From assembly GCF_003111665.1 (NCBI RefSeq), contig NZ_CP022188.1, positions 1,054,001-1,118,000 of the forward strand: a DNA stretch of 64,000 nucleotides, given 5' to 3'. Every line of letters starts with the position of its first letter. Position 1 is the stretch's first letter. Source of the stretch: Parazoarcus communis (GTDB lineage: Bacteria > Pseudomonadota > Gammaproteobacteria > Burkholderiales > Rhodocyclaceae). This document shows positions 1 to 64,000 of the stretch, piece by piece. The notes beneath the pieces were generated by a model. That model ran no database searches, was not told where the DNA came from, and saw nothing but the letters and a program-made list of their open reading frames with translations. Both the position numbers and the translations under genes were made by a program.

Positions 1-182
1 CCTGTGAGCTGAAACAGGCGCACCGCCTCTTCACTGCCGCACACCCGCATCGTACCGCGAGCATGGAAGGACACATGCCCGCGCGCATTCTCGATGGCCA
101 GGGCCTCTGTGGTCAGGTCGCCCGCCGGCACATCATCGGCGAGCAGTTCGGACAGGGCGTGATCGGACAGACAGCAGGGCAT
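1..182 (-). CDS. modD: ModD-like molybdenum transport protein, N-terminus only (partial)
   Basis: The reverse strand opens with ATG at 182 and runs in frame off the left edge for 60 codons. The visible residues include the stretch LLADDVPAGDLTTEAL, typical of the N-terminus of ModD and the related nicotinate-nucleotide pyrophosphorylases (quinolinate phosphoribosyltransferase fold). A GGAG Shine-Dalgarno lies about 10 nt upstream. It is the last gene of modE-A-B-C-D, starting 69 nt after modC ends. ModD proteins are found in molybdenum operons, but their reaction is not settled. NadC is the alternative; position next to modC favours ModD. The C-terminal substrate-binding part lies outside the window. 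Confidence 0.75.
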   Translation of the reverse strand, partial: MPCCLSDHALSELLADDVPAGDLTTEALAIENARGHVSFHARGTMRVCGSEEAVRLFQLT

Positions 183-251
183 GACTCGAACTCCAGAAGA
201 CATCTGCACAAGGGCAATTCCAAACGGCACCGGCAATCCCTGCGCGCGGGA

Positions 252-1337
252 TCACCCCAGCAGGGCCACCGTCTTGATCTGCGCCCACATTCGTCGATTG
301 GCCACGATGCCGAGCTGGTCGCACGAGCGCCGGGTGATGCGCGCGATCAGCGGGGTGCCGCCCGCATCGAGCCGGACCAGCACATGCGCCGGCGTATCGG
401 CCACGACCACCTCCTGCACGATGACTTGCAGCAGGTTGGTAATGCTGCTGTTTTCGTTGCGCGCCTCGGCAAGGCTGACGTCGCGCGCATGCACGCGAAA
501 ACGCAGACGGTGGCCGATGGCTTCCGGACGCCGCGCGACCATTACGCTGCCACCGGCAAAATCGAGCCGCGTCAGGTGGTAGCGTTCATCATGCTCGGCG
601 ATGACCGACTCAATGACGACCCCTGCATCCTCGGTAAATGCCGTCGGCAGATCCAGGCGGGCCAGCGTCTCCACCAGCCCGCCCTGTGCAATCACCTTCC
701 CCTGATCAAGCAACACCACATGATCCGCCAGCCGCGCCACCTCGTCGGGTGAGTGGCTGACGTAGAGCACCGGGATGTCGAGCTCGTCGTGCAGACGCTC
801 GAGGTAGGGCAGGATTTCCTGCTTGCGTTTGAGATCCAGCGCAGCCAGCGGCTCATCCATCAGCAGCAGTCGCGGGCTGGTCAGCAGCGCCCGCGCCATG
901 CCCACTCTCTGCCGCTCGCCGCCCGACAGGCGCTCCGGCATGCGGTCCAGCAGATGGCCGATCCCCAGCAGCTCGACGGCCTGATCCCAGGCCACGCGTC
1001 GCGTTGCTGCTGCGACCCGCTTCATGCCGAACTCGAGATTGCGCCGCACCGACAGATGCGGAAACAGACTGGCCTCCTGGAAGACATAGCCGATCGCACG
1101 CTCGTGCGTCGGCACGAAGATCCCGGCGTCGGCATCCTGCCAGTGCTCGCCATTGACGATGAGCCGGCCCAGCGGTGCGCGCTCAAGACCGGCGACGCAG
1201 CGCAGGCAGGTCGTCTTGCCCGACCCCGAATGACCGAACAGTGCGGTGACGCCGCGCCCGGGCAGTTGCAGATCGACGTCGAGTGAAAAACCACTGTAGT
1301 CGAGGCGAAAGCGGGCCTGTATGCCTTCTGCCGTCAT
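252..1337 (-). CDS. modC: Molybdate ABC transporter ATP-binding protein ModC
   Basis: Cytoplasmic ATPase that powers molybdate import with ModB and ModA. The 361-residue protein has Walker A GHSGSGKT near residue 35, the signature LSGGERQR, Walker B LLLMDEP and the switch His in YVSHS, followed by a C-terminal TOBE/Mop-like domain (about residues 290-355) that binds oxyanion in ModC-type ATPases. The length is normal for ModC. Its ATG overlaps the modB stop by 4 nt (ATGA), indicating translational coupling. The C-terminal Mop-like domain and the modAB neighbours separate it from sulfate (CysA) or iron transporters. Confidence 0.95.
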
Positions 1338-2017
1338 GTGCCCATCCCCGGCTTGAAGCGGCGACTGGTGTACAGCGCGAGCAGGACGAAGAAGGAGAAT
1401 ACGACCATGCCGCCGGCGAGCCAGTGCGCCTGTGCGTACTCCATGGCCTCGACGTGATCGAAGATCTGCACCGACACCGTGCGCGTGCTACCTGGAATAT
1501 TGCCGCCGATCATCAGCACCACGCCAAACTCGCCCACGGTATGTGCGAACCCCAGAATCGACGCGGTGACGAAGCCCGGTCGCGCCAGCGGCAGCACCAC
1601 CGAAAAGAAGGTGTCCCACGGACTGGCGCGCAGGGTGGCGGCGACTTCCAGCGGGCGCTCTCCAATCGCTTCGAAGGCGTTCTGCAAGGGCTGAATGACG
1701 AAGGGCATGGAGTAGAACACCGAACCGACGACGAGTCCGGCAAAGGTGAAGGGCAGCGTGCCCAGACCCAGCGCGGTCGTCATCTGACCAATCGGGCCAT
1801 GCGGACCCATGGTCACCAGCAGGTAGAAGCCGATCACCGTCGGCGGCAACACCAGCGGCAATGCCACCACCGCCCCGATCGGTCCCTTGAGCCACGAACG
1901 CGTGCGTGCCAGCCACCAGGCGATTGGCGTACCAATCAGCAACAGCAACACCGTGGTCAGGCCCGCCAGCTCCAGCGTGAGCCAGATTGCCGAGAGATCG
2001 AGCGCAGTGAGTGACAT
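1334..2017 (-). CDS. modB: Molybdate ABC transporter permease ModB
   Basis: Inner-membrane permease of the molybdate importer, 227 residues, with about five to six hydrophobic helices. The EAA-type cytoplasmic loop that contacts ModC is visible around residues 145-165 ([15 protein letters not shown]). The length is normal for ModB. The start at 2017 has an AGGAG about 10 nt upstream, lying just beyond the modA stop. It is coupled to modC by the ATGA overlap. Anion permeases such as CysT/W are similar, but the operon settles the identity. Confidence 0.94.
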
Positions 2018-2031
2018 GCCCGCCCCGCTCC

Positions 2032-2790
<759 letters not shown>

Positions 2791-2825
2791 TCAACTCCAG
2801 TAGATGATGACGAAAAAGGCCAGCC

Positions 2826-3653
2826 TCAGTCGTAGATCGCAAGAATGACGCTGGATGACTTGAAAAAGGCACAGGCCGGCACGCCGACCTCAATACCCAA
2901 TGCCTTGCAGCTCTCGCCGGTCACCACGCAGGTCACACTGCGACCCGATGGCAGCACCAGCGTGACCTCGTTGTTCACCGGCCCTGCATGCACTTCGGCG
3001 ACCTTGCCCCACAGCTGGTTGCGCGCGGTGAGCCGCATCGTCTGATCGACCGACAACATCACTGAGGACGACTTCACCAGTGCAAAGACCTCCTTGCCGA
3101 TCGTCAGCCCGAGATTCTCGGCGCTGGCCTTGGTGATGATGGCGGCGATCTCGGTTTCTTCATCGATGCGCACCCGCACCTCGTAATCGACCCCACCATC
3201 GCGCAAGCCCGTAATCGACCCGGAAAACTGGTTTCGGGCACTGGTCTTCAGGCTCATCCGGTGCATCAGCTTCTGGAAGCCGCGAATGTCGCACCCACCC
3301 GCCTGGTTCAATCGTTCGGACAGGCGGTCGAGCGCGGCCTGATACTCGATTTCCAGCGCGCGATACATCGCCACCATCTTCTGGCCGTATTCGGTGAGCT
3401 GGGTGCCTCCACCCTGTCGTCCGCCGGTGACACGAACGACCAAGGGCTCGGGCGCCAGATTGTTCATGGTGTCGATCGCGTCCCAGGCCGCCTTGTACGA
3501 CAGGGGTACCGCTTTCGCCGCCTGGTTGATCGAGCCCTTGTGCCCGATCTCTTCCAGCAACCGGATACGCGTATCGGATAGCGCTGCACCGATCTCGGTT
3601 TCGAGCGACATGCGGGCGAGGAAACGGGTAGCTGTCATCGTCTGAGAAGGCAT
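2826..3653 (-). CDS. modE: Molybdate-responsive transcriptional regulator ModE
   Basis: DNA-binding regulator that senses cytoplasmic molybdate and controls mod and molybdoenzyme genes. The preferred ATG at 3653 gives 275 residues; the frame is open to 3698 but the extra 15 residues do not fit the family, and a GGAA precedes 3653. The N-terminal winged helix-turn-helix (about 27-95) contains GSINQAAKAVPLSYKAAWD and the GGRQGGGTQLT wing. Two C-terminal Mop domains follow (about 133-198 and 205-272), each opening with an (S/T)ARNQ motif. This is the classical ModE architecture. It is first in the modEABCD run and divergent from the molbindin gene. Confidence 0.95.
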   Translation of the reverse strand: MPSQTMTATRFLARMSLETEIGAALSDTRIRLLEEIGHKGSINQAAKAVPLSYKAAWDAIDTMNNLAPEPLVVRVTGGRQGGGTQLTEYGQKMVAMYRALEIEYQAALDRLSERLNQAGGCDIRGFQKLMHRMSLKTSARNQFSGSITGLRDGGVDYEVRVRIDEETEIAAIITKASAENLGLTIGKEVFALVKSSSVMLSVDQTMRLTARNQLWGKVAEVHAGPVNNEVTLVLPSGRSVTCVVTGESCKALGIEVGVPACAFFKSSSVILAIYD

Positions 3654-3765
3654 TATGTATTCCGTTTTATATAAAGCCAAAACCATGCCAGGCGGCATTT
3701 ACTATGGTTGCATAGGAATAACCCTTGAAACTACAGTGCACCCCGGGGACATTTGTTGATTACCT

Positions 3766-3795
3766 GACAATTATATGTAGCTAAAGCTACAACGT
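3766..3795. promoter_or_regulatory. Palindromic operator candidate, possibly ModE, between modE and mop
   Basis: The 183-nt divergent spacer between modE and the molbindin gene contains a perfect interrupted palindrome TGTAGCT-AA-AGCTACA at 3776-3791, preceded by TTATAT and followed by ACG. The combination TTATAT...CTACAACG resembles the halves of the E. coli modA operator (CGTTATAT...CTACATAACG), but the spacing is longer. A second AT-rich self-complementary stretch, TTTATATAAA, lies just upstream of modE near 3671. Assignment to ModE is inference. Confidence 0.4.
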
Positions 3796-3836
3796 GTTTC
3801 TTTTCCTTCAATTGCAAAATCGTTCTGGAGAACAGC

Positions 3837-4265
3837 ATGAAAGTCAGTGCCCGCAACATCTTCAAAGGCCCCATCAGTGCAATCAAGACCGGCATCGTGA
3901 ATGCAGAGGTCGCGGTTTCGATTGGCGGAAACGACACGCTCGTCGCCGTCGTCACAATGGAAAGCCTCAACACCCTTGAACTCAAGATGGGGAAGGACGT
4001 CGTCGCGCTGGTGAAGGCGCCCTGGGTCATGCTGATGAGCGAAGGCAGCGACATCCGCCTGTCAGCGCGCAACAGCCTGACCGGCACGGTCAAATCGGTC
4101 GAGGTCGGCACCGTCAACGCCGAGGTCACCATCAGTCTTCCGGGCGGCAGCGAGGTCGCGTCAGTCGTGACCAAGGAAGCAGCCGCAGAGCTGGGACTCA
4201 GGCCCGGCGTTCCGGTCACCGCAGTCATCAAGGCGTCGAACGTCATTCTTGGGGTCCCCGCCTGA
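3837..4265 (+). CDS. mop: Molbindin: tandem-Mop-domain molybdate-binding protein
   Basis: Small cytoplasmic protein of 142 residues made only of two Mop (TOBE-type) domains, about residues 1-68 and 73-140, each starting with a (V/L)SARN motif (MKVSARNIF and IRLSARNSL). Such molbindins form ring-shaped oligomers that store or buffer molybdate for cofactor synthesis. A GGAG Shine-Dalgarno lies 7 nt before the ATG. Divergent from modE, with which it probably shares a regulatory region. The duplication (double Mop) resembles ModG of Azotobacter; single-domain Mop proteins are about half this length. Confidence 0.9.
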   Translation: MKVSARNIFKGPISAIKTGIVNAEVAVSIGGNDTLVAVVTMESLNTLELKMGKDVVALVKAPWVMLMSEGSDIRLSARNSLTGTVKSVEVGTVNAEVTISLPGGSEVASVVTKEAAAELGLRPGVPVTAVIKASNVILGVPA

Positions 4266-4301
4266 ACGTGCACGCAGGGACATTCGTGTCGCTGCAGGAA
4301 C

Positions 4302-4694
4302 TCAGCGCGGCATGCTTTCGCTGAAGCTGTAGAAGGACTGCCCGGCGCAGTCCTGACCGGGCTGCACGGTGCGGTGGATCAGCCAGCGCTGGTCGCGCAA
4401 GCGCCAGGCCGCGACTGACTCCGCGTAAGCCGCTGCCGCATAGAACTCTTCGCCGTCATCCGAGCGCGGCTCGCGCAATACGTAGCGGTGTGCGTAGTAG
4501 CAGGCGTCCCCGTCAGGGTCGTAGCCGAAGACCCGCTCGGCATCGAGTTCGGCCTCGCGAAACAGATCAAAGGACAGGGGCACCACCACCATGTCGCGCC
4601 ACTCCATCGGTAAGCGACCCCACCAGGGCTGCTCGCCGCTGTCTGCGGCACGACGACGATCACCGGTTCTTATATGGCTTGCTGTATACAACAC
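4302..4694 (-). CDS. Hypothetical protein, unrecognised family
   Basis: A 130-residue soluble protein with no signal peptide or membrane segment; I do not recognise the family. It is acidic, rich in aromatic residues (WWGRLPMEWRD, CYYAHRYVL, YSFSESM) and has two Cys. The start is GTG at 4694, supported by a strong AGGAGG about 9 nt upstream. It converges with mop, 36 nt separating the stops. A perfect TGTATACA palindrome overlaps its first codons (4683-4690), with a related TTCGT-TGTAT-ACGAA copy 100 nt upstream (4788-4802), which could be operators. Confidence 0.7.
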   Translation of the reverse strand: MLYTASHIRTGDRRRAADSGEQPWWGRLPMEWRDMVVVPLSFDLFREAELDAERVFGYDPDGDACYYAHRYVLREPRSDDGEEFYAAAAYAESVAAWRLRDQRWLIHRTVQPGQDCAGQSFYSFSESMPR

Positions 4695-4875
4695 CGCACA
4701 CCTCCTCCTGGGACAGGACTGTCTTCACACAGGCGTGTTGATGCGAACCGCCTGACAAGAATGGCGCAAGCGGGTCTGCCACGCGCCTTCGTTGTATACG
4801 AAAGCAATAACGATGCCCGATAGAAATCCCGCACAGCGGGATGAGAAAGCAGAGGCAGACAGACGGCAGTGAACG

Positions 4876-4902
4876 AAAAAAAAGGGCGGCCATGCCGCCC
4901 TT
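4876..4902 (-). terminator. Rho-independent terminator of the Tsx/OmpK-type gene
   Basis: A perfect hairpin AAGGGCGGC-CAT-GCCGCCCTT is followed on the minus strand by a run of T (the plus strand shows eight A at 4876-4883). It lies 28 nt past the stop of the minus-strand outer-membrane protein gene. Confidence 0.85.
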
Positions 4903-4930
4903 CCCGAAGCTCAGACCTCAATCAGCAAAC

Positions 4931-5776
4931 TCAGAAGTGCCACTGCACCTTGATCATCGGCGTGGAGGTTTCAGAGCCGGTGCTGCCTTCCTTCGAACCG
5001 AACTTGTTGTTGATGTACTCGTAGCCGATGCCTGCACGCAGGGTGCGCGGCTTGCCCATCAGCATCTGGCCGACGTCGGCCATGATGAACATGTCAGTCC
5101 AGGTCTCGGGGTCGGTCTTCACGCCGAAGCCGTCCTTGCCCTTCTTGCCGGTGTAGTTCAGGAAACCTTCGAAGGACAGGGGCACCGAGCCGACGTTGAA
5201 GGGAATGCCCCAGGCCATCGCAATACGGTAGGTCGGATCGAATTCAACCGATTTGCCGACGATGCCGTTGTTGTTCCACTCCTTGTAGTACAGCAAGCTC
5301 ACGTCGAAGAAGCCCTTGGGAATATCGAACTTCAGCGTCGGACCAACCAGAATCTTGCGCACCTTCGGCGCAAATGCCGTGTCCTTGGAGTTCCAGTCGA
5401 GACCGGTCGTCAGCGCGACTTCCTTCACCGGCCCAAAGGACAGGTTCTTGTCGAAGACCTTGCCCAGGTAGAGCTGATGGGCATACACCACATAGATTTC
5501 CTGCGCGCCGGTATCGCCGCCTTTGGCCGGGTCCTTGCTGTCCGACATCAGGATATCCACGTTCAGGAAGTTCTGTCCGTAGTCATAGCCACTCACATGG
5601 GTAAAGCCAACGATGTCTTTCGACACATCGTCCGAAATGGCCGGTTCGTTGAACTTTTCGCCATAACGGTAGGAGATGGACGTGTCGCTCCAGTTGGCGG
5701 CCGAGGCCGAGATCGGCGCAGCCAGACAGGCGCCAAGCACTGCAGTGGTGATGATTCGCGAGGTGGTGGGATACAT
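4931..5776 (-). CDS. Tsx/OmpK-family outer-membrane channel protein
   Basis: A 281-residue exported protein: signal peptide to about residue 27 (ends ISASA-AN), then alternating amphipathic strands and a C-terminal aromatic ending in VQWHF, the outer-membrane beta-barrel signature. The pattern WSDTSISYRYG near the mature N-terminus and the spacing of barrel strands fit the Channel_Tsx/OmpK family, which includes nucleoside channels. The substrate cannot be read from sequence. It is monocistronic, with its own terminator, and an FNR-type box lies 86 nt upstream of its start. Confidence 0.8.
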   Translation of the reverse strand: MYPTTSRIITTAVLGACLAAPISASAANWSDTSISYRYGEKFNEPAISDDVSKDIVGFTHVSGYDYGQNFLNVDILMSDSKDPAKGGDTGAQEIYVVYAHQLYLGKVFDKNLSFGPVKEVALTTGLDWNSKDTAFAPKVRKILVGPTLKFDIPKGFFDVSLLYYKEWNNNGIVGKSVEFDPTYRIAMAWGIPFNVGSVPLSFEGFLNYTGKKGKDGFGVKTDPETWTDMFIMADVGQMLMGKPRTLRAGIGYEYINNKFGSKEGSTGSETSTPMIKVQWHF

Positions 5777-5861
5777 GATGCGAGGGCTCCTGAACGGGAA
5801 AAATTGATTGATTCAACGCAACATGAATCGCCGCGTTTTTTTCAAGCTAACAGGACTCGCG

Positions 5862-5875
5862 GTGATTTTGATCAA
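5862..5875 (-). promoter_or_regulatory. FNR/Anr-like box upstream of the Tsx-type gene
   Basis: Read on the minus strand the site is TTGATCAAAATCAC, one mismatch from TTGAT-N4-ATCAA. It is 86 nt upstream of the outer-membrane gene. No convincing -10 sits at the class II distance, so activation or repression cannot be decided. Confidence 0.45.
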
Positions 5876-5994
5876 TATGGATTATTACGCAATGGATATA
5901 CTGAACACCTATCTAAGCTATTGTTTATGAAGCGTATTAAACAATTGATGCACGATCGGAAATAGCACCACATTCGCGCTACTCACCCCCATGA

Positions 5995-6011
5995 CGCACA
6001 ATATTTGTGCG
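5995..6011 (+). promoter_or_regulatory. NtrC-like binding site
   Basis: A perfect 7-3-7 palindrome, CGCACAA-TAT-TTGTGCG, has the GCAC-N7-GTGC geometry of NtrC sites. It is centred about 134 nt upstream of the sigma-54 element at 6129-6144, a normal enhancer distance. Confidence 0.55.
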
Positions 6012-6128
6012 CCGCAAAAACGATAATTTTCAAGGCTCTGAGATCCACTCACGAAACATGTCGCCCCGTTTTGGTGCCCAATGCACCGCATAACGCGGCC
6101 AAAGCCTGTTTTCCGGGCTAAACGGGCA

Positions 6129-6144
6129 TGGCATGGCGCTTGCC
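6129..6144 (+). promoter_or_regulatory. Sigma-54 (-24/-12) promoter for the ABC importer
   Basis: TGGCATGGCGCTTGCC matches TGGCACG-N4-TTGCW with the essential GG and GC pairs 10 nt apart. Transcription would begin near 6155, leaving a short leader that contains the AGGAG before the ATG at 6177. Confidence 0.6.
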
Positions 6145-6176
6145 ATGTGTGTTGCAACGACACACAGGAGCAGTCC

Positions 6177-7235
6177 ATGTTTCACACCCGTAAAGACGTA
6201 TCGATCACCCAGAGCAGCCGCCGCCGCGTTCTCGGCGCCTTGCTCGTGACGGCCTGCGCGCTCGGTCTGGGACAAGCCCAGGCCGCAGACCCGGTGAAGA
6301 TCAAGTTCACACTCGACTGGCGCTTCGAAGGCCCCTCCGCGCCTTTCCTTCTTGCCAAAAGCAAGGGCTATTTCGCAGCCGAAGGCCTCGACGTCGAGAT
6401 CGATGCCGGTAATGGCTCGGCCGGGGCGGTGACGCGGGTTGTGACCGGTGCCTACGACATGGGCTTTGCCGATTTCAACGCGCTGGTCGAATACGACGCG
6501 AAGACGCCGGGCTCAAAGATCCAGGGCATCTACATGGCCTACAACTCGACGCCCGCCGCAGTATTCGTACTGAAGAAGTCCGGGATCACCAAGCCCGCCG
6601 ATCTCGCCGGCAAGACCTTGGCCGCCCCGATCTTCGACGCAGGACGCAAGGCATGGCCGGCCTTCGCCAAGGCCAACGGCCTGGCGCTCGACGCAGTGAA
6701 GTGGCAGACGGTCGAACCTGCCATTCGTGAAACCCTGCTTGCACGCGGCGATGTCGACGGCATTACCGGCTTCTACTTCACCAGCCTCCTCAATCTCCAG
6801 GCACGCGGCGTCCCGGCCGACCAGATCGTCGCACTGAAGTACCCCGACCACGGCGTCGAGTTCTACGGCAACACCCTGATCGCCAGCCCGAAGATGCTGA
6901 GCGAACAGCCCAAGGCCGTCGAAGGTTTCGTGCGTGCCTTCAACAAGGCGCTGAAGGACACCATCGCTGACCCCGACACCGCCGTGCTGGCTGTGAAGGA
7001 GCGCGATCCGCTGATCAATGTGGCGCTCGAAAGCCAGCGTCTGAAGCTCGCTATCAACTCTGTGGTGATCACGCCCGAAACCCGTTCGATCGGTTTGGGC
7101 GCAGTCAATCCCGAACGCCTGAAGCGCTCGGTGGCAGAAGCGGCCACTGCTTTCGGTCTGCCCGCCACGCCTGATGCCGGCGCGCTGTTCACCTCCGCCT
7201 ACCTGCCGTCCGCAGCCGACCGCGCAATCAAGTAA
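6177..7235 (+). CDS. NMT1/SsuA-type ABC transporter substrate-binding protein
   Basis: Periplasmic solute receptor of about 352 residues. The ATG at 6177 is chosen because AGGAG precedes it and the signal peptide follows; the frame is open further upstream. The signal has a Tat-like SRRRVLG and ends in AQAAD. The mature part begins with VKIKFTLDW, and the pattern FEGPSAPFLLAKSKGYF is that of the NMT1/THI5-like family (taurine, alkanesulfonate, nitrate or pyrimidine ligands). First gene of a three-gene importer (receptor, ATPase, permease). The sigma-54/NtrC control region suggests a nitrogen-containing ligand, which is inference. Confidence 0.85.
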   Translation: MFHTRKDVSITQSSRRRVLGALLVTACALGLGQAQAADPVKIKFTLDWRFEGPSAPFLLAKSKGYFAAEGLDVEIDAGNGSAGAVTRVVTGAYDMGFADFNALVEYDAKTPGSKIQGIYMAYNSTPAAVFVLKKSGITKPADLAGKTLAAPIFDAGRKAWPAFAKANGLALDAVKWQTVEPAIRETLLARGDVDGITGFYFTSLLNLQARGVPADQIVALKYPDHGVEFYGNTLIASPKMLSEQPKAVEGFVRAFNKALKDTIADPDTAVLAVKERDPLINVALESQRLKLAINSVVITPETRSIGLGAVNPERLKRSVAEAATAFGLPATPDAGALFTSAYLPSAADRAIK

Positions 7236-7293
7236 GTACCGTACCAAGGAGTGTGCGGGCGGCGACCATTCGTCGTTGCCCGCCGGAAAATTC

Positions 7294-8073
7294 ATGGACT
7301 TCGTCCGCTTTGAAGATGTGAGCCTGGCCTACCAGCCCGGCAGTCCGTTTGCGATCGAAGATGTCAGCCTGTCGATCCGCGAAAACGAGTTCATCTCGCT
7401 GGTCGGCCCCTCAGGCTGCGGCAAGTCGACGGTGATGAAGCTGGTCACTGGCCTCAAGCCCCCCTCGAAGGGCTATGTCTATGTCGACGGGCGCGAGGTC
7501 GGCGGACCGCAGAAGTGCGTCGGCATGGCCTTCCAGGCCTCGAACCTGCTGCCCTGGCGCACCACCTTGCAGAACGTGATGCTGCCGATGGAGATCGTCG
7601 AACCCTATCGTTCCACGCTGCGTGCGAAGCGTGCCGAATACGAGGAGCAGGCACGTGCCCTGATCAAGCGTGTCGGCCTCGCAGGTTTCGAGGACAAATT
7701 CCCGTGGGAGCTCTCCGGTGGCATGCAGCAGCGCGCCTCGATCTGCCGCGCCCTGATTCACAAGCCACGCCTGCTGATGCTCGACGAGCCGTTCGGCGCG
7801 CTCGATGCCTTCACCCGCGAAGAGTTGTGGTGCATGGTGCGCGACCTGTGGCAGGAAGAGCCGTTCACCGTGGTGCTGGTCACCCACGACCTGCGCGAAG
7901 CGGTGTTTCTGGCCGACACGGTGTACGTGATGAGCAAGCGCCCGGGCCGCATCCTGGTACGACGCGAAATCGACCTGCCGCGCCCACGTGACCTCGACGT
8001 GACCTACACCGAGCCTTTTGCCAACTACGTGCACGAACTGCGCGAGCACATCGGCCACATTCGCGAATCCTGA
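7294..8073 (+). CDS. ABC transporter ATP-binding protein (nitrate/sulfonate/taurine type)
   Basis: A 259-residue cytoplasmic ATPase with Walker A GPSGCGKS, Q-loop MAFQASNLLPW, signature LSGGMQQR, Walker B LLMLDEPFGALDAF and switch VTHDLREA. The PFGALDAFTRE pattern is typical of the SsuB/TauB/NrtD group. The ATG at 7294 is preferred over an upstream in-frame ATG at 7174 that lies inside the receptor gene and gives a low-complexity extension. It works with the flanking receptor and permease; 58 nt separate it from the former and 14 nt from the latter. Confidence 0.9.
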   Translation: MDFVRFEDVSLAYQPGSPFAIEDVSLSIRENEFISLVGPSGCGKSTVMKLVTGLKPPSKGYVYVDGREVGGPQKCVGMAFQASNLLPWRTTLQNVMLPMEIVEPYRSTLRAKRAEYEEQARALIKRVGLAGFEDKFPWELSGGMQQRASICRALIHKPRLLMLDEPFGALDAFTREELWCMVRDLWQEEPFTVVLVTHDLREAVFLADTVYVMSKRPGRILVRREIDLPRPRDLDVTYTEPFANYVHELREHIGHIRES

Positions 8074-8087
8074 GCCGGGAGGCCTTC

Positions 8088-8861
8088 ATGCTGTCACAGA
8101 AAACCCTGATCCGGCTCGCCCCCTGGCTGGTCGTGCTGTTCTTCGGCCTGTTGTGGGAAGGCATCGTCGTTGCCTTCGATGTGCCGGAGTTCCTGTTTCC
8201 CTCGGTATCTTCCGTCTGGCATTCAACGGTGATGCACTGGGACCCGATCATGATGCACGCCACCCAGACCTTCCTCACCACCCTGGCCGGTTTCGCCATC
8301 GCGGTGGTATTCGGGCTCGTGGTCGGTGCCGCGGTGGGCTCCTCGCCCATCATTTACAAGGCGCTCTACCCCCTGCTGGTGGGCTTCAACTCGATTCCCA
8401 AGGTCGCCTTCGTACCGGTGCTGGTAGTGTGGTTCGGCATCGGCACCATTCCAGCGATCCTCACTGCCTTCCTGATCTCCTTCTTCCCGGTGGTGGTGAA
8501 CGTGGCCACCGGCCTGGCGACGCTGGAGCCCGAGATGGAGGATGTACTGCGCTCGCTGGGCGCATCCCGCCTCGATATCCTGAAGAAGGTCGGCCTGCCG
8601 CGTGCCATGCCCTACTTCTTCGCCTCGTTGAAGGTCGCGATCACGCTCGCCTTCGTCGGCTCGGTGATCTCGGAGACGGTCGCCTCCAACCTTGGCATTG
8701 GCTATCTGATGATGGCGGCGAGTTCGTCAATGGACATGGCGTTGGTATTCGCCGGCCTGATCGTGATCGGCATCATGGGCGTGGTGATGTACGAACTGTT
8801 TGCACTGGTCGAACGCAAGCTCACCGGGTGGGCGCACCGCAATCCGAACGGGGCAATGTAA
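8088..8861 (+). CDS. ABC transporter permease (SsuC/TauC type)
   Basis: A 257-residue inner-membrane protein with about six hydrophobic helices and the EAA-like loop EDVLRSLGASRLDIL near residue 150 that docks on the ATPase. The GGGAGG Shine-Dalgarno lies 6 nt before the ATG. Third gene of the NMT1-type importer; a strong hairpin follows at 8880. Length and topology are normal for this permease family. Confidence 0.9.
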   Translation: MLSQKTLIRLAPWLVVLFFGLLWEGIVVAFDVPEFLFPSVSSVWHSTVMHWDPIMMHATQTFLTTLAGFAIAVVFGLVVGAAVGSSPIIYKALYPLLVGFNSIPKVAFVPVLVVWFGIGTIPAILTAFLISFFPVVVNVATGLATLEPEMEDVLRSLGASRLDILKKVGLPRAMPYFFASLKVAITLAFVGSVISETVASNLGIGYLMMAASSSMDMALVFAGLIVIGIMGVVMYELFALVERKLTGWAHRNPNGAM

Positions 8862-8879
8862 TCCGCATGACGTCGCTTA

Positions 8880-8904
8880 GTCGCCCCCGGCCATCGGGGG
8901 CGAC
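8880..8904 (+). terminator. Strong GC hairpin downstream of the ABC importer
   Basis: Perfect 10-bp stem GTCGCCCCCG-GCCAT-CGGGGGCGAC beginning 18 nt after the permease stop. No U-tract follows, so it may act as a processing or stabilising end rather than a classical intrinsic terminator. Confidence 0.45.
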
Positions 8905-9073
8905 CGGAACCTGCAGTCCTCCGCAAACCCGGTGATCTCACCGAGCGAAAGAATACCCAATCCGGCATACGTCACGAACCCGGACCGATAATGCCCGCAA
9001 GTCGATCGTCTTAAACTATCCTTTGGTAAAAGCGTGATCGGTTGAATCACCCTTTGCCCCGGGACAAAAGATC

Positions 9074-10204
9074 GTGAGTCTGCGCACAGGTCAATCCACT
9101 TCGTCCGACCCGCTTCAGGCAGTGCGGGAGCTGCATCGAGCGATTGCGCAGCCAGACATGGCACTGGTTCTGTTCTTCTGCTCCAGCCGTTTCGAACTCG
9201 ATGAGCTTGCCACCGCGATCAATCATCATTTTGGCGACACTCCCGTCATCGGCTGCACCACCGCGGGCGAAATCGGCCCGGCAGGCATTTGTGAAGGCAG
9301 CCTGAGTGGCGCCAGTTTTTCGTCGGCGTCCTTCGTTGCCGGCAGCGCGCACATTGACGGCCTGAAAGCGGTCGTGCCCGAGCAGATCGAGGCGGTCGCT
9401 ACCGAACTGCGCGAGCAAGTCGGCAATGGCCGCGGGAACAGCTTTGCCCTGCTCCTGACAGACGGCTTGTCCGGTCGCGAAGAGCCCATCGCCCACGCGT
9501 TTCAGGCCGCACTCGGTGACGTTCCGATGGTTGGCGCTTCGGCCGGTGACGACCAGCGCCTGGCTGCGACCCACGTGTTCGCCGACGGAGCGTTCAGAAG
9601 CGACTCCGCTGCATTCGTTGTGCTGAGGACATCACTGCCGTTCAAGGTGTTTCGCAGCCATCATTTTGCAGGGGGCGACGAAGCGCTCGTCGTGACCGAA
9701 GCCGACGCCGAACGGCGCATCGTCAGCGAGATCAATGGCCTCCCCGCCGCTGCCGAGTACGCACGCGCGGCAGGCCTCGGTACCGCCGATCTGAACACGA
9801 CGCGCTTTGTGCGGACGCCGCTGGTCGTGCGAATCAGGGGCAACGACTATGTACGGGCGGTCGGCAGAGTCAATGCCGACGGCAGCTTGCAGCTGTTCAG
9901 CGCCATCGAACCCGGCGTGGTCCTGCGCGTCGCCCACAGCGTGGGAATGACGGAGATTCGCCGGGCCTTGTTTGAAGAACTGCGGCAACACGTGGGCGAA
10001 CCTTCGATGGTGCTGGGATTCGACTGTCTTCACTGCAAGCTCGAAGCACAGGTCGGTGAGTTCCATGGCGCGATCGAGAAGCTGTTCATGGACAATCACG
10101 TCGTCGGGTTCAGCAGCTACGGGGAGCAGTTCATGGGCATTCACGTCAATCAGACCATGACCGGGGTCGCGATTGGCAAGACGGAGGTCAAGTGCGATGC
10201 ATAG
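9074..10204 (+). CDS. FIST domain sensory protein
   Basis: A 376-residue soluble protein with FIST_N followed by FIST_C. Family features are the VIGCTTAGEIG segment (about residue 58), FALLLTDGLSG and VGASAGDD, and in the C-terminal part FDCLHCKLE and HVVGFSSYGEQF. FIST proteins are ligand-sensing modules usually linked to signal transduction output. The start is GTG at 9074 with only a weak ribosome site. The gene overlaps the start of the PAS-GGDEF gene by 8 nt, suggesting a sensor-cyclase pair. The ligand is unknown. Confidence 0.85.
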   Translation: MSLRTGQSTSSDPLQAVRELHRAIAQPDMALVLFFCSSRFELDELATAINHHFGDTPVIGCTTAGEIGPAGICEGSLSGASFSSASFVAGSAHIDGLKAVVPEQIEAVATELREQVGNGRGNSFALLLTDGLSGREEPIAHAFQAALGDVPMVGASAGDDQRLAATHVFADGAFRSDSAAFVVLRTSLPFKVFRSHHFAGGDEALVVTEADAERRIVSEINGLPAAAEYARAAGLGTADLNTTRFVRTPLVVRIRGNDYVRAVGRVNADGSLQLFSAIEPGVVLRVAHSVGMTEIRRALFEELRQHVGEPSMVLGFDCLHCKLEAQVGEFHGAIEKLFMDNHVVGFSSYGEQFMGIHVNQTMTGVAIGKTEVKCDA

Positions 10205-11324
10205 CGATCCCAACGCCAGTGAACTCGTTGCCCTTCAGGGCGAAGTGGCCCGTCTCAAGAAAGTGGTTGCAGCACTGGTTGCACGCGCCGAAAACGCGTC
10301 CGATCTCACGAACTCCGATTTCGGGGTTTTCCAGGCCACCTTGCTGCTCGAAGACCAGGTACGCAGTCGCACACAGGAACTCCGCGCCGCACTGCACAGG
10401 CTTGAAACCACAAACCGGGCGCTGGATGAATCCAATGCCCTGTTTCAGGCAATTTTCGACCTGATGCCCAATCCGGTCGCCCTGTCGTCGATGCAAGACG
10501 CCACCTTGCTGAAGGTCAGCCGAAGCTTTGCCGACTTCTTCGGCTATCGACCGGCGGAGATGGTCGGCAAGCGCACGGGGCCGGACGGACTAAAGTTCTG
10601 GTCCGATCTCGGCCAACGCGCACAGTATCGTGCCGCGGCTGAAGCGGCCATGGGCGAGACGGTCAGGTTCGAAGGCGAGGCATTGCGCCGGGACGGCAGC
10701 GTCGCACAAGTCGTGCTCACGGGCAGGACCATCGACGTCTGCGGGAAACGTTTTCTGATGACGGACGTGCGCGACGTAACCGAGGAAGCCCGTCAGGGCG
10801 CGCATCTGCGCTCGCTGTCCGAGCACGATGCGCTGACCGGCCTGCCCAACCGGCGACTGTTTCTCGAGCGTCTGAATCAGGCCATGACGCAAGCGCGGCA
10901 GAACGCTTCACCCTTGGCCGTTTGTTATCTCGACCTTGACGGTTTCAAGGAGGTCAATGACCGGCTCGGGCATCAGGCAGGAGATGACGTTCTGGTCGAA
11001 GCGGCGAACAGATTGGTGGCGGCCGTGCGGGGGAGCGACACGGTTGGCCGGCTTGGGGGCGACGAATTTGCGATTCTGCTCCCCGGGCTCCCCTCATCCG
11101 GCAACTTCGACGAGATCCTCCGTCGCATTCTGGATACGGTCAGGCATCCATACGCATTGAAGGCGGGCACTGTGGATGGCATCGGCGCGAGCATCGGGTT
11201 CACCGTGTACCCGGACGACGACGTGCCGGCCCAGACGCTGCTGGAACACGCGGATCAGAGCATGTATGCAGTGAAGCGCACGGGCAAGAATCATTTCCGT
11301 CGCTTCAGGGGCAACACGCCCTGA
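10197..11324 (+). CDS. PAS-GGDEF diguanylate cyclase
   Basis: A 375-residue cytoplasmic protein: N-terminal coiled coil (about 1-80), PAS domain (about 85-205) and a GGDEF domain with the intact motif LGGDEF near residue 295 and an inhibitory I-site RGSD five residues before it. It should make c-di-GMP from two GTP and show product inhibition. No transmembrane segment, so it is soluble. The ATG at 10197 has GGAGG 7 nt upstream, inside the FIST gene, supporting translational coupling. Stops 2 nt from the convergent LysR gene end. Confidence 0.92.
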   Translation: MHSDPNASELVALQGEVARLKKVVAALVARAENASDLTNSDFGVFQATLLLEDQVRSRTQELRAALHRLETTNRALDESNALFQAIFDLMPNPVALSSMQDATLLKVSRSFADFFGYRPAEMVGKRTGPDGLKFWSDLGQRAQYRAAAEAAMGETVRFEGEALRRDGSVAQVVLTGRTIDVCGKRFLMTDVRDVTEEARQGAHLRSLSEHDALTGLPNRRLFLERLNQAMTQARQNASPLAVCYLDLDGFKEVNDRLGHQAGDDVLVEAANRLVAAVRGSDTVGRLGGDEFAILLPGLPSSGNFDEILRRILDTVRHPYALKAGTVDGIGASIGFTVYPDDDVPAQTLLEHADQSMYAVKRTGKNHFRRFRGNTP

Positions 11325-11326
11325 GC

Positions 11327-12280
11327 TCAGGCCACGCGCCGCAAGCTAGGGGTTGCCGGTGCCGCACGGGCCGCACGCACGATCCGTTCGCGGAACCAGC
11401 GGCATTCGGCGGAGTGCTGGGTGCGGTCGTGCCACAACAGGTAGTAAGCCATCGACGGTAGTTCGACCGGCGCGGGCACGATGCTGAGCGGCAGCATGGT
11501 GGTGTAGTGCTCGGCGAAGCGCGCGGGTGCGGTGAAGATCAGGTCGGAGTTGATCAGCATGAAGGGCGCCATGTGAAACTACGGCACATGGGCCACCACG
11601 TTGCGACGCATACGCTCGCGCGCGAGGAAAACATCGACCACGCCACGCTGCCCGACCGAATACGGCGTGGGCACGACATGATCCGCCCCCAGCCAGTCGG
11701 ACATGCTGAGCTGGCCGGTGGCGAGCGGATGGCCGGTGCGCATCATCACCACCATGCGGTCTTCAAACAGCGGGGCCGTGCGCAGGTGATCGGGGGGGTT
11801 GGGCCAGTTGCCAATGACGAGGTCGAGCTCGCCGGATTCGAGCGCACGCGGGTAGTCCGAGTTTTGCGTCATCGAGTGGAAGGCAATCTGCGCCTTGGGC
11901 GCCAGCTTGTGCACGTCGGTGACGACTTCGCCCAGCAGCATGGCGTTGAGGTAGTCAGGGGTGGCCACGTTGAAGCTGCGGCGGGTGCTCGCGGGGTCGA
12001 ATCCGGTCGGGCCTTCGGCGATGCGCTCGATCTGTTCGAGCACGATGCGGATCGGCTCGAGCAGTTCGGCGCCGCGCTCGGTCGGCGTCATGCCGCCACG
12101 CGAGCGCACCAGCAGCGGGTCGCCGGTGATGTCACGCAGGCGCTTGAGTGCGGTGCTGACCGCCGGTTGCGACAGGTTGAGACGGCGCGCGGCGCGCGAC
12201 ACGCTGCCTTCGGTGAGCAGTACATGCAGTACGCGCAGCAGGTGTGCGTCGAGTGAATCCCAGGTGCATCCGTTGGCCAT
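11327..12280 (-). pseudogene. LysR-family regulator interrupted by an in-frame amber codon
   Basis: The N-terminal 233 residues (11579-12280) form the LysR winged helix (GSVSRAARRLNLSQPAVSTALKR split over residues 25-47) and most of the ligand domain, then a TAG at 11579-11581. The same frame continues for over 80 residues to 11327 with normal LysR C-terminal sequence (MLINSDLIFTAP). No frame change occurs, so one base substitution explains the break; with the codon read through, the length of about 317 is normal for the family. It follows urtE by 35 nt on the same strand. A sequencing error or a true loss cannot be told apart here. Confidence 0.85.
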
Positions 12281-12315
12281 AGTGATTCTCCTGTACGGGC
12301 CACCTGGGCCCGGTG

Positions 12316-13008
12316 TTAGACGGCGAGCGCCTCGCGCACGCCGTCGACGTCCATGTTTTCACCCGCGCCACGCATGACGATTTCGCCACGTTCCATGACA
12401 AGATACTGGTCGGACAGCGCACGTGCAAAATCGTAATACTGTTCCACCAGCAGGATGGCCATTTCGCCGGTGGCGGCCAGGCTGCGGATGGCGCGTTCGA
12501 TATCCTTGATGATGGAGGGCTGAATGCCCTCTGTAGGCTCGTCAAGGATGAGCAGTTTGGGGCCGAAGGCAAGCGCCCGGCCGATGGCAAGCTGTTGTTG
12601 CTGACCACCGGAGAGGTCGCCGCCGCGCCGGCCCATCATCTGCTTGAGGACCGGAAACATGTCGAAGATGCGCGCGGGAATGCTTTCGCCGCTGGGGCGG
12701 GTGGCCAGCCCCATGTGCAGGTTTTCTTCGACGGTGAGGCGCGGAAAGATCTCGCGGCCCTGGGGTACATAGCCGATGCCGGCGCGCACGCGGTTATACG
12801 ATGGTGCGCGGGTGATGTCCTGCGCACCAAAGTGGATCGAACCGCTGGCTGCCGGGACGAGGCCCATCAGTGTCTTGAGCAGCGTGGTTTTGCCCACACC
12901 GTTGCGCCCAAGCAGGGTCGTCACCTTGCCCACCGGGACCTCAAACGAGAGACCGCGCAGGATGTGACTGCCACCGTAGTACTGATTCAGGTTGTCGACT
13001 TTCAGCAT
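12316..13008 (-). CDS. urtE: Urea ABC transporter ATP-binding protein UrtE
   Basis: A 230-residue ATPase of the branched-chain/urea type: Walker A GRNGVGKTT, signature LSGGQQQQL, Walker B LLILDEPTEGIQPS. The EPTEGIQPS(I)IKDI segment is characteristic of UrtE rather than LivF. One of two ATPases of the five-part urea importer with UrtD. Last urt gene in transcription order, separated from urtD by a 271-nt spacer that carries a large hairpin repeat. Confidence 0.92.
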   Translation of the reverse strand: MLKVDNLNQYYGGSHILRGLSFEVPVGKVTTLLGRNGVGKTTLLKTLMGLVPAASGSIHFGAQDITRAPSYNRVRAGIGYVPQGREIFPRLTVEENLHMGLATRPSGESIPARIFDMFPVLKQMMGRRGGDLSGGQQQQLAIGRALAFGPKLLILDEPTEGIQPSIIKDIERAIRSLAATGEMAILLVEQYYDFARALSDQYLVMERGEIVMRGAGENMDVDGVREALAV

Positions 13009-13126
13009 GATATTTTCCTTTCGGCGCTTCCTGGCTTATGGCCTGGGGCCTTGGGTCAGGGTTTTATTAGCAAGAATCGGGCGCGGTTTTCTGGATTCAA
13101 AATAAATTCTTGGTTGGATGCCGGCC

Positions 13127-13248
13127 GTGCTACTAACGCCAGCTATGCCGGGTGTTTGTGCAGTGGGCGAGGACTGTCCGAGCGAGTGACACGAGCGAGT
13201 TCCGCAGCCCATGGAAGAAATACCCCGCGTGACCGCCGTTAGCAGCAC
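13127..13248. repeat. Large hairpin repeat with 46-nt core, copy 1 (urtD-urtE spacer)
   Basis: The core at 13165-13210 is 46 nt, begins GGGCGAGGACTGTCC, contains CGAGCGAGT twice (4 nt apart) and ends TTCCGCAGCCC. It is identical to the core at 15453-15498. It is flanked by imperfect inverted arms, 13127-13157 and 13218-13248 (23 of 31 positions complementary). It resembles REP-type intergenic elements of betaproteobacteria. Confidence 0.8.
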
Positions 13249-13279
13249 ACTCCACACACACCAAAACAGAAACAGAACA

Positions 13280-14143
13280 CTAACGCCCCAGATAAACCTC
13301 AATCACCCGCGGATCCGCCTGCACGGTAGCCAAGTCGCCCTCAGCCAGCACAGAGCCTTCACACAACACGGTGACCTTGCCGCCCAGTGCCTCGACGAAG
13401 GCCATGTCGTGCTCGACCACCATCAGCGAGTGCTTGCCTGCGAGGCTGACAAAGAGCTCGGCGGTGCGTTCGGTTTCATCGTCGGTCATGCCGGCGACCG
13501 GCTCGTCCAGCAACAGGAGGCGCGGCTCCTGCATCAGCAGCATGCCGATCTCCAGCCACTGCTTCTGACCGTGCGAGAGCAGGCCGGCGCTGCGGTCGGC
13601 CTCCTTGTCCAGCCGGATCTGCTTCAGCACATCGCTGATACGGTCGCGCTCGTCGTCGAACAGACTCGCGAACAGGCTGCGGCGCACGCGCTTGTCCGCC
13701 TTCATCGCCAGTTCGAGGTTCTCGAACGCGGTATGCTTCTCAAAAATCGTTGGTTTCTGGAACTTCCGGCCAATACCGGCGTGCGCGATCTGCGGCTCGG
13801 TCATGCGCGTCAGGTCGATGGTCTGGCCAAAGAACGCCTTGCCCTCGTCCGGCCGCGTCTTGCCGGTGATCACATCCATCATCGTGGTCTTGCCCGCGCC
13901 ATTGGGGCCGATGATGCAGCGCAGCTCGCCGGCATCGATGGTGAGCGAGAGCTTGTTCAGCGCCCGAAAGCCATCAAAACTGACCGTGATGTCGTCCAGA
14001 TACAGGATGACGTTGTGCGAAAGATCGAGCTCGCCGGTCACCAGGTGACTGGTCGTTGCCTCGCTCTCCCATTGCTCGCGAAGGTTGCCTGCGTTGGCCG
14101 TGGCTTCGTTTGCGGCGCGCTCGATATCGGTGGTCGGCATCAT
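13280..14143 (-). CDS. urtD: Urea ABC transporter ATP-binding protein UrtD
   Basis: A 287-residue ATPase with an N-terminal extension of about 45 residues, then Walker A GPNGAGKTT, the non-canonical signature LLSHGQKQWLEIGM and Walker B LLLLDEPVAGMTDDE, all typical of UrtD/LivG-like proteins. Its start overlaps the urtC stop by 4 nt (ATGA). It supplies energy for urea import together with UrtE, UrtB and UrtC. Confidence 0.92.
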   Translation of the reverse strand: MMPTTDIERAANEATANAGNLREQWESEATTSHLVTGELDLSHNVILYLDDITVSFDGFRALNKLSLTIDAGELRCIIGPNGAGKTTMMDVITGKTRPDEGKAFFGQTIDLTRMTEPQIAHAGIGRKFQKPTIFEKHTAFENLELAMKADKRVRRSLFASLFDDERDRISDVLKQIRLDKEADRSAGLLSHGQKQWLEIGMLLMQEPRLLLLDEPVAGMTDDETERTAELFVSLAGKHSLMVVEHDMAFVEALGGKVTVLCEGSVLAEGDLATVQADPRVIEVYLGR

Positions 14144-15339
14144 GCCCTTGCTCCCTTGGCTGAGGAATTGGCCGGCGTGGTGTGATCGGTTTCAGTCTGC
14201 GGGCGAACGGCCGCTTCACTCGCCACCGCGCTGTCCGGCCCCTTTCGCGCGCGCAGCTTGCGCCACAGACCGACCACGCCATCCGGCAGGTAGAGCGTGA
14301 CTGCGATGAAGAGGAAACCGAGGAAGAACGGCCAGTATTCCGGGACGGTGACGGTGAAGTAACTCTTGGCCAGATTGACGATACCCGCGCCGAGCACCGC
14401 ACCGATCAGCGTGCCGCGCCCGCCTACAGCCACCCAGACTGCCAGCTCGATGGAGTTGGCCGGGCTCATCTCCGACGGGTTGATGATGCCCACCTGCGGC
14501 ACATACAGCGCACCGGCCAGACCGCACAGCACGGCCGACAGCGTCCAGATGAAGAGCTTGTAGTGCAGCGGGTTGTAGCCGATGAACATGACGCGGGATT
14601 CGGCATCGCGAATCGCGGCAAGCACGCGGCCGAACCGCGAACTCACCAGGTAGCGGCCGAGGATCAGGCAGGCGACCAGCAGTGCGGCCGACAACGCGAA
14701 AAGGGTGACGCGCATTTCCGGGGAGGTGATGCTGTAGCCGAGGATGCGCTTGAAGTCGGTAAAGCCGTTGTTGCCACCAAAGCCGGTTTCATTGCGGAAG
14801 AAGAGCAGCATCGCGGCGTAGGTGAGCGCCTGGGTGATGATGGAGAAATACACCCCCTTGATGCGCGAGCGGAAGGCAAAGTAGCCAAAGATGAAGGCGA
14901 CCACGCCGGGCAGCGCCATGGCAAGGAAGATGGCCCACAGGAAGGAATCCGAACCGGCCCAGTACCAGGGCAGTTCCTTCCAGTCGAGAAAGACCATGAA
15001 GTCGGGCAGATCGGAGCCGTAACTGCCGTCACGACCGATCTGGCGCATCAGGTACATGCCGAAGGCGTAACCACCGAGGGCGAAGAACAGCCCGTGACCG
15101 AGGCTGAGGATGCCCGCATACCCCCAGATCAGGTCCATCGCCACGGCAACTACCATGTAGCACAGGATCTTGCCGAGCAGGCTGATGGTATAGGCCGAGA
15201 GATGCAGCGGACTCGATTCGGGCAGCATCAGGTGAGCTGCCGGAATGCCGATCCAGGTGATGGCGGCGAAGATCGCGAGCGCAATCCAGCCGCTTCTCGG
15301 CATGCTCTGGATCAGTCTTACGGTAAATGGGGTGCGCAT
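14140..15339 (-). CDS. urtC: Urea ABC transporter permease UrtC
   Basis: A 399-residue inner-membrane permease of the branched-chain type with eight to ten predicted helices. The segments GYAGILSLGHGLFFALGGYAFG (split around residue 75-97) and RDAESRVMFIGYN are conserved in LivM/UrtC. The C-terminal tail is hydrophilic. It pairs with UrtB. It follows urtB after a 205-nt spacer carrying the second hairpin repeat and is coupled to urtD. Confidence 0.92.
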   Translation of the reverse strand: MRTPFTVRLIQSMPRSGWIALAIFAAITWIGIPAAHLMLPESSPLHLSAYTISLLGKILCYMVVAVAMDLIWGYAGILSLGHGLFFALGGYAFGMYLMRQIGRDGSYGSDLPDFMVFLDWKELPWYWAGSDSFLWAIFLAMALPGVVAFIFGYFAFRSRIKGVYFSIITQALTYAAMLLFFRNETGFGGNNGFTDFKRILGYSITSPEMRVTLFALSAALLVACLILGRYLVSSRFGRVLAAIRDAESRVMFIGYNPLHYKLFIWTLSAVLCGLAGALYVPQVGIINPSEMSPANSIELAVWVAVGGRGTLIGAVLGAGIVNLAKSYFTVTVPEYWPFFLGFLFIAVTLYLPDGVVGLWRKLRARKGPDSAVASEAAVRPQTETDHTTPANSSAKGARA

Positions 15340-15427
15340 GAGCGACTCCTTGAGTTTTCAATCAAACCGTCGGCAAGCAGACGGTCGTGCCTGCGATTGC
15401 GACGGGCGGGGTGATGCTCCACTGCTG

Positions 15428-15523
15428 GAGAAGGTCGGGTGTGTTTGCGTAAGGGCGAGGACTGTCCGAGCGAGTGACACGAGCGAGTTCCGCAGCCCTG
15501 GAGCAAATACACCCGACCTTCTC
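15428..15523. repeat. Large hairpin repeat with 46-nt core, copy 2 (urtB-urtC spacer)
   Basis: The 46-nt core at 15453-15498 is identical to copy 1. Here the flanking arms, 15428-15448 and 15503-15523, pair over 21 bp with one non-Watson-Crick position, so the whole element can fold into one long hairpin. Arm sequences differ from copy 1, sharing only an inner cGGGTGT-like part. Confidence 0.85.
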
Positions 15524-15544
15524 ACTCGTGGCACTGCACCAGAA

Positions 15545-17164
15545 TCAGCTATCCGCAAACCGCCCCTTCAGCGCAAAGATCCCCTGAGGCCGCTTCTGGA
15601 TGAAGATGATGATGAACACCAGCACCAGAATCTTCGCGATCACCGCGCCCGCCCAGCCTTCGAGGAATTTGGCCACGATGCCCAGACCAAGCGCCGCCCA
15701 CACTGCACCGGCCAGCTGGCCGACACCGCCGAGCACCACCACCATGAAAGCATCGACGATGTAGCCCGTGCCCATGGCCGGACCGACGTTGGCAATCTGC
15801 GACAGGGCCAGGCCACCAAGACCGGCCACGCCCGAACCGATGGCAAAAGCCAGCGTATCGACACGTGCGGTCGGCACCCCGACACAACCCGCCATCGGAC
15901 GGTTCTGGGTCACGGCGCGGACGAACATGCCGAGCCGGGTCTTCTGCATCATCAGCCAGATCAGCACCAGCACGAAGCCGGCAAAACCGATGATCACGAT
16001 ACGGTTGAACGGCAGCACCACGCCGGCTGCGAGCTCGATCCCGCCCGACATCCAGCTCGGGTTGGCCAGCTCGAGGTTCTGCGGCCCGAAGATCACGCGC
16101 GCAGCCTGGATCAGCACCAGCGACAGACCCCAGGTCGCGAGCAGGCTCTCCAGCGGGCGGCCATAGAGGTGGCGCAGCACCAGGCGCTCCATCGCGATGC
16201 CTACCAGTGCAGCAGCGAAGAAGGCTGCGGGGACGGCCGCGACCACGTACCAGTCGACATAGGCAGGAAGATAATTGCGAAACAGCCCCTGCACCATGAA
16301 GGTGGCGTAAGCGCCGACCATCAGCAGCTCGCCATGGGCCATGTTGATGATGCCCATCACGCCGTAGGTGATGGCGAGGCCCAGCGCCGCAAGCAGCAGG
16401 ATGGAGCCCAGCGACAAACCGGAGAACACGGTACCGATCGTCTGCGCGGTGGCGATGCGGCCCTCGATGGCGCGGATGGCCTCTTCGGCCGCGTCACGGA
16501 CCTTGGCGTCGGGCTCGACCCAGGTGGCTTGCTTGCCCTCGCCCTGCTTCTCAAGCAGCGCGGCGAGCATGTTCTTGACGGCGGGATCGGACGATTCGCC
16601 GAGGGCCTCGACCGCCTTCAGGCGCTTGGCCGCATCGGCAGAACCCAGGTTGATCCGGGCTGCGGCGCGGCTGATCACGCTGCGTACAGCCTCATCCTGT
16701 TCGCTGGCGAGGGTACGCTCGAACAGCGGCAACAGCGCTTCGCTGGCGTTCTCGATCAGCACGTTGGCGCTGGCCAGACGCGTTGCTGCATCGGGTGAAA
16801 CCAGCTCGAACGCAGCGTTCGCGGTGGCGATCGAGCGCCGCACTCGGTTATTCACGGTAATGGTATCGACATCGGCGACGGCGATTTCGAGGGCTTCACC
16901 GCTGGCGGCATCGCGCACGGTCTCGCCATCGAGAATCACGACCTTGTCAGCTGCCACGCCCAGATTGCCGGCCTCAAGCGCGTTCACCACACGGCGGGCA
17001 TCCTCGCTGCCATCCACGCCAAGTGCTTCAATCGTACTGATGCGGCTAGAGAAGTCACCGGCAAAGCCGGCGACCAGCGCAGGATCGAGCGCGGCGCGGG
17101 CGGGACTGGAGAGGGCGACAAGGGTGGCGAAGAGCAGCGCGAGCCGCATCAGCAATCGGTTCAT
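15545..17164 (-). CDS. urtB: Urea ABC transporter permease UrtB
   Basis: A 539-residue permease. The ATG at 17164 is chosen because GGAG precedes it and a signal peptide follows (to about residue 24, ending ARA). A periplasmic N-terminal domain of about 210 residues, rich in Ala and HEAT-like helical pairs, precedes a LivH-like membrane domain whose GVMGIINMAHGELLM stretch is diagnostic. The long N-terminal domain is normal for proteobacterial UrtB. Located 182 nt downstream of urtA. Confidence 0.92.
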   Translation of the reverse strand: MNRLLMRLALLFATLVALSSPARAALDPALVAGFAGDFSSRISTIEALGVDGSEDARRVVNALEAGNLGVAADKVVILDGETVRDAASGEALEIAVADVDTITVNNRVRRSIATANAAFELVSPDAATRLASANVLIENASEALLPLFERTLASEQDEAVRSVISRAAARINLGSADAAKRLKAVEALGESSDPAVKNMLAALLEKQGEGKQATWVEPDAKVRDAAEEAIRAIEGRIATAQTIGTVFSGLSLGSILLLAALGLAITYGVMGIINMAHGELLMVGAYATFMVQGLFRNYLPAYVDWYVVAAVPAAFFAAALVGIAMERLVLRHLYGRPLESLLATWGLSLVLIQAARVIFGPQNLELANPSWMSGGIELAAGVVLPFNRIVIIGFAGFVLVLIWLMMQKTRLGMFVRAVTQNRPMAGCVGVPTARVDTLAFAIGSGVAGLGGLALSQIANVGPAMGTGYIVDAFMVVVLGGVGQLAGAVWAALGLGIVAKFLEGWAGAVIAKILVLVFIIIFIQKRPQGIFALKGRFADS

Positions 17165-17346
17165 TGCAGGCTCCATCGGATCATCCGCCCAAACAGGGCG
17201 AAGTCGGAACAATCAATTACGGCCGGGCCAAGGTGAGTCCCCTGGCCGGAAAACACGGCTCCGGGCACATCCCCGGAGCACAGCCCGGCGCGACACATGC
17301 GCAGCGGGCACCGGCAAGCGTCAGATGACGATCGCCGGTCCTTTCA

Positions 17347-18603
17347 TCAAAGCCCCTGCTTGCCTTCGTTGCCGGCAATGAACGGGCTCCAGGGCTGGGC
17401 ACGGATCGGCGACTTCGTCTTCCACACCACGTCGAACTGACCGTCGGCGCGCACTTCACCGATGTAGACCGGCTTGTGCAGGTGGTGGTTGGTCTTGTCC
17501 ATGGTCAGGGTGAAGCCCGACGGTGCCTTGAAGGTCTGGCCGCCAAGCGCAGCGATCACCTTGTCGGTATCGGTGCTCTTGGCCTTCTCGACCGCCTGCT
17601 TCCACATGTAGATACCGACGTAGGTCGCTTCCATCGGGTCGTTGGTGACCACGGTGTCGGCGTTCGGCACACCGTTCTTCTTCGCCCAGGCCTTGTACTT
17701 GGAGATGAAGGAATCGTTCTCGGGGTTCTTCACCGTCATGAAGTAGTTCCAGGCGGCAAGGTGACCGACCAGCGGCTTGGTATCGACGCCGCGCAGCTCT
17801 TCTTCACCCACCGAGAACGCCACCACCGGCACGTCCGTCGCCTTCAGGCCAGCGTTGCCCAGTTCTTTGTAGAAGGGCACGTTGGAGTCGCCGTTGATGG
17901 TCGAGATGACCGCCGTCTTCTTGCCTTCGGACGCGAACTTCTTGATGTTGGCGATGATGGTCTGGTAGTCGGAATGGCCGAAGGGGGTGTAGTCCTCCAT
18001 GATGTCCGACTCGGCCACGCCCTTGCTCTTGAGGAAGGCGCGCAGGATCTTGTTGGTCGTGCGCGGATACACGTAGTCGGTGCCGAGCAGCACGAAACGC
18101 TTGGCCGAGCCGCCCTCTTCGCTCATCAGGTATTCCACGGCGGGAATGGCCTGCTGGTTGGGGGCAGCACCGGTGTAGAACACGTTCTTCTCAAGCTCTT
18201 CGCCTTCGTACTGTACCGGGTAGAAGAGCAGACCGTTGAGCTCCTTGAACACCGGGTTCACCGACTTGCGGCTCACCGAGGTCCAGCAGCCGAACACTGC
18301 GGCCACCTTGTCCTGCGCCACGAGCTGGCGGGCCTTCTCGGCGAACAGCGGCCAGTTGGAAGCGGGGTCGACCACCACAGGCTCGAGCATCTTGCCCATC
18401 ACGCCGCCCTTGGCGTTGATCTCTTCGATCGTCATCAGCGCAACGTTCTTCAGCGCGGTCTCGGAGATGGCCATCGTGCCCGAGAGCGAGTGCAGGATGC
18501 CGACCTTGATGGTGTCGGCTGCATGTGCGCCAATCGGCGCGCCGATCGCTGCAATGGAAGCGGAAAGGGCCAGTGCCTTGATGAAGCTGCGACGAGTCTG
18601 CAT
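17347..18603 (-). CDS. urtA: Urea-binding periplasmic protein UrtA
   Basis: Periplasmic receptor of 418 residues. The signal peptide carries a twin-arginine motif (TRRSFIK) and ends near residue 28 (GAHAAD), so Tat export is likely. The mature start IKVGILHSLSGTMAISE and the segments GCWTSVSRKSVNPVF and YPVQYEGEE are typical of UrtA rather than amino-acid receptors. First gene of urtABCDE. Its 115-nt leader contains a GCATTGC/GCAATGC hairpin (18634-18653) and the palindrome at 18684. Confidence 0.94.
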   Translation of the reverse strand: MQTRRSFIKALALSASIAAIGAPIGAHAADTIKVGILHSLSGTMAISETALKNVALMTIEEINAKGGVMGKMLEPVVVDPASNWPLFAEKARQLVAQDKVAAVFGCWTSVSRKSVNPVFKELNGLLFYPVQYEGEELEKNVFYTGAAPNQQAIPAVEYLMSEEGGSAKRFVLLGTDYVYPRTTNKILRAFLKSKGVAESDIMEDYTPFGHSDYQTIIANIKKFASEGKKTAVISTINGDSNVPFYKELGNAGLKATDVPVVAFSVGEEELRGVDTKPLVGHLAAWNYFMTVKNPENDSFISKYKAWAKKNGVPNADTVVTNDPMEATYVGIYMWKQAVEKAKSTDTDKVIAALGGQTFKAPSGFTLTMDKTNHHLHKPVYIGEVRADGQFDVVWKTKSPIRAQPWSPFIAGNEGKQGL

Positions 18604-18683
18604 GTGGGTCTCCCAGTAATCGGTAGTAGGAGCGCATTGCTGCGCTGCAATGCCAGATTAGGGATTCACCGCTGGAACAGGAA

Positions 18684-18699
18684 TACGCAAGATTGCGTA
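18684..18699. promoter_or_regulatory. Perfect palindrome upstream of urtA
   Basis: TACGCAA-GA-TTGCGTA, 7-bp arms with a 2-nt centre, 81 nt upstream of the urtA start. It has the form of an operator for a dimeric regulator; the regulator is unknown. Confidence 0.4.
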
Positions 18700-18718
18700 G
18701 GCGGGGCAAGACCGTGCC

Positions 18719-19204
18719 TTACGAATACCCCACCAGACGCCCGAGCAGCACCACCACCAGCCAGGCCAGCAGCGACACAAGCGCTGCGAAGCGCACCCGC
18801 CCGGGCAGCTTAGGCGCTGCGGTTTCCGAACGCAGCAAGGTATCAAGTCCGGTCGTGCGCAAGGCCAGTGCGTTGGCCGTCGCCACACCGACGATCGCCA
18901 TCTTGGCCAGAAACAAGCCGGATGCCGCGTACTCGGTGGCTCGCGCGATGAACATCAACCCCCCGGCGCCCGCGGCGAGCATCAGCCCGAATGCTGCGGT
19001 ACGCGTCAGCACGTGCCACAGCGGCGCCAGTGGCAGCGCGCGCCACGCGCCGAGCAAGCGCAGGTCGAGCGGGACGATGGCACCGACGAGCAGCGCCACC
19101 CCGAGGATATGAGCTGCGTTGACCAGCGGGTAGACCCACATCGAAGCCCGCAGCGCGCGCGCAAGCACCGATCCCTCGAGGGTAAGCAGGCAGGTGTCGA
19201 TCAT
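18719..19204 (-). CDS. DUF6644-like inner-membrane protein
   Basis: A 161-residue protein with about four hydrophobic helices (around 28-48, 66-88, 95-115 and 138-158). The N-terminal pattern ALRASMWVYPLVNAAHILGVALL with conserved His resembles the DUF6644 family of small membrane proteins, whose function is unknown. It follows the DUF6152 gene by 16 nt in the same direction, the two forming a likely pair, and lies 115 nt upstream of urtA. The weak ribosome site leaves the exact start uncertain. Confidence 0.6.
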   Translation of the reverse strand: MIDTCLLTLEGSVLARALRASMWVYPLVNAAHILGVALLVGAIVPLDLRLLGAWRALPLAPLWHVLTRTAAFGLMLAAGAGGLMFIARATEYAASGLFLAKMAIVGVATANALALRTTGLDTLLRSETAAPKLPGRVRFAALVSLLAWLVVVLLGRLVGYS

Positions 19205-19220
19205 GGGCGCAGCTCAAGAC

Positions 19221-19607
19221 TCAGGACTTGCGATCCGGATAGAGGTTGTGGCTCTTGCCGTCAATGATGATGCGTTCGGCTTTCATCACGCGCTGTTCAG
19301 GGTTGGACGAACGGTGACCATGCACCGTGATGACGCGGCCAACACCGAGCATCTCGTCGCTAAGGCCGGCGCGCTCGTTGCGCCACGGCTGCCCGACTTC
19401 AACCACCCAGTTTTCATCCTTGACGGCGACATTCAACTCCCCGTGCGGGTTGCCCAGACGTGCCTTGGTGATCGTGCCGGTCAGCTCGAACTCCACGTCC
19501 GTCGCCCACGCCCAGCCGTGATGCGCGAGTGAGGCCTGAGCCACGAACATGCCAATGACCAGCGCCAGCCCGGCCAGCCACACCTGAGATTTCGCGAACG
19601 TTTTCAT
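19221..19607 (-). CDS. DUF6152-like exported protein
   Basis: A 128-residue secreted protein; ATG at 19607 (MKTFAKSQ) has GGAGG upstream and opens a signal peptide ending around residue 28 (ASLAHHG). The mature N-terminus HHGWAWATD, followed by a small OB-like beta domain (FELTGTITKARLGNPHG), matches DUF6152 proteins. The paired His suggest metal or haem contact, but function is unknown. Cotranscribed with the DUF6644-like gene. Confidence 0.65.
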   Translation of the reverse strand: MKTFAKSQVWLAGLALVIGMFVAQASLAHHGWAWATDVEFELTGTITKARLGNPHGELNVAVKDENWVVEVGQPWRNERAGLSDEMLGVGRVITVHGHRSSNPEQRVMKAERIIIDGKSHNLYPDRKS

Positions 19608-19957
19608 GTCCCACCTCCTCGTCGATCCGCCCATGGAAAACTGCTCCAGCCATACCTCGGCGCAACTGCCACTGTGCCCGAGTGAACATGGACAACGAGG
19701 AGCGGAAAAAGCGCCCGTCGTCAGCAAGTTTTTCGCCAGTGCACACCATGAATCGGCTCCTTGCTTGCCGCCCCCATCGCGCAGGCCAGGGAGGGAGGGA
19801 TGACTTTTCGGGGACTACGCAAGATGGCGCACAGGGTGCGCAGCCCATAAAACCACTACGAAAACATGGTTATTTTGACTTCGGTCAAAATCGCTTAAAT
19901 CCCACGGCAGTAGCATTCGTCGCGTTTCAGTTCTGCTGTCACTACTAGGGAGTAAAG
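19608..19957. other. 350-nt divergent intergenic region before ompW
   Basis: No gene is supported. The half nearest ompW holds the FNR-type box and a matching -10; the remainder shows only short unconvincing frames. Confidence 0.6.
19875..19916 (+). promoter_or_regulatory. FNR/Dnr-type class II promoter of ompW
   Basis: TTGAC-TTCG-GTCAA at 19875-19888 sits inside a perfect 7-4-7 palindrome (19873-19890). A -10-like TAGCAT at 19911-19916 puts the expected start near 19923, so the box centre is at about -41.5, the class II activator position. FNR control of ompW is known in enterobacteria. Confidence 0.6.
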
Positions 19958-20581
19958 ATGAAAAAGAATATCGCCGTCGGGATCCTCGCTGCCGCTTGTA
20001 TCCTGTCCTCCGGTGCCGCTTTTGCAGACGAAAGCGGCTTCATGGTTCGCGCCCGTGCCGTGTCCCTGGATTGGGACAACGACAATGGCGACAACCTTCA
20101 GCATGTCGGCGTTGGCAAGGTAGAAGCCGACAATCGCTGGATCCCTGAAGTCGACATCAGCTACTTCTTCACCAAGAACATCGCTGCAGAACTGGTCCTG
20201 ACCTACCCGCAGAAAGTCGACATCAAGACCTCCGCGCTGGGCAAAATCGGCAGCGTCGATGCCCTGCCGCCGTCACTCCTCGTTCAGTACCATTTCACCG
20301 AACTCGGCGCCTTCAAGCCCTATGTTGGTCTGGGTGTGAACTTCACCATGTTTACCGACCGCAGCTTCGACACCGCTCTGGGCAAGGTCTCGGTGGACGC
20401 CAACACGATGGGCCTGGTCGCCCAGGTCGGCGCCGATTACATGCTGAACAAGAACTGGTCTCTGAATATCGATGCCAAGTACATTCAGATGGAAACCGAC
20501 GTCAAACTCAATGGCGGCAAGATCGGCAAGCTCGGGTTGAACCCCCTGACCCTCGGCATCGGCGTCGGCTACCGCTTCTGA
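19958..20581 (+). CDS. ompW: Outer-membrane protein OmpW
   Basis: A 207-residue eight-stranded beta-barrel protein of the outer membrane, proposed to pass small hydrophobic molecules. Signal peptide to about residue 23 (GAAFADE). The segments VRARAVSLDWDND, IPEVDISYFFTKNIAAELVL (in parts) and PSLLVQYHF, plus the terminal GVGYRF, are diagnostic of OmpW. GGGAG precedes the ATG. Monocistronic, with its own terminator and an FNR-type promoter. Confidence 0.95.
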   Translation: MKKNIAVGILAAACILSSGAAFADESGFMVRARAVSLDWDNDNGDNLQHVGVGKVEADNRWIPEVDISYFFTKNIAAELVLTYPQKVDIKTSALGKIGSVDALPPSLLVQYHFTELGAFKPYVGLGVNFTMFTDRSFDTALGKVSVDANTMGLVAQVGADYMLNKNWSLNIDAKYIQMETDVKLNGGKIGKLGLNPLTLGIGVGYRF

Positions 20582-20604
20582 CCTTGCTGCAAGGTCCCGC
20601 TTTC

Positions 20605-20630
20605 AAGGCACCTCCGGGTGCCTTTTTTGT
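20605..20630 (+). terminator. Rho-independent terminator of ompW
   Basis: AAGGCACC-TCCG-GGTGCCTT stem followed by TTTTTT, 24 nt after the ompW stop. A second short hairpin, GACCTTG-CTG-CAAGGTC, lies just upstream at 20580-20596. Confidence 0.92.
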
Positions 20631-20682
20631 TGGTGTGGCGCGGGGCATACGCGCCGGTTCGAGTCTCGTATCAGCAGCACCG

Positions 20683-20688
20683 TATAAT
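20683..20688 (+). promoter_or_regulatory. -10 TATAAT immediately before dbpA
   Basis: A perfect TATAAT ends only 5 nt before the dbpA ATG and no Shine-Dalgarno is present. If used, transcription would begin at or next to the ATG, giving a leaderless mRNA. No good -35 is seen. Confidence 0.4.
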
Positions 20689-20693
20689 CCGGT

Positions 20694-22127
20694 ATGAACT
20701 CGACACCTGACACTCCCGAAGACGGCGCAGCCCCTGACGCACCCGTCTCTGCTGCGCCTGCATTCGCCGAACTTGCCCTCGCGCCCGAAGTCCTGGCCAA
20801 CCTGAACCAGCTCGGCTACCTCACGATGACGCCAATCCAGGCTGCGGCGCTGCCGCTGGCGCTGGGTGGGCACGATCTCATCGCACAGGCCAAGACCGGC
20901 AGCGGCAAGACGGCCACCTTCGCCCTCCCGCTGCTGGGCAAGCTCAATGCGCGCAGCACGCGGGTTCAGGCCATGGTGCTGTGCCCCACGCGCGAACTGG
21001 CCGACCAGGTCGCCAAGGAGATCCGGCGCCTGGCGCGCGCGGCCGAGAACATCAAGGTGCTGACCCTGTGTGGCGGCTCGCCGATCCGTCCACAGATCAA
21101 CAGCCTGGAGCACGGCGCGCACGTCGTTGTCGGCACGCCGGGGCGCCTGCTCGACCACCTGCAGCGCGACACGCTCAGGCTCGAAGCCCTCAACACCCTG
21201 GTGCTGGACGAGGCTGACCGCATGCTGGACATGGGCTTCTTCGACGATATCGTCGCCGTTGCCGACGCCTGCCCGCCGCACCGCCAGACCCTGCTGTTCT
21301 CCGCCACCTACCCGGACGGCATTGCACGTCTGGCGGCCCGCTTCCTGCGCCAGCCGAAGACGGTGAAGCTCGAGGAGCAGCACGACAGCGGCAAGATCCG
21401 CCAGCGCTTCTACGAAGTCGAGCATGAACAGCGCCTTGAAGGCGTGGTGAAGCTGTTGCAGCACTACCGCCCGGTCAGCACCCTGGCCTTCTGCAACACC
21501 CGCCAGCAATGTCGCGACCTGCTCGAGGTGCTGCAGTCACACGGTATCCACGCCCTTGCCCTGCATGGCGAGCTGGACCAGCGCGAGCGTGACCAGGTAC
21601 TGGTGCAATTTGCCAACCGCAGCTGTTCGGTGCTGGTGGCAACCGACGTCGCCGCCCGTGGCCTGGATATCGCCGGGCTGGAGGCGGTGATCAACGTCGA
21701 CGTCACCCCCGACCCGGAGATCCATGTGCACCGTATCGGCCGCACCGGACGTGCAGACGAGAACGGCTGGGCGCTGAGTCTGGCCAGTCGCGCCGATCAG
21801 CGTCGCATCGCCGCCATCGCGGAGGCGCAGAAGTTCGAGCCCGAATGGCACAGGCTCGACGAGCTCGAAACGACCAGCGACGCCCCCTTGCTGCCGCCGA
21901 TGGCAACCCTGCAGATCCTCGGCGGGCGCAAGGACAAGATCCGGCCCGGCGACGTGCTCGGCGCACTCACCGGCGAAGCCGGCTTCACCCGCGAACAGGT
22001 CGGCAAGATTCAGGTCACCGATGCTTACACCTATGTGGCCGTTGCCCGGGATATCGTATCCGTGGCCGTACGCAAACTGGCAGACGGCAAGATCAAGGGC
22101 AAAAAGGTCAAGGTCAGGTCGATATAG
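20694..22127 (+). CDS. dbpA: DEAD-box ATP-dependent RNA helicase DbpA
   Basis: A 477-residue helicase acting in 50S ribosome assembly. Motifs: Q-motif MTPIQAAALPL, Walker A AKTGSGKT, PTRELADQ, TPGRLLDHL, DEAD (LDEADRMLDMGF), SAT (LFSATYP), ARGLDIAGLE and HRIGRTGRA. The C-terminal RNA-binding domain (about 400-475), opening MATLQILGGRKDKIRPGDVLGAL (around residue 401), is the DbpA-specific module that recognises 23S rRNA hairpin 92. The N-terminal 25 residues are Pro/Ala-rich. Confidence 0.93.
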   Translation: MNSTPDTPEDGAAPDAPVSAAPAFAELALAPEVLANLNQLGYLTMTPIQAAALPLALGGHDLIAQAKTGSGKTATFALPLLGKLNARSTRVQAMVLCPTRELADQVAKEIRRLARAAENIKVLTLCGGSPIRPQINSLEHGAHVVVGTPGRLLDHLQRDTLRLEALNTLVLDEADRMLDMGFFDDIVAVADACPPHRQTLLFSATYPDGIARLAARFLRQPKTVKLEEQHDSGKIRQRFYEVEHEQRLEGVVKLLQHYRPVSTLAFCNTRQQCRDLLEVLQSHGIHALALHGELDQRERDQVLVQFANRSCSVLVATDVAARGLDIAGLEAVINVDVTPDPEIHVHRIGRTGRADENGWALSLASRADQRRIAAIAEAQKFEPEWHRLDELETTSDAPLLPPMATLQILGGRKDKIRPGDVLGALTGEAGFTREQVGKIQVTDAYTYVAVARDIVSVAVRKLADGKIKGKKVKVRSI

Positions 22128-22186
22128 GCGCTTCAGAGCGCTGCAGCGCGCCCTGATCAGGACCTCGTCAATCAAGGACGTAAAGC

Positions 22187-22768
22187 ATGACGAATGGAAT
22201 GATCAAGGGTCGCCTGCTGGCCACCTTCGCACTCGGCCTGCTGCTGAGCGCCCCCGGCTTTGCCGAAAAGCCCGAATGGGCCGGCAAGGACAAGAGCAAG
22301 GATAAATACGAGCAGCGCGACAAGGGCAACAAGGCTCGCACCGAGACCAGATCGCAATCGCGCGAGGAGCGGTATGACCGCAGCCCCCGCGACGACCGGC
22401 GTGATGATCGACGTGACGACCGCAGGTACGACAGTCGTGAACGCTCGAGCAACCATCGATTCCGGGATCACGACCACGATCGGGTCGTCATCCAGAACTA
22501 CTACCGCCAGACCTATTCCAGCAAGCGTTGCCCGCCCGGGCTGAGCAAAAAGGGGAACGGCTGCATGCCCCCCGGACTGGCCAGGAAATGGTCGAAGGGA
22601 CGTCCCTTGCCGCGCGATGTCGTCTTCTACGACCTGCCGCCGGCCATCGTGATCGAGATCGGCGCGCCACCGGCGGGTCATCGCTACGTGCGCGTTGCAG
22701 CCGACATCCTGCTGATCGCGATCGGTACCGGCATGGTGGTGGATGCGATCGAGGATCTGCGCTGGTAA
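22187..22768 (+). CDS. RcnB/CigR-like exported or membrane-anchored protein
   Basis: A 193-residue protein with a signal peptide (to about 25), a highly charged Asp/Arg/Lys-rich middle (28-100), then a two-Cys segment RCPPGLSKKGNGCMPPGLARKW (parts around 113-135) and a C-terminal hydrophobic stretch LLIAIGTGMVVDAI. This layout is typical of the RcnB/CigR group, periplasmic or inner-membrane proteins of stress and metal context. Exact role unknown. Follows dbpA by 59 nt. Confidence 0.7.
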   Translation: MTNGMIKGRLLATFALGLLLSAPGFAEKPEWAGKDKSKDKYEQRDKGNKARTETRSQSREERYDRSPRDDRRDDRRDDRRYDSRERSSNHRFRDHDHDRVVIQNYYRQTYSSKRCPPGLSKKGNGCMPPGLARKWSKGRPLPRDVVFYDLPPAIVIEIGAPPAGHRYVRVAADILLIAIGTGMVVDAIEDLRW

Positions 22769-22795
22769 GTCCGCTGCCGGAACGCCGTACCCGAG

Positions 22796-23320
22796 CTAGG
22801 GTGCGGGCGCTTCCGGGCCGGCCGACCACAGCGGCTGGCCACCCGCATCCAGATGACAGAGGTACACCCTCAGGTCGAACTCAAGCTGGTGATAGGCCGG
22901 CTCCATGTGCGCGCACAGCTGGTAGAAGGCCTTGTCATGGTCTTTCTCCTTCAGGTGCGCGAGCTCGTGCACCACGATCATGCGCAGGAACTCCGGCGGC
23001 ATGTCGCGAAACACGCTGGCGATGCGGATCTCGCGCTTGGCCTTGAGCTTGCCACCCTGTACCCGCGAGATGCTGGTGTGGGTACCGAGCGCATGGCGCA
23101 CCACATGCAGCTTGTTGTCGTAGTTCACCCGCGACAGGGGTGCGGCCTTGCGCATGAAGTCCTGCTTGAGCCCGGTCACGTAGTCGTAGAGCGCGCTATC
23201 GGTGCGCACCGCGTGCGCCACCGGGTAGCGTTGCGCCAGCACATCCGCCAGCCTGCCCTGCTCCATGAGCTGACGAACCTGGGCAAGGAGGGCTTCGGGA
23301 TAGCCGCTGAGGTATTTCAT
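22796..23320 (-). CDS. YgjP-like (DUF45) zinc metallopeptidase
   Basis: A 174-residue soluble protein with the zinc motif VVHELAHLKEKDHDKAFY near residue 117, providing HExxH and a third His, as in YgjP-like (M48-related) peptidases. The N-terminal part is helical and lacks a signal peptide. Substrate unknown. It lies 17 nt upstream of the stop of the ABC exporter on the same strand, so the exporter and this gene may be cotranscribed. Confidence 0.8.
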   Translation of the reverse strand: MKYLSGYPEALLAQVRQLMEQGRLADVLAQRYPVAHAVRTDSALYDYVTGLKQDFMRKAAPLSRVNYDNKLHVVRHALGTHTSISRVQGGKLKAKREIRIASVFRDMPPEFLRMIVVHELAHLKEKDHDKAFYQLCAHMEPAYHQLEFDLRVYLCHLDAGGQPLWSAGPEAPAP

Positions 23321-23337
23321 CGTTTCGCCCCCCGCAC

Positions 23338-25230
23338 TCAGGCGGCCTGCACGACTTCGTCCGCGACCTCGTCACCGGCCTCTTCGCCGAGGAAGCCGCC
23401 GCTCTGGTGCGACCACAGTCGCGCATACAGTCCGCCCTGCGCCATCAGGCTGCGATGGTCGCCTTCCTCGACGATGCGCCCCTTGTCGAGCACGACCAGA
23501 CGGTCCATCGCGGCAATGGTCGACAGGCGGTGCGCAATCGCCACCACTGTCTTTCCCTCCATCAGGCGGTACAGACTGGCCTGGATCGCCACCTCGACCT
23601 CCGAATCGAGCGCGCTCGTGGCCTCGTCCAGCAGCAGGATGGGCGCATCCTTGAGCATGACGCGCGCAATCGCGATGCGCTGACGCTGACCGCCCGAGAG
23701 CTTCACCCCGCGCTCGCCGACATGCGCATCGTAGCCGGTGCGCCCGTGAGGATCGGTCAGGGTCTGGATGAAGTCATGGGCCTCGGCGCGCCTGGCCGCC
23801 GCGATCATGTCTTCATCGGTCGCATCCGGGCGTCCGTACAGGATGTTGTCGCGCACCGAGCGGTGCAGCAGCGAGGTGTCCTGCGTCACCATCCCGACCT
23901 GGGCGCGCAGGCTGTCCTGGGTCACATGCGCAATGTCCTGCCCGTCGATGAGGATGCGCCCCTGCTCGACATCATAAAAACGCAGCAGCAGATTGACGAT
24001 GGTGGATTTGCCCGCACCGGAACGCCCGACCAGTCCGATCTTCTCGCCGGGGCGGATCACCAGGCTCATGTCGTCGATCACCCGCCGAGCCAGGGGGCCA
24101 GTCGCACCGTAGGCAAAGCTCAGCTGCTCGAAACAGATCTCGCCACGGCTGACCTTGAGCGGCTGCGCATCCGGGCGGTCCACAACCTGATGAGGCCGGG
24201 CCAGGGTGTTGATGCCGTCCTGCACCGTGCCCACATGCTCGAACAGGGACGCCATCTCCCACATGATCCAGTGCGACATGCCATTCAGCCGCAGCGCCAT
24301 CGCAGTTGCGGCCGCCACCGCACCGACACCCACCGCGCCCTGCGTCCACAGCCACAGCGCAACGCCTGCCGTGCTCATGATCAGGCCCATGCTCAGGGTG
24401 TGGTTGACCACCTCGATGCTGCTCACCAGCCGCATCTGCGCATGCACGGTGTGCAGAAACTCCTGCATCGCGCCGCGCGCATGCGTGGCTTCGCGCCCGG
24501 CGTGGGAGAACAGCTTTACCGTCGCGATGTTGGTGTACGCATCGGTGATACGGCCGGTCATCAGCGAGCGCGCGTCCGCCTGCGACCGCGAAACCTTCGA
24601 CAGGCGCGGCACGAACCACCACAGGGACAGCAGATAGCAGCCCAGCCAGCCGATGAAGGGCAGCAGCAGCCAGCTGTCGAAGCCCCCCACCACCACGATC
24701 ATGGTGACAAAGTAGATGGTGACGAACACCAGGATGTCGGTGAGGATCAGGATGGTGTCGCGCACCGCGAGTGCGGTCTGCATCACCTTGGCCGCAACCC
24801 GCCCGGCAAACTCGTCCTGATAGAAGGCCATGCTCTGGGCCAGCATCATGCGGTGGAAATTCCACCGCAGCCGCATCGGAAAGTTTCCCGCCAGGGTCTG
24901 GTGCTTGAGCATGGTCTGCAAGGCCACCAGCGCGATGCTTCCGCCGATGATCCCCGCAAGCAGCAGGACAGTGCTCCCCTCTTCGGCCCACAGGCTGGCC
25001 GGCTCCACTTTTGCCAGCCAGTCCACCACCCGCCCGAGCATCGCAAACAGCAGGGCTTCGAAGGCGCCGATGGTGGCCGTGAGCAGCGTCATGCCGGCAA
25101 TGAAGGGGCGCAGACCGGTGGTGCCGGCCCACAGAAAGGCGAAGAAGCCGCGCGGCGGCGAGGAAGGTGCAGCCTCGGGATAGGGGTCGACCAGCTTTTC
25201 AAACAGACGAAACACGCAATGACTCTCCAT
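23338..25230 (-). CDS. ABC exporter, fused membrane and ATPase domains
   Basis: A 630-residue half-transporter that would work as a homodimer. The ATG at 25230 is preferred; the frame is open to 25425 but the extra 65 residues look non-coding. Six-helix membrane domain (about 35-335), then Walker A GRSGAGKST, signature LSGGQRQR, Walker B ILLLDEATSALDSE and switch IAHRLST. This is the MsbA/multidrug type; the substrate cannot be inferred. Divergent from gor. Confidence 0.88.
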   Translation of the reverse strand: MESHCVFRLFEKLVDPYPEAAPSSPPRGFFAFLWAGTTGLRPFIAGMTLLTATIGAFEALLFAMLGRVVDWLAKVEPASLWAEEGSTVLLLAGIIGGSIALVALQTMLKHQTLAGNFPMRLRWNFHRMMLAQSMAFYQDEFAGRVAAKVMQTALAVRDTILILTDILVFVTIYFVTMIVVVGGFDSWLLLPFIGWLGCYLLSLWWFVPRLSKVSRSQADARSLMTGRITDAYTNIATVKLFSHAGREATHARGAMQEFLHTVHAQMRLVSSIEVVNHTLSMGLIMSTAGVALWLWTQGAVGVGAVAAATAMALRLNGMSHWIMWEMASLFEHVGTVQDGINTLARPHQVVDRPDAQPLKVSRGEICFEQLSFAYGATGPLARRVIDDMSLVIRPGEKIGLVGRSGAGKSTIVNLLLRFYDVEQGRILIDGQDIAHVTQDSLRAQVGMVTQDTSLLHRSVRDNILYGRPDATDEDMIAAARRAEAHDFIQTLTDPHGRTGYDAHVGERGVKLSGGQRQRIAIARVMLKDAPILLLDEATSALDSEVEVAIQASLYRLMEGKTVVAIAHRLSTIAAMDRLVVLDKGRIVEEGDHRSLMAQGGLYARLWSHQSGGFLGEEAGDEVADEVVQAA

Positions 25231-25423
25231 GAATACCGGCGGACTTTCAGAGCCGCCGGTCAGTCGACAAGCGGTATACCAGAAGATGCCCTGCGGACCT
25301 GATGCAGGATGAAAACAGCCTCGACGGATCCGGCATCCGCGTTCATGCCGGCACAGAATTTGATACTGTAAGGACAAGACGGTCAGCGGCGACCAATCCG
25401 CTGCACATACAGGAGAGACGGGC

Positions 25424-26761
25424 ATGAACGAGTACGACTATCTGGTGATCGGCGGCGGCAGCGGCGGTGTCGCCACTGCGAGACGGGCGGCGGAATATGG
25501 CGCACGCGTGCTGCTGATCGAAGGCGGTCGCCTGGGTGGCACCTGCGTGAACGTGGGCTGCGTGCCGAAGAAGGTCATGTGGTACGCCGGCGGCATCGCG
25601 CAGACCCTGGCAGACGCACCGGGCTACGGTTTCACCGTTGGCCAGACCTCATTCGACTGGGCCACGCTGAAGCATTCGCGCGACGCCTACATCGACCGCC
25701 TCAACGGCATCTACGCCAACATGCTGGAAAAAGCCGGTGTCAGCCTGGTGCGCGGCTTCGCACGCTTTGTCGATGGCCGCACCGTTGAGGTCAATGGTCA
25801 GCACTACAGCGCCGAACACATCGTGATCGCCACCGGCGGACGGCCCTCGGTACCCGAGATTCCGGGCGCCGTCCTCGGCATCACCTCGGACGGTTTCTTC
25901 ACCCTCGACCATCTGCCCGCACGGGTTGCGGTAGTTGGCAGCGGCTACATTGCGGTCGAGCTCGCCGGGGTGCTCAATGCGCTCGGCAGCAAGGTCACCA
26001 TGCTGGTGCGTGGCGAGCAGCTGTTGCGGCCCTTTGACGCGATGGTGCGTGAAGAGCTGATGACGCAGATGCAGGACGATGGCGTGAACATCCTGACCAG
26101 CACCCAGGCACGTTCGGTCGAGCGCACCCAGAGCGGCGCGCTGCGCGTTGAATGCGATCAGCTCGACCTTGAGGTCGATACCCTGATCTGGGCCATCGGC
26201 CGCGAGGCCAATACCGACCGGCTCGACCTTGCCAACGCCGGCATTACCGCCGAGGCCGGTGGCGTGATCGTCACCGACCCCTGCCAGAACACGTCCACAT
26301 CGGGCATCTATGCCATTGGCGACATTACCGGCCGCGCCGAACTGACGCCGGTGGCCATCGCCGCAGGACGCAAGCTCGCGGCCCGCCTGTTCAAGGGTGA
26401 AGCCGACGCCAGACTCGACTACGACAACATTCCGACGGTGACCTTCAGCCATCCGCCGATCGGCACCATCGGCCTCACCGAGGACGAGGCGCGCAAGCAA
26501 CACGAAACGGTCAAGGTCTACACCACCCGCTTCACCGGCATGTACAACGCGATGACCGAGCACAAGCCGAAAACCGCGATGAAGCTGGTGTGCGCCGGCG
26601 CAGAGGAGCGCGTGGTCGGCTGCCACATCATCGGCGAAGGCGCGGATGAGATGCTGCAGGGCTTCGCTGTGGCGATCAAGATGGGCGCCACCAAGGCCGA
26701 CTTCGATTCTACCGTGGCCATCCACCCGACCAGCGCGGAAGAACTGGTGACGATGCGCTGA
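25424..26761 (+). CDS. gor: Glutathione-disulfide reductase
   Basis: FAD enzyme that reduces glutathione disulfide with NADPH in the cytoplasm. Over 445 residues: FAD motif IGGGSGG (10-15), redox pair C41-V-N-V-G-C46 in [16 protein letters not shown], an NAD(P) Rossmann [11 protein letters not shown] near 170, and the C-terminal catalytic His434/Glu439 in HPTSAEE. The C-terminal dimer interface is complete. AGGAGA precedes the ATG. The [10 protein letters not shown] pattern favours glutathione reductase over lipoamide dehydrogenase. Confidence 0.93.
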
Positions 26762-26800
26762 CGCCCGTGCCGCTCAAGGGTGCGCGGCGGCCATCGTCCG

Positions 26801-27766
26801 CTAGGCACCCTCGCTCGCGGCGCGGATCTTTGCCATCGCCATCGACGCTGCGGCCGTGCGGGTTTCGACGCCAAGCTTCTCGAACACATGTTCGAGGTGC
26901 TTGTGCACCGTGCGCGGGCTGGTGCCGAGAATGTCGCCGATGTCGCGATTGGTCTTGCCTCGGATCACCCAGTACAGCACCTCGGCCTCGCGCCCGGTGA
27001 GGCGGAAGGCTGCAATCAGGGCCTCGATCGCGCTGGCGTCGTTCTCTTCGCGCAACACCACCAGCCACTCTTCGTCGCCAGTCTGATCGTGGAACGAGGC
27101 CAGCAGGCGACGTGCGCCTTCGCTCGCCACCAGGCCGGGCACCTCACGACGCTCGCGCCGCGCGAGTTCGGCAGCCATGATCCAGTCGAGCAGGCGCGGC
27201 GGTGCAATCTCGCTTGGCTCGCTGCGCCCGGGCTCGAACCAGCTGCGAATCAGCTGGCGTGCCAGCGGGGTCTGCCATACCAGGCGCCCATCGCTTGCTC
27301 GCACCGCGACCGTTGCCTGGCCGAAGGCATCGAGGGCGCTGCGGGCCTGCTTCATCTGACGCGCGTTCTGTACATGGGCAGCAATGCGGGCGAGCACCTC
27401 GGCGGGCTTGATCGGCTTGGTCACGTAGTCGGCGCCGCCGGCGGCAAACGCCGCGACCACATGCTCGGTTTCCGTGAGTCCTGTCATGAAGATGAGCGGG
27501 ATCGCGCGGGTCGCAAAATCGGCCTTGAGCCGCCGGGCAACCTCGAAACCGTCCATGCCGGGCATCAGCGCATCGAGCAGCACGACATCGGGCAGACTCT
27601 GGCGCGCACGCGCAATCGCGCTCTCGCCATTGGTGGCGACCAACACCAGATAGCCGGCTTCGTCGAGCGCATCGTGCAGCAGCGCGAGATTCTCGGGCAC
27701 GTCGTCCACGATCAGCACGATGCCTGCAGCAGCGGGGTCAGCAGCACTCAGGGCAGATGGGCTCAT
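26801..27766 (-). CDS. Response regulator, receiver plus LuxR-type DNA-binding domain
   Basis: A 321-residue regulator. The receiver domain has acidic D21/D22, phospho-acceptor D65 (VVLLDALMPGMDG) and the Lys in YVTKPIKP. A middle region of about 125 residues (PAS-like in position) precedes a LuxR/GerE helix-turn-helix (LTGREAEVLYWVIRGKTNRDIG). The ATG at 27766 overlaps the kinase stop (ATGA), so the cognate partner is the permease-kinase fusion upstream. An alternative ATG at 27790 lies inside the kinase gene. Confidence 0.9.
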   Translation of the reverse strand: MSPSALSAADPAAAGIVLIVDDVPENLALLHDALDEAGYLVLVATNGESAIARARQSLPDVVLLDALMPGMDGFEVARRLKADFATRAIPLIFMTGLTETEHVVAAFAAGGADYVTKPIKPAEVLARIAAHVQNARQMKQARSALDAFGQATVAVRASDGRLVWQTPLARQLIRSWFEPGRSEPSEIAPPRLLDWIMAAELARRERREVPGLVASEGARRLLASFHDQTGDEEWLVVLREENDASAIEALIAAFRLTGREAEVLYWVIRGKTNRDIGDILGTSPRTVHKHLEHVFEKLGVETRTAAASMAMAKIRAASEGA

Positions 27767-30700
27767 GATTCCGGCAAGTCCTTGCGACACAGTATTTCGC
27801 GCATGGCGTCGAACTGGAACTGACGCGCGAGTTCGCGCTGCACCCGCACGAACTCGGCATACTCGGGTGCCATGCGTTCGATATCAGCCAGCCGGGCAAG
27901 AATACCGCGCAGGAAGCCTAATTCGATCAACTCGTCGAGCGCCCGCAGCTCGGCGGCCGGGGGCAGCACCAGTTGTTCCACCTCGACCGTGGGCACGCTT
28001 TCCGCAGCCGCGGCCGGCGCATCTGCCCACACCCATTCGAGCTGCAGGCGGCGACCGATCCAGTCGAGCAGCTCCTCCACGCGGATGGGCTTGAGGATGA
28101 AGTCCTCCGCGCCGATCCCGACATCGTGATCCAGCCCCTTGTCGAACGCATTGGCCGAGATGATCGCCACCGGCGCCTCGTCGAGCCCGGCTGCGCGCAG
28201 CCGCCGGATGGTTTCCCAGCCGTCGATGCCGGGCATCGCCAGGTCCATGAAAATCAGATGGGGGCGGAAATGGGGCACCAGTTCGAGGCAGTCATAGCCG
28301 GACTCGGCCTGACCGACCTCGAAGCCGAGTGGCTCGAGCAGATTCGCCAGCAGTTCGCGGTCGACACGCTCGTTATCCACCGTGAGAATGCGCCGCCGCA
28401 CACCTTTGTAGCCAATGCGCTGAACGCGCGGCAGCACCTCCGCCGCCTGCGCGTCGTGCAGTTGCGGCAGAAAGAGGCGGACGCGAAACACGCTGCCGGC
28501 GCCGGGCTGGCTGTCAACGGTGAGCTCACCCCCCATCAGGTCGGTGAGCATCTTGCTGATCGTCAGCCCCAGCCCGGTGCCCGTCGTCGTGCTGCCGCGG
28601 GCACTGCTGCCGCGGGCGAAGGGCTCGAAGACATGCGCGATCTCGTCTGCAGCGATGCCGGGGCCACTGTCTTCGACCTCGAACAAGGCCATCTCACGGC
28701 GGTAGGTCAGGCGCACGCGAACCGTGCCGCGCGCGGTGAATTTCACCGCGTTGCCGATGATGTTGATCAGGATCTGGCGCAGACGCTTTTCGTCGGCGCG
28801 CACGAACTCCGGCAGCGTGCCAACGATCTCGAAGTGGAAGCCGAGCCCCTTGTTGCGCGCCTGCAGCTCGAACATGGCCACCAGCTGGCGCACGAACTCG
28901 GCGAAGGCCAGCGGTCGCATCTCGAGTGCAAACTTTCCGCCCTCGATTCGGGCAATGTCGAGCGTGCCCTCGATCAGCGACAGCAGGTGCTCGCCGCTCC
29001 TGCGAATCACGCTCACCGCCTGCCGTCGCTGCGGCGGGATGGCCTCGTCACCGTCGAGAATCTGCGCATAGCCGAGGATGCTGTTGAGCGGCGTGCGCAA
29101 TTCGTGACTGATCGAGGTGACGTAGCGGCTCTTGGCCTGATTGGCCTGCTCCGCCACGCGACGCGCGTTCTGCAGCTGCTCGTCGGTACGGCGGTGGGAT
29201 TCGATTTCTTCCATCAGCAAGCGGGTCTGGCGGTTCGACTCCTCCTGCGCCACCTGCCGGCTCTTGTGCGTCAGCACCATCCACCACGCCGCAATACCGC
29301 CCATCAGGAACAGGGCGGCAAAGGCCTTGAGCAGTACGCCCTTCAGATCGCCCCGCAGCATCTCCCCGGGATAGCCGGCGGCCAGGTCGACACTGCGCGC
29401 GATCAGCTCATGGTAGTAGAGCGTGCCGAGCAGCAGACCGAGAAAGGCGGTGATTCCGATCATCAGCAACAGATAGTGACCGAGCCCTGCATCGAGATAG
29501 GGCAACAGGGATTTCGGCAGCAGTTTCTGCAGCAGCTCAGACCATTGCACTGACAGGCGTGCATGGGGTTTGCACTGATCTTCGCAGCGCGCATCGAGCG
29601 AACAGCACAGCGAACAGATCGTGCCCTGATAGGCCGGGCAATGACTGGTGTCCTCGGGCTCGAAGTGCTGCCCGCAGATGCAGCACTGGCGGGTCGCCAC
29701 CCAGGCCTTGCCACCGGTGTTCACCGGCTCGGGCGTCCGCGCGAGGTAGTAGCGCCCCTTGGTCAGCCAAGCGATCAGCGGCGAGGTCAGCAGGGCCACA
29801 ACCAGTGCCACGAAGGGCGCATAGGGCTGCAACCCGGGGCCGAACAGGCCGATGAAGGTGCTCACCGACAGCGCAGAGGCGATCAGCATGGCGCCGACGC
29901 CAACCGGGTTGATGTCGTACAGGTGGCTGCGCTTGAACTCGATGCCCGGTGGCGACAAGCCGAGCGGCTTGTTGATCACCAGATCCGCCACGACTGCGAT
30001 CATCCACGAAATGGCAATGTTGGAATACAGCCCGAGCACCTGCCCAAGGGCCTGGAACACGTTCATCTCCATCAGCAGCAGGGCGATCAGGATATTGAAC
30101 ACCACCCAGACGACGCGCCCGGGGTGGCTGTGGGTCAGCCGCGAAAAGAAGTTCGACCACGCCAGCGAGCCGGCATAGGCGTTGGTGACATTGATCTTGA
30201 GCTGCGACACGATGACGAACAGCGCCGTCACCACCACCGCCCACAGGCTGCTGTCGAACACCGCAGAAAAACCGAGCAGATACATCTGATTGGGATCGAC
30301 GGCCTTGTCCGGCGCCATGCCATTGCGCAACAGCATCCACGCCAGCAGGGCGCCGCCCAGCATCTTGACCACGCCGATCAGCACCCAGCCCGGCCCGCCC
30401 AGCACCACGCCGAACAGCCAGCGCCAGCGATTGGTTGCGGTGCGCGCCGGCATGAAGCGCAGGTAGTCGGCCTGCTCGCCCATCTGGGTAATGAGCGCGA
30501 TGCCGACGGTCATGGCGCCCGCGAAGAGGTGAAAGTCGAATGCCCCGCCCTGCCCGTCGACGCCGGGGTATTGCCACAGACCGGCCAGCGCCGTCGGCTC
30601 CTCGCGCAGCAGGAAGAAGAAGGGCAGCGCGAGCAGGAACAGCCACACCGGCTGGGTCAGGGTCTGCAGCTTGCTGATCACGGTCACGCCATGCGTGACC

Positions 30701-31251
30701 AGCGGTATCACCACCAGCGCGCAGATCAGGTAGCCCCAGCTTGGCGGAATGCCGAGCGCCATCTCGAGCGCATAGGCCATGATCGCCGCTTCGAGTGCGA
30801 ACAGGATGAAGGTGAAGGAGGCGTACACCAGCGAGGTGATGGTCGAGCCGATATAGCCGAAACCGGAACCGCGGGTCAGCAGGTCCATGTCTACGCCATA
30901 GCGCGCGGCATAGAGGCTGATCGGCAGACCGGTGAGGAAGATGATGAGGCCGATCGCGAGGATGGCCCAGAAGCTGTTGATGAAGCCGTAGCTGACCAGC
31001 ATGGTCGCGCCGACCGCTTCGAGCACCAGAAAGGACGCCGCGCCGAACGCGGTGTTGCCGACGCGGAACTCGGACCACTTGCGGAAGCTGCGCGGGGTGA
31101 AGCGCAGCGCGTAGTCCTCGAGCGTTTCGTTGGCGACCCAGGTGTTGTAGTCGCGCCGGATCTTTACCACCCGCTGTGGCGCAGCGCCGTGCCGGTCCGC
31201 CTGCGCGTCAGCATCAGGAAGGCGGTCGGAAGGGGAGTCGGCAGCGTTCAT
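27763..31251 (-). CDS. Nucleobase-permease / histidine kinase / receiver fusion protein
   Basis: A 1162-residue membrane sensor. Residues about 30-510 form a 12-helix NCS1-type (purine/cytosine permease-like) transporter. About 519-561 is a cysteine-rich segment with nine Cys (CCICGQH, CSLCC, CEDQC), probably metal-binding. Two further helices (about 590-640) lead to a coiled coil, the H-box ISHELRTPLNSILGY (His near 715), the ATP-binding domain (VEDSGPGIAAD, GTGLGLTISKM) and a receiver with phospho-Asp in FMDLAMPGIDG (about 1002). A permease fused to a kinase suggests direct sensing of a transported nucleobase-like ligand; this is inference. ATGA-coupled to its regulator. Confidence 0.88.
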   Translation of the reverse strand: MNAADSPSDRLPDADAQADRHGAAPQRVVKIRRDYNTWVANETLEDYALRFTPRSFRKWSEFRVGNTAFGAASFLVLEAVGATMLVSYGFINSFWAILAIGLIIFLTGLPISLYAARYGVDMDLLTRGSGFGYIGSTITSLVYASFTFILFALEAAIMAYALEMALGIPPSWGYLICALVVIPLVTHGVTVISKLQTLTQPVWLFLLALPFFFLLREEPTALAGLWQYPGVDGQGGAFDFHLFAGAMTVGIALITQMGEQADYLRFMPARTATNRWRWLFGVVLGGPGWVLIGVVKMLGGALLAWMLLRNGMAPDKAVDPNQMYLLGFSAVFDSSLWAVVVTALFVIVSQLKINVTNAYAGSLAWSNFFSRLTHSHPGRVVWVVFNILIALLLMEMNVFQALGQVLGLYSNIAISWMIAVVADLVINKPLGLSPPGIEFKRSHLYDINPVGVGAMLIASALSVSTFIGLFGPGLQPYAPFVALVVALLTSPLIAWLTKGRYYLARTPEPVNTGGKAWVATRQCCICGQHFEPEDTSHCPAYQGTICSLCCSLDARCEDQCKPHARLSVQWSELLQKLLPKSLLPYLDAGLGHYLLLMIGITAFLGLLLGTLYYHELIARSVDLAAGYPGEMLRGDLKGVLLKAFAALFLMGGIAAWWMVLTHKSRQVAQEESNRQTRLLMEEIESHRRTDEQLQNARRVAEQANQAKSRYVTSISHELRTPLNSILGYAQILDGDEAIPPQRRQAVSVIRRSGEHLLSLIEGTLDIARIEGGKFALEMRPLAFAEFVRQLVAMFELQARNKGLGFHFEIVGTLPEFVRADEKRLRQILINIIGNAVKFTARGTVRVRLTYRREMALFEVEDSGPGIAADEIAHVFEPFARGSSARGSTTTGTGLGLTISKMLTDLMGGELTVDSQPGAGSVFRVRLFLPQLHDAQAAEVLPRVQRIGYKGVRRRILTVDNERVDRELLANLLEPLGFEVGQAESGYDCLELVPHFRPHLIFMDLAMPGIDGWETIRRLRAAGLDEAPVAIISANAFDKGLDHDVGIGAEDFILKPIRVEELLDWIGRRLQLEWVWADAPAAAAESVPTVEVEQLVLPPAAELRALDELIELGFLRGILARLADIERMAPEYAEFVRVQRELARQFQFDAMREILCRKDLPES

Positions 31252-31257
31252 CGGACG

Positions 31258-31293
31258 AAAAAATGGCGCAATGCGGGGAGCGATTGCGCCATT
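31258..31293 (-). terminator. Terminator-like hairpin abutting the permease-kinase start
   Basis: On the minus strand, AATGGCGCAAT and ATTGCGCCATT (perfect 11 bp, 10-nt loop) are followed by a T-run that ends 6 nt before the kinase ATG at 31251. It ends lapE transcription or acts as an attenuator in the kinase leader. No Shine-Dalgarno is left between the T-run and the ATG. Confidence 0.75.
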
Positions 31294-31352
31294 CTATGTG
31301 AGCCGGGCCAGCACTACGCCGATTGTTCTGCAGCTGCGGACCGGAGATCGCC

Positions 31353-32795
31353 TTACTTTGCGGCGCCCAATTCCTTCAGGGTTTTGGCCAGCAGCGCGGC
31401 CTTGTCGATCTGCAGCGCAGCCGGCGCATCGGGCGGGCACAGGGTGGCGGGGTCGATACCGTCGCGGTCCTGTCCTGCATCGACCGCGCTTGGCAAGTCC
31501 TCGCGTGCCACATCGAGCGCGCGCATCAGGTGCCCCATCCCCGACAGGGTGCGAGCTTCGGCGGTCAGACCGTCGTAGCGCGCATTGGTATAGGCACGGC
31601 GGGCCTGAAAATACTCGTTTTCGGTATCGAGCAGGTCAAGCAGGGTGCGCTGACCGATGTCGAACTGGCGACGGTAGGCCTCGCGCGCTTTCTCGATCGA
31701 CAGTTGATGCTGATCGAGATAACGCAACTGCTCCTGGATTCGCTGTACGTCGTTGTAGGCAATCGCCACCGTTTGCCGCAGATCGCGACACGCCTTGTCG
31801 CGCAGATCCTTGGCCTGGTTCAGCGATTCGGCAGCCTGCCGAATGCGGGCGTCATCCGACCCGCCGCGAAACAGGTTATAGGTCAGCACCAGTTCCACCA
31901 CGCCATCGCGCGAACGCCCGTCAAGGTTGTCGAGGTTGCGGTCGACCGCCTGGCTGGCGCGCAGGTCCACCCGCGGGTGGTAGGCCGCACGGCGGGTTTC
32001 GATCGCAGCCTGGCCTGCACGCACATTCTCGACTGCGGCATTGAGCGAAGGGCTGGTGTTGAAGGCTTCACGCAAGGCATCACTGGCACTCGGCGGAATA
32101 CCCTCAACGCCGAGTTTGTCGCCCATCGGTGGCAGAGCGTCGGCCGGCAATTCGCCCACCACGCGCTGATAGCGGCTGCTGACATCGTGCAGGTTGGACA
32201 CTTCGGTCAGCAGGTTGGACTCTGCCAGCGCCAGACGCCCGGTCGCCTGCTCGAGATCCACCCGGCGGCCGACACCGGCCCCGGCGCGCTCTGCGATCTG
32301 GTCGTACACCAGCTTGTGTTCGACATAGTTCTGCTTTGCCAGCGCAACCAGGTCGCGATAGCGCTGCACGTCGGCATAGGCGCGTACCGCCTCGAGCGCA
32401 GCCGACTCGGAGGCGTCGATGATTTCGTAGTATCGGGCCAGACGGGCATAGCCGAGGCGGGATACCTCGCTGCGGGTATAGAAGCCGTCGTACACCATCT
32501 GGTTGAGCGACAGCGTGGCATTGCTATGCGTGTAGTGATCCGTCGAACTGCCCGGGCGCTTCTGGCTTTCACGGCCAATGCTGGTCGTCACATCAACCTG
32601 CGGCAGGTAGCCACCCCGCGCGGCATCCTGGTCGGCGCCCGCCGCACGAAACGCGTGCCAGCGTGCCTGAACCTCCGGATTGCTCACCACGGCCTTGCGC
32701 GCAGCATCACGCAGCGGCTCGGGCGCCGACGCAGCCGCTGCAACGGGCAGGCTCGCCAGGACCGCAAGTGAGACCAGGGTACGAATTCGTTTCAT
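31353..32795 (-). CDS. lapE: TolC-family outer-membrane channel of the type I secretion system
   Basis: A 480-residue outer-membrane exit duct. The ATG at 32795 has GGAG 7 nt upstream and starts a signal peptide (about 1-22, AAASA). Two long coiled-coil repeats (about 30-215 and 240-440) with RVDLEQATGRLALAESNL and RTLLDLLDTENEYFQARRAY (in parts) are typical of TolC/LapE. It works with LapB and LapC to secrete the adhesin. Divergent from lapG; separated from the lapCB genes by the adhesin region. The LapE assignment rests on the Lap context. Confidence 0.85.
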   Translation of the reverse strand: MKRIRTLVSLAVLASLPVAAAASAPEPLRDAARKAVVSNPEVQARWHAFRAAGADQDAARGGYLPQVDVTTSIGRESQKRPGSSTDHYTHSNATLSLNQMVYDGFYTRSEVSRLGYARLARYYEIIDASESAALEAVRAYADVQRYRDLVALAKQNYVEHKLVYDQIAERAGAGVGRRVDLEQATGRLALAESNLLTEVSNLHDVSSRYQRVVGELPADALPPMGDKLGVEGIPPSASDALREAFNTSPSLNAAVENVRAGQAAIETRRAAYHPRVDLRASQAVDRNLDNLDGRSRDGVVELVLTYNLFRGGSDDARIRQAAESLNQAKDLRDKACRDLRQTVAIAYNDVQRIQEQLRYLDQHQLSIEKAREAYRRQFDIGQRTLLDLLDTENEYFQARRAYTNARYDGLTAEARTLSGMGHLMRALDVAREDLPSAVDAGQDRDGIDPATLCPPDAPAALQIDKAALLAKTLKELGAAK

Positions 32796-33065
32796 GGAAA
32801 CTCCGACACTTCTGAATATTGAATGGTTGGCGCTTCGCACAGCCCAACTTGAGCAGAGAGAATCATATACGGGTTGACGCATCGCACAATGCGCATAATT
32901 CAACGAATGTTTGAAGAATCGGCGCTGAAAGCACCTTTCGAAAGGCTCTCAGCGCATTAGCATGGGCGGATTCCCCCCGAAAAAACCTGAATTGTCGCCG
33001 TCACAAGAACAGCACAAGACGTCCCGATTCCGGATAATGCAGGCACAAGCACTCCTTGAGCACCA

Positions 33066-33776
33066 ATGCCCCTGTTCATCCGACTCCCGCTATCTGCCTG
33101 CCAGCCTCTGGGCAGATGCCGGCGTGCGGTGCAACGGACACTGCTCATGCTCACGGTCGCGATCGGTTTGTGCTCGGCGGCACCTGATCTCGATCACATG
33201 CAGACGCTTGCGCTGACCCGCTATGGCGCACAGGGCGGCGAGGCCGTCGCTGCGTGGCGCCGGATGATCAACGAAGCCCGGGAACTGGACGAAGCGGGCA
33301 AGCTTGCACGAGTGAACACCTTCTTCAACCGCCGGATCCGCTTCGAGGACGACATCGTTGTCTGGAAGCAATCGGACTACTGGGCCACACCGCTGGAGAC
33401 ACTCGGTCGCGACGCAGGCGACTGCGAGGATTTCTCGATCGCGAAGTACATGAGTCTGCGCCTGCTCGAGGTTCCTGCCGACAAGTTACGGCTTGTGTAC
33501 GTGCGCGCCCGCATCGGCGCCGCCGACAGCACCATCACCCAGGCGCACATGGTGCTCAGCTATTTCGAAACACCCAGTGCCGAGCCGCTGGTGCTGGACA
33601 ACCTGATTGGCGAGATCCGGCCAGCCGGCAGGCGCCCCGACCTGTTTCCGGTTTTCAGCTTCAACAACGAAGGGCTGTGGGTGGGCGGCACCAGCACCTC
33701 GTCCGCCGACCCCACTACCCGTCTGTCACGCTGGCGCGATGTACTCGAGCGCATGCGCAGCGAAGGCCTGAAATGA
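33066..33776 (+). CDS. lapG: Periplasmic adhesin-processing cysteine protease LapG
   Basis: A 236-residue transglutaminase-like cysteine protease. A hydrophobic export segment (about 24-38) is followed by the catalytic triad Cys120 (GDCEDFS), His161 (QAHMVLSY) and Asp178 (LVLDNL), with acidic neighbours fitting the calcium site. When c-di-GMP is low it cleaves the adhesin's N-terminal retention region and frees it from the cell surface. Adjacent to lapD, its inhibitor-receptor. The ATG at 33066 has a weak ribosome site; ATG 33147 is an alternative that would shorten the export signal. Confidence 0.92.
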   Translation: MPLFIRLPLSACQPLGRCRRAVQRTLLMLTVAIGLCSAAPDLDHMQTLALTRYGAQGGEAVAAWRRMINEARELDEAGKLARVNTFFNRRIRFEDDIVVWKQSDYWATPLETLGRDAGDCEDFSIAKYMSLRLLEVPADKLRLVYVRARIGAADSTITQAHMVLSYFETPSAEPLVLDNLIGEIRPAGRRPDLFPVFSFNNEGLWVGGTSTSSADPTTRLSRWRDVLERMRSEGLK

Positions 33777-33810
33777 ACACGTACCCGAAATTTCCCGGAG
33801 CACCCCGTCC

Positions 33811-35724
33811 ATGTCCCTGATCAAGCAACTCTGGATCGCCATCGTCATGGTCACCCTGCTATCCCTTGGCGGCAGCCTGGTGGTGAGCACGCTGGCGGCA
33901 AAGCGCTACCTCGAACAGCAACTCAACGTGAAAAACGTCGACAACGCCACTGCGCTCGCACTGTCACTGTCGCAGATGCCGAAGGATCCGGTCACCGTCG
34001 AGCTGCAGGTTGCCGCGCAGTTCGATGCCGGACACTACCGCGTGATTCGCCTGGTCGGGCCCGACGGCAACATCCTGGTTGAACGCACTGCCGAGCCCCG
34101 TCTCGACGACGTCCCAGCCTGGTTCGTACGCCTCGCCGCGATCGAGGCCCACCCCGGTATGGCGCACGTGCAGGACGGCTGGCAGCAGTTCGCCACCCTG
34201 ACGCTGGAAAGCCAGACCAGCTACGCCTACACCGAGCTGTGGCACAGCATTCGGCAGATGCTGTTGTGGTTCGCCATCATGGCGGCCGCAGCCGGCGTCG
34301 TTGGCAGTCTGCTGCTTGGTCGCATCACCGCGCCGCTGCGCAAGCTGGTGGGGCAGGCGGAGGCCATCGGCGAGCGCCGCTTCGTCACCACGCCCGAGCC
34401 CGCCACCGCCGAGTTGCGGGTCGTGGTGCGGGCAATGAATGCGCTCTCCGACCGCGTGCGTCTGATGCTGGTGGACGAAGCCCGGCGTCTCGAAATCCTG
34501 CGCAAGCAAACCCAGGAGGATGCCTTGACCGGACTGTTCGAGCGCCGGCAGTTCCTCAACGTCCTCGGTGCGCAGCTCGTCGACCATGATGCACCGACCG
34601 GCGGCGCACTGCTGATCGCACGCGTGGGCGATCTCTCCGACCTGAATCGCACCCGCGGCCGCGAATTCGCCGACGCCCTGCTGCGCGCGCTTGCAGATGC
34701 CATCCGCAGCCAGATCGGCGAGCAGCCGACATGGATCGCAGGGCGCCTGAACGGGACCGACCTTGCCGTTCTGGCCCCTGGCGTCGCCTATCTTCCGCTA
34801 TGGACCGAAGGCCTCGTCAAAGCCCTGCACGAGGTGGCTGAAAAACACGCATCGGGGGGTGACAACGCAGCCATCGCCCTGCCCATCGCAGCCGCCCTGT
34901 ATTCTCCAGGCGAAGCACTGCCGACGGTGCTGACACGCACCGATACGGCGCTGGCCGAAGCCGAACTGGCTGGCGGGCGGGCGGTTCAGCTCGACGCCTG
35001 GGTGCGCCTGACGCAGCCTCAGCGCGACCAGTCGCAATGGCATCAGCTCATTTCCAGAGCGCTCGATCAGCATGAACTCCGCCTTGAAACCTACCCGGTA
35101 CGGGATGGCAATGGCGCACTGTTGCACGTCGAGGCGCCGCTGCGCTTGCGGCTCGATGGCGAGTGGCGCGGCGTCGCCTATTTCATGCAATGGGCGGTAC
35201 GCCTCGAACTGATGGGGCACATCGACGCCGCGGTGGTAAGGGCTGCACTCGAACTCATTCGCAGCACCGGTCAGGCCGTCGCGGTCAACATCTCGTCCCA
35301 TGCCATCCGCAACGCCGGCTTCCTGGCCGATCTGCTGCATCAACTGGAGATGGCGCCCAACGAGGCGCCGCTGCTGTGGATGGAGGTCCCGGAACAGGAC
35401 GCTGCACGCAATCAGGCCGAGTTCCGCACCTTCTGTCTCGCCCTCAAGCCGCTGGCGTGCAAGCTCGGCCTGGAGCATGCCGGCCCGAACTTCAACGCGC
35501 TTGGCGACCTGCATGACCTTGGCCTCGACTACCTCAAGGTCGACGCTTCACTGCTGCGCGACCTGGACGGCAACAGCGGCAATCAGGCCTTCGCCCGCAG
35601 TCTGTGCATGCTGGCGCACGCTCTGGGCCTGACCGTGATCGCAGAAGGTGTTGATCACCCTGAAGCCGTCACGATGCTGAGCGATGTGGGCTTTGATGCC
35701 ATGACCGGCCCCGGCATCCGCTGA
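33811..35724 (+). CDS. lapD: LapD-type c-di-GMP receptor (degenerate GGDEF-EAL)
   Basis: A 637-residue inner-membrane protein: N-terminal helix, periplasmic LapD/MoxY-type domain (about 30-150), second helix, HAMP (about 170-230), then a GGDEF domain whose motif is degenerate (RLNGTDLAVL) and an EAL domain lacking the catalytic EAL (VEAPLRL). It should bind, not make or cleave, c-di-GMP and sequester LapG through the periplasmic domain. Starts 34 nt after lapG, in one operon. The C-terminal AEGVDHPEAV...GPGI is typical of the family. Confidence 0.92.
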   Translation: MSLIKQLWIAIVMVTLLSLGGSLVVSTLAAKRYLEQQLNVKNVDNATALALSLSQMPKDPVTVELQVAAQFDAGHYRVIRLVGPDGNILVERTAEPRLDDVPAWFVRLAAIEAHPGMAHVQDGWQQFATLTLESQTSYAYTELWHSIRQMLLWFAIMAAAAGVVGSLLLGRITAPLRKLVGQAEAIGERRFVTTPEPATAELRVVVRAMNALSDRVRLMLVDEARRLEILRKQTQEDALTGLFERRQFLNVLGAQLVDHDAPTGGALLIARVGDLSDLNRTRGREFADALLRALADAIRSQIGEQPTWIAGRLNGTDLAVLAPGVAYLPLWTEGLVKALHEVAEKHASGGDNAAIALPIAAALYSPGEALPTVLTRTDTALAEAELAGGRAVQLDAWVRLTQPQRDQSQWHQLISRALDQHELRLETYPVRDGNGALLHVEAPLRLRLDGEWRGVAYFMQWAVRLELMGHIDAAVVRAALELIRSTGQAVAVNISSHAIRNAGFLADLLHQLEMAPNEAPLLWMEVPEQDAARNQAEFRTFCLALKPLACKLGLEHAGPNFNALGDLHDLGLDYLKVDASLLRDLDGNSGNQAFARSLCMLAHALGLTVIAEGVDHPEAVTMLSDVGFDAMTGPGIR

Positions 35725-35730
35725 GAACGG

Positions 35731-35763
35731 AAAAAGGGGGGCGAGCCCAAAGGCCCGTCCCCC
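35731..35763 (-). terminator. Rho-independent terminator for the 35771-36100 gene
   Basis: A GC-rich stem of about 12 bp with one mismatch (loop CAAA) precedes, on the minus strand, a TTTTT run. It lies just past the stop of the small minus-strand gene and 6 nt from the lapD stop, so it may serve both directions. Confidence 0.65.
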
Positions 35764-35770
35764 TGCGGGT

Positions 35771-36100
35771 TCAGATCAAGCCACCATCGTCCCCGTTGCC
35801 CAGCAGATTCAGTCCGCTGCGCATCGAGGCGCGCAAGGACTTGCGCTCCATGAGCTTCGCCTGCGCCTGTTCGGGCAAGTCGGTGAAGCGGATGACATCA
35901 CGCTCGATCAACAGATCGACGATATCTTCCAGCACCCGGACCAGTCTCAGGTCGGATGCCGTCAGGGTGGCATCGCTCGCCTCCCCCTGCCCAAAAGCCA
36001 GCAGCTCCGGCTCGCCATCCTCAACCCACTCGCTGATCGCGCCATCAGCCTCAAGGCTGGCAGACACGATGCGTCCCGCTTCATCACGCCTTACGAACAC
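35771..36100 (-). CDS. Small conserved protein (misnamed 'tryptophan synthase beta-like' family)
   Basis: A 109-residue soluble protein with no signal peptide. The segment DLRLVRVLEDIVDLLIERDVIRFTDLP (parts around residues 50-76) followed by EQAQAKLMERKSLR is recognisable from a conserved proteobacterial family carried in databases under the misleading name 'tryptophan synthase subunit beta like'. Function unknown. It follows the adhesin gene by 30 nt on the same strand. Confidence 0.7.
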   Translation of the reverse strand: MFVRRDEAGRIVSASLEADGAISEWVEDGEPELLAFGQGEASDATLTASDLRLVRVLEDIVDLLIERDVIRFTDLPEQAQAKLMERKSLRASMRSGLNLLGNGDDGGLI

Positions 36101-36130
36101 GCATCCATCCTCCGGAAAAAGACTGCTGCA

Positions 36131-39100
36131 TCATTTGTCGATCAGAAGCTGATTATTGGTGATGAGCTGATTAATGATGTCATGACTGCTCAGCGCACTG
36201 TCGAAGGTCACATTCTCCAGCACGATGGTCTGATCCTCCGCGCCCGCCGAGTACCCTCCCGCAAAACCGCCACTGCTGCTGACATGCAGCACGGTATTGC
36301 CAGAAACCTGCTCGACACTCAGGAAGTTGTCGATCGTTGCACTGCTTTCGTCCTTAAGCAGATCGGCCAGATCCAGACGGTCGGCGGTGCCGGTACCGTC
36401 ATAGATGCCGACGGTAAAGTCACCAACGGTGTCCACCGCGGGGTTCCCTGCCGTGCCGCCATCGTTGAGCTTCCAGACGAAGGTGTCGGCGCCGAGATCG
36501 CCAAGCAGACTGTCATTGCCCGCACCACCCCGCAAGGAGTCATTGCCGGAACCGCCCGACAACAGATCGTCGCCCGCGGCACCCACAAGCTCGCTGCCCG
36601 GCGCCACAGTGTCTGCGGTCCCAACGATGATCGTGAAGCTCTTTACCGACAGCGCGGTGTCGCCGTTGGGCTCGACCGAACTGGCGCTCACTTGCAGCGC
36701 GAAATCCGTGGATGATCCGCTCGGCGGCGTAACCGTCAGCGTCGATGTATCCCAGCCTGCAAGGCTGAGCACAGCGTCTGCAGACGAGGATGAGTATTCG
36801 TTTCCGCTGCCATCGCGCAAAACCGAACCTGCAGGAATGCCGCTCATGCTCAGGCTCGACAAGGCTTCGGAGTTATCCTGGTCCTGCGCGAGCACGGAGA
36901 TGTCGATCGGATAGCGCGTCTCCAGCACTGGCTGTGTGGTACCCACGTAGGTGAGCCCGGTGATGAAATAGTCGCTCCCGTCCCCGGTTTCGACGCCCGG
37001 CCCTTGTGCATAACCGCTTTGAGCCTTGAACACGACGGTGTCGAACGTCCCGCCGCCAGAAACAGACATCGTCACCGAACCCGTGTTCTTGTTGGCAGCA
37101 GCAACGAACGTCCCGCTCGCGACCAGTACGCCATTGCTGTACAGCTCGTAAATTCCCTGCTCCGACCGGCCTGCAACACCGTTGTCTTTCTCATACAGAT
37201 TCGAGAATGACGCCGTGGCACTGGTCAGCGCATAGTCGAACTTGAAAACAAGCTGCTCGGACGTGTCATGCTCATAGCTGTATCCGATCTGCGTCACGGA
37301 ACCGGGGTGTGTCCCTGTCGCACCGATCTTTCCCCCCCCAACATAGACGTTCGAAGCGGATACGGACGTCAGCTGCCCGGTCAACGGGTCAACGTTTGCA
37401 GCGCCAACCGTCACGCCCGACGTCGAGAACAAGTTCGAACTCGTCAGTGCGCCACTCACTGGTGTACCTTGCGAAACGGTAACCTGTACCGGACTTCCAA
37501 GCGCGACCGTGAACGATGCTGCATCGGCGATCGGCTCAATATCGATCGACAGGCTCTTTTCGGCACCGAGATCGCTGCCGTCGGTTGGCTTGAACGAGAA
37601 GCGCGCGTAATCAGCCTCTTTGTTACCAACTCCAGTCCCGCCAAAGACGTCGCTGCCCGACTCATCAGCGGCAGGGACGAAGCGCAGGCTACCGCTTGCA
37701 ATATCGGCCTGCGAAATCGTCTGATTCAGCGTCACATCCTGCCAACTGCCACCCGAGAAGACCTGCAGCACTCCATCTTCAGGCAACACAGTGACCTGAA
37801 TGCCAAGCGATGCCAGATCTGAATCAGCATCCGTGACGTTGAAGTCGGCCCAGGAGAATACGTAAGCCGTATCCTCGACGCCGAATACCGCGCCATCGGT
37901 CGCTGTCGGCGCGGCGTTGACCGGGGTGACCGTAATCACGCCCGTGGCCGGGGTGCCGTCTTCCAGACCCTGGTCATCGACCGAGGCGTAGGTGAAGTTC
38001 GTCTCGCCGTTCCAGTTCGCGTTCGGCACGAAGGTGACCGTGGCACCGTTGGCGGTGGCTGGGATCTCGGTGCCCACGGCGACCGGGTTGCCGTTGAGCA
38101 GCAGCGTGCCGTTGAGCGGTAGCGTCTTGATCACGAAGTGATCCACCGTGCCGTCAACGTCGCTACCGGACAGGCTGACCGGGATCGAGGCGGCGTCTTC
38201 TGCGCCGCTCGCGCTGGTCGCCGCGGTGTCCGGGGCGTCGTTGACCGGGCTCACCGTCACCGTGGCGGTGGCCGGGGTGCCGTCTTCCAGACCCTGGTCA
38301 TCGACCGAGGCGTAGGTGAAGTTCGTCTCGCCATTCCAGTTGGCGTTCGGCACGAAGGTGACCGTGGCGCCATTGGCGGTGGCTGGGATCTCGGTGCCCA
38401 CGGCGACCGGGTTGCCGTTGAGCAGCAGCGTGCCGTTGAGCGGCAGCGTCTTGATCACGAAGTGATCGACTGTGCCGTCCGGATCCGAGCCCGACAGGCT
38501 GACCGGGATCGCAGCGGCATCCTCTGCGCCGCTCGCGCTGGTCGTAGTGGTTTCGGGGGCGTCGTTGACCGGGCTCACCGTCACCGTGGCGGTGGCCGGG
38601 GTACTGTCTTCCAGACCAAGGTCATCGACCGAGGCGTAGGTGAAGTTCGTCTCGCCATTCCAGTTGGCGTTCGGCACGAAGGTGACCGTGGCGCCATTGG
38701 CGGTGGCTGGGATCTCGGTGCCCACGGCGACCGGGTTGCCGTTGAGCAGCAGCGTGCCGTTGAGCGGCAGCGTCTTGATCACGAAGTGATCGACTGTGCC
38801 GTCCGGATCCGAGCCCGACAGGCTGACCGGGATCGAAGCGGCATCCTCTGCGCCGCTCGCGCTGGTCGCGGCGGTTTCGGGGGCATCGTTGACCGGGCTC
38901 ACCGTCACCGTGGCGGTGGCCGGGGTGCTGTCTTCCAGACCCAGGTCATCGACCGAGGCGTAGGTGAAGTTCGTCTCACCGTTCCAGTTCGCGTTCGGCA
39001 CGAAGGTGACCGTGGCGCCGTTGGCGGTGGCTGGGATCTCGGTGCCCACGGCGACCGGGTTGCCGTTGAGCAGCAGCGTGCCGTTGAGCGGCAGCGTCTT

Positions 39101-42031
39101 GATCACGAAGTGATCCACCGTGCCGTCAACGTCGCTACCGGACAGGCTGACCGGGATCGAAGCGGCATCCTCTGCGCCGCTCGCGCTGGTCGCGGCGGTT
39201 TCGGGGGCATCGTTGACCGGGCTCACCGTCACCGTGGCGGTGGCCGGGGTGCTGTCTTCCAGACCCAGGTCATCGACCGAGGCGTAGGTGAAGTTCGTCT
39301 CACCGTTCCAGTTCGCGTTCGGCACGAAGGTGACCGTGGCGCCGTTGGCGGTGGCCGGGATCTCGGTGCCCACGGCGACCGGGTTGCCGTTGAGCAGCAG
39401 CGTGCCGTTGAGCGGCAGCGTCTTGATCACGAAGTGATCCACCGTGCCGTCAACGTCGCTACCGGACAGGCTGACCGGGATCGAAGCGGCATCCTCTGCG
39501 CCGCTCGCGCTGGTCGCGGCGGTTTCGGGGGCATCGTTGACCGGGCTCACCGTCACCGTGGCGGTGGCCGGGGTGCTGTCTTCCAGACCCAGGTCATCGA
39601 CCGAGGCGTAGGTGAAGTTCGTCTCACCGTTCCAGTTCGCGTTCGGCACGAAGGTGACCGTGGCGCCGTTGGCGGTGGCCGGGATCTCGGTGCCCACGGC
39701 GACCGGGTTGCCGTTGAGCAGCAGCGTGCCGTTGAGCGGCAAGGTCCTGATCACGAAGTGATCCACCGTGCCGTCAACGTCGCTACCGGACAGGCTGACC
39801 GGGATCGAGGCGGCGTCCTCTGCGCCGCTCGCGCTGGTCGCGGCGGTTTCGGGGGCATCGTTGACCGGGCTCACCGTCACCGTGGCGGTGGCCGGGGTGC
39901 TGTCTTCCAGACCCTGGTCATCGACCGAGGCGTAGGTGAAGTTCGTCTCGCCGTTCCAGTTCGCGTTCGGCACGAAGGTGACCGTGGCACCGTTGGCGGT
40001 GGCTGGGATCTCGGTGCCCACGGCGACCGGGTTGCCGTTGAGCAGCAGCGTGCCGTTGAGCGGCAGCGTCTTGATCACGAAGTGATCCACCGTGCCGTCA
40101 ACGTCGCTACCGGACAGGCTGACCGGGATCGAGGCGGCGTCTTCTGCACCGCTCGCACTGGTCGCCGCCGTGTCGGGGGCGTCGTTGACCGGGGTAACCG
40201 TGATCTCGGCCAGGGCCGGGGTGCTGTCTTCCAGGCCGTCGTTATCCACCGCGGCGTAGGTGAAGCTGGTATCGCCGTTCCAGTTCGCAGTCGGCACAAA
40301 GGTGATCGCGGCCGCGTTGCCGCTGGCAGGGATCTGGGTCGTGCCATCGATCGGCACACCGTTGAGCAACAGGGTCCCGTTGGCCGGCGGTGTCTTGATC
40401 ACGAAGTAATCCACCGTGCCATCCACGTCACTGCCCGACAGGCTCACCGGGATCGACGTCGCATCTTCCGCGCCGCTGGCACTGGTCGCAGCCGTGTCGG
40501 GGGCGTCGTTGACCGGGGTAACCGTGATCTCGGCCAGGGCCGGGGTGCTGTCTTCCAGGCCGTCGTTATCCACCGCGGCGTAGGTGAAGCTGGTGTCGCC
40601 GCTCCAGTTCGCAGTCGGCACAAAGGTGATCGCGGCCGCGTTGCCGCTGGCAGGGATCTGGGTCGTGCCATCGATCGGCACACCGTTGAGCAACAGGGTC
40701 CCGTTGGCCGGCGGTGTCTTGATCACGAAGTAATCCACCGTGCCATCCACGTCACTGCCCGACAGGCTCACCGGGATGCCCGCCGCGTCTTCCGCGCCGC
40801 TGGCGCTGGTGGCCGCCGTGTCGGGGGCGTCGTTGACCGGGGTAACCGTGATCTCGGCCAGGGCCGGGGTGCTGTCTTCCAGGCCTTCGTTATCCACCGC
40901 GGCGTAGGTGAAGCTGGTGTCGCCGCTCCAGTTCGCAGTCGGCACAAAGGTGATCGCGGCCGCGTTGCCGCTGGCAGGGATCTGGGTCGTGCCATCGATC
41001 GGCACACCGTTGAGCAACAGGGTCCCGTTGGCCGGCGGTGTCTTGATCACGAAGTAATCCACCGTGCCATCCACGTCACTGCCCGACAGGCTCACCGGGA
41101 TGCCCGCCGCGTCTTCCGCGCCGCTGGCGCTGGTGGCCGCCGTGTCGGGGGCGTCGTTGACCGGGGTAACCGTGATCTCGGCCAGGGCCGGGGTGCTGTC
41201 TTCCAGGCCGTCGTTATCCACCGCGGCGTAGGTGAAGCTGGTATCGCCGTTCCAGTTCGCAGTCGGCACAAAGGTGATCGCGGCCGCGTTGCCGCTGGCA
41301 GGGATCTGGGTCGTGCCATCGATCGGCACACCGTTGAGCAACAGGGTCCCGTTGGCCGGCGGTGTCTTGATCACGAAGTAATCCACCGTGCCATCCACGT
41401 CACTGCCCGACAGGCTCACCGGGATGCCCGCCGCGTCTTCCGCGCCGCTGGCGCTGGTGGCCGCCGTGTCGGGGGCAGCATTGACAGGTGTGCCCGTAAC
41501 CGGCGTCTCAGTCTCAGCCGTCGTCGTCACCGCCTGCGCTTCATCGGTTTCGTCTCCGGTAGCGCGCAGTTCAGGCGGCACAACTGCAGTCGATGCTTCG
41601 AATTCGAACTCGATCGGATCGACACCTTCGGTAATCCGCAGCAGACGTACGAAGTCATTGCCGTCACCACCGCCACCACCGGTCAGGCCGGCGGCCGGAT
41701 CCTCGAGCACGTCGTCGAGGTTGGTGCCGTCGTTGAGGGCCTGGATGACCTGCTGGATGGTGCCGTCAGCCAGTTGCGCTTCATTGGCCTGCGGACGGGT
41801 GGACTCGGAAAGGTCGGCTGAGATCAGGACGGCCTGGTCTTCACCGACCGGAACGATGCTGCCGTCGGCAACCACCAGGAGCTCGGCGCGAGCACCGGCT
41901 GCGGTCACGAGGGTCTCGCCTTCGAGCAGGGCGTCGCCAACCTTGAGCAGGCGGAGATTGCCCGCCTGGTCCCTGGCCTCTGCCTTGCCGGTGATACTGA
42001 CGACGGTTGCGACTGCCTTTGCGCTTGCCAT
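36131..42031 (-). CDS. Giant LapA-type RTX adhesin with retention module
   Basis: A 1966-residue surface adhesin exported by the type I system. The ATG at 42031 has AGGAG upstream. Order of parts: N-terminal retention module (about 1-110, VATVVSITGKAEARD... pattern) that plugs the outer-membrane channel; a PAAG cleavage motif (112-115) in the position used by LapG; Gly-rich linker; eleven 108-residue Ig-like tandem repeats (186-1373); a further Ig-like domain; a beta-rich ligand-type domain; and C-terminal RTX nonapeptides (DDLLSGGSGND, NDSLRGGAGND) plus the T1SS end. Held on the cell when c-di-GMP is high. Ends 30 nt before the next gene. Confidence 0.93.
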   Translation of the reverse strand: MASAKAVATVVSITGKAEARDQAGNLRLLKVGDALLEGETLVTAAGARAELLVVADGSIVPVGEDQAVLISADLSESTRPQANEAQLADGTIQQVIQALNDGTNLDDVLEDPAAGLTGGGGGDGNDFVRLLRITEGVDPIEFEFEASTAVVPPELRATGDETDEAQAVTTTAETETPVTGTPVNAAPDTAATSASGAEDAAGIPVSLSGSDVDGTVDYFVIKTPPANGTLLLNGVPIDGTTQIPASGNAAAITFVPTANWNGDTSFTYAAVDNDGLEDSTPALAEITVTPVNDAPDTAATSASGAEDAAGIPVSLSGSDVDGTVDYFVIKTPPANGTLLLNGVPIDGTTQIPASGNAAAITFVPTANWSGDTSFTYAAVDNEGLEDSTPALAEITVTPVNDAPDTAATSASGAEDAAGIPVSLSGSDVDGTVDYFVIKTPPANGTLLLNGVPIDGTTQIPASGNAAAITFVPTANWSGDTSFTYAAVDNDGLEDSTPALAEITVTPVNDAPDTAATSASGAEDATSIPVSLSGSDVDGTVDYFVIKTPPANGTLLLNGVPIDGTTQIPASGNAAAITFVPTANWNGDTSFTYAAVDNDGLEDSTPALAEITVTPVNDAPDTAATSASGAEDAASIPVSLSGSDVDGTVDHFVIKTLPLNGTLLLNGNPVAVGTEIPATANGATVTFVPNANWNGETNFTYASVDDQGLEDSTPATATVTVSPVNDAPETAATSASGAEDAASIPVSLSGSDVDGTVDHFVIRTLPLNGTLLLNGNPVAVGTEIPATANGATVTFVPNANWNGETNFTYASVDDLGLEDSTPATATVTVSPVNDAPETAATSASGAEDAASIPVSLSGSDVDGTVDHFVIKTLPLNGTLLLNGNPVAVGTEIPATANGATVTFVPNANWNGETNFTYASVDDLGLEDSTPATATVTVSPVNDAPETAATSASGAEDAASIPVSLSGSDVDGTVDHFVIKTLPLNGTLLLNGNPVAVGTEIPATANGATVTFVPNANWNGETNFTYASVDDLGLEDSTPATATVTVSPVNDAPETAATSASGAEDAASIPVSLSGSDPDGTVDHFVIKTLPLNGTLLLNGNPVAVGTEIPATANGATVTFVPNANWNGETNFTYASVDDLGLEDSTPATATVTVSPVNDAPETTTTSASGAEDAAAIPVSLSGSDPDGTVDHFVIKTLPLNGTLLLNGNPVAVGTEIPATANGATVTFVPNANWNGETNFTYASVDDQGLEDGTPATATVTVSPVNDAPDTAATSASGAEDAASIPVSLSGSDVDGTVDHFVIKTLPLNGTLLLNGNPVAVGTEIPATANGATVTFVPNANWNGETNFTYASVDDQGLEDGTPATGVITVTPVNAAPTATDGAVFGVEDTAYVFSWADFNVTDADSDLASLGIQVTVLPEDGVLQVFSGGSWQDVTLNQTISQADIASGSLRFVPAADESGSDVFGGTGVGNKEADYARFSFKPTDGSDLGAEKSLSIDIEPIADAASFTVALGSPVQVTVSQGTPVSGALTSSNLFSTSGVTVGAANVDPLTGQLTSVSASNVYVGGGKIGATGTHPGSVTQIGYSYEHDTSEQLVFKFDYALTSATASFSNLYEKDNGVAGRSEQGIYELYSNGVLVASGTFVAAANKNTGSVTMSVSGGGTFDTVVFKAQSGYAQGPGVETGDGSDYFITGLTYVGTTQPVLETRYPIDISVLAQDQDNSEALSSLSMSGIPAGSVLRDGSGNEYSSSSADAVLSLAGWDTSTLTVTPPSGSSTDFALQVSASSVEPNGDTALSVKSFTIIVGTADTVAPGSELVGAAGDDLLSGGSGNDSLRGGAGNDSLLGDLGADTFVWKLNDGGTAGNPAVDTVGDFTVGIYDGTGTADRLDLADLLKDESSATIDNFLSVEQVSGNTVLHVSSSGGFAGGYSAGAEDQTIVLENVTFDSALSSHDIINQLITNNQLLIDK
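37913..41476 (-). repeat. Eleven tandem 324-bp repeats in the adhesin gene
   Basis: Each unit encodes 108 residues beginning AP(D/E)TAATSASGAED and ending PVND. The first four copies (40181-41476) form one near-identical family (YFVIKTPPANG; PIDGTTQIPAS) and the next seven (37913-40180) another (HFVIKTLPLNG; PVAVGTEIPAT). Nucleotide identity inside each family is very high. Confidence 0.95.
41687..41698 (-). other. Predicted LapG cleavage motif PAAG in the adhesin
   Basis: Residues 112-115 of the adhesin read P-A-A-G, matching the (T/A/P)AAG LapG site, with cleavage expected between the two Ala. It lies directly after the retention module and before a Gly-rich linker, as in LapA. Confidence 0.75.
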
Positions 42032-42147
42032 GTTCTGCTCTCCTGATCTGCTGCCCCGTGCGCCAAAGCTGCGCATCGGGAAACGGGTTCGATGGCAGAC
42101 ACCTTATCGGGCTGCGTTCCCCGCCTCTATTGGACCAGTGGACAAGC

Positions 42148-42163
42148 CGTGACTTAGCTCACG
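42148..42163. promoter_or_regulatory. CRP/Vfr-like site upstream of the adhesin
   Basis: CGTGA-CTTAGC-TCACG is a perfect palindrome with the GTGA-N6-TCAC core of CRP-family sites, 117 nt upstream of the adhesin ATG and just past the LuxR-type gene stop. Confidence 0.35.
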
Positions 42164-42164
42164 C

Positions 42165-42785
42165 TCAGGGGGCAAGCGCGCCTGCGTGGCTGGACATCTT
42201 CAACGCAAGTTGCATGCGATCGCGCACCGCAAGCTTCTCGAAGATGGCTGACAGATGGGCCTTGACCGTGCGCTCCGTGATGGCGAGCGCTGCAGCGACT
42301 TCCTTGTTGGTGAGCCCGCGCGCGACAGCGAGCGCGACCTCGCGCTCGCGCTCGGTCAGACACGCCAGGGCTTGCTCCGAAGACAGGTCTGTCGCGGCCC
42401 CGCCTGCGTTGGTGGCACGAATCGCCCGCGCCATGAGCTCGGGCCCCACCCACAGGCCGCCGTGAAGCACGACAACCGCCACCTCGCGCAGCATCGCAGG
42501 CGTGGCAAAGGCATGGCAGTAGCCCCGGGCACCGGCTTCCAGGGCCTGCAGGCCCTCGGCCTGGTCAGGGGTGCCCGAGATCACGACGCTGCGGATGCCT
42601 GCATCGCCCCGTTGTTGTACCAGCTGTTCGCGCCAGCCGGGCACGCGGGTGCTGACCCACAGAATGCTGGAATCGTCGTGAATATGACCCACGGGCACGG
42701 CGGCCACCGCGACAGCCTCCGGAAACGCCTCCTGCCAGCGCGGCAGAAGCTGACGATCCGGGCTCAGAAAGAAATGCTTTGTCAT
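42165..42785 (-). CDS. LuxR-type regulator with degenerate receiver
   Basis: A 206-residue protein. The N-terminal receiver-like fold (about 1-125) lacks the phospho-acceptor Asp: the expected strand reads ILWVSTRVPGW. A C-terminal LuxR/GerE helix-turn-helix (LTEREREVALAVARGLTNKEVA) is intact. Its ATG overlaps the lapC stop by 4 nt and the adhesin gene starts 133 nt downstream, so it may control the adhesin. It probably responds to something other than phosphorylation, if it senses anything. Confidence 0.85.
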   Translation of the reverse strand: MTKHFFLSPDRQLLPRWQEAFPEAVAVAAVPVGHIHDDSSILWVSTRVPGWREQLVQQRGDAGIRSVVISGTPDQAEGLQALEAGARGYCHAFATPAMLREVAVVVLHGGLWVGPELMARAIRATNAGGAATDLSSEQALACLTEREREVALAVARGLTNKEVAAALAITERTVKAHLSAIFEKLAVRDRMQLALKMSSHAGALAP

Positions 42786-44221
42786 CGTTCCGTCAAGGCA
42801 TTGGCCTTGGCCCTGATTACGGGCTTGATCAGATAGGAAAGTACCGTCTTCTTGCCGGTAAGGATGTCGACCTCGGCCACCATGCCGGGAATGATTGGCA
42901 GGTTTTCACCGAGGCTGCTCTTGAGCGTGCGCACGCGAACGATGTAGAAGGCATTGCCCTTGTCGTCGGTCACGCTATCGGCCGAGATCTGCTCCACGAC
43001 GGCATCGAGACCGCCGTAAATCGCAAAGTCATAAGCAGTGAACTTGACCACCGCATTCTGGCCGGGACGCAGGAATGCAATGTCCTTGGGCGTAATCTTG
43101 GCCTCGAGGATCAGCGCATCGTCGAGCGGAACGATCTCGACCACTTCCTTGCCCGGTTGCACGACGCCGCCGACGGTACTCACCAGCAGACGTTTCACGG
43201 TTCCGCGCACCGGCGAACGAATTTCGGCGTGCTTGACCCTGTCTTCCAGCGCGCGACTGCCTTCGGACAGGCTGCCGAGCTTGTTCATGGTGTCCGAGAG
43301 TTCGTTGCGCAACTGGTTGCGGAAATTGAGTTCAACCTCCTGGATCTTGCCGTTCGCCTCATTGATTGCCGACTGAATGCGCAGGATCTGCGACGAAGCC
43401 TGATCGCGCTCGCCACGCAGGCGGGAGACGTCGCGGCGCAGGCGCAGCAGATCGACTTCGGACACTGCACCGGACGCCAGCAGCGGCTCGGTGACAGTCA
43501 GCTCCTGCTGTACCAGATCAAAGGAGCGGCCAGCCTGCTCGCGCCGCGAACGCACTTCATTGAGTTCCTGCTCGCGCTGGTTGAGTTGCTGACGCGCAAT
43601 CGACAGCTGCGCCTCCATCTCGGCGCGGGTCGAATCGTACAAACGGCGCTCATGGGCAACGATATCCGGCACCTCACGTTCGGCCTCTGGCGGAACCGTC
43701 ATCGCCGTGCCGGAGGTGAGCGCCTTCAACCGCGCAGCCTTGACCTGCAGGGCGAAGTACTGCGCGCGGTTTTCCAGCAGGGAAGACACGAAGCGTGTCG
43801 GATCGATACGCAGCAGCAGGTCGCCGGCGTTGACGATCTGCCCCTCGCGCACCGGCATCTCTTCGACGACGCCGCCGTCGACGGTTTGAATGACCTGCAA
43901 CTGGGACGACGGCACGACCTTGGCCTCGCCACGGGTGACCTCGTCGATGGGCGCAAAGGCGGCCCACACAAGGAGGATGAGCACCACGGCCGCCACACCA
44001 CGCAACAGCATGCGCGCACGCAGGGGCTCCTGCTGCAGGCGGGCCCAGTCGGCGTCACCCGCCCAGTCGAGCTTGTCTTCACGCTCGGGCGGCGCAAACC
44101 GGCCGAACAGGCGTTCGGAGAACGGTCGCGCGCGCTTGTCCACCTGCGCCGACACCTTGCCGATGCCCTTGAACGCACGTTCCTGGACGCCGCCGCCCCC
44201 GGCTTTGTTGTCACTCATCAC
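42782..44221 (-). CDS. lapC: Type I secretion membrane-fusion protein (HlyD family)
   Basis: A 479-residue periplasmic adaptor anchored by one N-terminal helix (about 72-93). A barrel-sandwich lipoyl half (VDGGVVEEMPVREGQIVNAGDLLLRID in parts around 125-150), a long coiled coil (about 190-330) and the C-terminal lipoyl/beta-barrel part (RGTVKRLLVSTVGGVV, PGKEVVEIVP) give a full HlyD/LapC layout. Links LapB to LapE. Coupled to lapB by a 4-nt overlap and to the LuxR-type gene at its 3' end. Confidence 0.9.
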   Translation of the reverse strand: MMSDNKAGGGGVQERAFKGIGKVSAQVDKRARPFSERLFGRFAPPEREDKLDWAGDADWARLQQEPLRARMLLRGVAAVVLILLVWAAFAPIDEVTRGEAKVVPSSQLQVIQTVDGGVVEEMPVREGQIVNAGDLLLRIDPTRFVSSLLENRAQYFALQVKAARLKALTSGTAMTVPPEAEREVPDIVAHERRLYDSTRAEMEAQLSIARQQLNQREQELNEVRSRREQAGRSFDLVQQELTVTEPLLASGAVSEVDLLRLRRDVSRLRGERDQASSQILRIQSAINEANGKIQEVELNFRNQLRNELSDTMNKLGSLSEGSRALEDRVKHAEIRSPVRGTVKRLLVSTVGGVVQPGKEVVEIVPLDDALILEAKITPKDIAFLRPGQNAVVKFTAYDFAIYGGLDAVVEQISADSVTDDKGNAFYIVRVRTLKSSLGENLPIIPGMVAEVDILTGKKTVLSYLIKPVIRAKANALTER

Positions 44222-46428
44222 AAGGCCCTCCCGATCCGGCCCTGACGCAAGGCCTCCACCACCTGGGCCTTGGGTCCGTCAGCCACCACCTTGCCGGCAT
44301 CAATGACGATGATGCGATCTGCGAGGTCGAGCAGGGAGGTGCGATGGGTGATCACGATCATGCTACGGCCTTCGGCATACTTGCGCAGCTGGCCCTTCAC
44401 CGCCTCCTCGCTGGAGTGATCCATCGAAGCAGTCGGCTCGTCGAGCAACAGCATGGGGGGATCGCTGATGACCGCGCGTGCAATCGCCACGCCCTGACGC
44501 TGACCGCCCGAGAGCGACTCGCCGCGCTCGCCCACCAGCATGTCAAAACCACGCGGATGCGCATTGGCGTATTCGAGCACGCCGGAAATCTGTGCTGCGC
44601 GCAGGATGGCCGCGTCATCTGCCAGCGGCGCCGACAGCGCGATGTTGTCACGCAGCGAGCCGTAGAACAGCGTCACATCCTGCGGCACGTAGCCGATATT
44701 GCGGCGCAGTTCGGCCGGATCGAGCTGGCGCAGGTCGATGCCATCCACCAGCACCGCCCCCGAGGTGGGCTGGTAGAGGCCTAGAATGAGCTTTTCCAGC
44801 GTGGTCTTGCCGGAGCCGATACGTCCCAGGATGGCCACATGCTCGCCGGGCTTGATCCGCAGCGAGACGTTGCGCAGAGCCAGGGTGTCCTCGCCGGGAT
44901 AGGAAAAGCTTACGTCGCGGAACTCGATATCGCCCTTGAGCCCCTGACGGCTGACGAAGCTGGTGTCCTCGGGGCGCTCGACCGGGCGCTGCATCAGCTC
45001 ATCGAGCGAGTGCAGCGCAGTGGCAGCAGTGTGATACTGCACAAGCAGTCCCGCCACTTGGCTGATCGGCGACATCGCGCGCGAAGACAGCATGTAGCAG
45101 GCAATCAGGCCGCCCATGGTCAGCAGGCGTTCGTCGATGAGATACACGCCGATCAGGATGATGGCCACACTCACCGACTGCTGAACCCACAGCGCACCAT
45201 TGGTCGTGGTGGCCGACAGCAGACGCAACTGGGCGCCGACGCGGGCCAGCAGCGCAGCACTGCTCTCCCATTTGCGCTGGATCGCCGATTCGCCGCCCAG
45301 CGCCTTGATCGTCTCGATCCCGACCAGCCCCTCGATCAGCGTGGCATTGCGCTGAGCACCGGCACGGTAGGTGGTTTCAGACAACTCGTGCATCCGCCCC
45401 TGCACCGTCATTGCGTACACCAGCAGCACAACGACGCCGATGGCGAAGGGGATCAGCAACTGCCAGCTGATCCAGCCGATCACCGCCAGGAACAGCAGGG
45501 CAAAGGGAAGGTCGATGAACGCCACCACCGTGGCCGAACTGATGAAATCGCGTACCGACTCGAACGCGCGCAGGTTGGCCGCGAACGAGCCCGCAGACGT
45601 GGGCCGCGCCTCCATGCGCAGGCCAAGGACCCGCTCCATGATGAAACTGGACAGGCGCACGTCGATGCGACTGCCGGCAAGATCGACGAAATGCCCGCGC
45701 ATCGTGCGCAGCACCAGGTCTGCCGTTACCACGACGAAGACACCGATGGACAAGGCCCACAGCGTGTCCGTGGCGTGATTGGGCACGACCCTGTCGTACA
45801 CGTTCATCACGAACAGCGGCATCGCCACGGCAAACACGTTGATCATGAACGCCGCCAGCAACACGTCGCGGTACAGCGCCCGGTTCTCGGCAATCACGCT
45901 CCAGAACCAGTGACCCTCGCGCGTCTTGCGCACGCCGGGTGCACGGGCATCGAAGCGGAAACCGGGGCGCAGATAGATGGCATGGCCGGCATAGCGGGCG
46001 GCAAGCTCGGCCGCCGACATGGTGACGGTGGTTTCGCCGAGTTCGGGAAAGACGACCTCGACTTCGCTGCGATCCGCCGACCAGGCCGCAAGCACGCAGG
46101 CACGCTCGTCGTCGAGCAGGAGAATGGCCGGGAGCAGCGCCGGATTGATCCGGTCCAGCGTGCAACTGACGATACGCCCATGCAGTCCGGCGCGACGGGC
46201 CGCACGCGGCACCAGCGAGGGCGTGAGTTTGCCGTTCTCGAGCGGCAGGCCGGACAGCAGTGCATCCGGCGTCAGGGCGGCGCCATGTCCGCGCGAAACC
46301 AGCAACAGACAGCCCAGCAGGGCATCGTCAATCAGACGCGGGTCCGTCGCCCCCGCAGCGTCGTCTGCCCCTGCTTGCGTATCCGTCATCGGCGTCGCGC
46401 CGGCGCCACCTTGTCTTGAATCGGTCAC
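44218..46428 (-). CDS. lapB: Type I secretion ABC transporter with C39-like domain
   Basis: A 736-residue inner-membrane ATPase. The N-terminal C39-peptidase-like domain (about 30-155) lacks the Cys-His catalytic pattern, as in RTX exporters where it binds substrate instead of cutting it. Membrane domain about 175-455; then Walker A GRIGSGKTT, signature LSGGQRQG, Walker B MLLLDEPTASMD and switch ITHRTSL. Start is GTG at 46428 with GGGGA just upstream; ATG at 46389 is the alternative. Exports the adhesin. Confidence 0.9.
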   Translation of the reverse strand: MTDSRQGGAGATPMTDTQAGADDAAGATDPRLIDDALLGCLLLVSRGHGAALTPDALLSGLPLENGKLTPSLVPRAARRAGLHGRIVSCTLDRINPALLPAILLLDDERACVLAAWSADRSEVEVVFPELGETTVTMSAAELAARYAGHAIYLRPGFRFDARAPGVRKTREGHWFWSVIAENRALYRDVLLAAFMINVFAVAMPLFVMNVYDRVVPNHATDTLWALSIGVFVVVTADLVLRTMRGHFVDLAGSRIDVRLSSFIMERVLGLRMEARPTSAGSFAANLRAFESVRDFISSATVVAFIDLPFALLFLAVIGWISWQLLIPFAIGVVVLLVYAMTVQGRMHELSETTYRAGAQRNATLIEGLVGIETIKALGGESAIQRKWESSAALLARVGAQLRLLSATTTNGALWVQQSVSVAIILIGVYLIDERLLTMGGLIACYMLSSRAMSPISQVAGLLVQYHTAATALHSLDELMQRPVERPEDTSFVSRQGLKGDIEFRDVSFSYPGEDTLALRNVSLRIKPGEHVAILGRIGSGKTTLEKLILGLYQPTSGAVLVDGIDLRQLDPAELRRNIGYVPQDVTLFYGSLRDNIALSAPLADDAAILRAAQISGVLEYANAHPRGFDMLVGERGESLSGGQRQGVAIARAVISDPPMLLLDEPTASMDHSSEEAVKGQLRKYAEGRSMIVITHRTSLLDLADRIIVIDAGKVVADGPKAQVVEALRQGRIGRAL

Positions 46429-46635
46429 GCATTCCCCAAATTAGGCATTGATCAATGGACCGATTTTAGACAGGATTGGCGACGGATAACCGGATACTTG
46501 AATAACACCGGCAAAAACCACACGAAAAAACCGGGAATTTGGGTCAAATGACGTGCCAACGTGCTTGCCGCCACGTTTCGCACGCCGCAGAATGTCCGCT
46601 CTCACCCACCGCCGGGCTGATCACGGGGAAGGACG

Positions 46636-47004
46636 ATGAGCGAGCAACGCCGGCAGTACTCCCGAATTCGCTTCAGCAGCGGCGCCCGCCTGCTCGTTGC
46701 CGACCGCGAACTAAACTGTGCCGTGCTCGACCTCTCCCTCAGAGGCGCATTGCTGACATTCGACGGAAACCTGCCCGCTCTCCGGCTGGACGAGCGCTGC
46801 CTGCTCGAAATCACGCTCGGCGACACGCGCACCGTCATCCGCATGGAAGGCAATCTGGCACACGCCGAGGGCCGCCATCTTGGCCTGACATGCCGCGAGA
46901 TCGACCTCGACAGTATCACCCATCTGCGCCGCCTGCTCGCCCTCAATCTTGGCGATGCGGACTTGCTGAACCGCGAGTTAGCTGCACTCGTGGCCGGTGC
47001 CTAG
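46636..47004 (+). CDS. PilZ domain protein, c-di-GMP effector candidate
   Basis: A 122-residue soluble protein. An RRQYSRIRF stretch at residues 4-12 supplies the RxxxR motif and DLSLRGA supplies (D/N)xSxxG, the two c-di-GMP binding signatures of PilZ. The rest forms the single beta-barrel. It is a lone PilZ domain. Divergent from lapB and close to the Lap operon, so a role in adhesin control is possible but not shown. Confidence 0.88.
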   Translation: MSEQRRQYSRIRFSSGARLLVADRELNCAVLDLSLRGALLTFDGNLPALRLDERCLLEITLGDTRTVIRMEGNLAHAEGRHLGLTCREIDLDSITHLRRLLALNLGDADLLNRELAALVAGA

Positions 47005-47019
47005 CCCGACCCTGCCGTA

Positions 47020-47625
47020 CTACTTGGGCATCGGCTCCTTGTATTCTTCGACCGTGATGGCGCGCAACTGGTAACCCGCGTTACCCAGATCCGACTCGAA
47101 GCGGGCGACGTTCAGCACCCCATTCACCCACACCGGCAACATGTCGAGCTTGGCGCTCACCGGCTTGTCAGGCATCACATGGATCAACTGGTTGGCCGGC
47201 GGCGGTGGCACATGTACACAGGCGCCAAAGTAAGGAACGAGCAGAAACTCGCGGATGGTCTTGCCGTCTGTTTCCAGCGGCACGATAAAGCCGGGGATGC
47301 GAATGCGCTCGCCGTTGAAGCGCTGCACCAGCGGAGCACGATCCCATTCCTCGCGGATCTTCTGCATCACCTCGGCTGCGCGCGGATCGTTGTCCTGCAG
47401 ATCGTTGAGCTTGAGATCAAGAAAGAACTTCTCCGGATTCCAGTCGGCCGGGATGAGGTCGTCCCAGCTGATCTCACGAAAACGCCCGGCCCCTGCCTTG
47501 CCCGTCTGGCCGAGCCGTTGCCCGACCTGGTAGCCATCCTGGCCCGCCTTCTGCGCCAGCACCGGCAGCGGGGCAAGCACAAGCGTGCCCACCACTGCGG
47601 CAATCACCCACTTCATGGAATTCAT
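47020..47625 (-). CDS. DUF3299 exported protein of the Zrg-like zinc system
   Basis: A 201-residue periplasmic protein. ATG at 47625 (AGGA upstream, overlapping the permease stop region) opens a signal peptide ending near VLAQKA. The domain carries conserved RIPGFIVPLE and the segment FLLVPYFGACVHVPPPPANQ of DUF3299. Function unknown. It ends the set zrgA-like, ATPase, FtsX-like permease, DUF3299, transcribed opposite to zur. Confidence 0.82.
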   Translation of the reverse strand: MNSMKWVIAAVVGTLVLAPLPVLAQKAGQDGYQVGQRLGQTGKAGAGRFREISWDDLIPADWNPEKFFLDLKLNDLQDNDPRAAEVMQKIREEWDRAPLVQRFNGERIRIPGFIVPLETDGKTIREFLLVPYFGACVHVPPPPANQLIHVMPDKPVSAKLDMLPVWVNGVLNVARFESDLGNAGYQLRAITVEEYKEPMPK

Positions 47626-47627
47626 AT

Positions 47628-48905
47628 TCAGATCCTGATCGTCATGCCATCGGCCAGCGAATAGCGATAGGCCCGCACACCCGGCACCACGCTTGCCAGC
47701 ACACTGGCGGCCAGCACGGCCCCCAGCAAACTCAATTCCGCCGTCGACGGCCAGCTGATGCCGACATGCAGCCCGTATTCTGCCGCGAGCCAGGGTGACA
47801 GCGCAGCAGTGCCGACATTGACCACGACCAGGCCAATGAAGATCCCGGCCAGGGCCAGCGACATGCTTTCGAGCATCAGCAGCGCCAGGATCTGCCGTGG
47901 CCCGGCACCCAGGGCGCGCAGGATGGCCAGCTCGCGCCGGCGCTCGCCCAGGCTGGCGACCATGACCGCAACAAGCCCGGCGAGTCCGACCACGACCACC
48001 AGCGCGGACACGGCGAGCAAGGCCTGCTCGGCCACGCTGACCAGCGACCACAGCTCCTGCAAGGTCGCACCGGGCAGGATCGCCGTCAGCGGCTCGGCCG
48101 CAAAAGCGTTGATCTGGCGCTGCACCCTGAAAACCGTCACCCGATTCTTGAGACCGATCAGCGCAGCGGTAACCGTCTTCGGCGCAATGTCGAACTTGCG
48201 CACCTGCTCGGGTGCAATGTGCACGCCGGGGATCGGTGCGCCGGCCTGCCAGTCGACATGAATGGCTTCGACGCCCTCCAGGCTCACCAGCACCGAACGA
48301 TCCACCGGCGTGCCGCTGCGCTTGAGCACGCCAACGATGGTGAAGGGCTTGTCGGCGTGATCGGAAAAGCTCACCCCGCCCCCACTGCCGTGGCTGAGCA
48401 CGATGCGCTGGCCCTCGGCATAGCCAAAGCGCGCGGCCACCTCCGCACCCACCACCGCCTCGAAGATCCCGTCGGGCGCCACAGCAAACGAACGGCCCGC
48501 CGCGAAGGCGATGGTTTCATCCTGCGCGTAGCGATAGCGCTCGAAAAAGGCTGGCGTGGTGCCGAGCACACGAAAGCCGCGATGCGAGTCACCGAGCGAG
48601 ACCGGCACCACCCAGTCCACCTGCGGCAAGGCCGTGATCTGCTGCAGGCTTTGCCACGACATGTTGTTGGTGGCATTGCCCATGTGAAACACCGAGTACA
48701 GCAGCAATTGCACCGGCCCGCCACGTGCGCCGACGATGAGGTCGGTGCCGGAAATGGTGCGGGCAAATCCCTCGCGGGCGTCGTGTCGAACGCGCTCGAC
48801 CCCGATCAGCATTGCCACCGACAGCGCCACCGCGATCACCGTCAGCGCGACCGACAGACGCCGGTTGGCGATGCTGCGCCAGCCCAGATGCCAGATCGGA
48901 CTCAT
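47628..48905 (-). CDS. FtsX-like ABC transporter permease
   Basis: A 425-residue permease of the MacB/FtsX type with one N-terminal helix, a large periplasmic domain (about 45-280) and three C-terminal helices (around 290-315, 340-365 and 390-412). ERRRELAILRALGAGPRQI is the cytoplasmic coupling loop. Start at 48905 overlaps the ATPase stop (ATGA). With the ATPase and the DUF2796 and DUF3299 proteins it resembles the Vibrio Zrg zinc uptake set. Such permeases do not themselves carry metals in a known way. Confidence 0.85.
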   Translation of the reverse strand: MSPIWHLGWRSIANRRLSVALTVIAVALSVAMLIGVERVRHDAREGFARTISGTDLIVGARGGPVQLLLYSVFHMGNATNNMSWQSLQQITALPQVDWVVPVSLGDSHRGFRVLGTTPAFFERYRYAQDETIAFAAGRSFAVAPDGIFEAVVGAEVAARFGYAEGQRIVLSHGSGGGVSFSDHADKPFTIVGVLKRSGTPVDRSVLVSLEGVEAIHVDWQAGAPIPGVHIAPEQVRKFDIAPKTVTAALIGLKNRVTVFRVQRQINAFAAEPLTAILPGATLQELWSLVSVAEQALLAVSALVVVVGLAGLVAVMVASLGERRRELAILRALGAGPRQILALLMLESMSLALAGIFIGLVVVNVGTAALSPWLAAEYGLHVGISWPSTAELSLLGAVLAASVLASVVPGVRAYRYSLADGMTIRI

Positions 48906-49615
48906 GACCCGGCTCCTGCGCCAGCAGCATGATTGATGTCCGCAAGATTCAGCACCCGATCGAACCGTGCCGACAGGCGCGGATCGTGGCTGACGAAAAG
49001 CAGCGCCGCCCCGCTGGCAGCGCACTCGCCCTGCAGCAGATCGAGAAATGCGGCCTGACGGTCTGCGTCGAGCGCAGACGTGGGCTCATCGGCGACCACC
49101 AGACCCGGCCCGCCGATCAGGGCGCGCGCCGCAGCCACCCGCTGCTGCTGGCCCACCGAGAGTTCGGACGCGCGGCGCGCAAGCAGCTCGGGCGGCAGGT
49201 CAAGGTGTTCGGCCAGGCGCAGCACCTCTTCGTCCGGCGTGCATCCGGCGCGCTGCAGGCGCTCGCGCCGGGCAGCAGAAAAGCGGCAGGGCAGCAGAAT
49301 GTTGTCGCGGGCCGACAGATAGGGCAGCAGGTTGAAGAGCTGGAAGATGAAACCGATGTGATCCGCGCGAAAACGGTCGCGGGCCGACGATGACAGCGCG
49401 CCGAGCACCTGCCCTGCCACCGAGATGTATCCCGCGGTCGGCGCAAGCACGCCGCCGATCAGCGCCAGCAGGGTGCTTTTTCCGCTGCCGCTCGGTCCCT
49501 GCAAAAACACCCGCTCACCCGCCCCAAGTTCGAAACGGTCTATGGCAAGACAGTCCGCGCCGGCGCTCGGCCAGCGCAGACGCAGATCGCGCAGTTCGAC
49601 CGCGGCCGCGCTCAC
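48902..49615 (-). CDS. ABC transporter ATP-binding protein (LolD/MacB type)
   Basis: A 237-residue ATPase: Walker A GPSGSGKST, Q-loop GFIFQLFNLLPY, signature LSVGQQQR, Walker B LVVADEPTSALD and switch His in VSHDPRL. The start is GTG at 49615, whose GTGA overlap with the DUF2796 stop supports it; the frame is open further upstream but inside that gene. Partners the FtsX-like permease. Confidence 0.88.
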   Translation of the reverse strand: MSAAAVELRDLRLRWPSAGADCLAIDRFELGAGERVFLQGPSGSGKSTLLALIGGVLAPTAGYISVAGQVLGALSSSARDRFRADHIGFIFQLFNLLPYLSARDNILLPCRFSAARRERLQRAGCTPDEEVLRLAEHLDLPPELLARRASELSVGQQQRVAAARALIGGPGLVVADEPTSALDADRQAAFLDLLQGECAASGAALLFVSHDPRLSARFDRVLNLADINHAAGAGAGS

Positions 49616-50121
49616 AATGAAAGCATGCGCTGCTTCGGTGTCAGCTTCGCCGCCACCTGACCACGGGGCGAAGCACGCTCGGCCCGAATCTCCCGAATGC
49701 GGGGAAACTGCTCGAACAGTCTGACCTCCAGCCCGGTGAGCGCGCTTGGCGTCGCACATTGCAAGGTGTGGACGACGCTCATCTCGGCATGACCACTGTC
49801 GTTGCCGGCGGATGACTCGGCGAAGGGCTGTTCGAGTTCGGTCCTGAGCACCGCGCATGCTGCTTTCGCGGGCAGGGTCACGATGCGTTCGACGCCCTTC
49901 AGAATCACCTCTGCCTGCGCCAGTGCCATACGCTCGGCATCGGAGCGTGGCGCATGTTCAAAACCGACCAGATTGTCGAGCGGGCTCTCGAACTCGATCT
50001 GCAGGGTGTTGCCGGCAATCGCCACCCGCAGTTCTGCCACACCATGCTCGTGAGGCAGGTGCTGCGCAAAGGCGGTGCTCGCGCTGAGCAACATGGCCAG
50101 CGCGACAGTACGTTGTTTCAT
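49612..50121 (-). CDS. zrgA: ZrgA-like periplasmic zinc-uptake protein (DUF2796)
   Basis: A 169-residue secreted protein. Signal peptide to about residue 19 (TAFAQ), then HLPHEHGVAELRVAI, whose His cluster is the hallmark of DUF2796/ZrgA and a likely zinc ligand. Two Cys occur at about 88 and 123. GGAG precedes the ATG. It is divergent from zur across the predicted Zur box. The classical ZrgA has a longer His-rich region, so the metal role is inference from family and position. Confidence 0.75.
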   Translation of the reverse strand: MKQRTVALAMLLSASTAFAQHLPHEHGVAELRVAIAGNTLQIEFESPLDNLVGFEHAPRSDAERMALAQAEVILKGVERIVTLPAKAACAVLRTELEQPFAESSAGNDSGHAEMSVVHTLQCATPSALTGLEVRLFEQFPRIREIRAERASPRGQVAAKLTPKQRMLSL

Positions 50122-50184
50122 GAAATCTCCATCAGGCGTGAATGCAGGGCGGTCGAAAAATGAGGTGCAATCGACCGGGCGCGC

Positions 50185-50205
50185 TAATGCTACAATGTTG
50201 CAATA
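50185..50205. promoter_or_regulatory. Predicted Zur box between zrgA and zur
   Basis: TAATGCTACAATGTTGCAATA is nearly palindromic (16 of 21 positions symmetrical) and resembles AT-rich Zur operators. It sits in the 108-nt divergent spacer between the DUF2796 gene and zur, so one site could control both zinc operons and zur itself. Confidence 0.6.
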
Positions 50206-50229
50206 CCGATCGCAAACAGCAACAAGCGC

Positions 50230-50712
50230 ATGCGCACTTCATCAAACGCACCGACCTCTCCGCAGCCAGAGCACGCCGCACGTGAGCTGATCACCCGCCA
50301 CGGCGGCCGCGTCACCCGCACCCGGGTTGCGGTCGTCAAAGCGCTGCAGGACAGCGCCCAGCCACTGTCGCACGAGGAGCTGGGCGCCGCACTGGCCGCA
50401 ATCGACATCCCGCACGACCGCGTCACGCTGTATCGCGCCCTCGACTGGCTGGTCGAACAAGGCATCGCTCGGCGCATTGCCGGCAGTGATCGTGCCTGGC
50501 GCTTCGAGATGGTGCGCCCGCACAGTCATCGCCATGCGCACTTCCACTGCGACCGCTGTGGCCAGGTGATCTGCCTTGAAGGCCTTCAGCCTTCTCCGAG
50601 CGTCAACCTGCCCGACGGCTTTCAGCTCGACCGTGCAGAGCTCGTGCTGCACGGCGCATGTGCCACCTGTGGCCTTCATGGCCTTGCACCCGAAACGACC
50701 GACGAAGACTGA
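50230..50712 (+). CDS. zur: Zinc uptake regulator Zur (Fur family)
   Basis: A 160-residue Fur-family repressor that blocks zinc-uptake genes when zinc is plentiful. Winged helix with RVTLYRALDWLVEQGI, then a dimerisation/metal part with HSHRHAHFHCDRCGQVICL and ACATCGL, giving the two CxxC pairs for the structural zinc. Position next to znuCBA and the Zur box makes Zur more likely than Fur. Confidence 0.93.
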   Translation: MRTSSNAPTSPQPEHAARELITRHGGRVTRTRVAVVKALQDSAQPLSHEELGAALAAIDIPHDRVTLYRALDWLVEQGIARRIAGSDRAWRFEMVRPHSHRHAHFHCDRCGQVICLEGLQPSPSVNLPDGFQLDRAELVLHGACATCGLHGLAPETTDED

Positions 50713-50780
50713 GCGCAGCTCAACACTCCGCCTCCGCTATCAAACATTTCCAGGCGTGCGTCAGCGATGCACCCACCGAC

Positions 50781-50933
50781 ATGGCCCATTCACACTCTCA
50801 CTCGCATGCTCACTCGGCGTCCCGCCACCCACCGCGCATCAGCCCGCTCGGCAGCAGCCTCGGGCTGCGTCTCGGCATCGCTGCCGCCGCCACCGCGCTG
50901 CTGTGGCTGGCCGTCCTTTGGGCAGTGAACTGA
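50781..50933 (+). CDS. His-rich single-helix micropeptide between zur and znuC
   Basis: A 50-residue ORF: N-terminal His/Ser run MAHSHSHSHAHS, a short Pro-rich linker and one hydrophobic helix (about 31-48, GIAAAATALLWLAVLWAV). It ends 1 nt before the znuC ATG and fills the zur-znuC gap. The His run suggests a zinc-binding, membrane-anchored peptide. No good Shine-Dalgarno is visible, so expression is uncertain; coupling to zur is possible. I do not recognise a named family. Confidence 0.6.
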   Translation: MAHSHSHSHAHSASRHPPRISPLGSSLGLRLGIAAAATALLWLAVLWAVN

Positions 50934-50934
50934 C

Positions 50935-51693
50935 ATGCACGCTTCCATGCCAGCCCTGATCCGCTTCGAGAACCTGACCCTTGGCTACGAGCGCCACCCG
51001 GCCATTCACCACCTGAGCGCAGACATCCCCGCGGGTGCGCTGGTCGCCGTCGTCGGCCCCAACGGCGCGGGTAAATCCACCCTGCTCAAGGGCCTCGCAG
51101 GCGAGCTGCGCCCGATCGGCGGCCACATCCACCTGCCCGATCTGCCCCGCGGTGGCATTGCCTACATGCCCCAGCGCAGCGAGATGGATCACAGCTTTCC
51201 GGTATCGGTGTTCGACATGGTGGCGATGGGGCTGTGGCGCGAGATCGGCCCCTTCGGCGGCCTCAGCCGTGCCCAGCGTCACCGGGTGGAGAATGCCATC
51301 GAGGCCGTCAGCCTGTCCGGATTCGAAGCACGCCAGATTGGCTCGCTGTCTGGCGGACAGCTGCAGCGCGCGCGCTTTGCCCGCCTGATCCTGCAGGACG
51401 CACCGATCATCCTGCTCGACGAGCCTTTCGCCGCGATCGACGCACGTACCGTTGAAGACCTGGTTCACCTGATCCTGCACTGGCATGCCGAAGGCCGCAC
51501 CGTACTCACCGTGGTGCATGACTTCGAGCAGGTACGGCGGCACTTCTCCACCTGCCTGCTGCTGGCTCGCGAGCTCGTCGCCTTTGGTCCGACCACACAG
51601 GTCATGACCGACGCCTTGCTCGCCCGCGCCCGTCATCTGTCAGAAGCCTTCGACGACAACGCGCCCGAGTGCCATGTGGCGGAGGCCGCATGA
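50935..51693 (+). CDS. znuC: Zinc ABC transporter ATP-binding protein ZnuC
   Basis: A 252-residue ATPase: Walker A GPNGAGKST, signature LSGGQLQRARFARL, Walker B IILLDEPFAAID and switch VVHDFEQ. It powers zinc import with ZnuB and ZnuA. Its stop overlaps the znuB ATG by 4 nt. The manganese ATPase MntB is similar; the Zur context favours zinc. Confidence 0.92.
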   Translation: MHASMPALIRFENLTLGYERHPAIHHLSADIPAGALVAVVGPNGAGKSTLLKGLAGELRPIGGHIHLPDLPRGGIAYMPQRSEMDHSFPVSVFDMVAMGLWREIGPFGGLSRAQRHRVENAIEAVSLSGFEARQIGSLSGGQLQRARFARLILQDAPIILLDEPFAAIDARTVEDLVHLILHWHAEGRTVLTVVHDFEQVRRHFSTCLLLARELVAFGPTTQVMTDALLARARHLSEAFDDNAPECHVAEAA

Positions 51694-52562
51694 GCCTTAA
51701 CGAACTGCTCTTTGCGCCCTTTGCGGACTTCGGCTTCATGCGCCGCGCGCTTGCCGGCTGCCTCGCGCTGTCGCTCGGCGCCACGCCGGTGGGGGTGTTC
51801 CTGCTGTTGCGGCGGATGAGCCTGATGGGCGATGCGATGAGCCACGCCATCCTGCCCGGTGCGGCGCTCGGCTACCTGGCCTTCGGCCTGTCGCTCGGCG
51901 CGATGACCATCGGCGGCATCCTGGCCGGCCTGGTCGTGGTTTTCGCTGCCGGACTCGTCACCCGTGCCTCGGTGCTCAAGGAAGACGCCAGCCTCGCGGC
52001 CTTCTATCTGCTGTCGCTGGCCGCGGGCGTAATGATCGTGTCGCTGCGCGGGCGCAATCTCGACCTCCTGCATGTGCTGTTCGGCTCGGTGCTGGCACTG
52101 GACGACCAGTCGCTGCTGCTGATCGCCAGCATCACCAGCCTCACCCTGTTCGGTCTCGCACTGCTGTTCCGGCCCCTGGTGCTGGAGTGTTTCGACCCCT
52201 CATTCCTGCGCGCGGTCAGCCGCCTGTCGCCGGTCGCGCACTACGGCTTTCTGCTGCTGGTGGTGTTCAACCTGGTCAGCGGCTTCCATGCGCTGGGCAC
52301 GCTGATGGCGGTCGGCATCATGATCCTGCCCTCTGCTGCCGCCCGGCTATGGACACGCAATCTGCCGGCGATGCTGCTGTTCGCCAGCCTGTCCGCGCTT
52401 GCCAGCAGCATCGCCGGGCTGCTGTTCTCCTTCCATGCCGACGTTCCGGCCGGCCCGGCCATCGTGCTGATGTGCGGTCTGGTCTATTTTGGCTCGCTGC
52501 TTGCCGCGCCCGGCGGTCTGCTGGCCGGACGCCTGCCCATCCGAAAACACCTCGAATCCTGA
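51690..52562 (+). CDS. znuB: Zinc ABC transporter permease ZnuB
   Basis: A 290-residue inner-membrane permease of the metal ABC-3 type with about eight helices. The segment GDAMSHAILPGAALGYL is a conserved ZnuB/MntC feature, as is DLLHVLFGSVLALD. The ATG at 51690 is preceded by GGAGG and overlaps the znuC stop. Followed by znuA after 16 nt. Confidence 0.93.
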   Translation: MSLNELLFAPFADFGFMRRALAGCLALSLGATPVGVFLLLRRMSLMGDAMSHAILPGAALGYLAFGLSLGAMTIGGILAGLVVVFAAGLVTRASVLKEDASLAAFYLLSLAAGVMIVSLRGRNLDLLHVLFGSVLALDDQSLLLIASITSLTLFGLALLFRPLVLECFDPSFLRAVSRLSPVAHYGFLLLVVFNLVSGFHALGTLMAVGIMILPSAAARLWTRNLPAMLLFASLSALASSIAGLLFSFHADVPAGPAIVLMCGLVYFGSLLAAPGGLLAGRLPIRKHLES

Positions 52563-52578
52563 ACCCCTCGGAGTCCTC

Positions 52579-53523
52579 ATGCTGTCGCTGTCACGCCTTA
52601 CCACCACCCTGCTTGCCACCTTCGCATTGAGCATGGGCGCGGCCCATGCCGCACCGATCGAAGTCACCGCCAGTTTCAGCATCCTTGGTGACATGGTCCG
52701 TGAGGTCGGTGGCGACCGGGTGACAATACAGACACTGGTCGGGCCGGACGAAGATGCGCATGGCTTCCAGCCGCGCCCATCGGATTCACGTCGTATCGGC
52801 AGCGCGCAGCTGGTCGTCGCCAACGGCCTCGGCTTCGACGACTGGATGACCCGACTGGCACGCTCGGGCGGCTACAAGGGTCCGATCGTGATCGGCAGCA
52901 CCGGCATCAAGACCATCGCAATGGCCGCAGACAAGCACGATCACGGCCACAATCATGACGACGGACACGGAAAAGAGGCAGGCATCGACCCGCACGCCTG
53001 GCAGGATGTCGGCAATGCACAACGCTACGTCAGCAATATCGCCGCGGCACTGATCGAGGTTGACCCGGCGGGCGCTGACCACTATCGCGCCAATGCCGAG
53101 CGCTATCAGGGCGAACTCAAGGCGCTCGATGCCGAGATCCGCAAGGCGCTGGGCAGCCTGCCAGCAGCGCGCCGCAAGGTGGTCAGTTCGCACGCGGCCT
53201 TCGGCTATTTCGCCCATGCCTACGATGTGCAATTCCTGTCACCAGTTGGCGTGTCGAACAATGCCGAGCCCACGGCAAAAGGCGTGGCACAGCTGATTCG
53301 CCAGCTCAGAAAGGAGAAAGTGCCGGCGATCTTCGTCGAGAACATCAGCGATCCGCGCCTGAGCGAGCGCATCCGCGCCGAAAGCGGTGCAGTGATGGGT
53401 GGCACGCTGTATTCGGACGCGCTATCGACCGCCGCCGGTCCGGCACCTACCTATGTGGCGATGATGCGCCACAATCTGAACACCCTCATGGCTGCGCTGA
53501 CATCCGCGCCGCCAGCCCGCTGA
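52579..53523 (+). CDS. znuA: High-affinity zinc-binding protein ZnuA
   Basis: A 314-residue periplasmic receptor. Signal peptide to about residue 25 (AAHAAP), then IEVTASFSILGDMVREVGGD. A His/Asp-rich loop (KHDHGHNHDDGHGKE, about 119-133) is characteristic of zinc rather than manganese receptors; further ligand His occur in DEDAHGFQPRP, IDPHAWQD and SSHAAFGYF. The start at 52579 has a GGAG-type site. The 3' end overlaps recD tail to tail by 38 nt. Confidence 0.94.
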   Translation: MLSLSRLTTTLLATFALSMGAAHAAPIEVTASFSILGDMVREVGGDRVTIQTLVGPDEDAHGFQPRPSDSRRIGSAQLVVANGLGFDDWMTRLARSGGYKGPIVIGSTGIKTIAMAADKHDHGHNHDDGHGKEAGIDPHAWQDVGNAQRYVSNIAAALIEVDPAGADHYRANAERYQGELKALDAEIRKALGSLPAARRKVVSSHAAFGYFAHAYDVQFLSPVGVSNNAEPTAKGVAQLIRQLRKEKVPAIFVENISDPRLSERIRAESGAVMGGTLYSDALSTAAGPAPTYVAMMRHNLNTLMAALTSAPPAR

Positions 53524-55336
53524 GGCGCACCGTCCGCAGCCCGCAGCCGGCTGCAAACACCCGCGCCGGCCCCGCCAGCGTGACCTGTCGCGCCGCGCGG
53601 GTCACGCCGGTGTACAGCAACTCGCGGGTGAGCACCCGTACCGGCTTTGCCGGCAGCACCAGCAACACCTCTTCGAACTCCGAGCCCTGACTCTTGTGCA
53701 CTGTCAGCGCAAAGGCGGTGTCATGCACCGGCAGGCGCAAGGGTGCAATGCAGCGGTAACTGCCGCCCGGCTGCGGGAAAAACACCATCAGCGTACCGCT
53801 GTCGTCCGGCAGACACAGGCCGATGTCGCCGTTGTACAGGCCGAGCAGCGCATCGTTGCGCAGCACGATCACCGGCCGTCCAAGCCATGCATGACCCGGG
53901 CCGCGCTCTGCCGGCAAGTCCAGCGCACTGCGCAAAACACGCTCCAGATGGGCGTTGAGTGCAACCAGCCCGCGCCCGCCCTCATGCACCGCCACCAGCA
54001 CGCGGAAGCGGTCGAAAGCCGCAAAAGCCGCTGCCACACGCGCCGGTGTGTCGGCGAAAGGCGCGCGCAAGGCCGCCAGATAAGGGGCGTAGCCGGCTTC
54101 CATCGCCGCCAGCGTGGCGTCGCCCAGGCGGGTACCTTCATCGTCAATCCAGCGTGCCGAGGGGTCTTCGCCGCCACGCAGCCAGGCCAGTGCCGCAACC
54201 CCCTCGCCGGCGTTGATGTTGGCCGCGAGTCGACCGATGCCGGAGTCCTGGCGGAAACGGTGGCTCTCGGTCAGCCAGACCACGCTGTCGGCCAGCGCCG
54301 GTGACGTGACAGGAGTCGGCAAGTCCGCCAGCGCCTGCGCCGGCGTGCCGGTCAGCAGCGCCAGTTGTTCGATGGTGCGCGCACTGAAGACACGCGCCGA
54401 GGAGAGTTCGGCAAACACCGCGCCGGCCTCGACCGCAGCGAGCTGGTCCTTGTCGCCGAGCAGGATCAAACGGGCATCGGGCGGCAGCGCGTCGAGCACC
54501 CGGGCCGCGAGTGCGAGATCGAGCATCGAGGCCTCGTCCACCACCAGCACATCGACCGCCAGCGGATTGCCGGCGTGATGACGAAAACGCCCGGCAAGCG
54601 GGGTGACGCCCAGCAAGCGGTGCAGGGTGTGGGCTTCGGCCGGCAGGCGCTTGCGCAGCTTCGCCGGCATGTCCGCCGCGCGGGCGCGCAGGGCTTCGAG
54701 CATGCGTGCCGCCGCCTTGCCGGTGGGTGCGGCGAGCGCGATCCGCAGCGTGGGCGTGAGCTCCAGCAGACAGGCGAGCAGGGCCGCCACCGTGGTGGTC
54801 TTGCCCGTGCCCGGCCCGCCGCTGATCACCGTCAGCCGCCCCTGCAGCGCGAGCGCGACTGCCAGCTTCTGCCAGTCCGGCCCCGGCGTTGATCGCGGCT
54901 TGAACAGCTTGTCGAGCGTGGTGCGCAAGCTGGGCGGCACGGCCTGGGCCGGCGCGCGGACACGCATCACCAGCGCCGCCGCGAGGCGCTGTTCGAGATC
55001 GAAAAAGCGCCGCAGGTACAGGCGGTCGTCGACGTCGAGCACCAGCGGATGCGCGCAGTTCACGGGTGGAAGCGGCGCAGCGAGCACCGTCACCCCGCTT
55101 TCGAGCAGCTTTGCGCGCAGTTCGCCAGGCGTGCAGGCGATGGCTTCATCCTGCGCGAGCTGCGCCAGCGGCAGACACACATCGCCCTCGCTCGCCGCCC
55201 GCGCAAGAGCACGCGCTGCCGCAGGCAACACCACACAGGCGGCTGCCGGCGCACCGAGCGTGGTCGCCCAGGCTTGCAGATGGCGCGCAAAGCCTTCGGC
55301 AAGGTCGAACTGCGGCATCGAATCCATTGCAGCCAT
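53486..55336 (-). CDS. recD: RecBCD exonuclease V subunit RecD
   Basis: A 616-residue 5'-3' helicase subunit. Walker A GGPGTGKTTT near residue 175, LVVDEASMLD, LLGDKDQLAAVEAG and HKSQGSEFEEVLL match RecD. The start (ATG overlapping the recB stop as TGATG) is preferred; upstream in-frame sequence is non-coding. Pairs with RecB and RecC to process double-strand ends. C-terminal 38 nt overlap znuA on the opposite strand. Confidence 0.93.
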   Translation of the reverse strand: MAAMDSMPQFDLAEGFARHLQAWATTLGAPAAACVVLPAAARALARAASEGDVCLPLAQLAQDEAIACTPGELRAKLLESGVTVLAAPLPPVNCAHPLVLDVDDRLYLRRFFDLEQRLAAALVMRVRAPAQAVPPSLRTTLDKLFKPRSTPGPDWQKLAVALALQGRLTVISGGPGTGKTTTVAALLACLLELTPTLRIALAAPTGKAAARMLEALRARAADMPAKLRKRLPAEAHTLHRLLGVTPLAGRFRHHAGNPLAVDVLVVDEASMLDLALAARVLDALPPDARLILLGDKDQLAAVEAGAVFAELSSARVFSARTIEQLALLTGTPAQALADLPTPVTSPALADSVVWLTESHRFRQDSGIGRLAANINAGEGVAALAWLRGGEDPSARWIDDEGTRLGDATLAAMEAGYAPYLAALRAPFADTPARVAAAFAAFDRFRVLVAVHEGGRGLVALNAHLERVLRSALDLPAERGPGHAWLGRPVIVLRNDALLGLYNGDIGLCLPDDSGTLMVFFPQPGGSYRCIAPLRLPVHDTAFALTVHKSQGSEFEEVLLVLPAKPVRVLTRELLYTGVTRAARQVTLAGPARVFAAGCGLRTVRLSGLAARMSAQP

Positions 55337-58300
55337 CAGTGCGCCACTCCGTCCACAGTCGCCCGCGCCGCCAGCAGATCGTCGAGCGCTTCGATCACCC
55401 GCCGCGGCGCACGGTGGCGGAAAACGCCGGCGGGCTGGCCACCCGCCTGCCAGCCCGGACGCACCCCACGCACGAAGAGGTAGAGCACGCCACCGAAATG
55501 GGTGTCGTAATCGTAGTCCGGGAGGCTGCGTGCGAGATGGCGGTGCAGCGCGACGGTATAGAGCAGATGCTGCAGGTGGTAGCCATGTGACTGCATCGCC
55601 CCTTCGAGCGCGGCGGGCCCGTAATCCGCAGGGCGTTCGCCGAGATGGTTGGACTTCCAGTCCAACACCCAGAAGCGGCCATCGTGCTCGAACACCAGGT
55701 CGATGAAGCCCTTGAGGTAGCCGGCGAGATCGGAGAACCCAAGCCGTGGCATGCGGTAGCCCTTGTCCGCCAGCCAGGCATTCAGGCGCACCGCCGACAG
55801 TTGCGGTGCCGGCAACTGGAAGCCGAGTTCGACCATGCGCTGCTTCTTCGGAATGCGGGACAGCACCAGCGGCGCCCGCCCGGCCTCGTCCACCAGCGTG
55901 GTGGCGAGCACGTCTTCGAGCAGGTGGCGCAGCATGCGCGGATGGCGCTCGGCCTCGGCCGCATTCGCCGCGGGCTGCGGATGCGCGCGCAGGGCGGCGG
56001 CAATGGCGTCGTCCCAGGTGCCGGAATCGGTGAAGTCGACGTTCTCGAACGCGGCGTGCAGGCAATCGCCCGCGGCCGGCCCGCGCGGAAAGCGCAGGAT
56101 GTCGTCTGCCGCGGGCGGCAGCAACACGCCAGCGTCAGCCTCGGCGGCCGTCTCGTCGTCTGCCTGCGCAAGCTGCGGCAGAATGCGGGCGTCGTGGTCG
56201 AGTGCCGCGGATTCATGTGATGCACCCGAAATCAGCGCACTGAAACTGCCCATGCGCCAGCCTGACGGAATCTGCGGCGGGCGCTGCGCCCGCGGCGTAC
56301 GACCGCCCGCCTCGGCCGGCGCCAGGGGATCGCCACTGCCATCGGGCAGATCCTCGAGCGCCATGACCGGCTTGCCGTCGAGCACACTGCGACCGACAAG
56401 GCTGCGCCACTGCGCATCGACCTCGGCCGGGCTGAGCTTTGCCTCGCACCACTTCTCGAGCCCATGTTCGGCACCAGCCACCATCCAGTTGAGCAGACTG
56501 CGGGCGCCCTCGCTGTAACTGGGGCGGCCAAAGCTCATGGTGGCGTAGCAGCCGACGGTGAGGTAGCAGCGATGCACCGCCCGCGTCAGCGCGACATAGA
56601 TCAGGCGCATGTCCTCGGCCTGGCGCTCGCGCTGCTGGCGAGCAGCGATCTCCTTGTCCGCAGCCGAGGCCATGCGGTAGTCGAGGATCAACTGGTCATC
56701 GTCGTCATGCCAGGCACGCATCGGCCCGCTGTCGCCCTTGGAGGGATAGCCGTCAAACAGGAAGGGGCAGAACACCACCCCGTATTCCAGCCCCTTGGCG
56801 CGGTGGATGGTGATGATCTGCACCAGGTTGCGATCCGACTCCAGGCGCAACTGGGCGGCCTCGCCACCGCTGCCGTCGGTACGCCGGGTGGCAAGCGTGC
56901 GCAGCAGCACTTCGGGCGACGCGCTGCCCGCCGCCTGCTGCAGCAATTCGGCGAGATGCATCAGATTGGTCAGACGACGCTCGCCGTCGTCGCGCGCCAG
57001 CAGTCGCGCAGCCACGCCATCATCGGCCATCCAGCGCCGCAGCATCACGCCGAAACCGTGGCGCAGCCAGGCGTCGCGCCAGGCGGCGAAGCGGTCGAGC
57101 ACGTCGAGCAGTGCCGCTTCGTCGTCGGCGAGTGCCGCCAGCGCGAGTGCATCGCGTCCCATCAGCGTAGTGGCGAGCGCGGCCTTGACCCGACGCTCGC
57201 GCGCCGGCTCACTGATCGCCAGCAGCACCCGCTCCAGCTCTTCCGCATCCTCGGTGACGAATACGCTCGCCTGCGACAACTCGACGCTCACCACCCCCAT
57301 GCGTGCCAGCGCCTGACGCATCCGCGCGCCCTGGCTGTGACTGCGCACCAGCACCGCGATGTCGCCCGGTGCCAGACCGCGATCACCGATGCGGACCGCT
57401 CCCCTGGCGCCCGCCGCCAGCAGGCGCGCAATCTCGGCCGCAGTGGCCGCCGCCGAACGCTGCATCGCCACCGCACGCGGGAGGCGGTCGCCGCCTTCTT
57501 CGCCCTCCTGCGCCTCGTCACGCGGGATACGCCACAACCGCAAGGCGGCAGGGCTGGTGCCGGAATGTGTTTGATCCTCAAGCGGCGCACGTTTGCGCTC
57601 GCCGCTGCCGACCGCGCGATAGTCGAGCCCGCGCAGCATGAACACTGCCGGATTGGCGCCGAACAGCCGGTTGCATGCTTCGATCAGCGTCGGAATCGAG
57701 CGCTGGTTGCGCCCCAGGCTGTAGCGCGTATCGGCCTTGTCGCGCGCGCTGAGATAGGTGAACAGATCGGCACTGCGAAAACTGTAGATCGCCTGCTTGG
57801 GGTCGCCCACCAGGAACAGGCTGCCGTGGCGGCCATCATGGCGGTAAATGCGATCGAAGATGGCGAACTGCAGCGGATCGGTATCCTGGAACTCGTCGAT
57901 CAGGGCCACCGGGTAGCGCGCATGCAGCGCCGCAGCCAGCCACGACTGCGTGCCCGAATGCAGGGCTTCGTAGGCATTCCACAGGATGTCGTCGAAGGAG
58001 ATCAGACGGCGCTCGCGCTTGCGCCGGCGCAAATCCTCCGCGCCGTGTTCGAGAAAGCGGCGCAGCAGTTGCAGGCGCGCCGCCTCCAGCCCTTCTTCGG
58101 CACGCGCGCGCGCTTCGAGCAGGGCGGAAGCGGCGTCGAAAAAGTCGTGCTGCGGTGGCGAAATGCCGCGCTTGAGACCGTCCTTTGTGGTCTTGTCGCT
58201 CAGGGTTTCGGCTGCCAGCAGATGCAACTTGCGATCCTTTTCGGCCGGGAGTGCGTGCAGCGCATTGCCGGCACCCAGCCAGTCGTCCCATTGCTGGCGC

Positions 58301-59097
58301 GCACGTTCGACGGTTTCGGGCTTGTAGCTGTTCTTGTTCAGGCCGTCGAGGGCGACGCCGAGCGCCGCCATTGCCGCATCTGCATCCGCCCACTGCGCGA
58401 CGGCCTCATCGTAGGCGAGCACCAGCGCATCACAGGCTGCATCCAGTTCATTCTGCGCGGGCGCCTCGTCCCACCGCACCTGCGCCAGGGGCCGCCCCAT
58501 CGCCGCCCGGAGTTGTGCGGCCCACGTCTCCGGGCAGTCGCCACGCTGCACCAGCAGTTCGACCAGCACTGGCGGCAATGCGCCGCTCGCGATCTCGCGA
58601 CGCCAGAAGTCCTGCGCCACTTCGAGGCGCAAGGCACTGTCGTCCTCAACCAGCTCTACTGCATAAGGCAGCACCGCAGCGAAGGGCGTGTCGGCCAGGG
58701 CGCGCTGGCAGAAACCGTGGATGGTGAAGATCGCCGCTTCATCGAAGGTCTGCAGCGCATGGCGCAGACGCTGGCTCATCAGCGCGTGGTCGATGCCGGC
58801 CGCGCTGACGGTGGCGATCAGCTGCGGCACGAAAGGGTCTGGCCCGGCATCGCCGCCGTCGAGCACGCGCAGGGTGTCGACGATGCGGTCGCGGATGCGG
58901 GTGGAAAGCTCGGCGGTCGCGGCCTTGGTGAAGGTCACCACCAGCAGCGACCCCACCTGCAGGTCACGCTCGAGCAGTTGCCGCAGGTAAAGCCCGCAGA
59001 TGTTCCAGGTCTTGCCCGTGCCCGCCGAGGCCTCGATCAGGCCAATACCGTCGAGCGAACAGCTGAAAACGTCGAGGTCGATGTCGGTCGGGGCCAT
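55336..59097 (-). CDS. recB: RecBCD exonuclease V subunit RecB
   Basis: A 1253-residue subunit with a UvrD-type helicase and a C-terminal nuclease. Walker A SAGTGKTW (about 25), TFTKAATAELSTRIRDRI, LIDEFQDTDPLQF, TIHRAKGLEYGVVF and the nuclease motif VLDWKSNHLG near residue 1155 are visible. Length is normal. It drives 3'-5' unwinding, cleaves DNA and loads RecA at Chi. Follows psd by 28 nt. Confidence 0.94.
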   Translation of the reverse strand: MAPTDIDLDVFSCSLDGIGLIEASAGTGKTWNICGLYLRQLLERDLQVGSLLVVTFTKAATAELSTRIRDRIVDTLRVLDGGDAGPDPFVPQLIATVSAAGIDHALMSQRLRHALQTFDEAAIFTIHGFCQRALADTPFAAVLPYAVELVEDDSALRLEVAQDFWRREIASGALPPVLVELLVQRGDCPETWAAQLRAAMGRPLAQVRWDEAPAQNELDAACDALVLAYDEAVAQWADADAAMAALGVALDGLNKNSYKPETVERARQQWDDWLGAGNALHALPAEKDRKLHLLAAETLSDKTTKDGLKRGISPPQHDFFDAASALLEARARAEEGLEAARLQLLRRFLEHGAEDLRRRKRERRLISFDDILWNAYEALHSGTQSWLAAALHARYPVALIDEFQDTDPLQFAIFDRIYRHDGRHGSLFLVGDPKQAIYSFRSADLFTYLSARDKADTRYSLGRNQRSIPTLIEACNRLFGANPAVFMLRGLDYRAVGSGERKRAPLEDQTHSGTSPAALRLWRIPRDEAQEGEEGGDRLPRAVAMQRSAAATAAEIARLLAAGARGAVRIGDRGLAPGDIAVLVRSHSQGARMRQALARMGVVSVELSQASVFVTEDAEELERVLLAISEPARERRVKAALATTLMGRDALALAALADDEAALLDVLDRFAAWRDAWLRHGFGVMLRRWMADDGVAARLLARDDGERRLTNLMHLAELLQQAAGSASPEVLLRTLATRRTDGSGGEAAQLRLESDRNLVQIITIHRAKGLEYGVVFCPFLFDGYPSKGDSGPMRAWHDDDDQLILDYRMASAADKEIAARQQRERQAEDMRLIYVALTRAVHRCYLTVGCYATMSFGRPSYSEGARSLLNWMVAGAEHGLEKWCEAKLSPAEVDAQWRSLVGRSVLDGKPVMALEDLPDGSGDPLAPAEAGGRTPRAQRPPQIPSGWRMGSFSALISGASHESAALDHDARILPQLAQADDETAAEADAGVLLPPAADDILRFPRGPAAGDCLHAAFENVDFTDSGTWDDAIAAALRAHPQPAANAAEAERHPRMLRHLLEDVLATTLVDEAGRAPLVLSRIPKKQRMVELGFQLPAPQLSAVRLNAWLADKGYRMPRLGFSDLAGYLKGFIDLVFEHDGRFWVLDWKSNHLGERPADYGPAALEGAMQSHGYHLQHLLYTVALHRHLARSLPDYDYDTHFGGVLYLFVRGVRPGWQAGGQPAGVFRHRAPRRVIEALDDLLAARATVDGVAH

Positions 59098-59125
59098 GAG
59101 CGCGAGAACGGCGGCGGAGTGAGGC

Positions 59126-59977
59126 TCAGGCCGTTGCCAGCGCGGCCATGGTTTCGCCCATGCGGATCGCCGCGCCGGGCGCCCACGCCGGGTTGAACTT
59201 CACCCTCGGTTTCGGAAACAGCATCACCACAGTGGAGCCGAGCAGGAAGCGTCCCATTTCCTCGCCTTTCTTGAGCGGGATGTCCTGATCTTCGTAGCGC
59301 CACTCGCGCACGCTCGCCGAGCGCGGCGGATTCACCACACCGTGCCACACCGTGGCCATGCTGCCGACAATGGTGGCGCCGACCAGCACCAGCACGAAGG
59401 GGCCGAAAGCCGATTCGAACACGCACACCACACGCTCGTTGCGTGCAAACAGTCCGGGCACACCGCGTGCGGTGGTCGGGTTGACCGAGAACAGCTCGCC
59501 CGGCACGTAGATCATCCGCGTCAGGCGGCCATCGCAAGGCATGTGGATGCGGTGATAGTCGCGCGGGCTGAGGTAGAGGGTGGCAAAGCTGCCGTCCTCG
59601 AAGCCTGCCGCCAGTTCCGCGTCGCCACCGACCAGCGCGGTGGTCGAGTAGGCATGGCCCTTGGCCTGGAAGATCTGGTCGCGCACGATCGGACCGAACT
59701 GGCTGATCGCACCATCGACGGGGCTGATCAGGTCGGCCTCGGCAAGCGGCCGCACACCGTCGCGCAAGGGCCGGGTGAAGAACTCGTTGAAGCTCGGATA
59801 GCTGCCGATATCCGGGTTGGCCGCCTCGTCCATGTTGACCCCGTAGCGGCCGACAAACCACTTGATCACGCGGGTGGTAAGCCCACCCGCACGCACGCCG
59901 GCCAGCTTTCCCGCCAACACGGTAAGCGCCTGCTTGGGCAGAAGGTACTGGGGCAGAACGGAAAGGCGGTCGGACAC
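59126..59977 (-). CDS. psd: Phosphatidylserine decarboxylase
   Basis: A 283-residue membrane-associated enzyme that makes phosphatidylethanolamine. It self-cleaves at LGST (Gly247-Ser248) to give the pyruvoyl group; the triad Asp88 (SPVDGA), His145 (HRIHMP) and Ser248 is visible. The GTG at 59977 is preferred over TTG at 60001, because AGG lies before it and the length then fits the family. Located between recC and recB on the same strand. Confidence 0.93.
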   Translation of the reverse strand: MSDRLSVLPQYLLPKQALTVLAGKLAGVRAGGLTTRVIKWFVGRYGVNMDEAANPDIGSYPSFNEFFTRPLRDGVRPLAEADLISPVDGAISQFGPIVRDQIFQAKGHAYSTTALVGGDAELAAGFEDGSFATLYLSPRDYHRIHMPCDGRLTRMIYVPGELFSVNPTTARGVPGLFARNERVVCVFESAFGPFVLVLVGATIVGSMATVWHGVVNPPRSASVREWRYEDQDIPLKKGEEMGRFLLGSTVVMLFPKPRVKFNPAWAPGAAIRMGETMAALATA

Positions 59978-60007
59978 AATGGATACCTGGAACAAGGACA
60001 ACTTAGG

Positions 60008-60048
60008 ATTATACCGGTGGCAGTGCCTGCGCTTCGTCCCGCGCAGGC
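60008..60048 (-). promoter_or_regulatory. Predicted psd promoter and upstream hairpin
   Basis: A perfect -10 TATAAT (minus strand, 60008-60013) lies 30 nt before the psd GTG. Just upstream is a perfect hairpin GCCTGCGC/GCGCAGGC (60025-60048) directly after the recC stop. Together they suggest psd (and recBD) can be transcribed separately from recC. The -35 is poor. Confidence 0.45.
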
Positions 60049-60049
60049 A

Positions 60050-63000
60050 TCAAGCCTGTTTGCCTGGCATCAGCCCGAGCCTTCCGTCTTCCAGGTGCGC
60101 ACGCAGAGGTGAAAGCACCCGCCGCGCAATGTCGAAGAAGGCCTCGTCCAGCGGGTCTCCGAGACCGCGCAGGGCCAGTCGGTACGCGGGATTCTGCGCT
60201 TCGCCGTATTCGGCACGCTGACCACCACTCCACTTCAACCTCGCTTTGGCAGCGCTCTCGTCATTGAAGATGAAGGCCCAGGCCGACTTCGGGAAGAAAT
60301 GCAGGGGTGCGCTCAGGCCTTGCCTGTAAAGCGCCAGCAAGTCGGCAAGCAGCCGCCTTGCGTTATCCGGCGTGACCGCATGCAGACGGAAGGCCCCGTC
60401 GCGCGAAAGCCCCAGGGTTTCGCAGGCCACACCCGGCGCCGGCGCAGCGCACAGCATCAGGTGGGCAAGCCAGGCGGCGAGGTAGTCTGCGGGTCGGGTG
60501 TCGTCATAACGGTGGCGCACCAAGCCTTGTGCATGCAGGTCACCAAAGGCCGCGCTCAGACGCCAGCACTCGGGCTTGCCGTCGGCCGCAAGGTCGAACT
60601 CGAGGGTACAGACATGCGCTGGCAGCGGCCTCGCCACGGCCGCCGCAACCTGCCGTGCGTAGTGGTCGAGCACGCTGACTTCGCGCTGCAGGGCCGCTGC
60701 ACCGAGCACGCCGGCAGGATATTCGCCACCGGCACGCGCAAGCTCAAGCAGTGCCTCTTGTGCCCCCTCCGCGGCCTGCGCCGCCCCGTCGCGTGCGAGC
60801 AGGGCCGGCAACAGTCGTGCAGCCAGCGCCTGCTGTCCCGGCCAGTCAGGCAGGAAGGGCTCGACATCCTCCAGTTCCTCGTCGGCCTCGGGCAGGTCGA
60901 GGCCGAGACGGTCGCGCAACAGGCTGCGGCAAGGATTGCGGAAGAAGCGGATCAATTGCTCCAGGCCGACCTCGCGCCAGGCCGCTTCCGGCGCAGGCAG
61001 CGGGGTCTCGAAGAAGGGGCGCTGCGGCACTGAAGGAGTGGTGTCGCCTTCGCTCTCTTCGCCCTCTCCGTCTTCGTCGGCCTCGTCCCACGCACTGTCC
61101 GGTACCGCCTGTGCAAGGCTGGACGCCCTGCGCAAGCGGGCAGCGAGCGCGGCCGCGTAGTCCTCGTGAAAGCTGCTCAGGCGCGCATCGGGCGAGGCGT
61201 CGGCAACGAAATATTCGATCGAGAAGGGCTGCAGCGGATGGGATACGGTCAGCCGGCGCCGGGCAGCTGCCAGCTGTTCGGGCTGCGACGCATCTTCGGC
61301 GCACGCCGTGGAAAGTGCGTCGAGCAGTTCGTCGACCAGTACCGAGGGCGGCAGCGGACTGCCGTCGCGCACGCTGCGCCCAACATGGGACAGATGCAGG
61401 ACATCGCGCGCCGAGAGCACCACGTCGAGGAACAGGTTGCGGTCATCAAGCCGGCGCTGACGATCACCGCGCTGCGGGCGGGCTGCCATGAGGTCGAACT
61501 CGGCCGGACGGTCGCTGCCGGGGAAGGCGCCCTGATCCAGCCCGATCACGCACACCACGCGGTAAGGCAGGCTGCGCAGCGAAGACAATGCGGAGAAGGT
61601 GACCGTCCCGCCGGGCACACCGCCGCGCGCCGGGTCGTCCAGCCGCGCCGCGAGCGCGGGATGCACGACGTCGAGCGCCACCCTGCCCGCCGGATGGCCG
61701 GCACCCATGTCATCGGTCAGTGCATTGATTGCGGCACGCACCTCGCGCACCGCTTCCGCCTGTTCGGCAGCCTCGCCGACGATGGCCTCGAGCGCACCGA
61801 GCAAGGCCTGACGCCAGCCCTCTGCATCGTGCGTGCGCAACAGGCTGTCGCGCAGTCGCTGCAAGGTCTCGGCGTAGCGCCAGAAACGCCCCAGCGCCAG
61901 TCCGGCACTGCCCTCCGGCGCGCCAGCAGCGATGCGTCCGGCAAAAGGTGCGGCATGTGCGGCTTCGCCTCCCGCCCAGGCCAGAAACAATCGGTGCAGG
62001 CCCTCTTCCAGCGTGTGCAGCGGCAGCGCCGCGGCGGCCTCGGCCTGCGCCGCATCCAGCCCCCAGCGAATACCCGCCGCCCGCATCCAGTCGTGAACGG
62101 TTTCGAGCTCGGACTCACCCAGCCCGAAGCACGCCGCCACCAGCGGCTGCTGCAGCAGATCGAACACACGGCTCGCCGGAAAACGGCTCGCCACCAGCGC
62201 CAGCAAACGGTCGAGCGCCTGCGCCACCGGGTTTTCCTGCGTACCGCCAAGGCCGGTAATGCGCCACGGGATGCGCCGGGCGAAGGGCGCCGTGCCGAAC
62301 ACCGCTTCGATCAGCGGCGCACACGCGTCGAGATCAGGGGTCAGCACCACAATCTCGTCTGGCCGCGGCGGATTGGGCCCCTTGAACAGGCCAAGCAGGC
62401 GGTCGTGCAGCCCTTCGAGTTCGCGGGTGCGCGAATGGCAGACATGCAGTTCGATGCTGCGATCGCCCGCGGGCAGGCTGATGCTGCCCGGTTCGAGGTC
62501 CTCAAGATCGAGTATCGCGTTGTGCAGGCGTGCGAGCAGATGGCGTCCCGGGTGCGGATCGAAGGCCACGTCCTCGACCACCGCATGCTCTCCCTCGAAC
62601 AGCAAGCCGATATGCGCCTGGGTCTGCTGCCCCCAGCCTGCGAGGAGGCGGTTGCCGGTTTCGTGAAACATGTCTTCCTGACGTGCGGCAAGCCACGACA
62701 GCCTGCGTGCATCGACGATCTCGAACCAGAACTCGCGGCAGGGGTTGAGCACGTACAGACGCACATCCACCACCCGCGAGAGCTCGCGCAGCATGTCCAG
62801 ATACAGCGGCGGCAGGGTCGGCAGGCCAAACACATGCACGGTTTTTGGCAGGCCGATTGTGGCGAGTTCGGCGTCGTCCATCCTCGCCACCCGGCTCAGG
62901 AAGAGCGCAGCCGGATGCGTCTGCCGCAGCGCCAGTCCGTCACGGATGCGCCGCCACAGATCGGCCTGCCAGGCCTCGTCGGCAGCCTCCGCCTCGCTTG

Positions 63001-63481
63001 CCTGGCCCAGCCCGGCAGCTTGCCCCGCAGCCCATTTTTCCAGCCACTGCGGCCGATAGGTGAGGTAGTGGTCGAACACGCGTGCGATGCGTTCCGCCAG
63101 TTCGAAGCGCATGCGCGCATCCGCTCCCTGCAGGTAGTGCGCCAGCCGCGGATGCGCCGCCACCCAGGCGCCTGCCTCAGTATCGGCATCGATCAGCGCA
63201 AACACCCGCCACGCCAGCAGCGCCGGTGCAAACGGCGAGCGCGCAGGCACCTCGACCACATGCCCGATCTGCGTCCACAGCCACTGCGCCAGGTAGCCAA
63301 AATCGACATTGGCACAGATGCCCTCGCGATCCGCAATCGCCAGTTCCACCTGACGCCGCAGCGCACTGCTCGGCACCACCACCTCACGCAGCCCGAACGG
63401 CCCCGGCTGCTCTTCGGCAAGCCGGTCGAGCAGGGTATCGAGTAGGATTTCGAAGCGATTGGAGAAAGCGATTGAGAACAT
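60050..63481 (-). CDS. recC: RecBCD exonuclease V subunit RecC
   Basis: A 1143-residue Chi-recognition subunit. The ATG at 63481 (MFSIAFSNRFE) is chosen over the longer frame. Recognisable parts: VVVPSSALRRQVELAIA, VHVFGLPTLPPLYL, YRVVCVIGLDQGAFPG and SVRDGSPLPPSVLVDELLDAL (in parts around 765-785). It scaffolds RecB and RecD. Upstream of psd-recB-recD, transcribed in the same direction. Confidence 0.92.
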   Translation of the reverse strand: MFSIAFSNRFEILLDTLLDRLAEEQPGPFGLREVVVPSSALRRQVELAIADREGICANVDFGYLAQWLWTQIGHVVEVPARSPFAPALLAWRVFALIDADTEAGAWVAAHPRLAHYLQGADARMRFELAERIARVFDHYLTYRPQWLEKWAAGQAAGLGQASEAEAADEAWQADLWRRIRDGLALRQTHPAALFLSRVARMDDAELATIGLPKTVHVFGLPTLPPLYLDMLRELSRVVDVRLYVLNPCREFWFEIVDARRLSWLAARQEDMFHETGNRLLAGWGQQTQAHIGLLFEGEHAVVEDVAFDPHPGRHLLARLHNAILDLEDLEPGSISLPAGDRSIELHVCHSRTRELEGLHDRLLGLFKGPNPPRPDEIVVLTPDLDACAPLIEAVFGTAPFARRIPWRITGLGGTQENPVAQALDRLLALVASRFPASRVFDLLQQPLVAACFGLGESELETVHDWMRAAGIRWGLDAAQAEAAAALPLHTLEEGLHRLFLAWAGGEAAHAAPFAGRIAAGAPEGSAGLALGRFWRYAETLQRLRDSLLRTHDAEGWRQALLGALEAIVGEAAEQAEAVREVRAAINALTDDMGAGHPAGRVALDVVHPALAARLDDPARGGVPGGTVTFSALSSLRSLPYRVVCVIGLDQGAFPGSDRPAEFDLMAARPQRGDRQRRLDDRNLFLDVVLSARDVLHLSHVGRSVRDGSPLPPSVLVDELLDALSTACAEDASQPEQLAAARRRLTVSHPLQPFSIEYFVADASPDARLSSFHEDYAAALAARLRRASSLAQAVPDSAWDEADEDGEGEESEGDTTPSVPQRPFFETPLPAPEAAWREVGLEQLIRFFRNPCRSLLRDRLGLDLPEADEELEDVEPFLPDWPGQQALAARLLPALLARDGAAQAAEGAQEALLELARAGGEYPAGVLGAAALQREVSVLDHYARQVAAAVARPLPAHVCTLEFDLAADGKPECWRLSAAFGDLHAQGLVRHRYDDTRPADYLAAWLAHLMLCAAPAPGVACETLGLSRDGAFRLHAVTPDNARRLLADLLALYRQGLSAPLHFFPKSAWAFIFNDESAAKARLKWSGGQRAEYGEAQNPAYRLALRGLGDPLDEAFFDIARRVLSPLRAHLEDGRLGLMPGKQA

Positions 63482-63557
63482 GTCGAGTGGGCAGGGCTGA
63501 GCCGGTGAATGATGGCGGAGCGGCGCGCGTCTGTCATCCAGCCGCAAGCGCCGGGCG

Positions 63558-63776
63558 CTACTTCGGCATTTCGCGCAAGGGCTTCAGCAGGTCCGACAGC
63601 CCGTTATGATCGATCTCCTGCATCAGCGCGAGCAGGCGGCCGATTTCGCTGTTGGGGAAACCCTCGCGGGCGAACCAGTTGAGGTAGTTGCCCGGCAGGT
63701 CGGCAATCAGCCGTCCCTTGTACTTGCCGAAGGGCATCGTGCGGGTGACGAGCAGACGCAGGTCTTCGGGGTTCAT
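63558..63776 (-). CDS. DUF3820 family protein
   Basis: A 72-residue protein. The segment MPFGKYKGRLIADLPGNYL and EGFPNSEIGRLLAL match the DUF3820 family (putative quorum-sensing-regulated virulence factor type). Function unknown. The ATG at 63776 is 14 nt after the MarC-like stop, and recC begins 76 nt downstream on the same strand, so these may form one transcript. Confidence 0.75.
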   Translation of the reverse strand: MNPEDLRLLVTRTMPFGKYKGRLIADLPGNYLNWFAREGFPNSEIGRLLALMQEIDHNGLSDLLKPLREMPK

Positions 63777-63790
63777 GCCGGTCTCGGACG

Positions 63791-64000
63791 TCAGGCCGAA
63801 GCCAGCGTACGCACGCCGACGGCGATGAACTCCACCGCGAGCGCAGCCAGCACCAGACCCATCAGACGGGTCATGATGTTGAGCCCGGTCTGGCCGGCAA
63901 GCCGGCTGATGGGGCCGGCGAGGCGCAGCGTACCCCACACCACACCACCGATGACGAGGCCGATCACAACCAGGGTCACCATCTCCCACCAGTGCTGCAC
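63791..64000 (-). CDS. MarC-family inner-membrane protein, C-terminus only (partial)
   Basis: The last 69 residues of a membrane protein whose 5' part lies beyond the right edge. One helix (about residues 7-27 of the visible part) and the terminal GLNIMTRLMGLVLAALAVEF pattern identify the MarC (UPF0056) family of about 200 residues. The edge codon is internal, not a start. Confidence 0.75.
   Translation of the reverse strand: MQHWWEMVTLVVIGLVIGGVVWGTLRLAGPISRLAGQTGLNIMTRLMGLVLAALAVEFIAVGVRTLASA

Follow-up and report, generated by a model that had tools for sequence, protein, structure and literature searches.

The SLC5-STAC kinases CbrA, CrbS and RpuS are described as an N-terminal LeuT-fold carrier joined through a linker domain to a histidine kinase (in passages of PMC7096432, PMC9100948 and PMC13022988), and motion derived from transport is thought to drive the kinase (PMC13022988, in part). 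Ks-Amt5, an ammonium carrier-histidine kinase, is likewise presented as a nutrient carrier turned sensor that has lost transport (PMC5764959, in part). In Acinetobacter baumannii, passages of PMC10112286 describe AmsS as a hybrid kinase with 14 transmembrane (TM) segments and a regulator overlapping it by 4 nt. The pair A1S_1393 and A1S_1394 is given as amsSR in a section of PMC11784087, A1S_1394 is named StkR in one of PMC9146086, and the two are tabulated with lengths of 3,465 and 960 in PMC6363711. With respect to urea uptake, a plasmid urea transport cluster with AmiF has been described (PMC5506382), and the terms sensor and histidine kinase are absent from the main text of that paper; in Dechloromonas aromatica, a 1131-aa histidine kinase and a 308-aa receiver precede UrtA, with no interpretation in the passages seen of PMC2907700. 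Our literature search, with most subscription journals outside it, found no report of an NCS1-kinase fusion as a urea sensor or of any urea-sensing kinase.

Here we characterized a permease-kinase gene in a 64,000-nt stretch of the Parazoarcus communis genome (NZ_CP022188.1, positions 1,054,001 to 1,118,000; hereafter the window). The gene, the parts of its product and the linked regulator, with the evidence for each, are as follows:

27763-31251, minus strand: permease-kinase fusion gene, 1162 aa (ORF with ATG start and no internal stop)
29737-31122, minus strand: NCS1-like permease core, residues 44-505
29566-29697, minus strand: eight-Cys module, residues 519-562, plus the unconserved C524 (conservation and model of the module)
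29257-29514, minus strand: TM13-TM14 hairpin, about residues 580-665 (secondary structure of the AlphaFold model)
28936-29136, minus strand: HisKA, residues 706-772, with H716 (Pfam)
28468-28794, minus strand: HATPase_c, residues 820-928 (Pfam)
28063-28389, minus strand: receiver domain (Response_reg), residues 955-1063, with D1003 (Pfam)
26801-27766, minus strand: response regulator with receiver and LuxR/GerE HTH, ATGA overlap (ORF and Pfam)

The regulator ORF, read from the ATG at 27766, has a 4-nt ATGA overlap with the kinase gene; an in-frame GTG at 27790 is an alternative start that would lengthen the overlap. The likely phospho-sites of the fusion are H716 in HisKA and D1003 in the receiver, and because the last histidine of the protein (residue 1042) sits inside the receiver, an Hpt motif is absent after it. 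The AlphaFold model (mean pLDDT 77.6), read by its secondary structure, predicts 12 core TM helices and two more beyond the Cys module. With residues 1-690 as a query, at least 7999 matches were obtained and, among the 120 matches listed, some were full-length relatives with 72-97% identity; matches in such number, full-length relatives included, indicate that the ORF is not due to chance. An earlier note, made from the letters of the window, had described an NCS1-like permease fused to a hybrid kinase, with a 12-helix core, a Cys segment, two helices, a kinase and a receiver in one 1162-residue protein, and a linked regulator overlapping the kinase by 4 nt. This description is borne out by the ORF, the three Pfam domains, the fold match to CodB and Mhp1, the AlphaFold model and the ATGA overlap. 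Immediately 5′ of the kinase start codon, between it and a TolC-like gene, lies an inverted repeat (31292-31258, minus strand) with 10-base arms, a 10-base loop and a T-run; although terminator-like, it was missing from a scan restricted to loops of 3-8. The region adjoining the kinase (31353-46428) is an apparent Lap-type adhesion locus with an outer membrane efflux protein, a Peptidase_C93 protein, a LapD/MoxY-GGDEF-EAL protein and a 1981-aa protein, as well as secretion genes, these judged from one ORF similar to ABC exporters.

The permease core has a LeuT-type fold nearest to solved NCS1 carriers. The top structural matches of the AlphaFold model are CodB and Mhp1, over residues 44-534, whereas SLC5 structures score lower; the two carriers are 15-18% identical to the fusion, which differs from them in having the Cys module and the kinase. 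This strong NCS1 match is one of fold, not of sequence profile. PF02133 was not reached by the window protein, whose permease part has no Pfam match of its own, nor was it matched by any of 24 members of alignment A2 at E 0.1, and searches of solved structures by sequence (alignments A2 and A1, and the free-standing homologue L142) found no NCS1 relative. The matches of L142 to cytochromes among solved structures appear to be CxxC chance matches and were rejected. Since the protein's own sequence misses PF02133, we label it NCS1-like and not an NCS1 member. Among free-standing homologues, PF02133 (cut-off 23.5) was matched by L142 (45% identical; 31.8 bits) and L125 (29%; 36.4 bits), and L139 (53%) was unmatched. 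In comparison with the SLC5-STAC kinases, in which an SLC5 carrier precedes a STAC linker, the window fusion has an NCS1-like core, an eight-Cys module in the position held by STAC, and an extra TM hairpin. Pfam found no SSF (SLC5) domain in the fusion, which, together with its best folds, upholds the earlier view of a kind of sensor distinct from SLC5-type CbrA. Ks-Amt5 differs in its Amt fold, in its ammonium ligand and in having the kinase attached directly, with no PAS, HAMP or STAC linker in the account seen of it (PMC5764959). The NCS1-like fold could be taken to mean that purines, pyrimidines or cyclic ureides are sensed in a classic NCS1 pocket and that the urea genes simply act after ureide breakdown. 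Indeed, the nearest solved structures are a cytosine carrier (CodB) and a hydantoin carrier (Mhp1), and relatives are named purine-cytosine permease-like by one source; gene neighborhoods, described below, speak against such a ligand.

The segment between TM12 and TM13 holds nine cysteines (523, 524, 526, 538, 546, 549, 550, 556 and 560). Across 82 aligned family genes, position 524 was variable and each of the other eight was retained in 79 or 80; the exceptions were L100, truncated where its contig ends, the distant permease L125, which lacks the cysteines, and L142, at four positions. All eight were invariant in 41 of 41 rows of alignment A3. The segment that the earlier note singled out is therefore conserved in homologues, although as eight nearly invariant cysteines and not nine, C524 being unconserved. 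A long extra linker, which looks like translated dispersed repeats, lies between TM12 and the module in L212, L219, L177 and L116. When a profile of the module was run against 274 genomes, it found 20 places in 16 of them, 19 being family genes already found otherwise and the twentieth, in G485, beginning at a contig end. With the N-terminus in the cytoplasm, the module would face the cytoplasm as well. It is modeled as two strands followed by a helix, a predicted arrangement resembling treble-clef zinc fingers with weak fold matches, and it probably holds structural zinc. In the free-standing permeases of A. baumannii, Moraxella and L142, Cys 523, 526, 546 and 549 are present and the other four are absent, and the free-standing permease of L139 has all eight; this pattern suggests that one four-Cys set is tied to the permease and the second mainly to signaling forms. 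A different role for the module, as a sensor of a metal (zinc, for example, or the nickel of urease) through which the kinase is gated, would account for the near invariance of the eight cysteines and for the HupE/UreJ-type gene in some urease-linked loci. We regard it as very unlikely, given that the same eight cysteines occur in urt- and amidase-linked members without urease, and that three kinase-less free-standing permeases keep four of them, in line with a structural site.

A regulator of the same cluster is present in 64 of 81 loci. Four scanned fused relatives depart from the HisKA-HATPase-REC plan: L143 has a PAS-PAS-kinase-REC output, L144 has PAS-GGDEF-EAL, and L121 and L147 have a kinase without a receiver. 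Because relatives couple it to different outputs, the permease-Cys unit can be seen as a portable sensor. A single genome holds both the gene with the c-di-GMP output (L144:6849-10520, minus strand) and the PAS-PAS-kinase-receiver gene (L143:8023-11841, plus strand), and two family genes, each followed by a regulator, lie about 6 kb apart in one genome (L141:3950-7372 and 13416-16817, plus strand).

When genes around family genes were clustered, the commonest neighbor clusters after the regulator were UrtA, UrtB, UrtC, UrtD/E, formamidase FmdA, aliphatic amidase and urease proteins. Identities were assigned by NCBIfam cut-offs for the window's five Urt proteins and for representatives of UrtA, UrtB, UrtC, FmdA, aliphatic amidase, UreC and UreG, and the remaining labels through cluster membership. 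Linkage to urt, urease or formamidase/amidase genes was found for 66 of 80 family genes (40 amidase-linked, 18 urease-linked and 8 urt-only), the other 14 having none within the stretch examined; the 80 are the 82 genes minus the truncated L100 and the Cys-less L125 (29% identical), and L136 had no called gene. Among 80 named closest loci, urt or urease was present in 58 and amidase in none at the thresholds used, and those with at least 19 kb of sequence had urt or urease in 44 of 57. On a tree of the permease part, the amidase label required 11 changes vs. a shuffled mean of 29.6 and the urease label 10 vs. 17.4; urease-linked rows occurred in several places, as did amidase-linked rows. This clustering suggests that there are urea-type lineages, the window's included, and amide-type lineages. 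Annotated records agree: on B. vietnamiensis pBVIE02 and K. pneumoniae pKPN3-307 the kinase is divergent from urt and formamidase genes, in S. meliloti it lies with urt, and in Mitsuaria with urease. A match was present in 534 plasmid records, of which 342 were from Klebsiella; in the one Klebsiella record opened (L245), the kinase is divergent from urtABCDE and formamidase. The window has its own urt genes, each with an NCBIfam match over cut-off:

17347-18603, minus strand: urtA, urea ABC substrate-binding protein (TIGR03407)
15545-17212, minus strand: urtB (TIGR03409)
14140-15339, minus strand: urtC (TIGR03408)
13280-14143, minus strand: urtD (TIGR03411)
12316-13008, minus strand: urtE (TIGR03410)

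These genes (18603-12316) are on the kinase's strand, about 8.2 kb away from it. In the source genome, a single urease alpha gene lies 6.2 kb below the start of the window, and there are two UrtB proteins over cut-off along with two permease-kinases, at kinase-UrtB distances of 11.3 and 1.7 kb; the second kinase (L083) is divergent from urtABCDE, FmdA and amidase. In a phylum sample of 398 genomes, 58 matched at 1e-5, of which 52 were taken as full sensors and five weak matches and one fragment were set aside. UrtB (E at most 1e-60) was found in 51 of the 52 full-sensor genomes, the exception being the draft G282, vs. 89 of the 346 others (Fisher p 2e-25, with kinship among genomes ignored). 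Since the family usually adjoins genes for urea or amide uptake or breakdown, sensing of urea or small amides and control of their uptake is probable. Of the purine, urea or allantoin genes that the earlier note had suggested looking for, urea genes were found, and purine or allantoin breakdown was not recognized by eye among the 30 largest neighbor clusters. Its proposed purine- or pyrimidine-like ligand finds no support in these neighbors. The same neighbors, the fmdA or urease genes that adjoin free-standing relatives, and a palindrome located at urtA make sensing of nucleobases or cyclic ureides unlikely.

That palindrome was sought in the regions between divergent urtA and kinase genes. 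There, the dyad TACGT-N6-ACGTA was exact in 18 of 37, vs. 3 for the top dyad in 10 shuffles, and the core TACGYN6RCGTA was present in 27 of 37 (shuffled mean 0.02). One candidate operator lies in the window:

18684-18699, no strand assigned: candidate operator TACGCAAGATTGCGTA, 81-96 nt upstream of the urtA ATG, the only exact core match in the window

Among urtA genes that share at least 65% identity with that of the window, which are mostly outside the discovery set, 25 of 35 promoters also had the core, as did 31 of 42 other urtA promoters, which overlap that set; 10 of the 37 divergent and 10 of the 35 window-type promoters lack the palindrome. By comparison, none of the urtA promoters of 40 genomes with urt and without a sensor match had the core (56/77 vs. 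0/40; Fisher p 5e-16, kinship ignored), so that, as computed here, the palindrome at urtA goes with the presence of the sensor. Second, unlinked urt operons of sensor-bearing genomes had the core in 3 of 20 cases (L308, L309 and L318), and each of these three genomes has a urease-linked sensor (L116, L103 and L122); for the 17 without the core, the sensors were amidase-linked in the ten genomes whose sensor neighborhood was covered. The 4.89-Mb source genome has 8 exact core sites vs. 46 for a reversed control pattern, and thus the evidence for the palindrome is its position, not its number. Two of the 8 sites are at the genome's two urtA promoters; of the others inspected, three are inside called genes and one (L258) has no overlapping called gene. 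Strict operator patterns allowing up to three mismatches did no better than chance in the window (18-base, 1 vs. 0.92 expected; 16-base, 5 vs. 4.33). The palindrome is absent from the kinase's own upstream region in the window and, since just one of the 68 regions upstream of kinases in the named closest loci has the core, autoregulation is unsupported in that clade. Dyads derived from those same regions were repeats resembling coding sequence and were discarded, and a comparison of regulator recognition helices was dropped as biased, its pattern fitting only 25 of 65. Farther afield, the core was found in the interval between A. baumannii amsS and the divergent permease, in the divergent regions of Klebsiella and B. 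vietnamiensis, upstream of S. meliloti urtA and in L139; it was absent upstream of the S. meliloti kinase, in Moraxella and upstream of the L142 permease, and two Mitsuaria stretches had no exact core.

Free-standing relatives of the permease part adjoin urease (L142) or fmdA (L139 and Moraxella). Within residues 30-505, 76 positions are common to at least 97% of 83 sensors and to 5 of 5 free-standing relatives, among them E154, Q256, E259, Q260, D262, N354 and N357. The two groups differ at the TM1 break, where sensors have F74, L77 and E78 and permeases have Y, D, and F or Q, respectively; further sensor-specific letters are A155 (G in permeases) and A360 (S in permeases). Judging from fold and position, these shared and sensor-specific residues would line the pocket. 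In two loci, a free-standing relative (L139:10267-11946, plus strand, and L243:8180-9826, minus strand) and a fused kinase point away from each other and the palindrome core lies in the gap, an arrangement in which the sensor may control its own carrier relative.

The second of these loci, from A. baumannii, holds two ORFs that overlap by 4 nt and, at 3465 and 960 nt, equal the tabulated lengths of A1S_1393 and A1S_1394; the free-standing relative is on the other side. AmsSR/StkSR of Acinetobacter thus belongs to the permease-kinase family and has already been studied genetically. Like the window system, it comprises a hybrid kinase with 14 predicted TM segments and a LuxR-type regulator overlapping by 4 nt; A. 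baumannii matches are about 50% identical over residues 11-690 of the window sensor, and the same palindrome core lies upstream. Unlike the divergent urt arrangement, the A. baumannii gene is divergent from a permease relative, and its phenotypes, as given in parts of PMC10112286 and PMC9146086, are metabolic or energetic (CCCP, pH, respiration) and colistin-related; the words permease and urea are absent from the main texts of both. In line with these phenotypes, the family could sense membrane energization, redox or quinone state, as suggested for AmsS, with urea genes as one output. Sections of PMC10112286 report that the amsSR promoter is induced by CCCP and in depolarized mutants and speculate on a lone conserved Cys as in ArcB, and the cysteines of the module are conserved. 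The phenotypes of AmsSR mutants may be indirect, though, and the conserved sensor core residues are common to free-standing permeases next to amide or urease genes, as expected of a solute site. Together with the occurrence of the sensor gene with urt in 51 of 52 sampled genomes, this makes an energetic or redox signal improbable in our judgment.

A permease-derived sensor of urea or a short amide, whose regulator controls urt, is the best reading of these data, and we hold it with good, though not high, confidence. Urea is the most likely ligand of the NCS1-like core, with a short amide resembling urea in its place in sister clades, and binding would shift the core's conformation. The eight-Cys module, probably cytoplasmic with its probably structural zinc, and the TM13-TM14 hairpin would relay the change to the kinase, which would signal to the LuxR-type regulator. 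The regulator, which we infer to be the palindrome-binding protein, would then bind the core at the urtA promoter and control high-affinity urea uptake, be it positively or negatively.

A broader proposal, which seems to us evenly balanced, is that a family of urea or short-amide receptors arose from NCS1-like permeases, with an eight-Cys module, specific to the family, in the place of CbrA's STAC, and controls urea or amide uptake in many Pseudomonadota. It would explain AmsSR/StkSR as well as the kinase by the urea operon of pKPN3-type Klebsiella plasmids; the free-standing relatives would be an undescribed group of urea/amide permeases, and the change at the TM1 break (L77/E78 vs. D and F or Q) would be the signature of a carrier having become a receptor. 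With this family, urea sensing has a candidate receptor, a candidate operator and a candidate target operon, and the few known fusions of a carrier to a kinase are extended by a further carrier fold. Where a free-standing permease and a sensor form a close pair, one can ask which changes make a carrier into a receptor, and AmsSR/StkSR of Acinetobacter gains a candidate direct target, the divergent permease gene.
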